Shown here: positions 1-64,000 of the stretch, one piece after another
How positions within the stretch are numbered: the stretch's first letter is position 1
Layout of the letters: every line of letters starts with the position of its first letter
NCBI GenBank assembly: GCA_039545355.1
Contig: BCJJ01000006.1
Location: 434,001 to 498,000, forward strand
Length of the DNA: 64,000 nucleotides
Direction of reading: 5' to 3'
Source: Trichosporon coremiiforme
Taxonomy: Eukaryota > Basidiomycota > Tremellomycetes > Trichosporonales > Trichosporonaceae
Notes under the pieces: generated by a model
The model's database searches: none
Told to the model about the DNA's origin: nothing
What the model saw: the letters and a program-made list of their open reading frames with translations, nothing else
Position numbers and translations under genes: made by a program

Positions 1-79
1 CTCAATCCATCTCGCCGGGTTCATTCCATCTAAACCCAGCCCTCGCCGACACGTACCAGCTCGCTGCGCTTGCTGGCGC

Positions 80-996
80 TCACTTCTTCTCGTCGTACTC
101 CTTCTTCCAAGCGTCGTACTTCTCCCTCATCTCGCGGTTCCTCCTCTTGTACTCCTCCTTCTCGGCCTCGCTGAGCTCGTTCCAGAGCTCACCTGCCCTC
201 TTTCCAATATACCTGCGCAGCTCCATGCGGGGCTTGCCCTCGCCGACGCCATCCTGGACGAGCGTCTTCGCCTGAGCCTCCTGGGCGATCTTGGGCGTCG
301 CATCGCGGAGGAAGAGGAAGAAAGGTCCAATGGGCCGGCCAGGGTTACCCGGCGCATCGTCGAGACGGCGCTTGAACGCCTCCTTGCCTCCGGGGGTCAG
401 GACGGGCTTCTTCCTGTCCGCCTGGGCTGCGCGCATCTGCTCAGGCGTCAGGGAGGTGTACCACTTCTCGTAGGCTGCTTGGGCAGCGACCCGCTCCTTC
501 TTCGACGCCTCGTTGTAGCTCTGAACCTCGCCGTAAGGCAGGTTGCCCCATGCCTTGCCGCAGTCGCGCGCCAGGTCCGTGATCTTGAGCCGGCCGTTCT
601 CGGGATCGAGGTACTTCGAGCGGTTCTTCTGGAAGAACTCCTGGAAAAAGAGCGTGTACGGCGACGCGCCGCGCTTGGGCGGGGAAGGGTAGTCCTCTGG
701 TCGTTAGCGAGTTAGCGATACGCGAGCGGAGCGAGCCCGGAGGGGGTGTCCAGCTACTGAGTACGCTAGTTGCACCAGCTGTACTAGGAATTTCAATCCA
801 GACCGCGGATCAAACCCCTACAGCTTGTTGAGCAACGATGGACATCCATCAGACGACCACCGGGCGATGCGGCCCATCTAAATCTCCCGCCGCTCATTGC
901 ACGCTACTCACTCTTCTTGAGGACGATCGGGGAGGTGGAGAACGCGCGCGTCTCGGCGCGGACGGCGGCCAAGAAGCCGGTGCGGAGAAGAGACAT
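80..996 (-). CDS. Mitochondrial two-HMG-box DNA-binding protein
   Basis: Model: exons 996-912 and 696-80, 233 aa. The exon 1 donor is GTGAGTAGCG and the acceptor follows a CTAAC branch site, joining the frames exactly. The first ~28 residues are basic, hydroxylated and lack acids except one (MSLLRTGFLAAVRAETRAFS), a typical mitochondrial presequence. Residues ~30-105 form an HMG box (PKRGASPYTLFFQEFF) and residues ~145-225 a second (GRPIGPFFLFLRD, then WNELSEAEKEEYK). Two tandem boxes behind a presequence is the architecture of mtDNA-packaging proteins such as Abf2/TFAM, so a role in compacting or transcribing mitochondrial DNA is inferred. The second box is less canonical than the first. A nuclear HMG protein is the alternative, but the presequence argues against it. 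Confidence 0.85.
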
Positions 997-1406
997 GATG
1001 GATGGCTGTGTGGTGTAGATTGCAATCTCAAGGCCAAGATTGTTTGCGCACGGCGACTCAGGTCTGGATGCGAGTAATCTGAGAGTGCAAGGAATGACGT
1101 TGGGCCGCGCGAACTGCCTGATCGGGAAATATTTCCGCCTATAACTGCCATGTGGCAACCATAAGCTTGGCTTCATTAGAACTTCATTACAATCTTCATT
1201 TGGATTGATTTCGCCAGTGGCCAGTCGGGATTTGGATTCCGTTACTGGGCCAGCTTCGTCGCTTGGTGACCTGGGCAGTGAGTGGGTCGGAGTGCGTGGC
1301 CGAATGTGAGGCCGGTGGCCTCGTCAAATGCAAGACATGCATGAACATTATAGTACATATGCGCAGATGATTAGGTGGGTGGTGGTACACAAGAAAGTAG
1401 ATCTAT
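997..1406. other. Intergenic, HMG gene to MFS gene
   Basis: About 410 bases between the start of the HMG-box gene and the stop of the MFS gene, both on the minus strand. It should hold the HMG promoter and the MFS 3' region. I see no repeat, RNA gene or convincing ORF in it. Confidence 0.6.
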
Positions 1407-3441
1407 TTACTTCTCCTTGACCGTCTGAAACGGTTCGAGCTTCTCCGTCTCGGATCCCCGCTCTCCTGGCGGGGTGGAAGGAGGCGACTCGGGTCCCTCC
1501 TCATTCTCCTCCGGCGGTGCGCTCGTCGCCTGGCTCTCTCCCTCACGCTTCGCCAGATGCCTCTCGCGCCATTTGGCGCCCTTGAAGCTGACCAGCACGA
1601 GACCTGCGCAGGAACACGTGAGCAACCCAGCGAACAGAGTATACAGTCCTCCGTCGCCGATAGCATGCAGAATTGGAAGCGCAATCTGGCTCATGACGCA
1701 CGCGCAGATTCCGCGCACCATCGAGTTGTTGCCGACTGCACTGCTCGATTTGCCCGGGTTCGCGTCGACGAGATAAGCGAGCGTGTTGGAGTACACGAAG
1801 AGGATGGAGAATCCACCAAAGAAGAGCGCGACTACTGGACCCGCAATGTGTGTCTTGAAGTCCATCGTCCATGCGTACACCAGAAAGCTCGCGATCATGA
1901 GCGGCATACCGCTGAAACTCGCTTTCAAGCGCATCTCGGGTGTCGACTTGCCGCCGTTCTTGGCTGTGAGGCGTTTCAGGACGCGGTCGCTGAGCCGCCC
2001 ACCCACGAGGGAGCCGGTCATGTTGCCAATGCCGAAAGCGAGGATGACGAGTCCGATGTGCAAGGGGTTGTAGGAATAAGGTGCGGCGGACAATGTGACA
2101 GAGCAGGTGTACACGATCGTGTACTGCGCCGCGAAGAGGAAGCCGGAGCAGATCAGTACGACCGTGTTGCTCGGCACACGCCAGATGGAGACCATAACCG
2201 GCAACGGGTTGACATCACGGAGGGTGGGGCGGTACTCTGCTCCCTCCTTGTCCTTTTTGTGCATCCACGCGGGCGTATGTCGGCGCCACCAGCTCGGTGC
2301 TCCTTCCGCCTTACTCGTCGCCGCTTCGACATCGGCCGTGGCCTCTGTGAGCGCGGGCGTAACGACCCCACTCGTGATACGGGAATGGACGGCCGTCGTC
2401 GCCGGAGTCGTCGCATCAGACCCAAGCCCGCGCGAGAGCTTGCGCTGCCGTTTCTTCTCGAGTTGGGCTTGGCGCTTCAGTTCCCGCTTCAGCGCATCCG
2501 TGATCGCTTTCTGGTAGATCCTGCTGCGTTCCTTGCGCCAAGTGTCGGGGAAGAAGAGGAAGGCGATCACCATGCAGAACCCCCACACGGCGAGGAAGTA
2601 CTGCGTGCTCCTCCAGCCCCACGCGTTTCCCAGTGCTCCGCCGATGAGACTGCCGAGGGACGGGCCGAGCATGGGCATAGCGTAGAAGAGACCCATCTTG
2701 CGTCCGCGTTCTTTCACTTCGTACATGTCCGCTAAGGACCCGGCGCCGGCGGATAAGACGGCACTGCTGCCACACGCAACAACGATACGCATCCCGATCA
2801 GCACGGACATGTTCGGTGACCTGGAGCCGATCGCAATAGCCGCAGTGTAGAGAATGAAACTCGCGATGTAGACCGGTTTCCGGCCTATGATTTCGCCGAT
2901 ACTGGCCCAGATGACGGGCACGCCGCCCTGGAACAGGATGAAGAGGGAAAGACTCAGGCCAATTTGCGCGTCGCTTGCGTGCAGGTCCTGTTTCACGTCA
3001 TCGATGACGGGATTGTAGATCGAGGGCGAGATCATGGGCGCGAGCTGAGGTTAGCGTGCTTCTACCTCCCACATCTCCTCATGCCTCCACACTCTGGACG
3101 TCGGTACCGGTGCCCTCCCCGGACTCCACACGACGCCTCCACAGTCCAACGCCACAGCTACTCACCACCGCAAACGACATGAGATAGAGAACCACCGTCT
3201 TTTTCCGGTTCGACCACTCGCGGGGATCGTCGTCGACGGGCGCGTGTTCGATGTCAATGACAGGCAGGCGGTCCCTGTAATCGACGCGATCCTTCGCCTC
3301 GGCGGGCAGCACGTCGAAGTGCGCATGGTGCGAGATGACGGGCTGGAGCGGGAGGCCGTGGTCGGGCTCGGAGGTGATGTCGGAACAGACGGAGCCGCGC
3401 TTCTCTCGCCGGTCGTAGGGGTCGTCGCGCTCGGCGCCCAT
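1407..3441 (-). CDS. MFS transporter, DHA1 (drug/polyamine:H+ antiporter) type
   Basis: Model: exons 3441-3166 and 3044-1407, 637 aa. The splice rejoins MSFAV to LAPMISPSIYNPV, the conserved TM1 segment of fungal DHA1 carriers (APLISPSIYNP-like), which supports this junction. Motif A is present as GEIIGRKPVY, and GPSLGSLIGGALG matches the DHA1 motif C region in TM5. The N-terminal ~80 residues are a soluble acidic tail. A long charged, Lys/Arg-rich cytoplasmic loop separates the two six-helix halves, and the C-terminus is Glu/Pro-rich and cytosolic. The carrier should sit in the plasma membrane and export drugs, weak acids or polyamines by proton antiport, as in Qdr/Tpo-type transporters. The exact substrate cannot be read from sequence. 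Confidence 0.9.
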
Positions 3442-4157
3442 GGTGGTAGTGTGTCAAGTGTCGAAGCTCGTGCGCTCTCCACTGTTTCTGGGGCGGAGAG
3501 TCTTGGTGCGAAAGTCCGTGAACGCCGTTAATGCCCCACGGCGTTCCTGGTGGGTCGGTGTGAGTTGCGTCTGCCAGCGGGCTGCGTCCGTCTTATGAGA
3601 GCGTTGTGTTCAGAAGAGTGAAGATGAGAAGCCAGAATTGGTCAGCAGAGGCTCCAATGTTGATACAGATCCCCAGGTCCCCGACATGCCGGCGGACTCG
3701 AGTTAGCACATGGAGCACGATGGTCGGTAAAATATAACTCGACCGCAGACTTGGGCAATCAACGGTGAAAACCGACATCTATCTAGGAAATCTCACCGGC
3801 CCTGGCCGAATCTCGGCCGAACTCTCGCGTGGTCCGTAGATCACGTGAGAGTGCTCCACCATATGTTGCATCTGCTCCCGCGCGATTCGCCACCTGGTCT
3901 CACGACAGGCCCGCATTTGGTTCCGCCCAGCGACGCAACGACGCAATGTCTCGTATGGAGGCCGGTCGCGTTCCCAAAAAGTCGCGGGGTGGAGGTCATA
4001 CATTCGAGATTCTCGATGTCGTGATCACCTTGATCATCCAGCCCTCGGCCCTCGAGAGCATTGCTGACCATGTTATCATATGCCTCACAGCTCCACAACT
4101 CTTGATCTCTTGTCCCCTCTCTCTCTCTGACACATCTGCACCACCACTGAGACTACC
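3442..4157. other. Divergent promoter region, MFS / MET16
   Basis: About 716 bases between two divergently oriented genes. It contains a CACGTG site at 3842-3847 and a pyrimidine-rich tract just before the MET16 start. No coding potential was found. Confidence 0.6.
3842..3847. promoter_or_regulatory. CACGTG E-box upstream of MET16
   Basis: The palindrome CACGTG, inside TCACGTGA, lies 316 bp before the PAPS reductase start. In budding yeast this is the Cbf1 (with Met4) site that activates sulfate-assimilation genes including MET16, so sulfur control is a reasonable inference. The same motif also occurs upstream of unrelated genes in this window, so it may be a general promoter element here. 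Confidence 0.45.
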
Positions 4158-5086
4158 ATGACCGTCGATAGCGACGTCCTCACCCCCCAGTACTCGCCTG
4201 AGCAGCTAGCCGAGATCAACAAGCAGCTTGACGGAAAGTCGCCCCAGGAGGTCCTTGCCTGGGCAATTGACAACATTGATGGGCTCTACCAGACCACCGC
4301 GTTCGGTCTGTGAGTAGCTTGACGTGTGTCGTAAGCTGACAGCAGCACCGGCCTCGCCGCCGTCGACATGATCTCTAAGATCTCGCAGGACCGCGAGGAG
4401 ACCCACCTTGTGCCCCTCGTGAGCTACACACTCTGTGGCCTCAGCTGACGTCAGATCTTCCTTGACACGCTGCACCACTTCCCCGAGACGCTCGAGCTCT
4501 CGCAGAACGTGGCCGACACGTACATCGCCCCTCTGCATGTGTACCGCCCTCCCGGGGCTGAGACGGCCGACGAGTTCGCGGCCAAGTACGGCCCGAAGCT
4601 GTGGGAGACGGACGAGGCGAGCTACGACTACCTCGTCAAGGTCGAGCCGGCAGCCAGGGCGTACAAGGATCTCGGCGTGCGTGCAGTGATCACGGGCCGG
4701 CGGCGAAGCCAGGGCGCGGACCGTTCCAACCTCGCCGCCGTCGAGGTCGACGAGCGCGGTCTCATCAAGGTCAACCCTCTCATCACCTGGAGCTTCAAGG
4801 AGGTCAAGGACTATGTGGACAAGGAGTGAGCTTTCCAGCACCACAGAAGCTGACAAACAGGGGTGTGCCGTACAACTCGCTGCTGGATCAGGGATACAAG
4901 TCGATCGGGGACTGGCACTCTACGGCCAAGCCGGACCCGAACGCTGCGGACGCGGGTGAGCGCTCAGGACGCTGGCAGGGCAAGGCCAAGTCTGAGTGCG
5001 GGCTGCACACAAACTACTTTGAGATGAAGAAGAAGTTTGAGGAGAAGGCTGCCGCCCAGGCTACCGCGAACGCACCCGTTCAGTAG
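4158..5086 (+). CDS. MET16: Phosphoadenylyl-sulfate (PAPS) reductase
   Basis: Model: exons 4158-4309, 4346-4418, 4455-4825 and 4861-5086, 273 aa. The enzyme reduces PAPS to sulfite and PAP using thioredoxin, in cytosolic sulfate assimilation leading to cysteine and methionine. Diagnostic segments are QTTAFGLTGLAAVDM (PAPS-binding loop), LFLDTLHHFPET-like IFLDTLHHFPET, TGRRRSQG, and the catalytic-cysteine motif KSECGLH near the C-terminus. The cysteine pairs that bind an FeS cluster in APS reductases are absent, so PAPS is the expected substrate. The three introns are 36, 36 and 35 nt. Introns 2 and 3 start GTGAGCT and carry AGCTGAC before the acceptor, making them the reference for minimal introns elsewhere in the window. 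The first acceptor is ambiguous by 3 nt (CAGCAG), adding or dropping one serine. Confidence 0.95.
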
Positions 5087-5803
5087 ATTCGTTGCTAATC
5101 GATATGTATTCCTAGTGCCACTGTAATGTCGATGGTTATCGGAGGGAGGACCTAGACCTACGGCCAGGGCCAATGACTGACGCTCCGTTTGGTGACCTAG
5201 GTGGAGGCCGTTTATCAGCCTGCCGAAATGTCAGCCAGCCAACCAGTCACGATGACGCGTTGAGTCGAACAAGTTTTCATGCTGGTAATGATTGAGTCTG
5301 ATGCAAAGGTCCGTATGCATAATGCATTGTCTGTGTGGAAGGAATAGAAGTGAAAGCGGACAGACAGAGGACTGTGTGAAAGCAGAGCGTATCGGGCTTA
5401 TCGCTTGGTGTGGGTGTGCCCAATCTGACTTTGGTGTCATTGCGATCGGCACACGTTCCTCGATTCCAGATTCATGACCATCCTCCTTACTCCTTGTTGA
5501 TACTTCCCCACACCTTGGCCCCGAACATACACGTTTGCTACGTGACACCCCCACACCATCCGTCGTCTTTTGCGGTAACTACTCGGCCCTCCCTACTACC
5601 CATATATCTGATCGGCCCTCCCCCGTTGTTCGTCGCTGTCGTCACTCGATCCGGCAACCACCGACTCCGCGTACTCCGAGTCGAAATCGATCGGAGCCGC
5701 CGCAGCTTTCATCCGCTGAAAGCTGCAACTCCGCTCACACCGCGCCCGTGCTGGATCACAAGCGCTGATCCCAGTGCAGCGGTCTGAGTGACAACACTAG
5801 CGC
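5087..5803. other. Intergenic, MET16 to BTB/RCC1 gene
   Basis: About 717 bases. The second half is C/T-rich and probably the promoter and 5' leader of the downstream gene. No other gene, RNA or repeat seen. Confidence 0.6.
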
Positions 5804-8800
5804 ATGGTCAATCTTCACGCACACTATTACCATGGCAACGTCAAGGCGTTCCGCCAGGAGCTCGACGGCGCCGCTCCGCCTCCCGCTGCCCCGCGCAGCG
5901 GCGCCAACCCGTCGAGCGCGTCTGGCGGGCGGTCCTGGACCCAGAACGGCTTCGCTCAGGCCGCGGTGAAGGCGGACCCGAATGAGCGCGACGCGCTTGG
6001 AAGAACGTGAGTACCCCAGCGGTGCCTTACGACGGATTGGCCCGGTGGCGACAAGGGAGAAAACGCTGACAGCAGTGTCCTCATGTTAGCGGCTGCGAAC
6101 CCGAGTCAGCAGGCTTATGGCTTCTTCTGCATCCTGCTCCGCAACCCGAACCTCTCAGTGAACCTTCAGGACTACGAGTCGGGGTACACGGCGCTGCACC
6201 GCGCGCTGTACGCCGGCAACATCCGCGCCGCCCGCGACCTACTCGCGCGTCACGACATCGACGTCTCCGTCAAGGACTCGGAGGGTCTGACACCCTTTGA
6301 CCTCTTCAACGGTACTGTCGACGGCACCAACCCCGGCGCCGAGGAGACCGGCACCGACCTGTTCACCTGGGGCGTGAACCGCAACTACGCGCTTGGCACC
6401 CCGGACTCGAGCGATAAGGCGTTCCCAGACCGGATCAACCTGCTCACGCAGAGGCAGGCGAGCGACAACCCCGATCCGGCACAGCGGTTCTTCAACGTCG
6501 GCGTCAAGGACATCAAGATGGGCAAGCTGCACACGGCAGTCGTCACGACCGAGGCGCGCGGCAACGTCAGCCTGTGCGGTTTCGGCAGCGGCGGCCGGTT
6601 AGGTCGCTCGCTGCACAGCCAGCTCGCGCTTGTCCCGCTACCCGACCTCCCGCACACGATTGTGGACATTGCGCTCGGCCAGGACCATACACTCGCGCTC
6701 ACGTCGGGTGGCTACATGCTGTCGTGGGGCAACAACCGCTTCGGCCAGCTGGGTTACGTGATCGACGCGCCCGAGACACCGAACCCGTTCGCGAAGGACG
6801 GGGACGAGCTGATCCAGACGTCGCCGAAGCGCATCATTGGCTCGCTGAAGAAGGAGTGGGTGCGTGGCGTAGCCGCGGGCCGCATGAGTAGCGCGTGCTG
6901 GACCGCCGACGGGCTGTACACTTGGGGCACAAACCTGGGCCATCTCGGGTACGAGAAGGCGGGTACGCCGCTGCAGATGGTCCCTCGGCGGGTGACGGCG
7001 ATCACGCAGCCGGTCCTCGACGTCGCGCTGTCTGACTATGCTATGCTGGTGCTCCTCGACAGCAATGAGGTGCTCTGCTTCCACCACGATACGCACTTCA
7101 AGATCAACTTTAGCTCGCCGCCCAAGTCGCTCAAGGCGCCCAAGAACCCGGGCCAGGTCACACTCGATCCCAACATCTGCAAGGTCACGAGCTGCGGGCA
7201 GACGTTCGCGACGTTGTCCAAGAAGGGCGATGTGTGTACGTTCACCCTCCCGCATCCGTCTGAGGAAGCGACGAAAGACGTCCGCGACCGGCACGTCATT
7301 GTCAAGCCGCAGGTGCAGTGGGCGCTCCGGCGCAACTTCACCGCCGTCAAGGACATGGCGCTCGGCTCGGACGGAACGATGATCGTGTGCACGCACTCCG
7401 GACACGTCTTTGTGCGGCAGCGAAGCAAGGCCGGCTCTGGCCAGCTGAAGTTCAAGCGCATTCCCTACCTGCAGCGCATCATCAAGGTGGCCGCGAACGA
7501 GAGCGGGGCGTTCGCTGCCATCCGCGTCGACGCGCGTCCTACCCCGATCCAGCTCAAGGGCAACGTGCTCGAGGAGGACATGTTCCTCCTGCAACCGCAC
7601 TTCCGGCGATTCGAGAGCCAGATGACGGCCGAGGACTTTGAACAGAAGATTGCCCCGAAGCACGACGAGGATGATGAGGAGGAGGCCGTCAACACGGTCC
7701 AGCGCGACACTGAGGTTGCGGTGCACATGTGCCAGATCCTCAGCCGATGGCAGGCGTCCAACAACGACAGCCTCTTCGCGTGGTCCGAGTCGCTCCTCGG
7801 ATCCGACATCACGGTCAACGTCGGCGACTACGCGATTCCCGCGCACAGCGTCATTCTGTCCCTCCGCTCGTCTGTGCTCGCCAAAGTGCTGAAGGGCAAG
7901 AGACTTCCGGGCCTGCGGTTTGAGGATGGCGCGCTCCACATGGACGTGTGCCATCCCCTCGTGGCGTTCCTGCTCCTCCAGTACCTGTACTCGGACGACG
8001 TGGCTACGGTGTGGGACAACCGTGTCGCCACGATTATCAACACGCGATTCAAGGATCTCGGGATCCCGGTTGGCGACGTCAAGGACGACCTGCGGCGGAT
8101 AGCGGAGGTGCTCCAGCTGGCGCCGTTGCTGCCCGTGCTCTCGCTTGGCTCCAAGTCGGAGATCACGCAGCGGACACTCGCGCGGGATTTGGCCGCGTTC
8201 TTCTCGCAGACGTTCAATCCGCCCTCGCCTAAATGTGATGTCGTCGTCATTCTCGCGGACCGCGAGGTGGCAGCGCAGAGTGTACTGTTACGTGCGCGAT
8301 GTCCGTTCTTCGAAGCCTTCTTCGCGGACCAGGACTGGACCCTCGCTCGCCGCGAGGACGGCAAGGTCGTCATCCGCATGGAGCACCTGCGGTGGAGGCC
8401 GATGAAGCTCGTGTTCCATTTCATGCACGAGGGGATCGAGGACGATCTCTTCGACTACCTGCATCAGGAGACGCTGGACGAGTTCCTCGACTTCGTGTTC
8501 GAAGTCCTCGCCGCCGCGACAGAACTGCTAATGGACCGGCTCGTGCTCGTGTGCTCGCGCGTAATTGCGCGGCATTGCAACCCGTACAACGCGGCCGCGC
8601 TCGCGACCGAGGCCTCATTCTACCAGGCCAACACGCTCAAGAGGAGTGTGTTCGACTACATTGTCGCGTGCATGGAGACGATGCTCGAGTCCGGCCTCCT
8701 GGATGACATGGACGAGGACGTGCTCCGCGATCTCTCTAGCGTCATCGCGACCAAGCAGGAAGACAAGTCCTTCATCCCCCGCAGCGGCATCCTCATCTCG

Positions 8801-10201
8801 GAGCTCATGGCGAAACACCGCGACTGGCTTTTGCTGCAGGACATCCCGCTCCCACGCGTCCGAGCGCCGACAAAGTGGAAGCCGCGCTCGCCCGTCGTCC
8901 AGCCGCTGAGGAGCCCGCAGATCGTACCCCGGTCCCCCGGCGCGACTCCGGATCTCAAGCCGCTCTCGAGCACCAACGACGAAATCTTCAGCATGGACGA
9001 GGATCAGCCCTCGCCTCCGACACCTTCAACGCCGGCGCGTGCCAGTGCCTCTGGAAGACCGATGACACCCCTCACGCTGCCTGCCGGCAGCAGCAAAGCG
9101 CCGGTGTGGAAGAGCCGCACGGTGCAGCAGGAAAAGGTTGATCTGCGGAACATCATGGCCGAGACGGCCGCGAGTCGCACCCCGCGCAGCATCCCCGGCA
9201 CGCCGGGCACGCCGGCGATGCGCCCCGGCGCCTCACCCCAGCTCGGTCCCGTGCGACCGGGCGGCTCACCGTGGGCAGCCGTACAGGCGCCGCGCACCTC
9301 GCTCTCATCAGTGCAGGCGCAGCAATCTAGCCCTTCGAGTCCCGGCCTCGCTGGCCCTGCGCGCGCCAGTCCCTCGAGCTCTTCTCTCGCCCGACCGCCT
9401 GCGACACCGAGTGCCCCCCGCCCCACTCCTCCCACATCTAGGCCCGCGAGCAATTCGCCGTCTACGTCCCGCCTCATCAATCCAGTTAAGATGTCTCCCT
9501 CGGCTGCAGCCGCGTCCGCGCAGCCTCGACGCTCCGGCAACGGGCCGGCATGGAACACGCCGAGCTTCGCTCCCGTCAGCCCGCCGACAGTGAGCAGTGC
9601 GACGCAGGGCTTATCCCTCCTGGCGATCCAGCAGCAGGAAGAGCAAGCGGCGGCTGAACGCAGCGTGGTCCGCGCGCCTAAGAGTTTCGCAGAGATCCAG
9701 GCCGAGGAGGCGGCCGCTCAGGCGAGAGTGGCGGCGGAGCGGGCGCAGGAGGAGGAATTTGCGAGATGGTGGGCACAGGAACAGCAAAGGATGGGCGTGC
9801 AGGACTCCAGCACCGACCGTGGTGCAAGTGGACGAGGTAGAGGAAGAGGACAGCAGCGGCGTGTACCCCGTGGTCGGGGACGGGCTAATGGAGAGAGGAC
9901 TGGCGGTCCGGAAGTCGACCCGAAGGACGCGAGGATTGATGGGCCGCAGGGGAGTGACGAACCTGGCGGCAGGAGCGGTGGCGGAGGAGCAGGTGGTGGT
10001 GGTGGAGGCGGAGGCGGAGGCGGAGGCGGAGGCGGAGGCGGACGAGGGAAGAAGGGCAAGCGCGGCGGGGGCGGCGGCTCCGGAGCTGCAGCGTCGGCGA
10101 TGGCTGACGGAGAAGGCAGCAGCCAGCCCCAAGGCGGAGGCGGTGGCAACAGGAGACCGCGCAAGCCCAAACATCCCAGGGAGAAGGAAACCAAGTCATA
10201 A
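5804..10201 (+). CDS. Ankyrin-RCC1-BTB/POZ protein, IBTK-like
   Basis: Model: exons 5804-6006 and 6076-10201, 1442 aa. Ankyrin repeats lie at about residues 60-145 (GYTALHRALYAGNIRAARDLL). RCC1-type blades follow at ~160-340 (TDLFTWGVNRNYALG, LALTSGGYMLSWGNNRFGQLGY, GLYTWGTNLGHLGY). Two BTB/POZ domains sit at ~640-720 and ~785-880 (ITVNVGDYAIPAHSVIL; CDVVVILADREVAAQSVLL). This order is that of the inhibitor-of-Bruton-kinase family, whose members act as substrate adaptors for cullin-3 ubiquitin ligases; fission yeast Btb3 is similar. The last ~450 residues are Pro/Ser-rich and disordered, then become coiled (AEERA-type), RG-rich and poly-Gly, and end in Lys-rich sequence. The RG/Gly tail suggests RNA or nucleic-acid contact. 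A cullin-3 adaptor role is inferred from the family. Confidence 0.9.
9992..10042 (+). repeat. GGX trinucleotide tract encoding poly-glycine
   Basis: A run of GGT/GGA/GGC codons inside the C-terminus of the BTB/RCC1 gene encodes about 17 consecutive glycines. Such tracts are length-unstable, so allele length may vary between strains. Confidence 0.9.
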
Positions 10202-10595
10202 ACTCAACTGCATAGGGTCTCAATGTACTCGCATTCGCATCTTGCTCATTGTTGTTGCCACTCTTGCCACTGATAGTTGCGTCTACATTCTGACGTCTCA
10301 CGGTCACGGCCTGGACGTCACAGCGGGCAATCTGACGGTCGCCACCGACGCCAGGCACCGGCTCGATCCAGTGATAAGGTTGGCCCCGCTTCATGAGTGC
10401 CACGTGTGAACTATTGACATCAACGTGACGCGCTCATGAACGCGTCCCTCATGTTGTTGACCTCATACAACCTCCTCATCCGCCATTGCCGCACGTCGCT
10501 GTGCTTGACGCTGAATCCATCGCATCCCCCTCCCCCCGTCTACTCTTCTCACTTTCCCCGACCCTATCCACTTACCGCACGACGGGCAGCCCACC
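10202..10595. other. Intergenic / ASF1 promoter
   Basis: About 394 bases holding the ASF1 promoter. A CACGTG site lies at 10401-10406, about 190 bp before the ASF1 start, and C-rich sequence precedes the start. Nothing else seen. Confidence 0.55.
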
Positions 10596-11718
10596 ATGGT
10601 GAGTCGATCCAGGGACAGGCGCGTCCCAGACATTCCGGGAAAGTCACCTGCTAACGCCCACAGTCTATCGTAGGTCTTACAGAAGCTTGCGAGAGTGTAG
10701 TCTGATGATCCAGGTGAACATCCGCAACATCGAGCTCGTCAACAATCCGGCCAAGTTCGACGACGACTACCACTTCCGGATCAAATTTGAGGCCATTGCG
10801 CCGCTGGCTGAGGGTGAGCATAGGTCCGCGCGTCGCGCATCAGCGCTGTGCTGGGGAGAGGGGCAAGGACATGGAGAACGGCGGGCGGAGTGGAAATTTG
10901 GAGGAGCAGGAGGAATGAAGGAAGGATGGCTGGTCTGCTCCGCGCCGCGCGAGACGCCGCGCGAGGAAGGCAGGTGGATGCCCTGTCATGGCTCATGCCG
11001 CTCCGCCAATGACGGCTCGCCCGTCGCCAGCCCCCCCGGCCCAGGCCGCCAAAAACAAATCGCTGACAGCAGACCTCGAGTGGCGCCTGATCTACGTCGG
11101 TTCCGCGAAAAGCGAGGAGTACGACCAGGAGCTTGACTCGTGCATGGGTGAGTATTCTGCTTCTAGAAGGGAAGACCTGCTGACATCGCGTCTTCGGTCA
11201 CACATCCACACACGCCCCTTGCATCCTTCCGCGATATTCCTATAACATGACCTCATCGAACTGCAGTCGGCCCCATCCCCGCCGGAGTCAATGCTTTTGA
11301 CTTTGTTGCCCCCGCGCCCAAGCACGACCTCCTCCCCTCTGTTGACCCGGAGGAGATTCTCGGCGTCACCGTCATCATCATCACGGCCTTGTACCGCGAT
11401 AAGGAGTTTGTGCGCGTCGGCTATTACGTCAACACGGACTATGAGGACGAGCAGCTCCGCCTCGAGCCGCCTCCCCAGGTCGTCTGGGACAAGCTGTACC
11501 GCAACGTGCTCATCGAGAAGCCCAAGGTGACCCGGTTCCAGAACCCGTGGGACAGCGGCACGTCGGACCCGTACGGCGCGCCCAACGGCGACCAGCCGGC
11601 CGAGCTCGACCAGCCACTCTCCGCCGACGCCGTGTTCAACTCACCGCTGCCGCCGCCTGTCCAGAAGGCGCCTGCGCCGAGTAGCGGCATGGACGTGGAT
11701 GGAGGCGTGGCGGCGTGA
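10596..11718 (+). CDS. ASF1: Histone H3-H4 chaperone Asf1
   Basis: Model: exons 10596-10598, 10664-10669, 10714-10813, 11073-11147 and 11267-11718, 211 aa. The first exon is the ATG alone. The second is a 6-nt microexon (TCTATC), restoring the invariant Asf1 N-terminus [18 protein letters not shown]. The Ig-like core follows: [42 protein letters not shown] and [23 protein letters not shown]. The last ~55 residues are an acidic, Pro-rich disordered tail typical of fungal Asf1. Asf1 binds the H3-H4 dimer and hands it to CAF-1 or HIRA in nucleosome assembly. The 259-nt third intron is unusually long for this locus. The start rests on homology and splice signals: an ATG-only exon plus a 6-nt exon would be missed by most gene finders. 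Confidence 0.93.
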
Positions 11719-11955
11719 GCAGGAAAGGAAGCAGCAAACAACATCTCAAAATAGACAGCAGACAGACTGTAGTCCAGACAAAGCCAGGCAAGCACACGGG
11801 CGGTGTGCATGGGCTTTTTGTACGTTTTTGTTAGTAGAGCGGCAGATTAATCGGATACGGATGGCTGTATCCCTCGGTCTTGCCAACCATGTAGTCTGAA
11901 AATATGATGTACGATGCGTGCAGAAAAGCTCTCTTCTCTCTCTATCTATAGCTAA

Positions 11956-14620
11956 CTAAGCCTTCTTGCCGGCGTCCTCCTTGAGCGAGACGATGCGGTT
12001 GAGGATGATCTTGTCACCGTCGCGGGGGCCGGGGGCGACGTCGGCCGGCTCGTCGATGCACTTGATGGTAGACTCCCGGTCGACAGCAAAGTATGCGAGG
12101 CGCATGCCCTGGAAGCGGATGTTCTCCATGCCAACCAGCTGGTCGGCAGTGACGATGGGGTCGTCTGCGTGGTTCTTTCCATCGCCCTTGGGCTTCTCCT
12201 CGCTCTTGGCGTTCTCCTCATTGGCGACCTCGCACTCCTGCGCCGCCTTGGCGGTACGTTCGTGGGACTCCTTGCGCGCGTCGGCGATGCTCTTCTTCGC
12301 GAGCTGGTAGAAGGCGGGCTCGATGACGGCGCCCGTGAACACCTCGAGACTGTCCGGGTTCACGTCGGCCTCAAAGTCGGCAGGAGGCGGGTCAGACTTG
12401 AACAGCGGCTTGAAGTAGCGCACCTCGTCGATCTTGACCGCGCCAGGCGCGTTGACCCACTGGATGTACGCCTTTGGCTTGCCTGTGTTCTGGCCGCCGA
12501 GGGCGGGATCCTCGAGGCGCGCGCGAATCTCGGTCACCTCTCCCTGCTCGTTCTTAGAGAACGAAGTGCAGGTGACAGGGAACGGCGCCTTGAAGAGACC
12601 GACCGTCTTGCCGGGCGCGAGACGGAAGTAGTCGGGCGCATCGACCTCGCGGAAGTCGTCCCGGTCGATGTACACCTCGCGGGAGAACGTCGTGTCCACC
12701 TCACCCATCGCGGGAATCTTCGGGTGCAGCGGCACCTTGACTGTGACCGAGTAGTCGGCGGGGACGTTCTCAAGCACAATCTTAACTGGCTTCAGGACCA
12801 TCATGAGGCGCGGCGCGCTGTCCTCGAGGAACTTGCGCACCGTGCTCTCAAACTTCTGCAGCTGGGTTTCGGACAGGAGCGTCGTGACGCCGAGCTCCGA
12901 GACGAACGCAAGCAGCGCGCCGGGCGGGATACCACGCCTTCGCAGGGCGATGATGGTGTACAGGCGCGGGTCGTCCCAGTTCTTGACGAGGCCGGACTCG
13001 ACGAGCCGCCGCACCTTGCGCTTGGACAGGAATGTGCCCTGGAGGTTGAGACGGGCAAACTCGTACTGGCGCGGCTTGTAGACCTCGAGCGCGTCGCAGA
13101 GCCACTCGTAGCTTTCGCGCGCGGGGATGAATTCCGTCGTGCACAGCGAGTGCGTGATGTGCTCCATGCTGTCGCAGAGACAGTGCGTGAAGTCGTACGT
13201 GGGATAGATCTTCCACTTGTCCCCGGTGCGGTGGTGCGGCGCCTTCTTGACGCGGTACGCGATCGCGTCCCACATGTACGGATTGCCAGACGTCAGGTCC
13301 TGCTTCATGCGCAGGCATGCCGTCTTCTCGGCGTACTCGCCGTTCTTCATGCGCTCGAACTCGGCCAGATTCTCCTCCACCGGCCGGTCGCGGTGCTCAC
13401 ACGGCTTCGGGTTGCCGTGGCCGCCGCCGCGGTCCTCCTTGATCTTCTCCGCGTCACACGTGCACACGTACGCCTTGCCGCGCTCGATCAGCTCGACAGC
13501 AAGCAGGTACAGCTTGTCAAAGTTGTCCGAGCTGTACGTGATCTTCCACGGCTCGAAGCCGAGCCATCGCACCGTCTCCAGAATGCTCTGGAAGAACCGC
13601 CCCTCCTCAGCCTCCGGGTTCGTGTCGTCGTAGCGCAGGTACGTCCGTCCGCCGTGGAACTTGGCGTAACCAAAGTCCACCATGATCGCCTTCACGTGCC
13701 CGATGTGCAGGTATCCGTTCGGCTCGGGCGGGAATCGCGTGTACACCTGTCCGTTCGTGTCCTTCAGGTGCTGCACCTTGAGCTCGGGCTTGATCTGGGG
13801 GTTCTCGCCGACCTTGTGGAACTCGGACAGGAAGCCCTCCTCGAAGATGCGGGTCGGGAGGTCGGGGGCAGCACCAGCCGTCGACGACGAGGCGGCGGCG
13901 GCGGAAGTGGCAGCCTTCGGAGCAGCCTTGGCCTTGGCAGGCTTCGCGGACGCCTTCGCAGCCTCGGCGCGCGCCTTGGCCGCAGCAGCCTTGTCACCGA
14001 ACAGCTCGGTGAAGACCGACTCAACTGCGTGCTTCAGATCAGCGGCCGGAGCCCACTTCAGGTCGGACGTCGATCCCTTAATGCCGCCCATGAACGGGCC
14101 CTGGTCAGCCCACGACGCAATCGGCTTCGCGAGGCCGGAGATGTACTCCTTGATCAGGCCCGGGAGCTGCTCGAGGGTAAGGCTAACGCCGACGCCGGCT
14201 GCCTTGTCGAACGCAGCGGCATCAGGGGGGATAGTGGGGTTCGCCTCGAGGTACTTGACCGCGGCTGATGGTTAGCTCTTGCCATATCACAAGCTCCAGC
14301 CTGAAACATCACTACTCACCAGCAACCTGATCCGGGGACACGACGCTGCCGTCCTCGATGCGCGAGACGATGTACTTGCGCGCGTCGGGAGAGAGCTTGC
14401 TTCCGGTAGCAGAAAGCTTGACGAGCGCGTTCGCCTGACCGGTCGGGAACGTCTTGCCCTCGAGTCCAGTCTCGTCGACGAGCGCACGGAACGCAGTGCC
14501 CGACTTGGGGGTACGCACGAGCTCGGTCGCGCTGTTGGTGGTGAGGCCGAAGCGCTCGAAGCGGGCGATGAGCTCGGCGTTCTCCGGAGCGGCGGGGTCG
14601 AACTTCGCCTTCGGGGCCAT
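11956..14620 (-). CDS. GLN4: Glutaminyl-tRNA synthetase
   Basis: Model: exons 14620-14320 and 14264-11956, 869 aa. A class I synthetase that charges tRNA-Gln. Residues 1 to ~210 are the eukaryotic N-terminal domain (RNA-binding, Yqey-like), followed by an Ala/Lys-rich linker. The HIGH motif is at ~280 ([16 protein letters not shown]), and a KMSKS-type loop at ~511 ([10 protein letters not shown]). GlnRS/GluRS family landmarks include [10 protein letters not shown] and [23 protein letters not shown]. The anticodon-binding beta-barrels occupy the C-terminal third. GlnRS rather than GluRS is supported by the [18 protein letters not shown] stretch and YEFARLNL. It shares a short divergent promoter with the zinc-finger gene at 14869. 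Confidence 0.95.
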
Positions 14621-14763
14621 CCTTCTTTTGCTGCTGCGGGTGGCACGGAAAGTGGTTGTTGTTATCAGTCAACCCGAGACCCACGACTCGACTTTTGAGC
14701 GGGAGACAGGGGAACAAGGGGTCCAGCGTCATTTGCGACCACGACGCCACGTCATTCAATAAC

Positions 14764-14774
14764 CACGTGACGTC
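14764..14774. promoter_or_regulatory. CACGTGACGTC composite site in divergent promoter
   Basis: The 248-bp gap between the GLN4 start (14620, minus) and the finger-protein start (14869, plus) holds an E-box (CACGTG) overlapping a CRE/ATF-like TGACGTC. One bZIP or bHLH site could serve both genes. Inference only. Confidence 0.35.
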
Positions 14775-14868
14775 TTATCAGTGAGTCCTGTCTTCCCTGT
14801 CAGGTACATGCCGCTGCGATTGCCGCTGAGTTGTTTTCGCGCCGACAACAACACCAGAGTCTCCATCC

Positions 14869-16382
14869 ATGACCTCGGACGGCAGCGGAGCAACGACGCC
14901 CCATCTGGGCGCTCAAAAAAGGCCTGGAGAGTCCATTGGTGCGTCTACCCTGCTCCCTTCATCCCTTCCCTTCCCCAAGTCCCGACACTAACGCCCAGAC
15001 ACCGATCGACCCCGCCAGATCCCCCGGCAATCGGGGCCCGAGGAAGATGCGACGCAGGGCGATGTGAAGCCCGAAGCCGTCGGAGAAGCAGGACCTGGAC
15101 CGCAGACGGCGCGCCGCCGCTCGCTCGGACCTGTACCGCAACCGAGTCCTACCGTCTTCCACCGTATCATGGAGCAGCGCGCCGGCAATGGCACGAGCAC
15201 GCAGGCGAGCGACATCAGCTCCTTTTCGAGCCCGCCGGAACAGGCTGAGCAGAAAGTGAAGGGAGAGTTACGTATGGTTGATGGTGAGAGGCGTACGTCG
15301 CTCCGGACAGCGATAGCGACAGCACGCAGTCGATGGGACATACCTCGGCCCAGCAGTCGCAGCACACGTGCGCGCTCGCTGGATGCTCAGAAGCATTCGG
15401 AACACCAGAAGAATTGGCGGCACACATTCGAGCACACGCGGACATGATTGCTGCGCCGCCAAGAGGCAGGGAGGCAGAGCTCGAGGAGCGGATATCGGCG
15501 CTGGAGGCGCAGGTGCGGGAGAAGGACGTCGAGATTGGACGCCAAGCAGCCTACATCGCCGACCTGGAGCGGGACCCGCCGGAGATTCTTTCGCAGCCGA
15601 CACAAGATACGCCTGAAGCCGAAATCCACGGGCTGAAGAAGAAGCTGAAGTCGTCCCAGCTGGCATTGAAGAGCGCGCGCTCCGACCTCTCCTTCTTCCG
15701 GGAACAGTACTCTACCGCCTCGACGAGCGCCGTTACAGAGGTTGCACGCGCGGACAAGTTGGCCTCTCAAGTCACGCGGCTGAAGGAGCAGCTTTCACTT
15801 GGCCTGAAGCAGCGCAGCCTGCACTTCGAGGCTACGCTCGCCGCGCACGCCAAGGCAGAGGAGAAGGCGAAGTACCAGCTGCACCTGCTTCTGGCTCAGA
15901 GCCGCCGCACGGACGATCGCATCCGACATCGCGCGGCGCAGCACGAGCGGCTCGTGAAGGAGAATCGGACGTACGAGACGGAGCTGCACGAAGCGCGCAG
16001 CCGTGCCGACACGCTGCAGAAGCGCAACAACGAGCTGCTCGACCAGGTCGCCACCCTCCGCGGCCGGCTCATGGGCGCGTTCGACAGTGTCTCGAACTCG
16101 GCCAGCGACAGCGAAGCAGAGGGCGAGAGGGAGAACGGCGGCTTCCACAAGTTCGACGCGCAGGAAGGCAAGCTCGGCATGCCGGCGCTTACACCCACCG
16201 CGGCGCGGCCACTGACTCCGGTAGTCCAGGATGTGATGCTGGGTGCGTCGCCAGCGGCCGGGCCGCAGCAGACTGAGCTCATGTTCAAGTGCAAGTGGGA
16301 GAACTGCGCGGCCATCTTTGCAGCGAGGGGAGAACTCGAGGCGCACGCGCTGGGACATGTCCAGGGCGAGCTGGACCAGTGA
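14869..16382 (+). CDS. Coiled-coil protein flanked by two C2H2 fingers
   Basis: Model: exons 14869-14938, 14999-15255 and 15330-16382, 459 aa. The first junction is clear. The second (donor GTGAAG at 15256, acceptor at 15329) is the only pairing I found that restores the downstream frame. Residues 1-109 are Pro/Arg-rich. A C2H2 finger at ~123-145 has C-x4-C-x12-H-x3-H spacing (CALAGCSEAFGTPEELAAHIRAH). A long coiled coil spans ~155-360. A second C2H2 finger with identical spacing lies at ~430-452 (CKWENCAAIFAARGELEAH). The function is unknown. Finger plus coiled-coil symmetry suggests a dimeric scaffold or DNA-associated factor. The 5' exon assignment is the least certain part; translation could also start at 15333. 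Confidence 0.7.
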
Positions 16383-16561
16383 GGACATCATGTAACATTT
16401 CTTGTGTATGAATCTTTGGACACACTGGCTTACCTACAAGCAGCTTCTCGAGTTGACGACCGCGGGAGTGGTAAGACAAGGGCGGAAGGGCACCAAAACG
16501 ACATCGGCGCCTGCGCCCTCGACAGCGCCCGGGGCGCAATGGTAGTGTAACGTCACGTGGA

Positions 16562-16644
16562 GGGCGTCTAGCTCAGTTGGTAGAGCGCGTCATTAGCATT
16601 GTCTAATATTGACGAGGTCTTTGGTTCGATTCCTAAGTCGTCCA
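16562..16644 (+). tRNA. tRNA-Ala(AGC) with 10-nt intron
   Basis: A cloverleaf can be drawn: acceptor GGGCGTC/GTCGTCC, D-arm GCTC-AGTTGGTA-GAGC, anticodon stem CGTCA/TGACG, loop TTAGCA+T interrupted after position 37 by 10 nt, T-loop TTCGATT, discriminator A. The anticodon is AGC (Ala). There is one T-T mismatch in the acceptor stem and one in the T-stem. A TTTTT Pol III terminator lies at 16652-16656 and a CACGTG motif at 16554-16559 just upstream. Confidence 0.85.
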
Positions 16645-16651
16645 CGCTTGC

Positions 16652-16656
16652 TTTTT
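16652..16656 (+). terminator. Pol III T-run after tRNA-Ala
   Basis: Five T residues 7 nt past the tRNA 3' end, the normal RNA polymerase III stop signal. Confidence 0.7.
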
Positions 16657-16717
16657 GCGTTTGCGTTTGTTCTCTCCCTTTCCCCTTCAACCCAACCGTA
16701 CCGACATGTAGATCGTT

Positions 16718-18581
16718 TCAAGTACCTCTCAGCTCACTGTCGGTATGCTCCAGTACTGACGGTCAGCTCCAGCGCGCGGCGCCGTAGCTTACGCGCAAGC
16801 TCTGATGCCAGGTCAATCAGCGCTTGAGCCATCGGCGCCCACATCAGCTGACACTTTGTCTCCGAGTCAGCTTCAACATGTCTTTCGAGCTTACCACCCA
16901 CATTCTGCTCGCCAGGAGTCTCCCTTCACCTTCGAGGCGCATGAGCTAGCTTACGATTGCCTGGGAAAGGTCAGGTCAGCTAGTTATCGCAAGCGCGGTA
17001 CTGCAGATGGACACGCACCACCAATCTGTGCTTGCGGGTCTGACTCTCGCTTTCCGCAGGATGGTAGAACCCACCACCTCGGTGCCTTGTGAAGCTGCAA
17101 GTCAGCGTAAGTCGAGAAGAGAGTTTGCGCAGCTCACAGGGGAAGTCTGGTGTCAGCCAAGCGACCGAAATGCCCAGCTTATTTTCTGCTGCGGCTCTGA
17201 GTCCACTTGCAATCCAATCCCTCACTATCAGCTTTTCAGGCTGTCACCCATCTGCTGACCACCTACGCTAGGGGTCGATGCAAAGTCTGCCATCAGCTAG
17301 CCAGCAACATCGATAGCTCATTCTCAGCTGGGACAAGTCACCCTGGAGCCGTTGCGCAGCAGCCTACATGTCCCAACCACCAGTCTATCACCTCGTACAG
17401 TCGCTCAAGCTCCCCTCGGTTCACTTCCGGCGTCAGTTTTCGACAACGGAGGGTAACTCACCTGGCCATCACGACTGCAGGTCAGTTTAAGCCTTAACCA
17501 TAGAAAAGAGCATGCGCAGAGTCTGGATTCAGCTGCACGGCAGCTACAGCAGCTTACCTATCTCCATGGCTCCATCAACGCCGCCTCTGCGTCCAGTTCC
17601 TGATTATCGGCTTGAACGGGAGGTTGTACAGCTGCTCACCACCTGCACTCGGCGTCGGCATGCCGTCCGATATCAGCTAAACTCCGCCGTCTTTTAGCTC
17701 ATTTGGCTGATATTCAGCTAAGAGATGTAGCCAACGAGCTCACATCCTCAAGAGCCTGAGGTCAACTCGCCCCGTGCAGGAAACCTTACTCGTACACCTG
17801 CTATCAACTTCCCTGGGCCCGTGCAAGCTCACACCTTGTCGCCAATTCGTCGCCGCACAGGTCTGTAAGTCAGCTTCGTCCGTCACGGGGAAGCTCACCG
17901 TAGCCTTGAGGTCAGCTCTGCCAGTGGTTGTAGCTACCCCTCACCGTCCACCATCAGCTCAATGGGGATTCCCAGCTTACGCTCCGCTTCTCTCCAGTCT
18001 GCGGTCAGCTCACGCCGCCAAGAGAGCCTACGGCTCACGAGCAGGGTCTGGTGTCTGCTAACTGGTAGCTAAATAAAGTACCATCGCCGTAACAGCCACG
18101 ACACGCTCCCTCCCGCTGTGTTCAATACGCCGGAGTTTCCTCGAAACTATAGATGCCCACCATATCCGACGATGTAACCGCTGTAATCAGCTCAGTGCTC
18201 CAATCATCGAAGCTCACCTTGCCTGTTCTCAAGACTGAGCTCTCAGTTAGCTAAGTCGCTGCAGCAGCTCATCTCAAGTCTGAGGTATGCTCCCAAACCG
18301 TCTTTGGCTCGCCAGATCGGGCCACCTTGCAGCCCGAGTTGACGCAACACCACATGCCACAGCATCCTCTCATACACCGCCTGATGTCAGCTCTCAGAGA
18401 GTTAGGTAGCTCACCTAGTCGTGAGACGTTAGCGCACTGCGCATTTCAAAACCCAAAACCGTTCGTCAGCTTAATCAACCGCAGCCTCAGCTCACCGATC
18501 GGGTCTGGCATCAGCTCGCGCAGACAACGTGGGTTCACCACTTCCATTCCGTGGCTGCTGGTCAGAAAGTACAGGGGGGTT
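16718..18581 (-). other. Minimal-intron/microexon array A, 3' part (candidate hyper-intronic gene)
   Basis: No long ORF exists, but the minus strand is a chain of units beginning GTGAGCT or GTAAGCT and ending AGCTGAC(n)CAG. Measured examples are 16860-16894 (35 nt), 16756-16792 (37 nt) and 17863-17898 (36 nt). Between them lie exon-sized pieces. Removing the first two introns joins three pieces in one open frame: RLLASRMWV, then TKCQLMWAPMAQALIDLASE (plus LAL), then LEHTDSELRGT and a stop at 16718-16720. The form matches MET16 introns 2 and 3. Some units have ATAAGCT or ATGAGCT in place of a GT donor, so part may be decayed or exonised. A complete protein could not be assembled. It may be a real gene, a pseudogene or an intron-generating repeat. 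Confidence 0.5.
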
Positions 18582-18583
18582 TA

Positions 18584-19949
18584 CAGTGGTGGTTTTTAGT
18601 TTCCGGACACCCCCCCTCCGTGCGCGACTCGTCGTGACACATCAACCACGGTTGCTATTGTTGCATGCAGCATATCGGAAGAAAGCTGAGACACAGGGCT
18701 ATTGGCATGTATAACTTTCGAATGCATAGCTACTTGAATGTGTTGTCTCCAGCGTGTTCTATGACAAGTGGAATTCTGTCAAACATCGTCAGGATGCAGT
18801 TATTGATCTCCTTCTGTGGTATCTCTCTCCAGAGCATCTGAGCGCGCTTGATCATCCTTGGGATGCTATCCTTTTGAGGTCTGGTGCCGTAGACCCTGCG
18901 CTTGAGCGTGGCCCACTCATGTTCAATGGGGTTGAGATCAGGAGAGTTGGCAGGATGAGGAAGACTGACCATGTTGTGGCGCTTTTTTGTCTTGTTGCAG
19001 AGAGGTGTGTGGTGCAACCTGGCGCCGTCCTCGAGGATAGAGACACTGCCATAGCCCCTCCAGTTGGCCTTTACTCTTGCATGCGCTCTGCGCAGCTCCT
19101 GGCTTAAGATAAGTTCGTTGTAGTCGAACTGGTCCATTCCTTTGCGCTTGTATCGCTTCTTGCCATTCTTATCCCAGTAGGGGATCATAGGGGTGGGGAT
19201 GTAGACGAGTTCAGAGCGTCCATTCCACCAGATAGCTGCCCAGAACATCGCACCCTGTGATCCAGGAGGCCTTGCAATGCGTCTAAAGCGCTTTGGGCAG
19301 CGCTGGCCTTGTTTGCCAGTCCACCAGCCGCTCATGGAGCCGTCCAATGTAATGAAGGTCTCATCTGAGTAGATGACACTCTTCCAGTCGAGTTTCTGAT
19401 GGTCCAGGGCGTATTTGAGGCGAGCAGCCTTCTGCTTGTCGGTCAGATAGGGCACTCTGGGTTGCCTGTAGCGCTTGAGCTTCTTCTTCTTCATTGCCAA
19501 GCGCACAGAGGAGCGAGAGGGTGAGACAGAGCTGTTGGCCTTCTCCTGGAGGAGTGTGGCAATCTTTCTAGGTGATGCCCCGGGGTCTCTCTTCGCCAGG
19601 GTGACCACTTTCTGCATGAAACTCGGCGTAGAGACTGTTCTGGGTCTGCCTGATCGAGGTAGATCGCGTGTGGAGCCAGTCCTTTCGTATTTGGCTACAA
19701 GATCGCTGATTGAACTTCTAGGTACTTTGAAGTGGCGATGTGCAGCCCTGATGCCATGAAGTTGGGCATAGTTGACGATTGCACCGCGTTTTGAGGGCGA
19801 TTTGGGCATCCGCATCATGCTAGGTCAATGGAGAAGACGCGACTGATCTTGCATGCAAAGTTTAAGAGGCACCGGTGCAGTACGGCAAAAGTTATGTGGC
19901 ATCGCGCGACAAGGTCATGTGAGTGTCCGGTTACTTATAAACACCACTG
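18584..19949 (-). mobile_element. Tc1/mariner-type DNA transposon, apparently complete
   Basis: The element is bounded by 27-bp imperfect terminal inverted repeats, 18584-18610 (CAGTGGTGGTTTTTAGTTTC, then CGGACAC) and 19923-19949. It is flanked by TA at 18582-18583 and 19950-19951, the family's target duplication. It encodes one uninterrupted transposase. It sits inside array A and abuts a second element at its right end. Length 1366 bp. Confidence 0.92.
18730..19818 (-). CDS. Tc1/mariner transposase, DD34E
   Basis: An intact 362-aa ORF. Residues ~5-110 hold paired helix-turn-helix DNA-binding domains (VPRSSISDLVAKYERTGS, then the GRPRT linker motif). The catalytic triad is D in VIYSDETFI, D in SILEDGARLHH, and E in NSPDLNPIEHEWATLK. 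I count 34 residues between the second D and E, giving DD34E. It should bind the terminal inverted repeats and catalyse cut-and-paste transposition into TA. No frameshift or stop is seen, so the element may be active or recently arrived. Confidence 0.95.
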   Translation of the reverse strand: MMRMPKSPSKRGAIVNYAQLHGIRAAHRHFKVPRSSISDLVAKYERTGSTRDLPRSGRPRTVSTPSFMQKVVTLAKRDPGASPRKIATLLQEKANSSVSPSRSSVRLAMKKKKLKRYRQPRVPYLTDKQKAARLKYALDHQKLDWKSVIYSDETFITLDGSMSGWWTGKQGQRCPKRFRRIARPPGSQGAMFWAAIWWNGRSELVYIPTPMIPYWDKNGKKRYKRKGMDQFDYNELILSQELRRAHARVKANWRGYGSVSILEDGARLHHTPLCNKTKKRHNMVSLPHPANSPDLNPIEHEWATLKRRVYGTRPQKDSIPRMIKRAQMLWREIPQKEINNCILTMFDRIPLVIEHAGDNTFK

Positions 19950-19951
19950 TA

Positions 19952-20658
19952 TGATGTATTCGAACGGTGGCGCCACCACTAACACCACTTCGTGAGCAGG
20001 CGACTCGCCCGAACCTCTGTAACTCCATCGTTTCTGCAGCTATGCATTTCAAACTTGGCATGCGCATAGCGCTGTGTCTTGGATACAAGCTCATATCATG
20101 CATGCACATCTATATCTGCCGGACAAGAAGGGTTTGGGGGTGACCTGGAAGCGCTATAGATTGTTCTCACGCATGATCCTGCGGATGGTTGACAAGCAGA
20201 AGCGCCTAACATTGGCCTCGACGACTGGAACAAGCTTCTTGGGCGTGAGCTTGTGGTGCTGTTGGATTGTCTTCACAACCGCTTGCTCCTCGCGCTTGCT
20301 GTAGGTCCGTGGGCGTCCACTTCGCTTCTTGTTGAGCAGAGCTTCGTCCACAGAAGAGTTGGGGTCCATGGCTGTCGATCCAGCAACCTTCTTGAGCTGG
20401 TAAGAAACTGTAGAAGGAGCACACTGGTACTCATCAGCCACAGCCCTCAATGACATGTGCTTGGTAAGCGCAGCCATTCCAGCACGCTCTGCAGGTGCAA
20501 ACTCGCGTATCTTGGGCATTTGGAAGCGTAGAGTTCCAATATGCAGTCAGACTGGCTTAAAAGTGATGCATACGGTGGCGAATGGAGTTGGAAGATGCTT
20601 CTCGAGAAGCATGTCTCGAGCGCCACAACGCCACACTCTGTATTGTTCGAATACATCA
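19952..20658 (-). mobile_element. Non-autonomous Tc1/mariner-like element sharing a TA with its neighbour
   Basis: Perfect 14-bp terminal inverted repeats (TGATGTATTCGAAC at 19952-19965 and its complement at 20645-20658) are flanked by TA at 19950-19951 and 20659-20660. The 707-bp element keeps only the N-terminal part of a transposase. It directly abuts the 18584-19949 element, and the two share the central TA. One therefore inserted into the target duplication of the other. An 18-bp perfect palindrome (ATGCTTCTCGAGAAGCAT) lies at 20595-20612. Confidence 0.85.
20154..20519 (-). pseudogene. Truncated transposase, helix-turn-helix part only
   Basis: A 121-aa ORF with an N-terminal HTH (MSLRAVADEYQCAPSTVSYQ), a GRPRTYSKRE linker and a second HTH (STIRRIMRENN). 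A TAG follows, and just past it the same frame reads RFQVTPKPFLS, resembling the next conserved block of Tc1-like transposases, before sequence identity is lost. The whole DDE catalytic domain is missing. The remnant could still bind element ends and act as a repressor, but that is speculation. Confidence 0.8.
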
Positions 20659-21428
20659 TAAACCCTTCCCCTGTACCTGTTGTCAGCTCGCGGCATGGTG
20701 GGGCCAGCGTACCTTACTTGCGCCCGCTTCCGTTACGCCCGCCCGCGCCCTCGGTGCCCGCACGTCCCCTACCGATCCCACACTGTCCCTCAACTATCCC
20801 ACACTTGTAGTAGCTCACGACCAGCCCTCAACACTCGGCAGCAGTGCAAGTCAGCGTGGAGCCTGTTTGTCAGCTCGCAGCCGATTCTGGTTAGCTTGCC
20901 TTGTCTTGGAGCCCTGGGGGTCAGCTACATGCACAGGACAGTGAGCTAACGAAGGCCTGATGTCTGCTTGTTAAGATGTGTCCAGCCTACTCTGACTGTC
21001 AGTTACCAGCCCTGATGAAAGCTCTCTATTCGACTACTGTGGGCCCATACGCCCAGACCGCCATGGCGCAAGTCTGCAGCCAGCTTCGGCCGAAGGTACG
21101 CGAACGGCTTACGCTTCGTCTCCCGTCGTCTGGCAATCAGCTGATAGTGGGAATTCCAGCTTACCGCCAGTCACCACCCAGCTCCATAAGCATACTCCGC
21201 TCTTCATGGCCGCTTTGAGATCTTGTCGTGGGTTGGGCGTTGCGGACCTCGATGGCGACCGATCTCGACGCCTATCTCCGCCTGCCCGCCTCCACCTTGG
21301 CCACCATTGTTTGGTTCCACACCGACCTTCCCCTGATTTTCGCTTCTACCTCTCTCCATCATCCATTAGTCAGTTTACACCACGCTCGCGCGCTCCACAC
21401 GCTTCGCGTGACCCGCTCGCCAATGCAT

Positions 21429-21463
21429 CATCTTGCATCTCCCTACAGCAATGACCCTACCAC
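21429..21463. repeat. 35-bp perfect repeat, copy 1
   Basis: Identical to 24119-24153. On the minus strand it sits at the presumed 5' end of an array-A copy. Flanking similarity, weaker, extends downstream on the minus strand to a shared ACGCCCAAC(G/C)CACGACAA block. Confidence 0.9.
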
Positions 21464-24118
21464 GGTCCCTAAGGAATGCAAGAGATTTTGTGCCCTATGG
21501 TCGTGGCTCAATGAACCTGGTGTCAGTTTCGACGTCGTCCGAAAATCTCACCGCCCTCGCCTGGCGTTTGGCTCTTCACGGACATCCAAACTTACTGTTC
21601 TCTGCTCTCCACATCTGCTTGGGCTGTTGGCTACATTCAAGGGTCTGGGGAGCCCACCGAGCTCTGCAGAGTCAGCTCACTGCTGTGTACTCTTCGAAGC
21701 TCACCGACAGCTCATCGGCTTTCTGACGGCTGCCTGAGCTCACTTGTTGGGCCCCAGCATCAGCCGCCTACAGTGGACCCTAGCTCTCCATCTGCATCTC
21801 CCCGCACGTTCTGGTCAGCGGGAGAGTACGAGGACATAGCTTACGAAGCGAGAGCTGGAGTAAGCTCTCGAAACCCTAAACCGCAGCTCACCTTCTCCCT
21901 CTCTTCCGACTTCCGCTTGTTGCGTCCTCTACCAACCCGACACTGCTCATCTATTGCACAGGCAGAAGCTACCCACCCATATCCCACACCGGGTCGGTGT
22001 GGGACCCCATAGGGTCTCTGTCAGTTAAGCTATGCGGACTCAAAGCTGACCTCACCCCTGTTTGGTCCGGGCGTCTTTTCCTGGAGGTCTGCTACAGACA
22101 CACCCGAGAGCTCACCGGATGCTGTCGGCTGAGAAATCGAGGCTGTAGCTTACTGGTCACTCCTGCTGTCATCTCTGACCGCTTGCGCGCTCACCGCTCG
22201 CCGCTAACCGTGGACCAGCACCGTGGTCGGACACATATAGCCCCAAACCTTGGGATCAGCTTCACACCTCGCACCTGACTGTTGTCCGCTGACCAATGCC
22301 ACAAACTCCGCTTGCCGTGTTCTCTGGAATCCGTGGAACCCGTCGCCTGCTCTGCTATTTGCTGTCAGCTCATCTGCACAGATGCCCAGCTTACTTCTCT
22401 CTGTCGTCCTGGGTGGTCGGCTGGTCTAGACCCCCAATGCACCTCACCGAGCCCTGAGAGGTGCGCTTAATACCTCCTTACCTTCCACTGCTCACCTACG
22501 CCCGGAGCTACTCGTCAGCTTTCCTTCGGCATCAGCAGCTCTCGCCTTGAGACTCTGGCGCCAGCTTCAACGCGAAACGGCTAGCTCATAATCACGCAGC
22601 GGCTGGACCGCGAGGCAGCTAGCTCACTGGAAGAGTCTGGTATCAGCTCAAGGACGCAGCAAAACTCTGACTTTCCTGTTGAGATATTGAAGACCTCGGC
22701 ACCTTGAAGTGGCACCGGAGTCGACCATTTCATTAGTCTTGGGTGAATGCTCTCGCACTCCGCCGCTCGTCACTAGGCGCAAGGTGCACTCCCATTCATA
22801 CAACAGTAATTCCAAATCTTATCCTCTGCCACAGCTTATGGGTCCAGCCTTGACCCGTTTGCACTAGCTCTTGATGTCTGCTCGGCACGCTCGGTTCTTG
22901 CGAGCGTTGTCTGCTCGGCGGCGCTTTGTTGGGTACGCCTCCTCATCAGCTCATACCGGATGCAGCTCAGCTCACTCCGGCCCATCTGCGGAGCTGCTGG
23001 CGGTCGGCTGCATGCAGGAAATGGCCAGCTCACTCGACTCTGAGAGGTCAGCTCAGTTCGCTTCTTAAAGCTCACTCGTCCTCATTGCCGACACCTCAGT
23101 CCCATTGTGGCCTGGTGTCAGCTACCGACAGTGTACTTCCAGCTCACCATGTTTCATTGTTCCTTTGTTCGCCTCTGCGTACTTCTGTTCAGCTGCAGAA
23201 GGGGATAATCGTAGCTTGCAAGTAGAGAGGAGACTAGGAGACTGGTGTCAGTTCACACCGTCGCAAAAATGCAGGATACCTCTCCCCTCTGCGCCCGCTC
23301 CCGCTGCGCCCGTCGCAGCCCTTGCCAATCCAACACTGTTCTTCAGCTTCCTCGTCCTGCATTAAGCTTACCAACCCCAACTGACAGCGTGGAGCCATTG
23401 ACTGCAGTCAGCTCCTGACACGGTTCCACGTAGCTCACTGTCTTCTTGGCCTGGAAGTCAGCTACTTACGACGGCCCGAAGTCAGTTCCTCACGTATCTT
23501 TTGCAGCTCACTCTGCACTAGCTACTCTGTAGCCAGCAGATCATGCTCTCATAGTAACTCACTCACCGATCTAGTATTGTTTGCCCCAGACCGACCAACA
23601 CAGGGGTCAGGTACCAGGTCTCCGGCTCGTGGTCAGCTACACGACCTGCACTGAACGGCAGCTCGTCAAGTCTGTGGTGTAGCTCACTCTTAGTTCACTC
23701 CTTCTCATTGATGTCAGCTCATCAAGGCAATAATGAAGCTCACCAATCGACTACCGTCCCTACTGGGCATGACTCAAGCCTGTTATTAGCTGTGCCGGAC
23801 GTGTGCAGCTCACTTCTTCGGCTGATTGTTAGTTACTGGTTATGAACACTCCAGCTTACCTCGTCTTTAGGCCCTCATCTTAAGAAGAACACACACAGTA
23901 CTCCACGGTCCTCTCTTGACGTTTGTCGTGCGTTGGGCGTTGCTGACTAGTTCGATCGACGTTGTCTGAGCTGTTTGCCTCCACCTCCACACTTCGCCAC
24001 TTTCGTATAAACGTGTATCCTTTGCGCGCCAATGTGACGTCTCCCAACCTCCCTATCGTCAGTACTCCAGTCGACAACTACGCTGCGCTCGCTTCGCTCG
24101 CTCCACTTGCTAATGGGT

Positions 24119-24153
24119 CATCTTGCATCTCCCTACAGCAATGACCCTACCAC
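24119..24153. repeat. 35-bp perfect repeat, copy 2
   Basis: Identical to 21429-21463, and marks the 5' end of the outermost array-A copy next to the DYRK gene. Confidence 0.9.
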
Positions 24154-24394
24154 AGTCTCATGAAAATGCAAGAGTTTTGGTGCCCTGTACTCGAGACTTT
24201 CGAGTAATAAAATATATGTAGAATAAGCATGACGCGTTCGTTTTTCGTTTCGGGAAAGTTGTATACACAGTTAAAACGATGATGTAAATGGTAGTATAAA
24301 TGGTAAATGTTTTGGGGAGGGATTGGGGAGAGGTGGTTGTCTATGCGGATTGTTGTGATGAGAGAGTGCGTCGGGGTACGTTTGCTTCGCTTCG

Positions 24395-27300
24395 CTACGC
24401 CATGCTGACCTTTTGCGCATTGACGTACGCGCTGTTGCGCGCGTGTAACCGCGCCGTGGCGGGGACGCCGACGCGCGGCGTGGACGTGTTCTGCGGTGCG
24501 CGTGCGACGAGCGGCGTCGGTGGCGAGATGACGAGGCCCTTCTTCTCGCTGCTGCTGCCGTTCGAGTACTGCGTCGTCTGCCGGCGCGAGGAAGTGCTCG
24601 AGCTCAGCAGGGACGTACGGCCGTCGCGCTCGGTCTGCGACGACGTCGGCGGCGGCGGCGCACGACGCCTGCCTGCGAGGATCCACGGGTGGCGCATCGC
24701 CGGCTGCGGCTTGAGACGCTTATCCGGGTCCCACGTGAGGCACTTGGAGATGAAGTCGACAAACTGCTCGTCGTTGCACTTGAGCACCGACTGCAGCGAC
24801 TTGGTGCCCGGCCGCCGGCGCTTGCCCTTGGCATTGACGAACGGCCGCGCGGCGCCCGTCGCATCGAAGAAGAGCTTCCGGCGCGACGCCTTCTGCACGA
24901 TGTAAGAGTCGGGCACACCGAGCACCTCCATGATGCACGCGAGCTGCTCGTGCTCGTTCTCGCCGGGGAAGATCGGGTAGCCCGTGTACAGCTCGGCCAG
25001 GATACAGCCGAGAGACCACATGTCGATCGCCATTGCGTAGTTCATGCCGAGAATGACTTCGGGCGAGCGGTAGAATCGCGACTGGATGTAGGTGTAGACT
25101 TTCTCAGACTCGTGGCACGAGGAACCGAAATCGATGACCTTGATGCCACTCTTGCTCGGGTGCCGCAGCAAAATGTTTTCCGGCTTCAGATCGCAGTGTA
25201 CGATGCGGTGCGAGCGCATCAGCACCAGAGACGACAACATCTGTGTCGTGAAGCGGCGGATGAGCACCGTTGAGAAGCCGTTAAACTGGTTCGCTTTGAT
25301 CAGCTCATAAAGGTTGATGCTAAGCAGCTCGGTGACAATGCACAGGTGACCGCGGAAGTAGAAGTGGTCCGTCATCTTGACCATGTGGTGCTTGTCCTCG
25401 GGGTCCCAGTCGACGATCTGCTGCAGGATCTTGATCTCGACGAGCGCCTGGGCGTGGAAGCGCTTCTTGTTGCGGATGATCTTGACAGCGACGGAACCAC
25501 CAGTCTTGTGGTCACGACAGTGAACGACTTGACCGAAAGAGCCCTTGCCGAGCACGCCCATGACCTCGTAGCGGTAACAGAGGTGGTCGCCCTCGACGAC
25601 AAGGTAATCGCCGCGCTCGTCATCGTAGCCGTGGTTGTAGAGCTTGCCGTCGGCACCGACAGGACGCTTGACACCCGTGACCGTATAGTAAATGTGGTCA
25701 AAGTCGAGAACCTCCTTCCGCTCGTAGTCCGACAGGCTGCCGAGGTTGCGCGAAATGAACTGGCGCTGCGTGAGCGCCTCAGCTGGCTGAATGTCCTCCG
25801 GGAATCCGAGCAGGTCGCTGAGGTCGTCCTTCTTGCTGTGGCTGGCAGCAGCACGAGCCTTGCGGCGGACCACGTACTGCGCCATCTCCGCGTCGGCCAT
25901 CGTCTCATCGTCATCAGTCGGGCTGTCGTGGCTGGACGTGTCGCCGGCAGCCAGCGAAGCTCGTCGCGACGCTCCAGCAGATGAGGACAGAGACATCCTG
26001 GAGTGACCGGCAGAAATGCCTTTGGTGTGGAACGACTTGGATGTCTTGATCGGCTGCTTCGTGCTGTTGTCGTCCGTGTTGTCCGTCTGGCTGCTCGTCG
26101 AGCCTCGTCGAATGCCGGCAGGACGGACCTTTGCGGCGGACGAGATCGTCATCGTGGTAGCCGACGACGGCAGCTGAGGAAGCGTGCGCCGGGACGGCGT
26201 GACCATGTTCGATGACGGAGCGATGGCTAAAGTCTCACGACGAGAAACAGGCGGCGCTGGGATACCAGAGACGCTTTGCTTCCTGGCGGACATGGGCGCA
26301 AGAAGGTGCGATCGGTGAGCGGCGGACGAAGAACCTACCTGGAACGATTGGCGGGACCCCATGCTGCCAAAGTCACCAGGAGACATGTCGTTGACGCTAG
26401 TGGACGACGGCAGGTGACCGTTACCAGACGATGATAACATGTTCGCACTTCTGCTCGTCGCCATACCAGAAGGAAGAGCCGGAGGCGGCATGCTGGTGTG
26501 CGGGCTTGTCATGTGTAACGCCTGCGTGTTGGGTGTCACCACCGAGGGCCTGGACGTCATGCGCGGGATCTTCGTGGGAGTCGCCGATGGCGGTGGGCGG
26601 TTGCCATCCTTGCGGAGAGACGAAGCCGAGGAAGCCGTGTGCAGACCGTGCTGGCTGCTGGCCATGGGAAGTCGCGTTCCCTTCACAGGTAACCCGTTAA
26701 GTATGCCCGACTCCGCGCGCTGGTGTATGGTGTTCGGCTGAACATTCATCGAAGGATTGCGCGACAAGGACACGTTGTTCTGGTCACCGCCAGACGATAG
26801 AGTTAAGCGACGCGGGCGACCGCCGCTGCGGCCGATCGAACCGATCTTGGTTAGCGAGGGCTCCTTAGTGCGGGGCTCAACAGCGGATTTTGGCGGCTCG
26901 CCAGTGTCGATCTCTTCCTGAGGCGATAATTGATTGTGCGAGATGCCGCGCTTGGACCCACTGACACGCAGCATGGACGGTATGTGCATGCTGCTGAGCA
27001 TGGACTTCCGGGCGCTGGACGGCGTTCGCTGGGCCATCGAGTTGGATGACGTGGACGCCGAGGAAGCTTGAACTGATAACCGAGAGGCCTGGGGGTCGGG
27101 CGGGGAAGCGAGCTTCTGCGACAGCGAGGCGGATGAAACGGAGGAGCGACGGAAGAACGGGATAGAGGAAGGCGTGAGACGCTTAGATGCCGATCGGCTG
27201 GGCGGCGCCAGATTCGAAGGAGGTGCGATCGGCGTCGTGCTGTGGTTCGAACGGGCATCCGAGATGGTCGAGTGAACGTCGATCGAATCGCGGGTACGCG

Positions 27301-30300
27301 TGGGAACCAAGGGGCTCTCCTCCGGCCACTGCACGGCACGCGGCGGTGAGTCGCCAATATCGAACGACGAGTTCGGAGACGACATGATGTCCTTCTCTTT
27401 GTTGTGCAGCCCCTTAAGGCTAAGTGCTGATGAGAAGGACCATTTTTTGCTCATGCTTCGACGCGCCGGAGTCTCGCGAGCCGAGCCGTCACTGAGCGTC
27501 AAGGACACGGGCGTCGGTACCTCGGGCGATTCCTTGTGTGCCTGAGGCGAAGGGAAGGTGGCCGAGGGAGATCCCGGGGCAGCCGTCGACTCGACAGGCT
27601 GGGCGGGCTGGGCAGATTCCGGCTGTAGTGGGACATACTGCATCGGCGGCGGGGCTTGCAGTGTCGGACTGCCGGAAGGGGAAGACTCGGTGGTCGTGGG
27701 CAATGTCGTCGTGGAACCGGTGTGCGGCAGGTGCGTCGTAGATCCTGAGGGAGGCACCTGGGTCGTAGAACCGGCTGTGGCCAGTCCTGAACGCATGGAC
27801 ATGTAACCACGAGGGAGGGGAGGGACCGGTGGAACAAAGCTGTCGCTGGTGCGATCGTCCAGGTTCCCGTCCAAAGACGAAATGTCACTTCCCACACTTG
27901 GACGGCGTGCCGCCTTCTCCGCTCGAATGTCGCGCAGGCTGGTCGGAGGCGTGCCCGAGCCACGCAGCGGAATGAGCGAATCACGAGACGTCGGCGTGCC
28001 CACCACACTCGGTGACGATTCGCGCTTCTCGAACGTTAACGGCGGAACGTCACTGCTGCTGGCCGTGTACGTCTCCCGTCGAGCGCGCGTATGCGTCGCG
28101 GTCGCCGCTAAGTCGTTGTGGCTAGCTTCGAACCAGTTGCTCAGTGGTGACTCCTTCTCCCGACTGGCGGTGACCTGTAAGCTCAGAGTGTTGTACTTGC
28201 TTGAGCTCTTGCGAATCGTCTCTGGCGGGGTGCCTGGGTGAGCTCTCGGGGTAGCAGCAGTGTTAGCAGCCTGCTTCTTAGGCGTGGTACCTAAGCCGTC
28301 CAGCTTCCTCAAGGCTTCCACAGTGGCCGCGACCTCGCCAGACTTCATCGACTGCGCTCTTGACCGCGAGCGCGTCGACTCGGAACGCTGTAACGGCGGC
28401 TTGCCGTGGCCGGACGCCGACCCGGGAGGTGTCCGCACCGTCGAGAGGTTCTGGCCAGAAGACGATCCGCGCAGGAACTGGTTGATTGACGCTGTTGAAG
28501 GACTGGGAGGAAGGTGCGAAAAGTCTTTGGGGGCGATGTGACGGAGAATGTCGTGGTGCGGCGCACTAGGGCTGGGTGGCGCCCGACGCTTCGTAGTGGT
28601 TTGCGAGGAGATCGACGTTTCCCTATCCCGTCCACCTCCAGAGGGGGGTGTCTTCCGATCGCGCCAGGTGAAGGACGGTGTCGTCGAGTCTGCCGAGCCA
28701 GGAGGAGAGGCCATGTAGCTATTGATGGGTAACGGCGGAATCTCGACCGGCTTCGGCGGTGGTAACCCCTCCGCAGCCGCAGCTGCGAGCTGGCGAGACG
28801 CACGCCGAGCATAGATGCGCTCTCGGGCACTGCCAGGCAGCGGCGGTGACGTTGGCGAACCGAACGGTTTTGTCGGTAAGGGAGGAACGGCTGGAGGGTC
28901 TGTGAACAACTGATGCGTCTGTCGGCGCTGCGACTTGGGCGGAAGAGGCGGAACAGCCGCCAACGACAGTGCTTGCGCAGAATAGCTCTTCGGTGCCGGC
29001 GGAGCTGAGGCGCGGACATTAACCTCGCGTGGCGGAGACGTCGGAGCCGACAGCGATCCTGGAGCTGGCTGGAGAACTTGCGACTGATTCAACGGGGACA
29101 ACGAGCCTGCTAAGCCGCCCGTCGAGTCGATCTGCGAGTCAAAGTTGAAGTCGTTCAGCGACGACAGCGAAAGCAGGGAATCCAGCGCCTTCACTCCAGC
29201 CTGCGTCGAGTTCCGCTTCGTGACGGGCGGGCGCTTCGGGGTTTCATGCGAGACAGAGCGATGACGGGCACGGGCTTGTTCTCGTTCCCTTCGAGTCTGC
29301 ATGACGTCGTCGCTGATGTGCTCGACCTGGTTGGGGTATGCGCTCGCTGGTCCAGCCAGCTGCTCGCCTGATGGGTCCCAAACATGCCGCCCCGGTGCCG
29401 AGCCCACGAAGAGGCCGGACGCAGGCTGAGGTAAAGGCGGTGCTAAGCTGAAGTCGCCTCCGTTTCCGCCTGGCATGCTAGGCGTGCGGAGATGACGGAA
29501 TGACGGGCCCCATCGCGGAGTGGCGAGTTCGCCGACGCCAACGAGGCCACGACGATCAATGTTCGAAGGGTCCAGGGGATCGGGTGTCGTCGGCGTGAAG
29601 GTAGATCCCATGTCGCCTGGCGATAAACCGCCGTTCGCGCCAGCACCCAGGTAGTACGAATCGATGCTGTAACAAAGACATCAGCAACCCGTACCGATGG
29701 GCTGTCGCGTTAGACTCACGATACTCGATCACCATTCGTCGCCACTGACTCTCGTCGGTCGATCACAGACTGCCTGCAAGTGTCGATGCCAATGCTACTT
29801 GAGAGGCTAGACGGTAAGAGACCTTGCGGTGACGATGATGGCGGTAATTGATGCGCTGGAAACGGAATGGAATCTCTGCGCTCACGCCCTGGAACAGAAC
29901 GGAGAACAGGACTCGGGGGCTCGTATTCTTCCTCGGAGGGCGCAGTCGGTAATGGTCGTGGAACGGGCTGGAGTGTCAGTTTCATCCCAATGCGCGGTTA
30001 TATGCGCAGGCCGACGAAACTCACCATGTCCATGGATTTTTGTCTTTCCGGAACCTGCGGCGGCCGCGACGGGCTCGACTGGAGGTCGAGCAGGGGCATC
30101 GCTGTGGAAGGCGGTTCCGGACGAGTGCTCAGGTCGAGGGCTGCGGGGGCAGGCGCCCGCCGCCCCTTCAGGCCGATCGTGCTAGACGCCATTGCCGACA
30201 TCGACTGCGACGCAGACACCCGTTCTCGTGCGTACGCAGAGGGCGCGGACGCAGGCGAGCTGTAAACAGAGGTCGGGGGCGAGGTCGTGGAAGCGTTTGC

Positions 30301-30684
30301 CGAGAACGCGTAGGGATCCGACGCACGAGGAACAAGAGGCGGGCGTGAAACAGACGTTTGGGCAGATGATGATGGCCCAGCCCAGGTGCGGTCTGAGCGC
30401 ATCTGGGCACCGCTACTGTTCAGCTCAGTCGCCCCCTCCGAACCGCTTGTCGGGCCGCGCGACGTTTGGTCATACAGGCCGAAGCTTCCCGTTGACGGCT
30501 GGCTCGACAAACGACTGGCAGGCGACGTGTGTCGAGACTGAGCAGCAACCTTTTCAGGGCCACTCGGACTAGAGTTCCACGAAGTGCTGCCGGGAATAGA
30601 TTGTTGCGTGTAGCCAGCGGCGACCGACGGTGTCTGAGAGGACCCGGCGCTTGGCGGGGAGCCTCGCGCAGCGGGGTAGGTCAT
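24395..30684 (-). CDS. DYRK-family protein kinase, Pom1-like
   Basis: Model: exons 30684-30025, 29967-29720 and 29666-24395, 2059 aa. Both junctions preserve frame (KSMDM to PVPRPLP; GDRV to SIDSYY). The first ~1600 residues are Ser/Pro-rich and disordered with many SP/TP sites. A DYRK homology box (NHGYDDERGDYLVVEGDHLC) precedes the kinase domain at ~1665-1963. That domain has the glycine loop GVLGKGSFGQVV, catalytic loop HCDLKPENILL, DFG as VIDFGSSC, and the autophosphorylated activation loop KVYTYIQSRFYRSPE with the YxY signature. DYRKs phosphorylate their own loop tyrosine, then act on Ser/Thr. Pom1 relatives set cell polarity and size control at the cortex, so that role is inferred. Start chosen as the ATG at 30684; an upstream in-frame ATG at 30837 is less likely. 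The protein is about twice the usual length. Confidence 0.9.
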
Positions 30685-33600
30685 AACGCGTGTTGTGTTT
30701 ATTGGCGGTCTGTCATGGAGAGGGCTGGAGAAACAAGTCAGCGCGCCGAAGAAGCAAGATGATGAGGAGGTGTGGGATCGGCTTCCTGTGTCTGTCACAA
30801 CGACGCCAACGGGCAAGGCAGATCTGAGCTGGGCCAAAGATTGTCGCGACGCGCCGTTTCAGTGGTACGAGCGGGAGGCGACACCGGTGCAATGTTTAAG
30901 AAGGAGGGCGAGCTGGGAACAACAAGGCAAAAGCGATACGCACTGGAACCAAAGAGCTAGTGAATGGCGAGGCGCAGAGGGAAGAGAATGCGAGAGTGAT
31001 TGGTGTGAGAACGCGTCTAGTGTCGGTGGATTTTAGGTCGAGTGTTGGAACAAAAGGCAAGGCGGGGTATAGGTGTCGTCAATGTACGTGGATGTTGGAC
31101 TTTGGTAGCGACAGAGTGCAATGTGTGTGGTTGAGTGTGGGGGTGATCGCGGGTTGAGTGAATGCAGTGGATGTGAGTGCAAGTGGGCGGACGTCGGACA
31201 CCTTGCGACGCGTGGTAGAGCAAGGGATGGGACCCCAGGAGGGAGAGAACCAGAGTGCGAGTGATTGATTGGACGAAGGGAAGGTCGCTGGATGCGCTGA
31301 TCGAGTGGGTTGGTTGGGTTGGGCTGGGCGGAGTGGGGTGGAAAGAGACGGTATGTAAGGGTTGGCCAGTCACTCTGGTGCTGGCGGGGACGGGTGTGTG
31401 TGTGGTGGACGGGAGACAGAGAAGAGGAGGGGGACGATGAACGAGTCGCCGATGCAATGGAGGTGCAGGCAGATGCAAGCTTGGCCGGGTTTGAGGTGTC
31501 AATGTCGGATAGGACTTGGTAGGCGGCAGAGGGTGCAGTGCTACGGTGTCATAGTGCATAGTGCATAGTGCCGGACGTGTGCAGGTGCGGGGTAGCGCAG
31601 GACGGAGGAGACACACGCAGGTATGCAGGTACGCAGGTACGCAGGACGCAGGTCACGGTGGGAATGGGTCGGTCGTAGCAAAGGAGGCAGTAGACGGCAG
31701 CTCAGACTCAGCTGGCTCAGGCATCCAGGCAGCTTTGACCGCGGTACGGCCCAGGTCCAGGGACGATGGCCAGGACGCCAGGACTTGACTGGCACACTGG
31801 TAGCCGCAGTGGCTCAGTAGCCAGCCTGAGTGCAGCGTGCAGACCGTCAGCCAGTGCGGTTGGTCTCCATAGCTCTCTCTCTCTCTCATAGGCCCTGCAT
31901 CGGCGCTCCACCTAAGCGTTAGCCTAGGGACTCTGCCTAGGTTTCGTAAGGGTTCCAGCGCACCATCTCCTTCAGTCTCTCCCTGTCTGCGCACGCTGCA
32001 TCCTCCATCCATCTCTCTCAGCTCTCAGCTCTCAGCTTCCTCACCGCCCGCTCCAGTCTCACCAGCTTTAACATTGGGTGCTCAGGCGCATCGCTCGTGG
32101 CTGCATGGCTGTGTCCGCCGTGTGCATCCTCCACAGACACCAGACGGCCCGTGGGCGCAAACGCTGGGCCGTCGCCACCTTGACGCCCGTGTCCTGCGAG
32201 TAGCCCATGCTCAACCTCTAGTGTTATTCTGCCCGCGCAGTCAACGAGCGACGAGTTTGCTTGCCGACATACTCTCCGGAAGCCGCAGATCATTCCATGC
32301 ATTCGTTGGTGAGATTGTTCGTATCAAATGCTCGAGACGACGACTGGTCGACGACATGAAACACTAGATTACATCTGGCGCAACGTAATGCTGCCCCTGC
32401 CCCCGCCCTGGTCCGGCTCTTAGGGCTCCCTCCTCCACCTCGTCCACTGCACCAGCTGCACTACCCACTATTGAGTCATCTTCAATCCTCCCATGCCTCC
32501 CACCACCCAGATCTCGACCGCTCGAACCGTTTGGTGCTGGGACAGCCCAAAAATGGCAAGCCATGAATCAACCTGCCGCTTTCGCTGTGGCGGCTGTGAG
32601 AACATGGGTATCTGTCCCACCCGCATTCATTCCTCGCTTTTCCTCGCTTCACTCAAGCAAACTTGCGTCGTGGGGCCCTCGAGCGACTCCCGCTCTCTCT
32701 CATGCTCATTCATCATTCAGCGCATCATACGACACCCGAGAGGCAGACAGCGAGCACTGAGCGTGTGAAGTACCCGTGAGCGGTGAGGCCCGTGCCATCT
32801 CCCTTTTGACGCTGAATCCCTGCTGAACCCTGATCATGAACCTGAAGCCGGGCGATTCGAGAAAGTCAAGGTCATGCTTGTCCTGACCAGCTGAGACTTC
32901 TGACTCGTCCTGGCGACCCGCCTGCGACTTCATCGATCCATCGGACCGCTCCATCTACCGATCCCTGTTCCATGACCACAGCCGCTCATTGCTCACTTTG
33001 TCCCGTTCGTCACTGAATCTCGGATCTCCGAGGCATCCTGCAGCTTTCGTGATCGCAGTCCGGAAATCTCGTCACCCAGCCTGTCTGGCCCCTCCACGAC
33101 CCGTGCATGCCGTGCATCTGCCCGACCGGGTGCCTGCCAGCCCGCTCCTACATGTGACTAACGCTATGCGTAGAGTTGGTGGTGTTTCCCACTTTGCAGA
33201 ATTCCAGTTACATCCCAATTACGAACCGGCCATGAGCGCCGAGGTTGTCCTGTCCGCTGTCTGCCTCCGTCCGTTGTATTGCCTTTCCGGCGAGTTTGGG
33301 CAAGACAGCTGCCCCTCCGTAAAGTAATAAGGACCATGTGCCGTACCTGGGTCTAGGTCATCTGCACCCTATGAGTCAAACCTAAACAGTTGAGGAGCAT
33401 GCGGTCAATGGAGATGCTGAGTCTCCAATTGACAATGTCCCGGTTACTTTGCATTCATCGTCTTGTTTGGTAGCACTGTAAAGCCTGCACGGCATGGAAG
33501 CTCGGACGACGACAGCGTCGTGCGAGCAGCTCGAATGACTCCCAGCTCCCAGCCCTTCACCATGTCTGCATTCCCATTTCCACACTTCCAACTTCCTGTA

Positions 33601-34169
33601 CATGCAAGCTCGCTGGGCTTTCATGTCAAGCAAGATGCCACTCACTGTCACCGCGATGTTGTGATGGTGCTCTGGGTGACGGTGGCTCTTTGCCTCTGGT
33701 CTTCTGCCCGCCTCCCTGATCTATCACTCACGCCTCGCAAGCCTCTCACGCGTCTCAGGTCTTTCTCAGGGTCACGCATTCAAGCGCGTCTCTTTTGCCT
33801 CCGCCTCACACCGCCACCAGTGATTGCGTGGATCCCAACTTCAGCGGAGATCTCTATTCACTCCGTGTCTCTGTCCCACGTGGTCGCCTCATAACACCAT
33901 TACGTAACCACCGTCACAACAACAAGTTCAGACGCTAAGCCAAGTAAACAACAATGACTTCGATCAGCTACATCATCCTGTCTCAGACTCCAACCTCCAT
34001 CTCGAGCACACATCATCCCCACTCCCTGTTCGCCTGTATTCACCGAGCGGACGACTGATACCGGATCGCTCTCTGTTTCTTGCTCGCCCGCTGTCGACAC
34101 CCTCGTGCTCGCGATACCAGAACCGCATCCTGACTCCACCTGGGGCCGCTGCCCAACCGCGGAACCGAC
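30685..34169. other. 3.5-kb gene desert between divergent genes
   Basis: The region between the DYRK start and the disordered-protein start has no convincing gene. Open frames here are short, Pro/His/Ser-rich and lack family features. The part near 31.0-31.6 kb is strongly pyrimidine-rich on the minus strand, as expected of a leader or promoter of the kinase gene. A short GCAGGTAY tandem tract lies at about 31615-31655. A CACGTG occurs at 33877-33882. Long regulatory leaders or non-coding transcripts are possible. Confidence 0.5.
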
Positions 34170-37100
34170 ATGCCTGCCCCGGCAACTATCGAGTCGCTGG
34201 CTCCGGCCGGCTTTATGGTACACGGCGACGATGAATTTGTAGGCGACCACGCCGCAGCTGACGTGACGTTCTCGGACCTCGGCTTCTCATCGTCGGATGA
34301 CGAGGCTGGTGTCTTCTTTGGCACGCCGAAGGCGATCGAGCGCAAGATCGTCGCTTCGCTGTCCAAGACGATCCCACCGTCCCCTGCCTCGAGGGACTTG
34401 GCCCTTACCGCTGCATCCGGATCGTCCCCCTCTCGCTCGCCAGCCGTGAAGCGGATCAAGAAGCGGGACTCGCGCGAGTTTCTTCGCCGCAAGACGATCC
34501 TCCTCGCACACCCCGAGGTGTCACCGGCGGAGAAGGTGTGGGAGGGCAACTTTTACGAGAAGGATCCGCCGGAGACCGAGGAGCTAGCCTCGCCCAGCTC
34601 TGAGGGTAGCAACCAGCAGTCGCCGAACATTCTGGATATGACCGCGTCGCTGATCACGACGGCCGATGTCTCCCCCGCGTCGTCCAGTTCTAGCCTGGGC
34701 CTCGACATCTTCAACAATGGCGACACTTCGTTAGAATCAGACTTTGACAAGGAGAATACCGACATTCCTGAACCGCTCGACTACACCCCCGAGCCGGAGT
34801 ACATCCCGGACGAGCCGGAGCCTACCGTCGCTCTCACGCTCGGCATGCGGGAAGCCCAGCTTATTGATCTGGGTGAGTAGCTGAGGTGATTCTGGACGTT
34901 GGCTGACATGAGCAGACTCGTCGCTGCAGCTCGATCTCGGAGGGCTCAACATCCTGGACGTCGACGACCCAGAGGTTGGCCACGATCTCAGGCCGATGGA
35001 GTCCACCGCAGACCTTCTCGGAAGTAGCGACTCGGAGAGTGGTGACAGCAGCTTCAGGTCGACCGCCTCGACGACGTCCTCCGGCGCTGTTGAGACCTCG
35101 GTGCAGACACCAGAGACGGAGGCTGTCGAACCAACAGACGAACTGGAAGGGCCGGCCGCACTCCCTGACAGTGCTAAGGCGGTCGCTGCGATCGTGAGCC
35201 TGGCCGAGCCCCCAGTTGAAGAGCAGAACATGATCTCCGAGTTAGCGACCCCATTAAGGGCAATGGGAGGATTAGAGGCCGAGGATCTGCGTCGCTCGAC
35301 GCTGCAGCCGGTACCTCGAGCTCTCGCACGAGTGTCGGACGCATCGTTTGCCGGTTCTGAGACTTCCTTCGCCTCGGACCTTGACTCGCCGAAAGCGCGC
35401 GGCCCGGTCAAGATTCCCGTCTTCTCTGTTCCCTCGCCGAAGCACACACCCGTTCGCGGATTGGCGCCATCGAGCCACGACGCATTCTCGGTTCCGGAAC
35501 ACTCGAGCGATTTCGCCCTTCCCTCGATCGACAGCCCCGTTCCCTCACCGAAACCGAGGCAGCAGCCGGTCCCGATCTCCGTGATCACCCCTGAAGCTCG
35601 TCAACGAGTGTACGAGGTGCTGCCTCCGAGTCAGCGTCCGAGCCGGATACTGAAGTCGAGTCACATCCGCACCTCGTCCAAGTCGGAAAACCGGCCGCCG
35701 ACGCCGACCGAAGAAGAGGTCAAGACGAAAGAACGCACGCAAGTCATCCGCAGCGAGCTCGACACGATCTTCAAGGCGAAGTGTGCCGGGTTCGGGCTAC
35801 CGCGACCACAGAACGCCTCGACGTCAATGGTGAACAGCACTACTGTGGCTGCGACTCCGCGGAGGTCGGCCCAGAAGCCGGTCAAGGGTTTGGCGGAGTC
35901 GACTAAGGTGTCGCCATCGAAGAAGGTCGTCAAAAAAGCCCTTGCTACTTCCGGCTTACCCCGGCCAACGTCTGCGATCCCGACCGCTAAGAAACGATTG
36001 GACTCGAGCCTGTCCCGGCCCATGGCGTCGACGGCCGCTAAGATCGCGCCTGCTACCAGGCCGCCACTTGCCTCGGCGAGGAGAACAGCGACGGCTGTTC
36101 CGTCCCGTACCACCGTCCCGGTCACGGCTGTTGGCCGTTCTGTCATGGTGTCTATTCGTCCCACCGAGACCCCTGTACGGATGAAGCACGCCTACGAGCA
36201 GCCTGCGTCTGTCCGGGCACGTCCTATCGCCGTCGCCGTCGGTGCTCGCCCTACACTCGGCCCAGCGGCTCGCCTGGTTCGCGACCCGAGCTCCGGCGAC
36301 CTCGTCTACGCTACGAGCGGCGGACAGTCATTCAGCGCCGAGTTCTCTGTCGCCCCGCCCCGATCGCCCGTGGCGCAGTTCGCGCCCCGCTCCCCCGCCG
36401 CTCACTTGACGCCACGCTCGCCTGGCTTCTCCCTCGGTCGACCGTCTCGCCCCGGTGCTGGTCCGACACCGACCCCGCAGCGCTCCTTCCGTCTCGGGGG
36501 GGCGAGCCGAACAGGAACACTTCGCCAGCCATCGCCCACGAAGAGCTCGATTGTGCCGACCGTTCTCATGCAACATGACTCGGACGAGCCGTCATCCGAG
36601 GGATCAGACTCTGGCTCCGCCTCACGCTCTAAGGACGCACCTAAGGAGGACGCCCAGGGTCAGACTGCAAACGAGTCGCCCAAGAATGAGCCAACAGAAA
36701 CAACCGATGCGTCAGCTGGGACTGTACCTGCACCCGAACCCGCCCCTGGACACACAGACACTCCCTCCGAGCCCAACGGTTTGTCCAGCGAGCCAAACGG
36801 ACATGCCGAAGCGAAGCCCTCCGAGCCAGAGCCCCAGAAGGAGAAAGTTCAAAAGAAGAAGACGTCCTCGCCCCCAGCCCAGCCGACTCCTGAGCCGTCG
36901 ACACCAGTCTCCGCCTCTGGCCGACCACGCCGCACGCCCAAGCCCGTGGACCGGTTAGTCCAGGCCCCAGTTCCGACTAAAGCTACCGTGACGCCGTCGA
37001 TCGCGCCGGGCTTATCCGAGAAGGAGCTCAAGACGCAAACGCAGCGGAACACGATGCGGAACCAGGTCTACTTCTGCGCGATTGACCGGCAGATTGTGCG

Positions 37101-37653
37101 CATGCCCGGCCCCCGCCCGCCGAGTCCGACAGGCAGCATTCGCACGCTGGCCGAGAAGGAGGAGGAGGAGCAGAAGACTGAGCGTGACGCGCGTGCCCGG
37201 CGGCGGAATCGGGGCTGCGGCGACGCGAGCGAGTCGGACGACGAGCTCCCCGTCATCGAGAAGGTCACGGTCGACTCCGCGCCGGGCGACGAGGACGGCG
37301 TGGCCTGGAAGACGCCCGCTAAGAAACGGAAACGCGCCGTGGCATCTGACGATGAGGACTCGACCACCCGCAATGTACGATGGGACCGGGCGCTGACCGT
37401 CTTCCGGGGCGGGCTGGGTGAGGCGCCGCGCAGCGGGGACCCACGCCGGACGCAGAGTGAGGAGCCAGCCACGCGCAGCGCGCTCAAGCCTGGCGCCCAG
37501 ATCCAGCTTGACCGGAACGGGAACGCGGTCGACCGGCCTGTCGAAAAGCTCAAGAGGCAGAAAGTCACGGTCACGGCGGTGTTCTATGACGGCGAGGAGC
37601 CTGTACCTGAGCCGGCGAAGAATACGCGGAGCAAGAAGAAGAAGAATGCGTGA
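34170..37653 (+). CDS. Large disordered basic/Ser-Pro-rich protein, unknown function
   Basis: Model: exons 34170-34872 and 34916-37653, 1146 aa, joined phase 1 across a 43-nt intron with GTGAGTAGCT and GGCTGAC. I do not recognise a domain. Visible features are an acidic N-terminus with FSDLGFSSSDDEAGVFFGTP, a KEN-box-like motif (SDFDKENTD) near residue 195, and a helical charged stretch (PTPTEEEVKTKERTQVIRSE) continuing ELDTIFKAKCAGFGLP. Long Ala/Pro/Ser/Arg-rich low complexity follows, then a likely nuclear signal KTPAKKRKRAV. The C-terminal ~60 residues are basic. KEN-type degrons are typical of APC/C substrates, so a nuclear, cell-cycle-linked role is a weak inference. Codon use and the clean splice make it a real gene. 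Confidence 0.8.
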
Positions 37654-38618
37654 GCGGGCGAGCAACCGCGACCGTAGCGAAGATACATCCCACCGTGAGC
37701 GAAGCGAGCGTGATGAATCGCGCGAGTGTACTGCGCACAAAGAGTGCAGTGAGCGCAGGAGTAGACTGACGTAGAGTGAACCCAAAGGTGTAGAATGTAA
37801 CACGTAGGATGTACGAGTAATGCAATTCTTGGAACGGGGCTGCCAAATGTAGACACAGCCACTTGGCGCGTAACGTCAGCGAAGGAACCGGTCATCTGAG
37901 TGTCGATCGGGGAGTTGAGTGGAAGTGTGTGAGTGTGGGTCACGCCACAGTACTTGTGGGGCCGGAACGCATTGTCGCAGAGTAAGCCATCGCCTGGCAC
38001 GCCTGATCGCACCAGACAAAGCGGTTTAGGATGTGGGATATGCGGCTGCGGCTGACAGACGAAGCCACAGTTCGCCACCGCAGCAAACGCAGCGCAAGCC
38101 AGTGCCAGCCAGCCAGTGCCAGACTTTGTTGCCATCCTAATTCTGTAACGGGTTCCGTGCCTGAACATGCCACCTCAGCACCACTTGAAACGGGTATCTT
38201 TGGCCCGCCCTCGCTCTCCATCTCTCCATCCCTCCATCCCTCCATTCTTGGGTGTCAGTGTGGCCAGCTGTCACTGTTCACTCTACCCGCTCTTTTCTTT
38301 TACTCTACTCTACTCCCTGTCAACCGACTTAACTTGCATGCGTCTACTCTGCTAAGGACACTTCGACTTGCCCATTGTTTACCAACCGGCTACCCCTACT
38401 TCTTCTCCCCCGTCCCGCCCGGATCGCGCCGCTGGCCTCGCCGCTCGCCGCTCGCCCCGTGCACCGACCTCCATCACTCTGACACGACGACACGAGACGG
38501 CACAAATCCTTCCCTCCACTAGACCGGCGCAGAGCCAACTTGCGAAGTAGCTTACCGGCACATAGCCAGCTACGCTAGCCAGCTCGCTCCGCTCGCAGGC
38601 TATCGCTGCTAGGTCGCA
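37654..38618. other. Intergenic, disordered protein to NIPA-like gene
   Basis: About 965 bases. The last ~400 are C/T-rich with CCATC and TACTC repeats, consistent with promoter and leader of the transporter gene. Nothing else recognised. Confidence 0.5.
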
Positions 38619-40265
38619 ATGGGCATCCCCGTCGCGGCGGCCATTGTGGTTGGCCTGACGTGTTCCTTCATCCAGTCCCTCGGTACGTTCAGACTCTTCC
38701 TACATCCTTCTCCAGCTGCTCTTCATGCAGTGCCAAGCTAACTTACAGGCCTCACGATCCAGCGCAAGTCGCATGTCCAGGACGAGGAGAAACCGCCCGA
38801 GGAGCGCGTCCGCGCCCTCCGGCGTCCGCTCTGGATCATTGGCTTCCTAGTCTACATCAGCTCGAACGTATTCGGGTCCGTGTTCCAGATTGGCGCGTTG
38901 CCTATCGTCGTGCTCGCGCCGCTCGGCGGTGTGTCCCTGCTCTGGAACTCTCTCCTCGCGCATTTCTTGCTGGGAGAGGGCTTCTCCAACGCCATGATGG
39001 CCGGCACGGTGCTGATCGCGACCGGCGCGGTGCTGATTGCCGTCTTCGGCGTCGTACCCGATGAGAACCACAGTTTGGACGATCTGCTCCGGCTCTGGGC
39101 GCGCGAGCCGTTTGTGGTGTTCTTCACGCTCGTGTGCTTGGTGGTTACGGTCACGCTTGTCTCTGCGCACGTCGTCGCGTGGCGCACGAGAGATAAGGGC
39201 ATCAAACTCGCCGTCGAGAGCGACACGACGGAACCCCTCATCCCGCTCGCGAGGGGAGGCGAGGCGCCGGTCCAGAAGGTCGTGCACTTCTCGACACCTG
39301 CAGAAGAGCGCGTGAACCGCACACGCACGCTCGTTGGGCTCGCCTTTGCCGCTGCGTCGGGCACACTGTCCGGCCTGTGCCTCGTGCTCGCCAAGGCCGC
39401 TGTCGAGCTCGTAATCACAACAATCGAGTACTGGCGCACGGGCAAGGGTTCGAACGAGTTTACGCGCTCACAGACGTGGTTCCTTGTTCTCGGGCTCGCC
39501 ACTGCCGCAGTCCTCCAGCTCGTGTATCTCAACTATTCCCTGACCTTCGCCAGCCCGGCATTAGTGTGTCCGCTAGCGTTCTGCTTCTACAACCTGGCCT
39601 CGATCTTCGACGGCCTCGTGTTCTACGACCAGTTCGGCCGCCTTTCTCCCCACCAAATCATCCTCGTCACGCTCGGCACGGCGGTCCTCCTCGTTGGCGT
39701 GTGGGCCGTATCGAATGCGCAGCCCGAGGGCGTTGAGGTCGGCACCTTCGCCGACGAGTGGGAGGAGGAAGCCCTCTGCGACGAGCCAGAGTGCACAGAG
39801 CACGAGGAGCTCGTGCGCTCCCCCGAATCCTACACTTACGAACCGCCTCCGTCGCCCACGCACAGGAGGAGATCGCGCTACGGCACGCTGCACGAGTATC
39901 AGCGCGCTCCCGCGGGATTCGCGTTCGGTATCGGTGCCGCGTCCCCGGGTTTCGCGCTGCGTTCCAACTCCCTCAGTGGCGGAGAAGGAGTCCAGCTGCG
40001 GCGGGCGAGGAGTCAGTCCGAAGGTCTAGAGGGACATGTCTCGAGCCCTCTGTCGCCTCGCGGCGCATCTTCCGCCGCTTCGGCAGCTGCCATCGCCGCG
40101 TCGGCGGCGACTTCGGCTGTGACGGCACCAGGGCAGGAGCCCCATCCGACAGAACAAGAGCCGAGGACACGACACACGCGCGAACCCTCTGCACACGGCG
40201 ACGAAGTACAGCAGCCCCGAGGCTGGACCGGGAGGCTGTGGCCATGGAGACGGATCAGACTGTAG
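38619..40265 (+). CDS. NIPA-like magnesium transporter
   Basis: Model: exons 38619-38682 and 38749-40265, 526 aa. The junction joins TCSFIQSL to GLTIQRKSH. The NIPA/DUF803 fold is clear: N-terminal helix MGIPVAAAIVVGLTCSFIQS, then WIIGFLVYISSNVFG, GALPIVVLAPLGGVSLLWNS, FLLGEGFSNAMMAGTVLIA, and C-terminal helices to residue ~350 including LVCPLAFCFYNLASIFDGLV and HQIILVTLGTAVLLVGVWA. A soluble loop with charged residues separates helix groups. The final ~170 residues are a Ser/Pro/Glu-rich cytosolic tail. NIPA proteins carry Mg2+ across endosomal or plasma membranes; fungal paralogues are little studied, so the substrate is inferred. Confidence 0.88.
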
Positions 40266-40568
40266 GATTTACTGTTGTATGAATGGGTAGTGTATCTTGC
40301 GACGAGCGGCGAGCGGTGAGCGGAGCGAGTCGCGAAGGAGCAGGGGGCGGGCTGCAGACTGACCTTCACTGATTCTATCACACTGACTCCCTATAGCCCC
40401 TTGGGAAACTGAGCGGCTGACATCACGACTCAGTGAGCTAGCATAGGAAAGGAAACTGATAGCGGACGCTGTCGTCTGCCGCGGTCGTCTGCCTGTGCTG
40501 TGGGGGTGGAGGCAGGGAGGGGAGGTTTGGGCGGATCGGCAGCGGGAGCGGGCGCAACAGAAAGCGAC
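40266..40568. other. Intergenic before array B
   Basis: About 300 bases between the NIPA-like stop and the first ATG of array B. It contains GGCGAGCGGTGAGCGGAGCG-type low-complexity sequence reminiscent of the GAGCGAAGCGAGCG tract at the 5' end of array A. No gene seen. Confidence 0.4.
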
Positions 40569-42150
40569 ATGGCCATGCTGCCTCGTAATGCGAGTCAACA
40601 CCAGACTCCAACCACGACTCCATCAGTAAGCTACCGTACTCCCTCTGGTCATAGCTAACCTGCAGTCCCGCAGCGTGAGGGTAAGCTAGTCAGGGTTCGA
40701 AAACAGCCAACTCCAGACATCTGTGGTGTGAGCTGTTGTTTTGGTAGGAAGCTGACAATCCAGCGTAGCGGTGAGCTTTGCAGATACCTGAACCTGAAGC
40801 GCGAGCTTCAACGAGCTGTAAGGGTGCAAGCTTTCGTTATTCCCATGGCCAAAGCTGACAGTCAGTACTGTCAGCCTTGATGCCGGAGGATGAGCTCTTG
40901 TCCGGGTTACGGTTGAAGCTGACTCCAGACGTTGGTGGAAAAGCTGTCCCTGGAGTCGAAGCTGGCGGTGCAGCATAGATGTGGGCCCGCTTTGCAGGCA
41001 GACTCCGAGAAGACGATATCAGTAAGCTGTCACTCTTCCAAAGCTGAAGCTGACAGCCAGTCTTGATGAGCGAGGGTGAGCTACCTAGGGCTTGGGCCGA
41101 GCTGACTTCAGACTAGCTGAAGACAGGCACGACTTTGCCTGCTGGGTCGTTCGGATCAATTAACGTCCAGATACTACAAGGAAAGGTAAGGCTATGGTGG
41201 CTGCTGCGAAGCAAACTCCTGATCATTGTTGCGCACGTAAACTTCAGCAACTTGCGACAGCTGACAACTGCCTATGCTGCTGCCAAATGATGCGCTTGTA
41301 CCCAGCCAGGGCTAGCCGATGGCAGACGAACGAGGTGAACTGCGCAATGCGTATTTAGCAGCTAACGCCGGACCCGTCAATGAATCCTTGAAGGTAAGCT
41401 GTCGGACTGTAGACTCTCAGCTGACCCCAGCCTGAGTTAGACGCAGATGGTAAGCTAAGATGGCGTGTTGTTCAAGCTAAGCCCAGTCTAACGTCGATGA
41501 CGGTGAGTTCCATCGGGAATTCCAGCTGAAATCCGCACAGGACGGGGCGAATGTCGGCTGGCCCGCCCTTCCAGTGAGCTGAGCTCAGACTCTGGACAGA
41601 AGTGCAGACTAGTGAGTTGTCCAATATGCCTCCCGAAGCTGACAGACCCAGATATAGAGGGCTAGCTGCCTGCCGCTCGTAGTTAAGCTGATAACAGACC
41701 CAGAATCCACCCATGGGGAAAGAAGTAAGCTACCAGGGTGACGATCCGAGCTGATCCCCAGTGACGCCTAAGAGTGCTTCAACTGTGAGCTGGCAGCCTC
41801 CCACCATTGCAGCCTACATACATCAGATCTGTCAGCATGTGTAGAGATGTGAGTAAGCTGTCCGCAGGAAGATTTGCAAGTTGACCCCAGATCCGAGTAG
41901 ATCTAATGGTAGCTTCGCTCGCGTGTTCTTAGCGGACCTCGTCCGAGGTCCTGCCTCAGCCACTGCTGACCGTCTCCTTCACCCACAGTCCCCTTGGTCT
42001 CTTCCCGATTAGTGTCCGGTATCGATGTTGGATTGGCGTCCGGACGAGGGAGTGGTACGCCCTCTCTTTCCATCAGCTTTGGGAATGGGTACACTAGCTG
42101 ACATCAGACGGTCTCGGAAAGCTGGGCAGTAGTCGACCCCACCGCCACCA
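40569..42150 (+). other. Minimal-intron/microexon array B (candidate hyper-intronic gene)
   Basis: A second array, plus strand. From the ATG at 40569 I read exons 40569-40625 (57 nt), 40666-40680 (15), 40717-40727 (11), 40764-40770 (7) and 40800-40817 (18). The introns between them are 40, 36, 36 and 29 nt. All join in one open frame: MAMLPRNASQHQTPTTTPS, SRSVR, TSVVVA, RELQRA. Intron-like units starting GTAAGCT or GTGAGCT with GCTGAC or GCTAA and CAG continue to about 42.15 kb. Beyond the fifth exon the frame is ambiguous, and one unit begins ATGAGCT instead of GT. No known domain. Whether it is expressed, decayed or a repeat cannot be decided here. Confidence 0.45.
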
Positions 42151-42278
42151 CTTGCTCGATAGTCTCCTCCTGGGGCAAGTGAGGACGGTCAGTGCGTCAT
42201 TGTGAGCGCACATAGCTAGACTTATGCACTTCTGATTGCCATACTGCTACAACTGTCAGTCCTACTCTGCCCCGCCGA

Positions 42279-43166
42279 CTAGCTGATCAGATTTCCCAAG
42301 CCGCGCTCGTACGCGCCCAGAATCGCAGCGCACGCCTCGTCGACGATGCGTGTGACCTCGTCCTGCCCCTCGCCGGGCTCGAGGAGGGTGATGCTCTTGT
42401 CCTTGAGCGGTCCGTCGGGAGACGGGTCAAACACACTCTCGTGCGCCTTGGTGTACGCCGGCCAGACGACATTGTCGAAGTACTCTGGCGGGTCGACCCA
42501 GGTCGCGCCCGTTTCGGCGTCCTTCGCGTCTGACGTTAGCTAAAGTGGACCCAGTCAGAAGCTGGAGTCGTCGAAGCAAGGAAGAGGGATCACTCAGGCA
42601 CTCTGAAGCGACTCACTCTGGAGAACGTACTGCCTCCCCTCTCTGCGCTTCTTGAGCGTCTCGCGGGGCACGCGCAGGAGCAGCTTCACGTCGAGGTTGT
42701 CATATACGTCGCGATCGTAGTAGAGCATGAACCCGTCGACGAGGACGTACGTGAGGCGTTCTCCCTTCTGCGCCGCTTCCTTTTGAATCTTGGCGAACTT
42801 CTGCCTAAGCTTGAGGGTTGCGTCCTCGTTGACGCCGACCTCAATCGCATCGTTCAGGTGCTGGTACGACTTGTAGCCGTCCTCGCAGCGGCCATGGTTG
42901 CGAACGTGACGGAGGACACTGCGCATGCGCGCCCAATCGATCGCAGTCGGTGGGTCATCCCAGTCCTGCACCTTGTGAATAGGGTGCAGCGGGATATTCT
43001 CCTGCGAAGGGGCAAAGTCGTCCTGGTGGATTGCGAAGGAAGGGGCGAGACGATGCAGATGCGACGTCAGCAGCGACTTGCCCGAGCAACTCGGACCGCT
43101 GAGCGTTAGCTCACATAGAGTACAGGAAGCTTACCCGACGCCGACCATGATGACCCTGTTCTTCAT
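42279..43166 (-). CDS. NRK1: Nicotinamide riboside kinase
   Basis: Model: exons 43166-43135, 43098-42617 and 42529-42279, 254 aa. The spliced N-terminus gives the P-loop GGPSCSGKS after MKNRVIMVGV. Other family landmarks are QDDFAPSQENIPLHP (base/ribose-binding region), NHGRCEDGYKS, LTYVLVDGFMLYYD (Walker B-like), LLLRVPRETLKKRREGRQYV (lid) and ATWVDPPEYFDNVVWPAY. The WVDPP block separates NRK1 from uridine kinases. The enzyme phosphorylates nicotinamide riboside to NMN for NAD salvage, in the cytosol. It is divergent from the arginyl-tRNA synthetase gene with a 221-bp gap. The small first exon (32 nt) makes the start easy to miss. Confidence 0.9.
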
Positions 43167-43347
43167 GATGTGTAGATGGGATGGAAGTCGTGTGGTGTGC
43201 AAGAGTGAGATCGTGTGCACCTTCCTTCGCGTTCCCTCGTGCTCGTCGTTATCTCGGCTGTCGGGTCGTGCCAACGTCGTTCATCGGTGGGCCCCGTTCT
43301 GCCCCGGACTGGGATGTGGACGGAGGTGTAGAGGATGTCCGCTACAC

Positions 43348-43368
43348 CACGTGTTAGCACTCACGTGA
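43348..43368. promoter_or_regulatory. Paired CACGTG sites, NRK1/ArgRS promoter
   Basis: CACGTG at 43348-43353 and TCACGTGA at 43361-43368, 20 bp before the first ArgRS ATG. Two bHLH/bZIP-type palindromes this close suggest a real binding platform. Confidence 0.45.
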
Positions 43369-43387
43369 TGTGTTGAAACTCTGTTGA

Positions 43388-45514
43388 ATGGCGTCGAGCG
43401 CACTTTTCTTGACTCGGCAGCTCGATCAGACGTGCACAAACACCTTTCAAAACCTCATCCTCGAGTCAATCGTCGCGGCGAACAAAACGTCCCTCAGGGC
43501 TCCCGTCTCGACCATTCCACGTCTGTTCTCTCTCCGACAGATAACTGGCTGCATCCCCCGCGCCACTCCGCTCGTCGCAACCACCTCCCGACTGGCGATC
43601 ACCCGACCCTCCCTCAACACCCCCTCTTCCCACCCCATCACCCGCTCCCTCGCCACTGCGACTTCCTTCACAATGGCGCCCATCCCCGAGAAGCACCAGC
43701 TTCCCGAGCTCCCCGTCTTCCCCGGCTCGGACTACGAGCGCGAGCCGATCCAGCGCTTCCGTGCCGCCGCCGCTGTCGCCATCGGCGAGGCCTGGGGAGA
43801 GGACCCGGCCAAGCTGTTCGCCGGCGTCGACACCGGCAAGCGCGGATACGACCTCGCGCTCGCTATTCCTCGGTTTAAGAAGGGCAAGCCCGACGAGTGG
43901 GGCAAGAAGGTCGTGGAGGCGTTCAAGCCTAGCCCCTACCTCGCCTCGGTCCAGCACGAGGGCGCGTTCCTGACATTTGAGATGAACAGGCAGAACTTTG
44001 CGTTCCAGATGCTGAACACGATTAACGAGATGGGCAAGCGCGCGGACGCGCACCCCGAGGACAAGACGGAGCCGTACGGCACCTCGACTGCGGAGAAGGG
44101 CAAGAAGTTTGTGTGCGACTTCTCTTCGCCCAACATTGCCAAGCCGTTCCACGCCGGCCACCTGCGCTCGACCATCATCGGTGCCGTCATCTGCAACCTG
44201 CACGAGGCCATGGGATGGGACGTCGTCCGTCTCAACTACCTCGGCGACTGGGGAACGCAGTACGGTCTCCTCTCGATCGGTTTCGACCGCTACGGTGACG
44301 AGGAGAAGCTCGCGGCCGACCCGATCCGCCATCTCTTCGAGGTCTACGTCAAGGTCAACCAGGACAATGACGCCGACAAGGCCAAGTTCAACGCCGGCGA
44401 GATCACGGACCCCGAGTCGACGACGCACGCGCAGGCAAAGAAGGTGTTCAAGGCGATGGAGGACGGCGACCCCAAGGCGCTCGCGCAGTGGAGCCGCTTC
44501 CGTGACCTGTCGATCAAGAAGCTCAAGGAGACGTACAAGGACCTGAACGTCGAGTTTGACAACTTCTGGGGCGAATCCAAGGTCAAGCCCGAGAGCATGC
44601 AGCGCGCGATCGACATCTGCCAGGAGAAGGGCCTCACTTGCGAGGACCGGGGAGCGCTGCTCGTCGACCTGAAGAAGTGGAAGATGGACCGTGCGATCAT
44701 CCGCAAGGCGGACGGCACGACGATCTACCTCACGCGTGATCTCGGCGGCGCGCACGACAAGTACGAGATGTACAACTTCGACAAGCACACGATTGTTACG
44801 GCTGCTGCGCAGCAGCTGCACTTCAAGCAGATGAACAAGACGCTTGAGCTCATGGGCGAGCCGACGGCGGGCAAGATCAACCACGTCTCGTTCGGCACCG
44901 TGCACGGCATGTCGACGCGCAAGGGCACCGTCGTGTTCCTCGACGACATCCTGACCGAGGCCAAGGAGGTGATGCACCAGACGATGCGCTCGAACGAGGC
45001 CAAGTACGCGCAGATCGAGGACCCGGAGGAGACGGCGCGCATCATTGGTTCGACGGCCGTCAAGATCCAGGACCTGACCGGCAAGCGCATCAACGACTAC
45101 ACCTTTGACATCAAGCGCTGCACGTCTTTCGAGGGCGACTTCGGCCCCTTCATCCAGTACTCTCACGTGCGCCTGTGCTCTGTCGAGCGCAAGAACCCCA
45201 ACGTCGCCGTGCGCGAGTTCGCCTCGGAGATTGACGTCTCCGTCCTCGACCAGCCCAAGGTCCACGAGATCCTCTACAACCTCGCCCTCTACCCCGACGT
45301 CGTCAAGAGCGCGTACAAGTTTGACGAGCCCTCCACCATCGTCACCTGGTGCTTCAAGATCTCCCACCTCGTCGGCTCGGCTTGGGAGAACGTCAAGGTC
45401 TCTGGCGCCGAGCAGAAGGAGGCCGAGGCCCGCCTCTTCCTCTACACCCAGATCCGCCGCGTCCTCAACCACGCCATGCGTCTCCTCTCCCTTACCCCGA
45501 TCGAGCGCATGTAA
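43388..45514 (+). CDS. Arginyl-tRNA synthetase, cytosolic and probably mitochondrial
   Basis: An intronless ORF of 708 aa. It is a class I synthetase for tRNA-Arg. The HIGH motif appears as SSPNIAKPFHAGHLRST, the KMSKS region as HGMSTRKGTVVFLDD. The C-terminal DALR anticodon-binding domain ends in the conserved RLLSLTPIERM. Residues 1-95 are rich in Arg, Ser and Thr and poor in acids (IPRLFSLRQITG, RLAITRPSL, RSLATATSFT), a mitochondrial presequence. A second in-frame ATG at 43673, in a strong ACAATGGC context, starts the cytosolic form MAPIPEKHQ. One gene thus probably supplies both compartments by alternative starts, as in other fungi. The length from the second ATG (613 aa) is the usual cytosolic size. 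Confidence 0.95.
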   Translation: MASSALFLTRQLDQTCTNTFQNLILESIVAANKTSLRAPVSTIPRLFSLRQITGCIPRATPLVATTSRLAITRPSLNTPSSHPITRSLATATSFTMAPIPEKHQLPELPVFPGSDYEREPIQRFRAAAAVAIGEAWGEDPAKLFAGVDTGKRGYDLALAIPRFKKGKPDEWGKKVVEAFKPSPYLASVQHEGAFLTFEMNRQNFAFQMLNTINEMGKRADAHPEDKTEPYGTSTAEKGKKFVCDFSSPNIAKPFHAGHLRSTIIGAVICNLHEAMGWDVVRLNYLGDWGTQYGLLSIGFDRYGDEEKLAADPIRHLFEVYVKVNQDNDADKAKFNAGEITDPESTTHAQAKKVFKAMEDGDPKALAQWSRFRDLSIKKLKETYKDLNVEFDNFWGESKVKPESMQRAIDICQEKGLTCEDRGALLVDLKKWKMDRAIIRKADGTTIYLTRDLGGAHDKYEMYNFDKHTIVTAAAQQLHFKQMNKTLELMGEPTAGKINHVSFGTVHGMSTRKGTVVFLDDILTEAKEVMHQTMRSNEAKYAQIEDPEETARIIGSTAVKIQDLTGKRINDYTFDIKRCTSFEGDFGPFIQYSHVRLCSVERKNPNVAVREFASEIDVSVLDQPKVHEILYNLALYPDVVKSAYKFDEPSTIVTWCFKISHLVGSAWENVKVSGAEQKEAEARLFLYTQIRRVLNHAMRLLSLTPIERM

Positions 45515-45786
45515 CATGCTCTTTTGGTTATCATATGCATTAGATAGTGAATTACCTGAAGCGCGACGGCCGAGGGCCGGAGCGCGCAGCTGCATCCGGA
45601 GCGTGGCAAGAACCGACTCCACATGCATGACCAGCCTCGGAACCAACATTCCGTATCGGCATGTCGGTCGGCGTAGGCCGAGATCGGCGTCCACTCATAC
45701 GACCTCCACTTGGGTCTGCCCACACAGTGGAACGCTTGTTTGCAGTTTGCTCTCCACTCACCTTGAGCTAGCTGCTCTTCGGCAGC

Positions 45787-46816
45787 ATGCGAATCCTCAA
45801 CACGGCCGACGTCGAGGCGGTCCTCGCCTCCCTCTCTCCCTCCGAGCTTCTCGCCAGCCAAGCAACAGTGTTCAAGCTCTTCTCGGCTCCCCCTTCACCC
45901 AATGCTCCGTCCTCATCTTCCCTCCCTGTGCATGCGAAGGGCCAGGTCAACCCCGTCCAGCTCCCGCCGCGCTTCGCCACGTTCAGTCCCGAGGGAAGAA
46001 CTCTCTATATGCCGTCCTACGTCGATGGTCTCGGCACGGGAATCAAAGTCCTGACCCGGACAGCAGGAGGAATGAAGACGAACATGATGCTGATCGCGCC
46101 CGAGGGCGGTGTCGAGGCTGTTGTGGAGTGTAAGCGGCTCACGGCTGTAAGGAATGCTGCCGGTGAGTAGCTTCTACTTGTGGTTTTGAGTAAGGAGAGG
46201 AGAGGGGCTGACAGAAGGGAGCGCGCTCTTCCTCCAGGCCATCGGGGCGAGACCGAGGAATGCCGTCTTTTTCGGCGCGGGGGATCAGGCTAAAGACCAT
46301 TTGAGGCTGTTGAAAGAGCTCTGGCCAGAGTTACATCGAACCGTCATCGTCCGCCGAAACCCAAACCCTGCACTCCCGGAAGACTTAGCTGAGAGGATCC
46401 TGCTCGCTTCGGAGGAGGGAGTGGGGGAAGCACTGAGAGAGGCCGATGTGGTCGTCACGGCCACTCCAGCTACCGAGCCGTTGTTCCCGGAAGATGCGTT
46501 GAAGCCTGGTGCCGCGGTGGTACTCCTCGGATCAAGTCGACCAGACATGTGCGAAGTCCCGCCCTCGCTTCTGCGCTCGTCACGCGTGATCGTGGACTCG
46601 AAGGAGGCGTGTCTCAGGGAGTCAGGGGAGGTCATCCAGGCTGGCCTCACCGCTGAGGTTCTGACGGAACTCGGAACCCTACTTGCGCAGAATGGGAAGA
46701 AGAGGGAGGGAGAGACGACAGTGTTCAAGTCTGTGGGTCTTGGAATGCAGGACTTGGCGATTAATCGGCTTGTCCTGGAGAGGGCTGAGGAGATGGGTGT
46801 GGGGACTGTGGTCTAG
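45787..46816 (+). CDS. Ornithine cyclodeaminase / mu-crystallin family protein
   Basis: Model: exons 45787-46162 and 46218-46816, 324 aa. The N-terminal part shows the family dimer/substrate region (YMPSYVDGLGTGIKVLT), close to the MPAY-x-GIKVV pattern. The NAD(P)-binding Rossmann segment begins at ~135 as AVFFGAGDQAKDHL. Downstream ADVVVTATPATEPLF and GAAVVLLGSSRPDMCEVPP match the family's T-x-S/A-x-x-P and G-S-x-P-D blocks, and VIVDSKEACLRESGEV the next. Members are cytosolic ketimine reductases, alanine dehydrogenases or ornithine cyclodeaminases; the substrate cannot be assigned. The alternative AAG acceptor at 46217 is needed for the frame. Confidence 0.88.
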
Positions 46817-47145
46817 CCTGCGCGCTTGGGCGGAGAGGAGAGAAGAGGGAGAGGAGAGACGGACCATTGGGCTGGATTTGGGCTAGACACTTAGACCGCG
46901 ATCACGCGTTACACTGGGATGGATGATTGAGGCCAACAACGGAGGGGACTGCTGGAACTGCGACTCGCGAGTCACGCTGCCGGACGAACACGATGCTACA
47001 GCGCGGCAGGCAGATAAAAGGATCAAGCGCCATCTTTTGATCGACTAGCCGCATTGACCATCAGTTCTCACCCCTCGAACACTGGGTTTACAGATGATCA
47101 CAGCGACACCATCGGGGAATGGCAGTCTGAGCTATCTCAAGATAG
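46817..47145. other. Intergenic
   Basis: About 330 bases between convergent genes. No gene or repeat recognised. Confidence 0.5.
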
Positions 47146-48070
47146 CTAGAGTGAGACACGGAAGATGCCGAGCGCAACCGCGGCCCGCCAAACAGGGGTT
47201 AGACTCGCAGACATGATCGAAGGTGCAGTTGGCGTCGGGACGACGTCGACATAGTGTCCCGCTATATGCTGGCCGGCATTGCTTGTGTACACCTCCGAAG
47301 GGCCGGAGCATGCCACTGTGGAGCCAGGCAGAAGCTTAAAGGCAATACCACCATGTACATCCGCTGTCAGTCCGTCTGGAGCGTCTGTGTCCCTCGGACA
47401 CTTCTTCTGGCTCCAAGATCAGCCACCCACCAGCCCAGGCGCTTTGATTACTCGCTCGGAATTGCCCTGCGCGTGCTTGAAGCACACATCTTCACCGTCA
47501 CCGATACGAGAGGCAATCCTTCCTGTGGCGAGCAAGAGCGCACTTCTGGCCTGGCCATTCCATGAAGCCCCACCCGTGCATGCCATGCCGAGAGTCTCTG
47601 GAACTCCTGGAGACGTCGCACTCTTACGGACCGCGGATGTCAGGGATGAAACGGCATTTTGGAATCCGAGGTCCATGTCGCATTTGATCTTGTGACCGCT
47701 ACCAAGCTCAGCGAAGCACCTCACAATCCCTACTATGCCGTCAGTCTGCCCTATGATGAGCTGAGGTTCTCCAAACCGAAGCATATCATCAACGACGGGG
47801 AGTGACAGCCCTAGCGTCTCTGGAGATATCCGACCCCATGAATGACGGTGGTGCAGGACATCAGAGTTTTGAGTTTCGTAGATGAGAATGTGAAGAGTCG
47901 AGCAAAGATTGGGGGGCTTGGCGAACGTTCCGCCCTGTTGCTACTGGATGTGCGAGTCGCAGACATGTGCGGGTCGTCACGAGCCAGTGGGGAGGATAGA
48001 TCGTAGCGGGACCGCCGCACATCTCCGTGCTCGCATGATGACCTAGCCGGACTAAGAGTAAGCTTGTCAT
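47146..48070 (-). CDS. Unknown protein with hydrophobic C-terminus; tentative spliced model
   Basis: Tentative exons 48070-47981, 47934-47431 and 47406-47146, 284 aa. Exon 2 is a long protein-like frame (STLHILIYETQNSDVLHH, SPETLGLSLPVVDDMLRFGE, PQLIIGQTDGIVGIVRCF). An in-frame TGA at 47421-47419 breaks it. The frame then resumes for 87 codons (HGGIAFKLLPGSTVACSGPS, YTSNAGQHIAGHYVDVVP) to a TAG, ending in a hydrophobic segment. A 24-nt intron (GTGGGT, GCTGAT, CCAG), or a 45-nt one from GTAATC, would remove the TGA. A TAG just upstream of exon 2 must also be spliced out. I do not recognise the family. A pseudogene is the main alternative. It lies head-to-head with the esterase, 82 bp between starts. 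Confidence 0.4.
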
Positions 48071-48152
48071 GGTGTACGCAGTCGCTCCGTCTTATAAGCA
48101 TCTCCTCAGATCATGGGGTAGCGCATTCCTCAACTTACTGATAACGGCAAAG

Positions 48153-49988
48153 ATGGTGGCCTTGCTCTCCGCCGCGACGTTGCTCCTTCCCCTGCTCTCG
48201 GTTTCAGCAAACGGCGTGCCCGGCGATGTCGATCATGCTGCCTCCACTACAGTTTCGTCCGCACCTAAGGTCACTCCCGGCTACGACGCCTTCGCCAAAG
48301 CGCACAAGAAGGTCACAACGACTCTGAACGCAGACAACAGGAGCATCAAGGTCCACGGCATGTCGGCTTCAGGCGTGGACGCATATCTCGGCATCCCCTT
48401 CGCGGCTCCTCGTACGCTACCTTAGGCAACTCTCCGCTAACGTGCAGCCGTGAACGAGCTGCGTTGGAAGAAGCCGCAGCCTTATAAGTACCGCGGCACG
48501 ATCAACGCGAAGAAGCAGCCCGTCGGATGCCCCCAGCTACCGGGCGACCCTGCGTTCGGCGGCCTCGCGGCGGCGCGCTATGGCACGTCCGAGGACTGCC
48601 TGACGCTGAGTGTGCTTGCTCCAGAAGGCACCAAGCCCGGCGCCAAGCTCCCCGTCATGGTGTATGTGTACGGGGGCGGCTTCGCCGAAGGCACGGGAGC
48701 TACGTTCAACTCGCCCCTGCTTGTGGACGCCGGCACGAGGGCCGTAAGTCGTGTCAGAAACAACCGCTGATAAGGTAAGGGCCAGCCCGTCATCCTCGTC
48801 ACCTTCAACTACCGCCTCGGCATGCTCGGCTTCCCGTACGGGCGCGATACCGAGACGAACGGCGCTGTCAACCTCGGCTTGCACGACATGGTCGCTGCCT
48901 TCAAGTGGGTCAAGGAGTACATTGCGTCCTTTGGAGGCGACGCCGAGGGCATCACCGCGTTCGGGAACAGCGCCGGCGCTGTCGCAATCAGTTACCTCAT
49001 GCTCGACGAGGGACAGGATCTCTTCTCCGCCGCGGTCCTCATGTCCGCCGCGCCGACCACGCCCGGTTCCCCCCTTACCAACTCCAATGATGCAGGGTAC
49101 GACAAGGCCCTCGCTGCCTCTGGATGCAAGGACTGGGACTGTCTCCGCAAGCTGCCGGTTGATAAGCTGCTGAACTTCTCAGCGCCGGTGGGCGGCTTCC
49201 GGCCGACGCAGGACGGCGAGCTCATCAAGGGATCTCCCTACGAGCTTGTGCGTGACGGCAAGTTCTCCCAGATCCCCTTCATGACCGGCAACGAGGGGGA
49301 CGAGGCGACGCTCTTCCTCCCCTTCGGCACCGCGATGGCCGACCTCCGCAACTCGCTCACAGGAACACCCCTCCCTGACGACGCCTGGGCTAAGATCACG
49401 GCCGCCTACCCCGCCGACGGCACATACTACCCGCAGGGTATTGAGAACGCAACCCTATCGAATGGGCAGCCCGCCAATGTCTCCTCAGACTGGACCCGCG
49501 CTATGACCATCATGGGGGACAAGATGTTCGAGTCCGGGCGCCGGTGGCTCATCGAGCACGCCAAAAACAAGGACACGGCGTACGCCTACGAGTCGCTCGC
49601 GCGGTACCAGCAGTTCTTCCCGCCCGTCTACGGCGCTGGACACGGCATGGACCTCTTCTTCCTGTTCGGATGGGTCGGCGCCGACTCCACCAGCAGCAAG
49701 GGGGACGTCGAGCTCGGTAAGCAGTACATGGATTACTGGTAAGTGACTTGGAGACGCTGGTTGTTGTCCTCCTCCAGGCTCACGGCCAGGATCAATTTCG
49801 CATACCACCATAGCCCGAATCGACCTAACTCTGAAGGACAGCAGCTTCCGCACTGGCTGCCGTACAGCGAGGACAAGGCTAGCCAGCTTCTCGCGCCTGG
49901 CAACGTGACCCAGATCACAGACACCTTCCGTCCCCAGATGAGCCTCTTCACCGAGCCCGACGTGGCAAAGGTCATGGGCTTATACTGA
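48153..49988 (+). CDS. Secreted type-B carboxylesterase/lipase
   Basis: Model: exons 48153-48411, 48448-48743, 48780-49738 and 49778-49988, 574 aa. Residues 1 to ~20 are a signal peptide (MVALLSAATLLLPLLSVSA). It is an alpha/beta-hydrolase: GIPFAAPPVNELRWKKPQP and SEDCLTLSVLAP are type-B landmarks, and YVYGGGF is the oxyanion-hole region. The catalytic serine is in FGNSAGA (~248), with the acid in TGNEGDE (~354) and the histidine in YGAGHGMDLFFLFG (~472). Cysteines near 115 and 135 form the family's first disulfide. It should hydrolyse extracellular esters or lipids; cholinesterase-like specificity cannot be excluded. The start was placed at the ATG opening the signal peptide; a TATAA lies at 48093. 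All three introns are 36-39 nt. Confidence 0.93.
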
Positions 49989-52823
49989 TGACCTTGGGAG
50001 AGTCTCACCGCAGCTCTACACACTCATCCTTATAATGCACAAGACAATCATCGAAGACCTTTCGTTTGGGATGGCAAATCCCCTGATCAGCCACACTGAT
50101 CTCTTCCGTCGTCACTCTCTCGAACTGACAGTTTGCACTGACTTAAAGCCCAGTATCTGTTTTGGTGGTACACGGGAGCGGTCAGATTTTCGCCCTCATC
50201 CCCCTTTGAACCTCAGCAGGCGTGTTCATCCTCGATCTACTCCCGATCCGGCAGGAATTCATTCACGATCGCTCGCACTCACATCGGAGAGCGATTCAAG
50301 ACGGACAGACAACGCTGGGTTAGCTGAGCCGACAACCGAGCCCCGCATGCTTCGCATGTTTACGGCGCTCTCGAATGCGAGGAGAATAGTCGTCCAAGAA
50401 CAATGGGCGGGGTGTCGAGGCTCACAGAGCTCACGCCCCCAATCACCGACACCGTGCAATCCGCCCTGCTTTCCACCAGACCTGCCCCGTTCCAGTGCGG
50501 AGGCCTTCTCAACGGAGAAACCCTCCTTCCGGAGGTGTCCAAGTGTGCAGGGAGGTTCCAACATCCGATGTGCTATTGTCAGTGTATCTGAGCAAGTGGG
50601 CGAGCTGAGCGACGAGGAGGGAGGTGTGCGCTGTACCATCGGACGTGTCAAGTGGTAACGAGCCCTGTTCCAGCTGCAGTTGCATATGTGCCTTGCGATC
50701 CTTACACCTGCTTTGTACCTGCTGTGATGGCTCGGTATCGCTCTCGTAATCTCTCCGTGCTCAATTCGATCAGGCAGATGGGTCTGGCATAACGCATCTG
50801 TTGGTGGACTCAGTCCAGACACACCCACCACATGGTGAAGCAGAGCACAGGGAAAAGCAGGAAGAAAGGCGTGCATAACGATGCCGGCAGTTAGAATGCG
50901 ATTTGTGTCTCGGACACTGGAGCACTCACCAGTCCGTGCCATGAATAGGACCGCTCACTACTGGTAGGTCCTGGATACCACAACGCGTGCAGGGACTGAC
51001 ATACTTGATTGTCTCCTACAGCCTGTCCTGCAAGCACTCTGCACCCTGTATGATGCTCATCGTCTCGGAGACAGCATTGTAGTGATCGTCCCGCGGGGTT
51101 GAACGGGCATTAACCCGTAATGTCAATTTCAATGATCGCCGACTCCGATCGCGGCCCGCAATCGCAGAGTGTCCGCGACACTGGGGGAGCATCCATCACC
51201 GAAGTTCTGGTATTCTCGTGAGCTCCAGATCGCGGTCTTTGGTACGGCGTCCCTTGTCCGATGGCACATTACTCTGCGATTGAACGGCAAGCAGAGCCGC
51301 AGACACCCGCGCGCCTCTACGGGGGCCGCAATCTGGAGCCGAGGACGAGAACGAAGTGCATTGGAACACATTCCAGTGCACGGCTTCGGGCGAAGCGGTG
51401 GGTCCAACGCAAGAGGTGACGACAGGGCGGGCTGCACATGCATACATGCGCGTACGCGCGACTGAATGGACGCCAGGTCTAGTAACTGCATTCAGTCCTT
51501 GGACGGACCGGCTCAGACGCTAACCCAGGATATGCGTGCCTGACAAGCCATTGAGTCCCGGAATTCTGGTCCATTTCTGTCGTGGTTGGAGCCGGAGTCC
51601 ATACGACGAGCTACCTCCGCTGTTGCAATTCAGCACTCTGAACATCACTGAGCACCCTCCTTTCACTGCTCGGTAGAGCCGTAAGGGCCACGCGGCGCGC
51701 GTAGTCTTGGGTCAACTGGGAGCCGAGGATGAAGATGGCTGTTTATGGTAACAGCTACGGTACCTTCAGTTCTGCAGACCCTAGCCCTCGACCTGCCATC
51801 GGCTTCGAGGGTAGCGGCAGCCGCACGCACATGTAAGCGCGACTGCGGCCCACCCATTTACAGACTCGGCGGCTCCGTCGTCGGCGACTGGGGGCCGACA
51901 TTGGACGCCAGAAAGTCTTGAATGTCACTATCAACGGCATCGGGCATCGGACGTAACCACATAGGATCTGACCCGGAAAGGCGGCTTGCTCATCCCGGAA
52001 CATGCTCGTCGTCTCGAGACCATACAGATGTCGAATACAAGGAGTGAGGATTTACTACCTTGAAGCTCTAGTTGGTCGGCAGCTCCGTCGTCGCAGCTCA
52101 CGCTGGGCATACCGGGCTCGGCTACGGTATTTCGAGCCTTCATACACGCTTGGCAGCTTTGGGGTCGCACCCCGCATTCTGGCGGTCAACCTGGTGCCAA
52201 AATGTCGTTATGCATGCTGTCTGCCTGCTTGTCTGGGAAGGAGAAGGGGCTGGTTAGGACCACCAAGGACGTTGAATTGGCAGGAGGTCGTACACTAAGC
52301 GAGCAACGAAGGCCCGTGCGTGCGAAAGTGCTCTACGAGAGCTATGCGGTTCATCGATCTTGGCGCAACAAGTCTATACGAACCAAAGGGAGGTACTTGA
52401 AGCCCATAGGCTCAGGCCAGTGTATGCTTTGGGGGCAGCTTGGGGGGTAAGCCTTTGTGTAAACACGGCTACATACGCAGCCGGACCGTCCGATGATGAG
52501 TAGTCGCCGATACCGTCATCCACCACCACGAGTTCGCCACGAGCCTTTTCTGCACTCTCTGCATTCTACAACGTTCGCTGTCATCACCATCGTCATGACC
52601 ACGCTGATGCACGAAACGTTGCCGCGGTGGCCTATCACGCTTCTGCTTGTTAGTTTTATTCCTGATCGCCGTCTGGCCAAGATGTTCGGCGGTGAGGATG
52701 ACGTCATGCCCGAAGTGGTTCGCGAAGTGCACGTCGGCGGCGGGGATAAGTCGTTTCTCTTCCCGTATACAAAACGGCGACGACGGCCATTGTTATCTTT
52801 TCCACATCAACTGAATAACAACC
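49989..52823. other. 2.8-kb region without a supported gene
   Basis: Several open frames of 60-227 codons occur on both strands (for example 50035-50658 plus and 50259-50942 minus). They overlap one another, have no family features and poor codon structure. No RNA gene, LTR or inverted-repeat element seen. The last 150 bases are AT-richer and probably the CsbD-like gene's promoter. Confidence 0.5.
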
Positions 52824-53546
52824 ATGTCCGCCTACAGCAACACCAACGACGTCAGCCGCAAGAGCTCGAACGCGGCCAACTCGCTCGCCGACGGCGTCAG
52901 CGGCGCCTGGAACGAGATCAAGGGTGAGTACTGACGTGGCGCTGGTGGCGCAAGTCTTTAGTACGGCGTACGGCGAGATCGGCGGCTTGTTGCTCTTGGA
53001 GGCGGTGGTATGATCTTGGCCATGCAAGCGCTCCGGTCTGTGGGCTTGAGATGGGCGCGTGGAGCGTTGTCGTTTGTGTCTGGCTCGACTCGCGGCATCC
53101 TGGCTGGTTTGGACCAGGGTGATCTGCACTTAGCGGGTGCTCGGCGGCATGTCGCGTGGACGCGAGCATCCGTCGAGTGTTCTACGACGAGTCCGAAACC
53201 CGATGCACATTCGGCGTCGGAGCCGACACTTCCTGCGCCTCACACCCACCTCTTCCGTACTTCCACGCCTCATCCATGGAGAAAGACATGAGCTAACGCC
53301 CCAGGCGCTGGCGATGAGGCCCGTGGTTCGTTTAACCAGTTCGCCGACTCGCTCGGCGACAAGATTGCGGGCCGTGACCACCCCCTTCCTTCCAGAAATG
53401 ACAACACGGGCACGATCGAGCAGGGCGAGAGGGAGCGCGCCCAGGGCCGCAGCGACTGGAACCGCGCCAGCGCCGAGCACCAGGCTAACAAGTCGTCGTC
53501 GACTGCGACCGGTACTGCTCCCTCGGCCACGACTGGTCAGTACTAA
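52824..53546 (+). CDS. CsbD-like small stress protein
   Basis: Model: exons 52824-52923 and 53305-53546, 113 aa, across a 381-nt intron, long for this genome. The sequence (SLADGVSGAWNEIKGAGDEA, then GSFNQFADSLGDKIAGRD, ending GQY) is hydrophilic and Ala/Gly/Asp/Lys-rich. It has the G-x-xxE-xxG repeats of CsbD-like proteins, including the fungal Hmp1-type 'cruciform DNA recognition' group. Such proteins are strongly induced by stress in bacteria and fungi; molecular function is unknown. The splice joins KG to AGDEA with correct phase and a GCTAAC branch site. The family call is by composition and pattern, not a strong motif. Confidence 0.65.
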
Positions 53547-54696
53547 GTCTGCTTTGGTCTCGGTGTCTTGAAGGCTCCGAGTCAAGAATCTAGTTGATAA
53601 AAGCTCAGACGTGGCGTTAGCCAGTGACCTCGGTGATCATCTTCGCTCCCAGTTAGTTTTGCTCCGCAGCAGCAGTAGTGTTCCTTATGAATTCTGCAGT
53701 CCCATTTGACTCTCAGTTCATCGTTACCTCCATGGAGCACAGATGTGACCCTGCGCGACTGCAGTGGAAGCGAGAAAGCGAGCAAGAGAGACGTCTTACG
53801 TCATGATCCCCTTGCAGCAGTTGCCTGAAGAGTAGGGCGAGGGCACGAGGGCGTGCAGAGGTCCGGCCCAGTCGCGAACGCAGAAAGTCCAGGACACAAA
53901 CAATCCTCGCTCTTTGAACCAGTAGCATGCGTCGCAGAATGCGGAGAAGAGGACGTGCATACTCCCATGACCCAAACATGCATGGCAGAACGAGTCGAAA
54001 CCCATCCCTTCGCGCGGCCCCTTACCATCAGCGCAGAGAAGAACCCTGTCTCCCGCATCTACGGCGCCAAAACGTCGGAACCTTATCTCGCGACTACCTT
54101 GTTTGGTCCAAAACAGCTGCAGCCGCATCCTCCGACATGGAGACCCCGTTTCGAAGACCGAGGTACTTGTTGGGCAGAATAACACGGCAGTCATTGAATG
54201 CAGTCGCCTGCGCGCTATTATTGCCGGTCCCGCACTACGACATACTACAGACAGAGCTACTGAGCGCACAGATGGTCCGCTCGGGTGCTACTCAGACAGC
54301 ACGGCCGGCGCAGCCGTGGACGCTAGATAGTGACAGCCGCCAGGACTGTTCCGGCAGCACGGCGCTGCAGGGGCGCTAGGCCGCTGGAATCAGCTATGCC
54401 TCTTGGAACCTTCCACCAGCGATGTCAGGCAGTCAATGTCTCGCAGAAACTAGCGTGATCGGGGCAGTTTTTCTCATGCTTTATCCTTTGGGTCGCTTTA
54501 GGCACTCACCGCTCAGAAGCACTGTTTGGAAGTTACGTGAGGGACGCGGCAGGTGCTAGATGGATAAACGGTACATTGCTTGCTGCTATTACTGCTAGAT
54601 ACAACCGGATCTACGAGTGGAGGTCTGAAACGGCCAGCCGTCAGCCAGCCTGATGGATGCTTTTGTATAGGGGAGTGTGGCTGGAGTTTAAACGTA
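53547..54696. other. Intergenic between convergent genes
   Basis: About 1.15 kb downstream of both flanking genes. Overlapping open frames on both strands (53796-54269 minus, 53853-54379 plus) have no recognisable features. Nothing supported. Confidence 0.5.
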
Positions 54697-55800
54697 TCAC
54701 CAGCCGGGGCGCGAGGAGCGCGACGACATGCGCTTGCTGTCCTCGAGTGAGACGTTGGGCATCGAATACAGCGAGCCGGCTATGGGGCCGACGGGGACAT
54801 GCAGTTGCTCGTCCATGTACGGCGTGGAGAGATTAGGTGTGCGGCTAGAGGCCGAGCTCCAACTGTTGGAGAGCGAGGGCACGTCGTATATGTCCTCCTC
54901 GGCATCGGCGCACGAGTCGCTCAGCGACTGGAGGTACGTGTGGTCCCCGAAGAGGACTGCGTTGCGGCGTTCCCGTGGCGCCTGGGCGCGTGGGGCCCGC
55001 GGCGTCGGGACAGTGTACGCCATCTGCGGCGTCACGGGCGTCGTCGGCGTGACTGGGGCAGAGGCCATATACTCGTCCTCGGCGTCGGCGAACATCTCAT
55101 CGTGACAGAACTGGTCGTACTCGCCGCATGAGGTCAGGAGCTCGCGCAGCGCCGAGACTAGATTGACGCCGTTCGGCGCCATGATGCCGAGCCCAATGGG
55201 CACCTCGGGTTCCGGCTGCTTCGCGAACTTGGGCGCCCCAAGCAGTGGTGATCGGATGGGCAGGGCGGGGAGGAGAGGCGCGTTTACGCCGACGGGTTCG
55301 GAGGCGCTAACGCGCGGCAGACGAGAGGATGATCGCGGGTGAGGCGCCAGGTCGAGGGGTGGCGGGCGTTTGCGGCCGCCCGCGCCAGAGGGGAGAGGAG
55401 GCACTGGCGGCTCATCGCAGACGGCGCTCCAAAACTCGAACGGGTCCTCGGTCTCGGACCGCGGGGTGTGGATGGGCGCGGAAGAGTCGGAGGCGGACGA
55501 GCGGGTCGAGAGCCACGATGGGCAGCGCGAGGACGAGCGCTCGGTAGCTTCGATCTCTTCGGCCTCAGAGACTGTGAAGAGACCGCACTCGTGAGGGTTG
55601 CAGAGGCGCATGTGCTGCGCGCGACTCCGGCGGAGGGGCCTGCCCATCTGCCGGGGCGACTGGCACTGCGGGACAGCGGGGAGGAGCTGGAGGGAGGGGC
55701 CGGCGACGGGCTGCGTCTTGCGTGAAGACAGCACCGTACGCGGGGTCCAGACCGAGCGCGCAAAGGGGGGAGGAGATATTGAAGAAGAAGGAATCGACAT
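54697..55800 (-). CDS. Unknown Ser/Pro-rich protein
   Basis: A single open frame of 367 aa, start at the ATG at 55800. No known domain. It is rich in Ser, Pro, Arg and acidic patches. A short conserved-looking segment HMRLCNPHECGLFTVSEAEE lies near residue 65. An EDPFEFWSAVCDEPPVPPLP stretch near ~120 holds PxxP (SH3-ligand-like) sites. A possible helical core is at ~215-245 (NLVSALRELLTSCGEYDQFC). The codon pattern and lack of stops over 1.1 kb support a real gene. A signalling adaptor is only a guess. Confidence 0.65.
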   Translation of the reverse strand: MSIPSSSISPPPFARSVWTPRTVLSSRKTQPVAGPSLQLLPAVPQCQSPRQMGRPLRRSRAQHMRLCNPHECGLFTVSEAEEIEATERSSSRCPSWLSTRSSASDSSAPIHTPRSETEDPFEFWSAVCDEPPVPPLPSGAGGRKRPPPLDLAPHPRSSSRLPRVSASEPVGVNAPLLPALPIRSPLLGAPKFAKQPEPEVPIGLGIMAPNGVNLVSALRELLTSCGEYDQFCHDEMFADAEDEYMASAPVTPTTPVTPQMAYTVPTPRAPRAQAPRERRNAVLFGDHTYLQSLSDSCADAEEDIYDVPSLSNSWSSASSRTPNLSTPYMDEQLHVPVGPIAGSLYSMPNVSLEDSKRMSSRSSRPGW

Positions 55801-58800
55801 AGTGAAACGTGATGACGGGCACGGGTGGTGGTGATGGTGAAGGAAAGAACAGTGGGACGAAGGAATCTAAGGATGGGCACTACGTTATGGCGAGGAGAGG
55901 GCCAAGGGGAGATAGACAAGAGATATGTACGAGATGTTTGGGATCGGATCGAAGGGGGAGACAGGGGTTGTAGGGAAAAAGAGGGGAACTATCGAGCGTA
56001 CTTTATAACGATATCGACGATAGGCAGTGCGTGCGCGAGTCTGTGGAATCCTGAACGTTAGCGATGGCGAGGACGTGCATGCTGGGCTGCAGGGCTTAGT
56101 GCCTGAGGATGAGATACGGGGCTCGCGCTTGGTTATTTTTTGTGCGTGAGCTTGCCAGCCCTTGATAGCGCGATAGCAAAAGCTTGGCAGCCGCGCAGGA
56201 GTGCATGAAAGCAGCAGCGACATGTCTGAGCCAGGCCAAGTCGGGCTAGACGCAAATGAAGTGCCATCCAAAGGGCCACTGACCCGAGCTCACCCTCAGG
56301 ATGGATCCTGACCCAGGAAGTAAGGATCACAGGATGGCCCGCGTGCCAGGCTCGGCCGGCTATCCAGGAAGCTCTAGGGTAATGAAATGATAAAATGAAC
56401 GTGACTGACCTTTAGGGATCCGGTGTGGCGTGGGACGGGATTTTGGGTAATCTCGCGATCCTCAAGGCGTTACACAAAAGTCGCTCGGAGGAAAAGCACG
56501 GCCCTACGGTGCCTGAGCTTCTGCCTGATGCCTGCTACCTCGTTAGCCTGCCGTGCACATCCTGTACCTGGCTGCCTGCGTCTGCATCTCTTTGCCCATC
56601 GCACTCTCTCGTACTCGTTCCGGATAGTGTGCTTTCTTATTTTCACCCAGCAGATTCAGGGTTCACCGGTACATGTTCGCGTTCAACACACAGAACGCTC
56701 GTATGTTTGTGCAGGCGATCCAATGAGCCAGCGACCCAGAGCACGCTGCTCGCACAGGATGCAGTGCGCAGACATGTCCACAAGCGGCAACTAGCCAACG
56801 CCGGGGTGCGCGGTTACTCACTCGGTGCGTAACTACCACAGTCGTGGAACCAGACCAGAGTCTTTCCGCTGTTTGCGCGTGCCGGAATCCGCGATCCAGG
56901 GCGGGGAAACCACCGAAAGCAAGTGGGAAATGGGGGTGCCGGTCACGGGAGGTGGCGTCGGAGGCGTTCAATGTCTAAGCGCACGTACTGGGCAAGGTGC
57001 GGCGTGTTTGATTGTCGGAGGCTGTTCGGGCCGTCTGGTGGCTTCGTCGGGACACCGTAATACTCAAATGCGTCCTGCGAGGTCAACTACGCGCCGTCGC
57101 GTGAATGAAAGTGGAGGTGAATGAATCACAGCGATGATGCAGGTGGCTTCGGCTGGAGAGCTAGTCGATCAGCAACCGCGCACTTGGAGTAGTTCGAATG
57201 ATAGTGACGAGAGCGATTCAACGGAACGGTTCGCTTTCAGTCGTTGATGGCCGATGTCTGCTGAATGACGGTTTACGTTGAAGTATTGGGTGTGGAGTGC
57301 ACTGGTTTCGTATTCAACAGTCGAAAGTGGAGTGCGAAGGCCTTGGTGAATTGATGCGGAGAAGAATTGGAGGGGATGAATGCGCGATAGGAATGGATTG
57401 ATGATTGAAACGGCAGTCGCTGTATTTATGAAGATGCACAACTGACATTGGGCCGCGGACCAGCCTCATTTAATGGAAAAGGGCGTGCGGACGTACATGT
57501 ACTCCGAAGCAATGCAGCGAGGCACGGATGCGATGCGGCGGGTTGGGCTGTTGGTTCCCGGGATCTCTAAGCTCGGGTCATCCATCGACGCAGAACCAAG
57601 AAGCACGGCAGAACAACCTTGAAGCGTTCTTGGTCGTACGTACGCTCACGCGCTTTCCTCACCGAAGATGTGCTGTGCTCCCAGCAAACGCGGGCAGCCC
57701 GCACTTACGCTGATAACGGCATCGGCCGCGTGCGTACCCTGTACTTGCATTTGCAGATTCAACGGCTCAGCACATAGAATGTGTCGGAGCGTTTCAGCTT
57801 CCGTTGCTGAACTTTATGCATGAGGGTGCTTTGTCTTGGGCTTGGGAATCTATGGGCCATGTGTGACGTTTTGCAGCTGCAATCTGCAAGAACAATTGGT
57901 CAAACATGGAGATTAAGATGTTACAAAGGGGTTATGATGCTAAGAACACCTATCCTTCGATACAGCCGCGCGCAGAGCCCCATAGTCAAGAGCGTACGTA
58001 AAGCTTCCCGTGTAACTCTGTTCAGGTTGGCCCAGAGATCCTGATTTCCGGTACTCACCCGCGCAGGCATCGCGTGTTCGTACCTGTCCAACTCTAAATC
58101 AGACGGACTGCCGTGGTTGACGGTAGGTCGCGCAGAATTCCTGAACATATAATGGGAGGGGCGTCGACATGGTGTACCTTTCACACAGCTGGTCTGTGAA
58201 TGCAAACGACTGAATCGCTGACCGACCTCCAGTGAGCGATGGCTTGATAGCTTAGATGGCAGACAGCAGATAGTCGGTTTGAAGAGTGAATAACAGGGGG
58301 ATAACGAATTGTCAAGAGGTAGAGACTGCTCTGGACTCTGAGCTGCGCCCACTTTGCAATTACAGTGAGACCTTGAATATGATTGTTAGAATGCACTTGA
58401 GACAATTGAGTGCTGCCCGATGGGCGATGGGCTAGAAAGAGGTGTCATCAGCCATCAGCCACTCGAAGATCTTGCCACATGGCAAGTTTGCTTCTGCGCT
58501 TGCTTCATCTTCCTCCAACCTCCACCATCATGACGATGAGCACCCGAATTTGGTTGACAATACTATCTGCACCGTCGTCTACTCAGCTTCCTCAACATGT
58601 CACAGCAGGGCTCCAACCCTAGAAGACCTGACGCTTGCTGCCTTTTCGCCTTAATGCAGTACACTTGCGCTGCGCAGCCTGAGATCAAGTGCTGGCCCTT
58701 CGAGTGTGTTTTCAGGCAGTGAGTGTCCATTGCGAAATGTGTCTTCCCTCTGAGAGGTCTCGCAATTCAGCAGTTCAGACAGGTTAAGGCGCTGTTGGGT

Positions 58801-59537
58801 ATGCGTGAAATGATCTCGGACATCTTTGCGCCATGCAGCCATAGTGCAGGGGGTTCATGAACCTACATGAGCAAAAGAAGGCCTCTAGGCTTTCACTTGC
58901 CTTTCAGCTGGTTCAAAGTACCAGTCGCTGAGCGGCTACTGTCCCGCATTTTATCCAGGCGGCAGATCCTCAACCATGGATCCTTGGTGCCTGTACCTCT
59001 GGGTATTATCTGTAACTGTCATCTGGGCTTCTCTGCAAGCACCGACAGCCATGTGTCAGCGCGTGCGTCACCCAGCGGTTTGCTGTTCTTCTGGAATGAC
59101 CACGGGCCACTCTTGGTCTCACCCAAAGCAGGCTCGGACAAACTGAATGACAACTGTCCAGAAGAACTGAATCCCCCTCATTACGAAATTCAGCCATATT
59201 TCGAGTCTCCTACCACATCACAGATCATGCAGCCACAAGTTAGAAGCCCGACTGACTGATCTACAGGTGTGGAGAAGTGTCCTGCCATGGAGGTGACCAA
59301 CGATGTGTATGAGAATGGACCAGACGGCGAGCTGATTGTCCACCCCCGAGTAATGTGGGTTCGTTCGAATGTTATCTCATCAACATGCTGCAAACGCTAA
59401 CCCATAGCGCGCACCCTCCGCGGCCCAAGACCTGGATCGAGCATGCGCACAGTGAGCCTCGCTAGGACGTGCAGGACGTGATCAGGAAAAACTGGCCAGG
59501 ACAGACCACGAGGCAGTGACCGTCTATCCCACTTGAG

Positions 59538-59580
59538 ACTAGGGTTTAGAATTCCAGCAACTAGGGTTTAGGATTCCAGC
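59538..59580. repeat. Two tandem 21-22-bp copies containing TAGGGTTTAG
   Basis: ACTAGGGTTTAGAATTCCAG(C) is followed by ACTAGGGTTTAGGATTCCAG(C), one base different. The TAGGGTTTAG core resembles telomere-type sequence, but there are only two copies. Confidence 0.8.
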
Positions 59581-59724
59581 TCTCGTGTATGAGAGAGCAT
59601 CTGGGGTTGCTGCAGCTGGAAATATTGTGTGTGCTCTGGGGACAGCACAGTGTGCTGGCCATGACGCTTCTGGCTACCCTCGACTGCCGGCACCCCAGCA
59701 AGGGTGACAAGGTTATGTGCCATA

Positions 59725-59753
59725 GCCGTAGCCAGCCGTAGCCAGCCGTAGCC
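59725..59753. repeat. 10-bp tandem repeat GCCGTAGCCA
   Basis: Nearly three copies of GCCGTAGCCA. No associated gene. Confidence 0.85.
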
Positions 59754-60505
59754 GCAGATACCTTTGCGGTTTCCCACGACCTGTAACCTGAAAGGACGTG
59801 CACGCTCCTTAACATGCAGCACGGAACGCTCGTAGCTGAACTTGCAATGAATACAAGACAGCACGCTGCACCATGTGCCTGCACTTTTTTGCCGTGGTTA
59901 TCGCAGATGTCTATCCCCTTACCTATGTCTCCACATGGCTGCAGGAATGTAGGATTCGGGGACACGGGGATCATCAGGTCGCCCCGATCCCTAGGTCCCG
60001 GAAACTTGTGCAGTTGATGGGATGTCACGAGGAACCCGCGGAAACCTTGACGTTGGCCGCTGAATGGCCACCAAGGGTATCGCAGGGAAGACGAAGATCC
60101 GCAACCCTGTAAATGTAGATCTTCGCGTGGTTTGTGTCTCGGTGCAACCTGGCTGGCACCTGGGTTTGCGCAATGGACCCACCGGGGGTGCTCGTATTGC
60201 GGTTCCGGTGACCAATGCCAACCTGACATAGTGATGTGCGGCAGAGTACAGAGTTAGGTGTGGCTTGGACAAGCGCACCCAGCGTGAACCCGTGAATCGC
60301 TCGTTCTGCCGCTATCGGGCTGGCATCGGGCAGACTTCCGGGTCAGACCTAGTGTGATAGCCGTCGAACAGTGGGCCATCTCACACTGATTGGCAACTTC
60401 ATGAAGTCGCGATCAGAGACAAAACACCACAACAGCCGTCCATCAGACGGTTCATACTTCCGCGCGCCGTCGAGCCGTTGTGAGCCGTCGTGAGGGCGGG
60501 CAAGC

Positions 60506-60886
60506 ATGAGCGAGCGCGGCGATGCGAGACCGGCGTTGTTCCGTGCCTACAACGCGTTGTATACCTCTCTCGCGTGTTGACGACGAGCAGCAGCTCAGAC
60601 TTCAGGCGTACCCGGACCCACACCTAGTTCCCGATCAACAGGCTCCAGCGAAGCTGACCGAAGGGAACAAGCTCAAGCACGCGGTGAACGTGTTCGACTT
60701 AACTCCATGCTTTGCGTTAGCTGAGCTTGCCCCTCGTTCCCATTACAGGCTCCTTCGCGGAGATCTCGCACTGAATGTCTTCGCTGCGGGGGAAGTCGAG
60801 GGGACGGGAATCTAGTGGTGAAAGGACGTGCGCACCATGATACTGACAACGCAGCGAAGATCCGGGGCACGAAGGTTTACGAGTAA
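60506..60886 (+). CDS. Possible small spliced protein, unknown
   Basis: Tentative exons 60506-60558, 60599-60683 and 60749-60886, 91 aa. Intron 1 (40 nt, GTATAC to CTCAG) and intron 2 (65 nt, GTGAAC to TTACAG) join three protein-like pieces: MSERGDARPALFRAYNAL, LQAYPDPHLVPDQQAPAKLT (plus EGNKLKHA), and TECLRCGGSRGDGNLVVKGR (plus AHHDTDNAAKIRGTKVYE). A CxxC pair in the last piece could bind zinc. I do not recognise a family. Without the introns the first two pieces are in different frames, so a frameshifted relic is the alternative. The exon 3 frame is the weakest part. Confidence 0.35.
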
Positions 60887-61438
60887 ACTTTATATGAGGG
60901 TTGAACCAGAAACACGACCCACGTTGTTGACATCTACTCGCTGGCCGTTGTTCCCCGTCTCTGCCTCTATCTTCGTGCCTTCCCTCCTCCCTACTCCTCG
61001 CTTGCAGGATCCTTCCTACCTCAGTGCGCAGCACATGCTCTTCGCTACAGTGAGTGGGGAGCATGTGGTGACTCTCAGTCGTTGCTTGCTGCACCCCTTG
61101 GGCGCTCTTCTCAGTTGTCACAAGAACAGCTGGAGGCACTCGTTAGTTCCAAACGCTCTCGGCGTTCATTTCGGATGCAGAGTGAGGTTGGAATGACGAC
61201 GCTTGGGTGCTCGGACGCGTGAAGTACGACGCGTTTTGGCGCCCGTGTGTTGAGCGCGGGTGAGACATCATTCCCCACTGTCTCTACACGGTATTAGGCA
61301 CCCAAAGCTCTGCGCGTGCAGAAAAGCTATCAGTTAGGCCTGCGGGCGAAGGGGAAGGGGTAAAGGGAGTTNAGTGAGAAGAGCAAACAAGGAAGCCGCC
61401 GACAGCTGCGTTGTCGTAACGGTTAGTGCTGCGTCCTC
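60887..61438. other. Intergenic
   Basis: About 550 bases with one ambiguous base (n at 61372), so local accuracy may be lower. Just before the tRNA, GTCGTAACGGTTAGTGC resembles a tRNA D-arm but no cloverleaf can be completed from it. Confidence 0.5.
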
Positions 61439-61517
61439 ACATCTATGGTGAAATGGTATCATGCATCGTTGCCACGTGCGATTCGATGCGGTGGGGGTTT
61501 GATTCCCCCTGGATGTA
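61439..61517 (+). tRNA. tRNA-Gly(GCC) with 8-nt intron
   Basis: All stems pair: acceptor ACATCTA/TGGATGT (one G-U), D-stem GTGA/TCAT around AATGGTA, anticodon stem CATCG/CGATG, T-stem GGGGG/CCCCC, discriminator A. The loop reads TTGCCA, then 8 nt (CGTGCGAT), then T, giving anticodon GCC. Two oddities: the T-loop is TTTGATT (T at position 56 instead of the near-invariant C), and the first pair is A-T. A TTTTTT terminator follows at 61525-61530. It may be a functional variant or a recently mutated copy. Confidence 0.7.
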
Positions 61518-61524
61518 CAGCTTC

Positions 61525-61530
61525 TTTTTT
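61525..61530 (+). terminator. Pol III T-run after tRNA-Gly
   Basis: Six T residues 7 nt past the tRNA end. Confidence 0.7.
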
Positions 61531-61694
61531 CCCTTTATGGCCACTTGAGCCGATTTTTGGCGTCCGTTCGAAGGGCCTGGCGGACAGGCGGTTACTCTCA
61601 GATCCAATTATCCTCCTTCGAGTCGGCGCGCGTGTCCCCATATCGTCCATTCAGATGTTATACAACAGACATTACAAGTGTCAGCTCTCGCGAG

Positions 61695-62606
61695 CTACCG
61701 CCTGACCTCGCGCTCGGCGTTGTTGATCTCCTCATCGAGCACGCCGAGGTTGCCGCGCGTGATGGCCATGTTGACGTGGTCGAGCCAGTCCTGCAGCTCG
61801 CGGTGGGATGCCCGGCGCTCGTGCAGGAACTCGGGGTTTCGGCGCTCGCTCGTGCGTGCCATGAGCTGGAGCAGCGTGCGTGGCGTTATCTGTGTCAGGC
61901 CGGGAGGAATGTCGAACAGCACGGTCGTGTCGTCGTCGAAGTCGGGCACGGGAGCGGGAGGAGAGGGTGGTCCGGCCCAAACAGGCGGTGTGCGGCAGTC
62001 GCGGTCCCGATCAAGGGTGCAGTCACGATCACGATCATACTCACGATCAAGATCACGATCAAGCTCACGGTCACGATTACGGTCACGATTACGTTCGCGA
62101 TCACGGTCCCGGTCACGATCGCGGTCACGGCTGGAACGACCAGGCGAGCGAGATCTATTTTGAGGGCGGGGCGCTTGGTGCTCGGGTGGGCGATACTGGG
62201 ACCGCGGAGCCAGGAAGGCGGACCCCATCGTAGCCAAGTGGCGCTTCTTGGCGAGTGCCGCGTCGGCATTCCACTTCGCCTTACGCTTGTGCAAAGTGCT
62301 GTAGAGCTGGCTCGCCTTGCGGTTGATCAGCTGGCACGAGTCGTCGCGCAGCGCACGGGACGGAGATGCAAAAGTAGTGAAGGCCATTGCGTCGATCTTC
62401 TCCAGCTGGCGCTCGACCTCTGCATCGGGGATAGGGGACAGTCTGGGGACTTTGGGCTCGGAAAGCCTTGGGGAGGGAAGGCTGAGGTTGACCTTCTGCT
62501 CTCACTCCTGCTCGGTCGCGGAACAAGCTGTATCGGGTGGTGTGGGGAGGGAAGGCGCCGAGCGCACGGGTAGCTCGGGCGAGCCGTGCACTTTCATACT
62601 TGCCAT
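61695..62606 (-). CDS. Arg-Asp-repeat protein, unknown; in-frame TGA or 24-nt intron
   Basis: The open frame from the ATG at 62606 (MASMKVHGSPELPVRSAPSL) meets TGA at 62504-62502. It then continues in the same frame to 61695. A 24-nt intron 62505-62482 (donor GTGAGA, acceptor CCTCAG) would remove the TGA and give 295 aa; a downstream start at 62387 would give 230 aa. Visible features are a helical segment (PDAEVERQLEKIDAMAFTTF), then CQLINRKASQLYSTLHKRK, a run of ~20 RD/RN/LD dipeptides (~150-190) typical of splicing-associated or nuclear-speckle proteins, and a helical acidic C-terminus. Nuclear RNA processing is an inference from the RD repeats. The dipeptide repeat is also a CGATCA-type DNA repeat at about 62025-62145. 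Confidence 0.6.
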
Positions 62607-63217
62607 GCCTGCGCGCCACACTTCGACGTTCGAGTTCGAGCTCACAGACGATCTGCGTGGCTGTCGGGAGTGGGAGGCAGTTCGGCGTCGCGCCTAGACG
62701 CAGCGCCAGGACGGGGGTCCTTGGGGGTGGCGGTCATGGATACTGACGTCAGCTACCATGGGGGCTAGAAGGAACTCACAGAAGGCCCCTTGTTGCACTT
62801 GGAGACGAACAGGCGCTGCGGAGTGTTGGCCAGAGCGACGAGGAGATGGATGCGGAGGGAGAAATGCATCTATGGTGAGATGCGAAGTGAACAATGGAGA
62901 GGAGAGGTGTTGTCGTGGGAACCTCGAACACGGCCGTAGTGCTGGCCAGCGGGGCGCAGGTGATGGAGTGTGCGGGGGCGCAACCTGGAACGCTGCGCCG
63001 TCCACCACCTGGTGGTGTTGCAGATCCTGCGTGCATCTCCAAGTGATACGCACAAAAAGCTTCGGTAATGCAAGATCTGCAAAACAGGGGTCAGGACGAT
63101 GCCAAGGGGTCAGTGACATAGATGAGGGTGCAGCCAGGTTGTCTCCTATTGTCCTATGTACATTGGTTGTCACGATATACTAACACTTGCGAGGAATACA
63201 GCCTGGTACAGTACTTA
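62607..63217. other. Intergenic
   Basis: About 610 bases between divergent genes. A minus-strand open frame (62694-63173) is Pro/His-rich without family features. Nothing supported. Confidence 0.45.
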
Positions 63218-64000
63218 ATGATTCTACTCAAGCCCCAGGTTTTTCAGCCACGCTGGCTGCACGTCTTACTACTTCCTCTGCTGCTGCTTGTCCCTCTCGC
63301 CGGCGTCTAGCTGAACGTCGACGGTCACTCGCGTCAGCCTGTCGGAGTTCCCGACGTCATCTTCCGCTCCGGTGGTATCTATGCTGAGGTCCATGACACT
63401 ACTTCCCTGACCAAGTTCATCAACCAGATCCTCGGCAAGGGTATCACCAACGGCGACTGTGACAACAACGGCGGCAACTCCGGTGGTCCCATTGAGGAGG
63501 GTGTCATGACCCACGGTATCTGCTCCAACAACGTCAAGGCTATCCACACCTACACTCACCAGCGCAAGGTAGTATTCATACATTAAATGCAGAAAAACTA
63601 AGAATTCACATTATTGATCACTTTTTTCGGGAGAAGGTTGACATTGACCTGACGCTCCTCACCATCCAGAACAGGGTCAACCTCAACGTCGTTCTGGAGA
63701 ACAAGGCTACGGGCGAGAAGAAGGAGGGCAACGTCAACAGCTCCAAGCGGACCATCTCCGTTTCTGCCGACAAGAACCAGGAGATCACCGTCTACCGTCT
63801 CTCCCTCGAACGCCTCCAACGACGAGTGCGAGTACACCGTCAGCCTCCGCACCACCGCCGAAAACACCCCCGAGCCTACCTCCTCTTCGTCTTCTTCGAC
63901 TCAGCCTGAGCCTACGTCGTCGTCGAAGGAGCCTGGTCCCGCCTCCTCTTCCCAGTCGTCTGTTGGCCCCAAGCCCACTTCGTCGTCGTCTGGCCCTGAG
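63218..64000 (+). pseudogene. Secreted Ser/Thr-rich protein, broken or partial at window edge
   Basis: A hydrophobic start (HVLLLPLLLLVPLAGV) from the ATG at 63218 looks like a signal peptide but ends in TAG at 63308-63310. The same frame then reads a clearly coding, codon-biased stretch (PDVIFRSGGIYAEVHDTTSL, DCDNNGGNSGGPIEEGVMTH). An AT-rich 68-nt intron (63569-63636) follows, then VDIDLTLLTIQNRVNLNVVL. A frameshift near 63795-63805 leads into CEYTVSLRTTAENTPEPTS and a Ser/Pro-rich tail that is still open at the window end. TAG could instead be an acceptor (GTCTAG). The product is probably a cell-wall or secreted glycoprotein of unknown family. Either a pseudogene, an extra intron, or sequence error explains the breaks. 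Confidence 0.5.

Follow-up and report, generated by a model that had tools for sequence, protein, structure and literature searches.

Introduction

Genes built from many tiny exons are known from schistosomes (micro-exon genes) and aphids (bicycle genes), where they evolve fast and encode secreted proteins, and copies of introner elements have sequence in common. In fission yeast, noncoding RNAs that contain introns are known to have siRNA production and heterochromatin formation promoted by those introns (PMC5322907, PMC11696164, PMC7229227). In Cryptococcus, the SCANR targets are described as inefficiently spliced, mostly transposon-related transcripts (PMC5851062). Here, we analyse loci of Trichosporon coremiiforme that are packed with predicted minimal introns, two of which, arrays A and B, lie in a 64,000-nucleotide stretch of DNA (the window). 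Nothing similar was found among open-licence papers searched by title and start of abstract (most subscription papers and all preprints fell outside this scope), in line with the statement of the first-pass annotation that no fungal family of such density has been described.

Results

Two arrays of minimal introns in the window

The minus strand between 16.7 and 24.2 kb carries a dense run of units of the form GTRAGCT...AGCTGAC..CAG, each about 36 nt long. The five units quoted in the first-pass annotation (16756-16792, 16860-16894, 17863-17898, 23040-23075, and 23112-23147) match the minus strand letter for letter. Its suspected excess of paired motifs is also genuine: GTRAGCT followed by GCTRAC at intron distance occurs 12 times in 16718-24170, compared with a mean of 0.06 and a maximum of 1 in 200 second-order Markov versions of this region, and the remaining 54.1 kb of the window has two such pairs on the plus strand and one on the minus strand.

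An intron model, seeded with the strict consensus, was trained iteratively on contig C1, using 30 loci of 3 kb that overlapped in part and had a strict-consensus match at their centre. With this model, array A contains 33 predicted introns at a score of at least 9, against about one expected. They fall into an upper part (20677..23859, minus strand, 34 predicted introns at a score of at least 5) and a lower part (16756..18538, minus strand, 19 at the same threshold). At scores of at least 6, 9, and 12, the upper segment (19991-24200) has 33, 21, and 16 introns, while the means of 40 Markov simulations were 2.33, 0.53, and 0.03; the corresponding numbers for the lower segment (16701-18570) are 19, 12, and 9 versus 1.68, 0.50, and 0.05. 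Array B (40626..42290, plus strand, 18 predicted introns at a score of at least 5) has 15 at a score of at least 9, versus a Markov mean of 0.33. Window-wide at this score, 33 of the 44 minus-strand introns lie in array A and 15 of the 26 plus-strand introns in array B. Arrays A and B are the same kind of locus, with dense minimal introns on one strand.

The antisense strand showed a smaller excess (8, 3, and 1 introns at scores of at least 6, 9, and 12 in the upper part of A; 7, 4, and 1 in the lower part; 5 at a score of at least 9 in B), which we attribute to the near-complementarity of the donor and branch motifs. The donor GTGAGCT and the branch AGCTGAC are complementary except at one position, so that introns appear intron-like on either strand; at window 62743-62784, strong predicted introns with scores of 17.5 and 13.0 overlap on opposite strands. 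The mean donor-branch complementarity, 5.440 of 7, is slightly over that of all 200 re-pairings (maximum 5.437), and a donor-branch stem was considered and dropped after non-significant covariation (Fisher tests, p 0.44 and 0.31).

Several other descriptions of array A had to be revised. The units do not recur uniformly every 50-100 nt, as gaps between predicted introns range from 6 to more than 300 nt. Nor does the region consist of 7 kb without a conventional ORF: a Tc1-like DNA transposon (18582..19951, minus strand) with 29-nt terminal inverted repeats and a 362-aa transposase ORF (18730-19818) is inserted in it. Matches to the end of this transposon occur at 15 other places in the genome, some being partial; identity is 96-100% for most of them, suggesting that the element has been active recently. 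The open frame reported to end in LEHTDSELRGT-stop is confined to the last piece, where it spans 11 codons plus the stop, and has no evidential value. A transposase-like helix-turn-helix fragment of 121 aa (20154..20519, minus strand; Pfam HTH_32) also lies in array A.

Leader 1 of array A (24079..24198, minus strand), past the 3' end of a kinase gene, is 83% identical to contig C12 over 102 nt and 78% identical to leader 2 (21391..21508, minus strand), a second copy within the array (direct repeat D1, 118 nt, spacing 2690). Another element (22763..22850, minus strand) shows 76% identity to one at the start of array B (40220..40316, plus strand), which overlaps the end of a NIPA-like ORF. A motif with GGGCGCA lies in exonic sequence of array A (23289..23311 and 20718-20740, minus strand) and in array B (40535..40557, plus strand). 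The distal end of array A is marked by a tRNA-Ala gene (16562..16645, plus strand), and a tRNA gene also stands at the matching spot beside the C12 array (L049 4124-4206), as a boundary element might.

The array introns resemble ordinary introns of the genome

As had been proposed, the units have the form of the ordinary short introns of this genome, whose strict pattern occurs at 779 places in 42 Mb and at none in the reversed control. When 434 array introns were compared with 98 coding-flanked introns, both sets being model-selected, the donor, branch, acceptor, and length profiles were similar, with median lengths of 37 and 38 nt, respectively, and 5% GC donors in each (candidates were limited to GT and GC). 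The array introns are sharper at donor position +6 (C in 88% versus 60%) and before CTRAC, and their last branch base is less well defined (C in 74% versus 91%).

A donor was sought 32-43 nt upstream of 227 strong branch-acceptor sites; a perfect one stands at 138, one with a single mismatch at 58, and neither at 31. The mismatches at donor positions 1-7 number 9, 12, 6, 17, 7, 6, and 1, with C accounting for seven of those at position 2; a broken donor G or T (C excluded) occurs at 14 of the 227 sites. This spread over nearly all positions indicates that strict selection does not act on many of the single introns, and the 58 sites with one mismatch and the 31 with neither kind of donor point to single introns being lost while the arrays persist.

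Intron-packed loci recur across the genome

Patterns of acceptor, short exon, and donor (5-30 nt between) were found at 100 + 38 places, 137 of them distinct. Among these, clusters of at least two within 6 kb number 28 and singletons 41; when placed at random, they formed a mean of 2.7 clusters and at most 9. The count of 28 may be low, given that one array on C15 was absent from both lists and one on C25 appeared as a singleton only. Twelve of the 28 clusters, chosen for pattern density, were examined in detail, and all 12 of these dense ones resemble arrays; array B, a singleton in the list, was added. Together they hold 366 introns in 39.7 kb. The high density and very short exons noted at first in array A are genuine and recur at many loci.

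In the resulting set of 13 arrays (A, B, L042, L045-L049, and L052-L056), there are 8.0-14.3 introns per kb at a score of at least 6, making up 30-54% of the length, and the median gap between introns is 12-59 nt; 120 of the 420 gaps are 15 nt or shorter, with 3-nt exons in L054 sitting at the chaining floor of 3 nt. By comparison, 26 kb of flanking loci (L043, L050, and L051) yielded 6 introns at a score of at least 9, and within the training set of 30, L024 and L032 attain 9 introns in 1 kb. Mean intron scores are 12.1-13.9 in 12 of the 13 arrays and lowest, at 11.4, in array A. Two distant places, C2:509061 and C4:1543395, share an identical 30-base acceptor-exon-donor string and may belong to recently related arrays.

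GGGCGCA was counted in 15 arrays with their leaders (the 13 plus those on C25 and C15): 29 sense copies versus 4.1 expected and 4 antisense copies versus 4.4 expected. A, B, L042, and L049 have the motif in common as relatives, and C1/C25 and C5/C17 are pairs. At least one copy is present in 12 of the 15 arrays; one, in L048, falls within a predicted intron, and some may be part of neighbouring genes. GGGCGCA followed by GTACGCT occurs at one place genome-wide. With intron motifs masked, the CpG observed/expected ratio is 0.87 in 68 array windows versus 1.07 in 199 others, which are largely coding; it is 0.70 in three transposon windows and 0.90-1.23 in six unmasked intergenic pieces of the window.

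Arrays keep their places in a second genome copy while their sequence turns over

Two diverged copies of every region examined are present, which suggests that the whole genome may be a hybrid or an old duplicated one. Its ArgRS protein has a nearest match at 97% identity, followed by Vanrija humicola (72%) and Cutaneotrichosporon (71%), in keeping with a Trichosporonales-like genome. Each pair compared (C6/C12, with two arrays, C5/C17, C1/C25, and C7/C15) has a matching array in the same place and orientation. The near flanks are mostly 82-89% identical between copies (82-88% for the C5 and C17 arrays), and the arrays hardly align. Blind look-up of the flanks of C1:2037k and C7:603k led to C25 (87%) and C15 (89%, then 72%), respectively, and an array was found in both cases (2/2) with matching place and orientation. 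In these two alignments, exon-exon columns are 0.53 and 0.47 identical and intron interiors 0.50 and 0.44.

For the kinase gene that adjoins array A, the final 3.3 kb and the C12 counterpart show 91% identity, and 77% when third codon positions alone are compared. In the global alignment to C12, identity runs at 0.94-0.93 in the kinase, 0.74 past it, 0.67 and 0.64 over the leader, and 0.39-0.51 per 200 nt in the array itself, the last range being given without an unrelated-sequence baseline. In local BLAST, the leader gave matches (8.6e-20 and 1.3e-8), and other matches were mostly as weak as those of L042 to the unrelated array L054 (best 4.8e-4). Stronger exceptions were lower A versus L042 (7e-9) and the distal parts of B and L042 (5e-8), the latter being expected from an inversion.

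This inversion covers the 16-kb segment between the arrays (24079..40126). Window 12.46-16.66 kb and 42.2-46.8 kb correspond to C12:418.0-422.2 and C12:446.2-450.7 in direct orientation, while 24.08-40.13 kb corresponds to C12:427.0-442.9 (427004-442859) inverted, in pieces of 66-89% identity. Both breakpoints are inside arrays, one in A and one in B; since the two are oppositely oriented and share a common element, recombination between them would be a natural explanation.

Coding potential and repeat content

The first-pass annotation had proposed tandem genes with dozens of tiny exons. Taken as protein-coding genes, these are mostly unsupported, as the spliced models of the 13 arrays are no more open than shuffled ones: with fixed splicing, open runs are near the shuffled mean and none exceeds the shuffled maximum. 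Codon scores range from -0.24 to -0.35, do not exceed 0.25 in any window, and are slightly over shuffled in 13 of 13 arrays; three CDS controls, which are also training data, scored 0.05, 0.39, and 0.37. A joint search of splicing and frame was run with 60 nulls per array in which weak introns were kept. Path length was ordinary in 10 of the 13 arrays (at least 16 of the 60 nulls equalled it), speaking against coding there, and left the matter ambiguous in L042, L045, and L048, whose longest paths of 353, 414, and 436 codons were matched by 5, 1, and 2 nulls. Intron scores enter into the total score, which no null out of 60 exceeded in L042, L045, and L053; one did so in L054, two in L048, and four in L047. 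Eight gene loci used as controls gave best paths of 269-701 codons, a range that overlaps the long array paths. GGGCGCA copies within single exons of L049 are 11 and 8 nt apart and hence in different frames, and the two copies in the first cluster of array A are in the same frame. The arrays are probably noncoding, with some coding doubt for L042, L045, and L048.

The other early suggestion, relics of an intron-generating element, found no support, as DNA searches with array A gave no similar intron copies. When about 5.5 kb of array A was searched against the genome, the matches were limited to one element in array B, a piece of leader on C12, and the end of the transposon. No introner-type shared internal sequence appeared in these searches, and intron interiors are unrelated in most arrays. 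Tandem Repeats Finder was applied to the window, L045, L046, and L042, and lag tests (about 250 values) showed no tandem similarity of intron interiors in most arrays; the top values were lag 4 in L045 exons (z 4.4), lag 5 in L046 exons (z 3.5), and lag 5 in L052 intron interiors (z 3.4). In L045 (C1:2037-2041 kb), the exons have a period of four and the introns lack it, as if the exons were partly constrained. Rfam 15 covariance models had no match inside arrays (89 kb of loci at gathering thresholds; window 16-43 kb at E <= 0.1), and the matches in those loci were tRNAs only, beside A and its C12 counterpart.

Discussion

We propose, with a probability of roughly 0.55, that arrays A and B belong to a class of dispersed, probably noncoding, intron-packed loci, in which splice signals are kept and the rest turns over fast. 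Each array would be transcribed on one strand from near a leader, and the transcript would cross minimal introns of the type normal for this genome, numbering from a dozen to several dozen and separated by very short exons. What appears to be kept is the one-strand run of splice signals, the position, and, in most arrays, the GGGCGCA motif, possibly through selection on splicing; intron interiors, most exon sequence, and individual introns would turn over fast. This reading is favoured by the sense-strand excess, the gene-like introns, the 28 clusters against 2.7 expected, the matching places in the other genome copy, the want of a clear coding signal, the strand specificity of GGGCGCA, the lower CpG ratio (0.87 versus 1.07), and the presence of Argonaute, RdRP, and DNA methylase domains. 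As a sign of silent chromatin at the arrays, the CpG depletion would be indirect at most. Against it stand the near-flat donor mismatch spectrum, the coding doubt in three arrays, and the mostly coding nature of the CpG comparison set.

How such loci might act is less clear. Exons of a few nucleotides should block the simultaneous engagement of neighbouring introns, so splicing would be serial; crowded introns may then stall spliceosomes, and the stalled RNA could feed nuclear RNA interference or chromatin silencing. The genome has matches above cut-off to Piwi (Argonaute) and RdRP domains and also encodes a DNA methylase domain. We regard this stalled-spliceosome route as the most likely mechanism, yet a doubtful one: near-ideal introns would count against it unless crowding itself causes the stall, because the cited models need inefficient splicing. 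Somewhat less doubtful, although still tentative, is the broader idea that the selected content is splicing itself, with the arrays serving as spliceosome traps that seed silencing or titrate the spliceosome and, in addition, as recombination sites that flip segments.

Three other explanations were weighed. Neutral or decaying intron-like DNA, either a worn satellite or dead intron-rich genes no longer spliced for any function, would account for the near-flat donor spectrum with its broken GT, the fast turnover, the inversion breakpoints in arrays, and the low mean score (11.4) and two transposon-derived inserts of array A. We consider it unlikely, however, as a perfect donor stands at intron distance from 138 of 227 strong acceptors and the other genome copy retains the arrays in the same place and orientation; moreover, with intron interiors mostly devoid of tandem similarity, the splice motifs, too, should have been lost had the decay been old and neutral. 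Distinctly unlikely, in our judgement, are fast-evolving protein-coding genes of many microexons. The path lengths in L042, L045, and L048 that few nulls matched (5, 1, and 2 of 60), the total scores that few nulls beat in these three and in L053, L054, and L047, and the slight codon-score advantage over shuffled models in all 13 arrays all argue for such genes, but codon scores are negative, open runs never exceed the shuffled maximum, 10 of 13 arrays have unremarkable path lengths, the GGGCGCA frames differ in L049, and the gene-locus controls reach 269-701 codons.

The least probable of the three would have noncoding transcripts act without RNA interference, as a spliceosome sink or, through their joined exons, as scaffold RNA. 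Numerous near-ideal introns, the strand-specific exonic GGGCGCA, and the exon periodicity of L045 (z 4.4) and L046 (z 3.5), which the introns there lack, would fit this idea. Among about 250 computed lags, however, a z near 3.5 may arise by chance (the L052 intron interiors reach 3.4), and exon sequence is barely conserved between matching arrays, leaving it a slim chance.

If the proposal of noncoding, intron-packed loci is true, splice signals themselves, in introns that are usually passengers of genes, can be the functional content of a locus. The arrays would then offer a test bed for spliceosome-coupled silencing, for the lower size limits of introns and exons, and for rearrangement driven by intron arrays, of which the 16-kb inversion between A and B is an example.

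Compared with known systems, the arrays have the tiny exons and the fast evolution of schistosome micro-exon and aphid bicycle genes, but most of them show no clear coding signal. Like introner elements, they place introns of one form throughout a genome; unlike them, their introns mostly share splice signals only. Their likeness to fission yeast dg, dh, and cenH, where the spliceosome acts with introns in promoting siRNAs and heterochromatin, would lie in intron-containing noncoding transcripts, here predicted (PMC5322907, PMC11696164). The introns of those loci are described as one or multiple, cryptic, and poorly spliced (PMC5322907, PMC11696164), while the arrays have dozens of near-consensus introns per locus and lie beside housekeeping genes. 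With the Cryptococcus SCANR targets, they share the Tremellomycete setting, introns as a proposed trigger, and the presence of RNAi genes; they differ in that array intron signals are close to ideal and the array loci are not transposons (PMC5851062). The arrays may be an extreme form of spliced noncoding loci, with a real chance of being a kind of their own.
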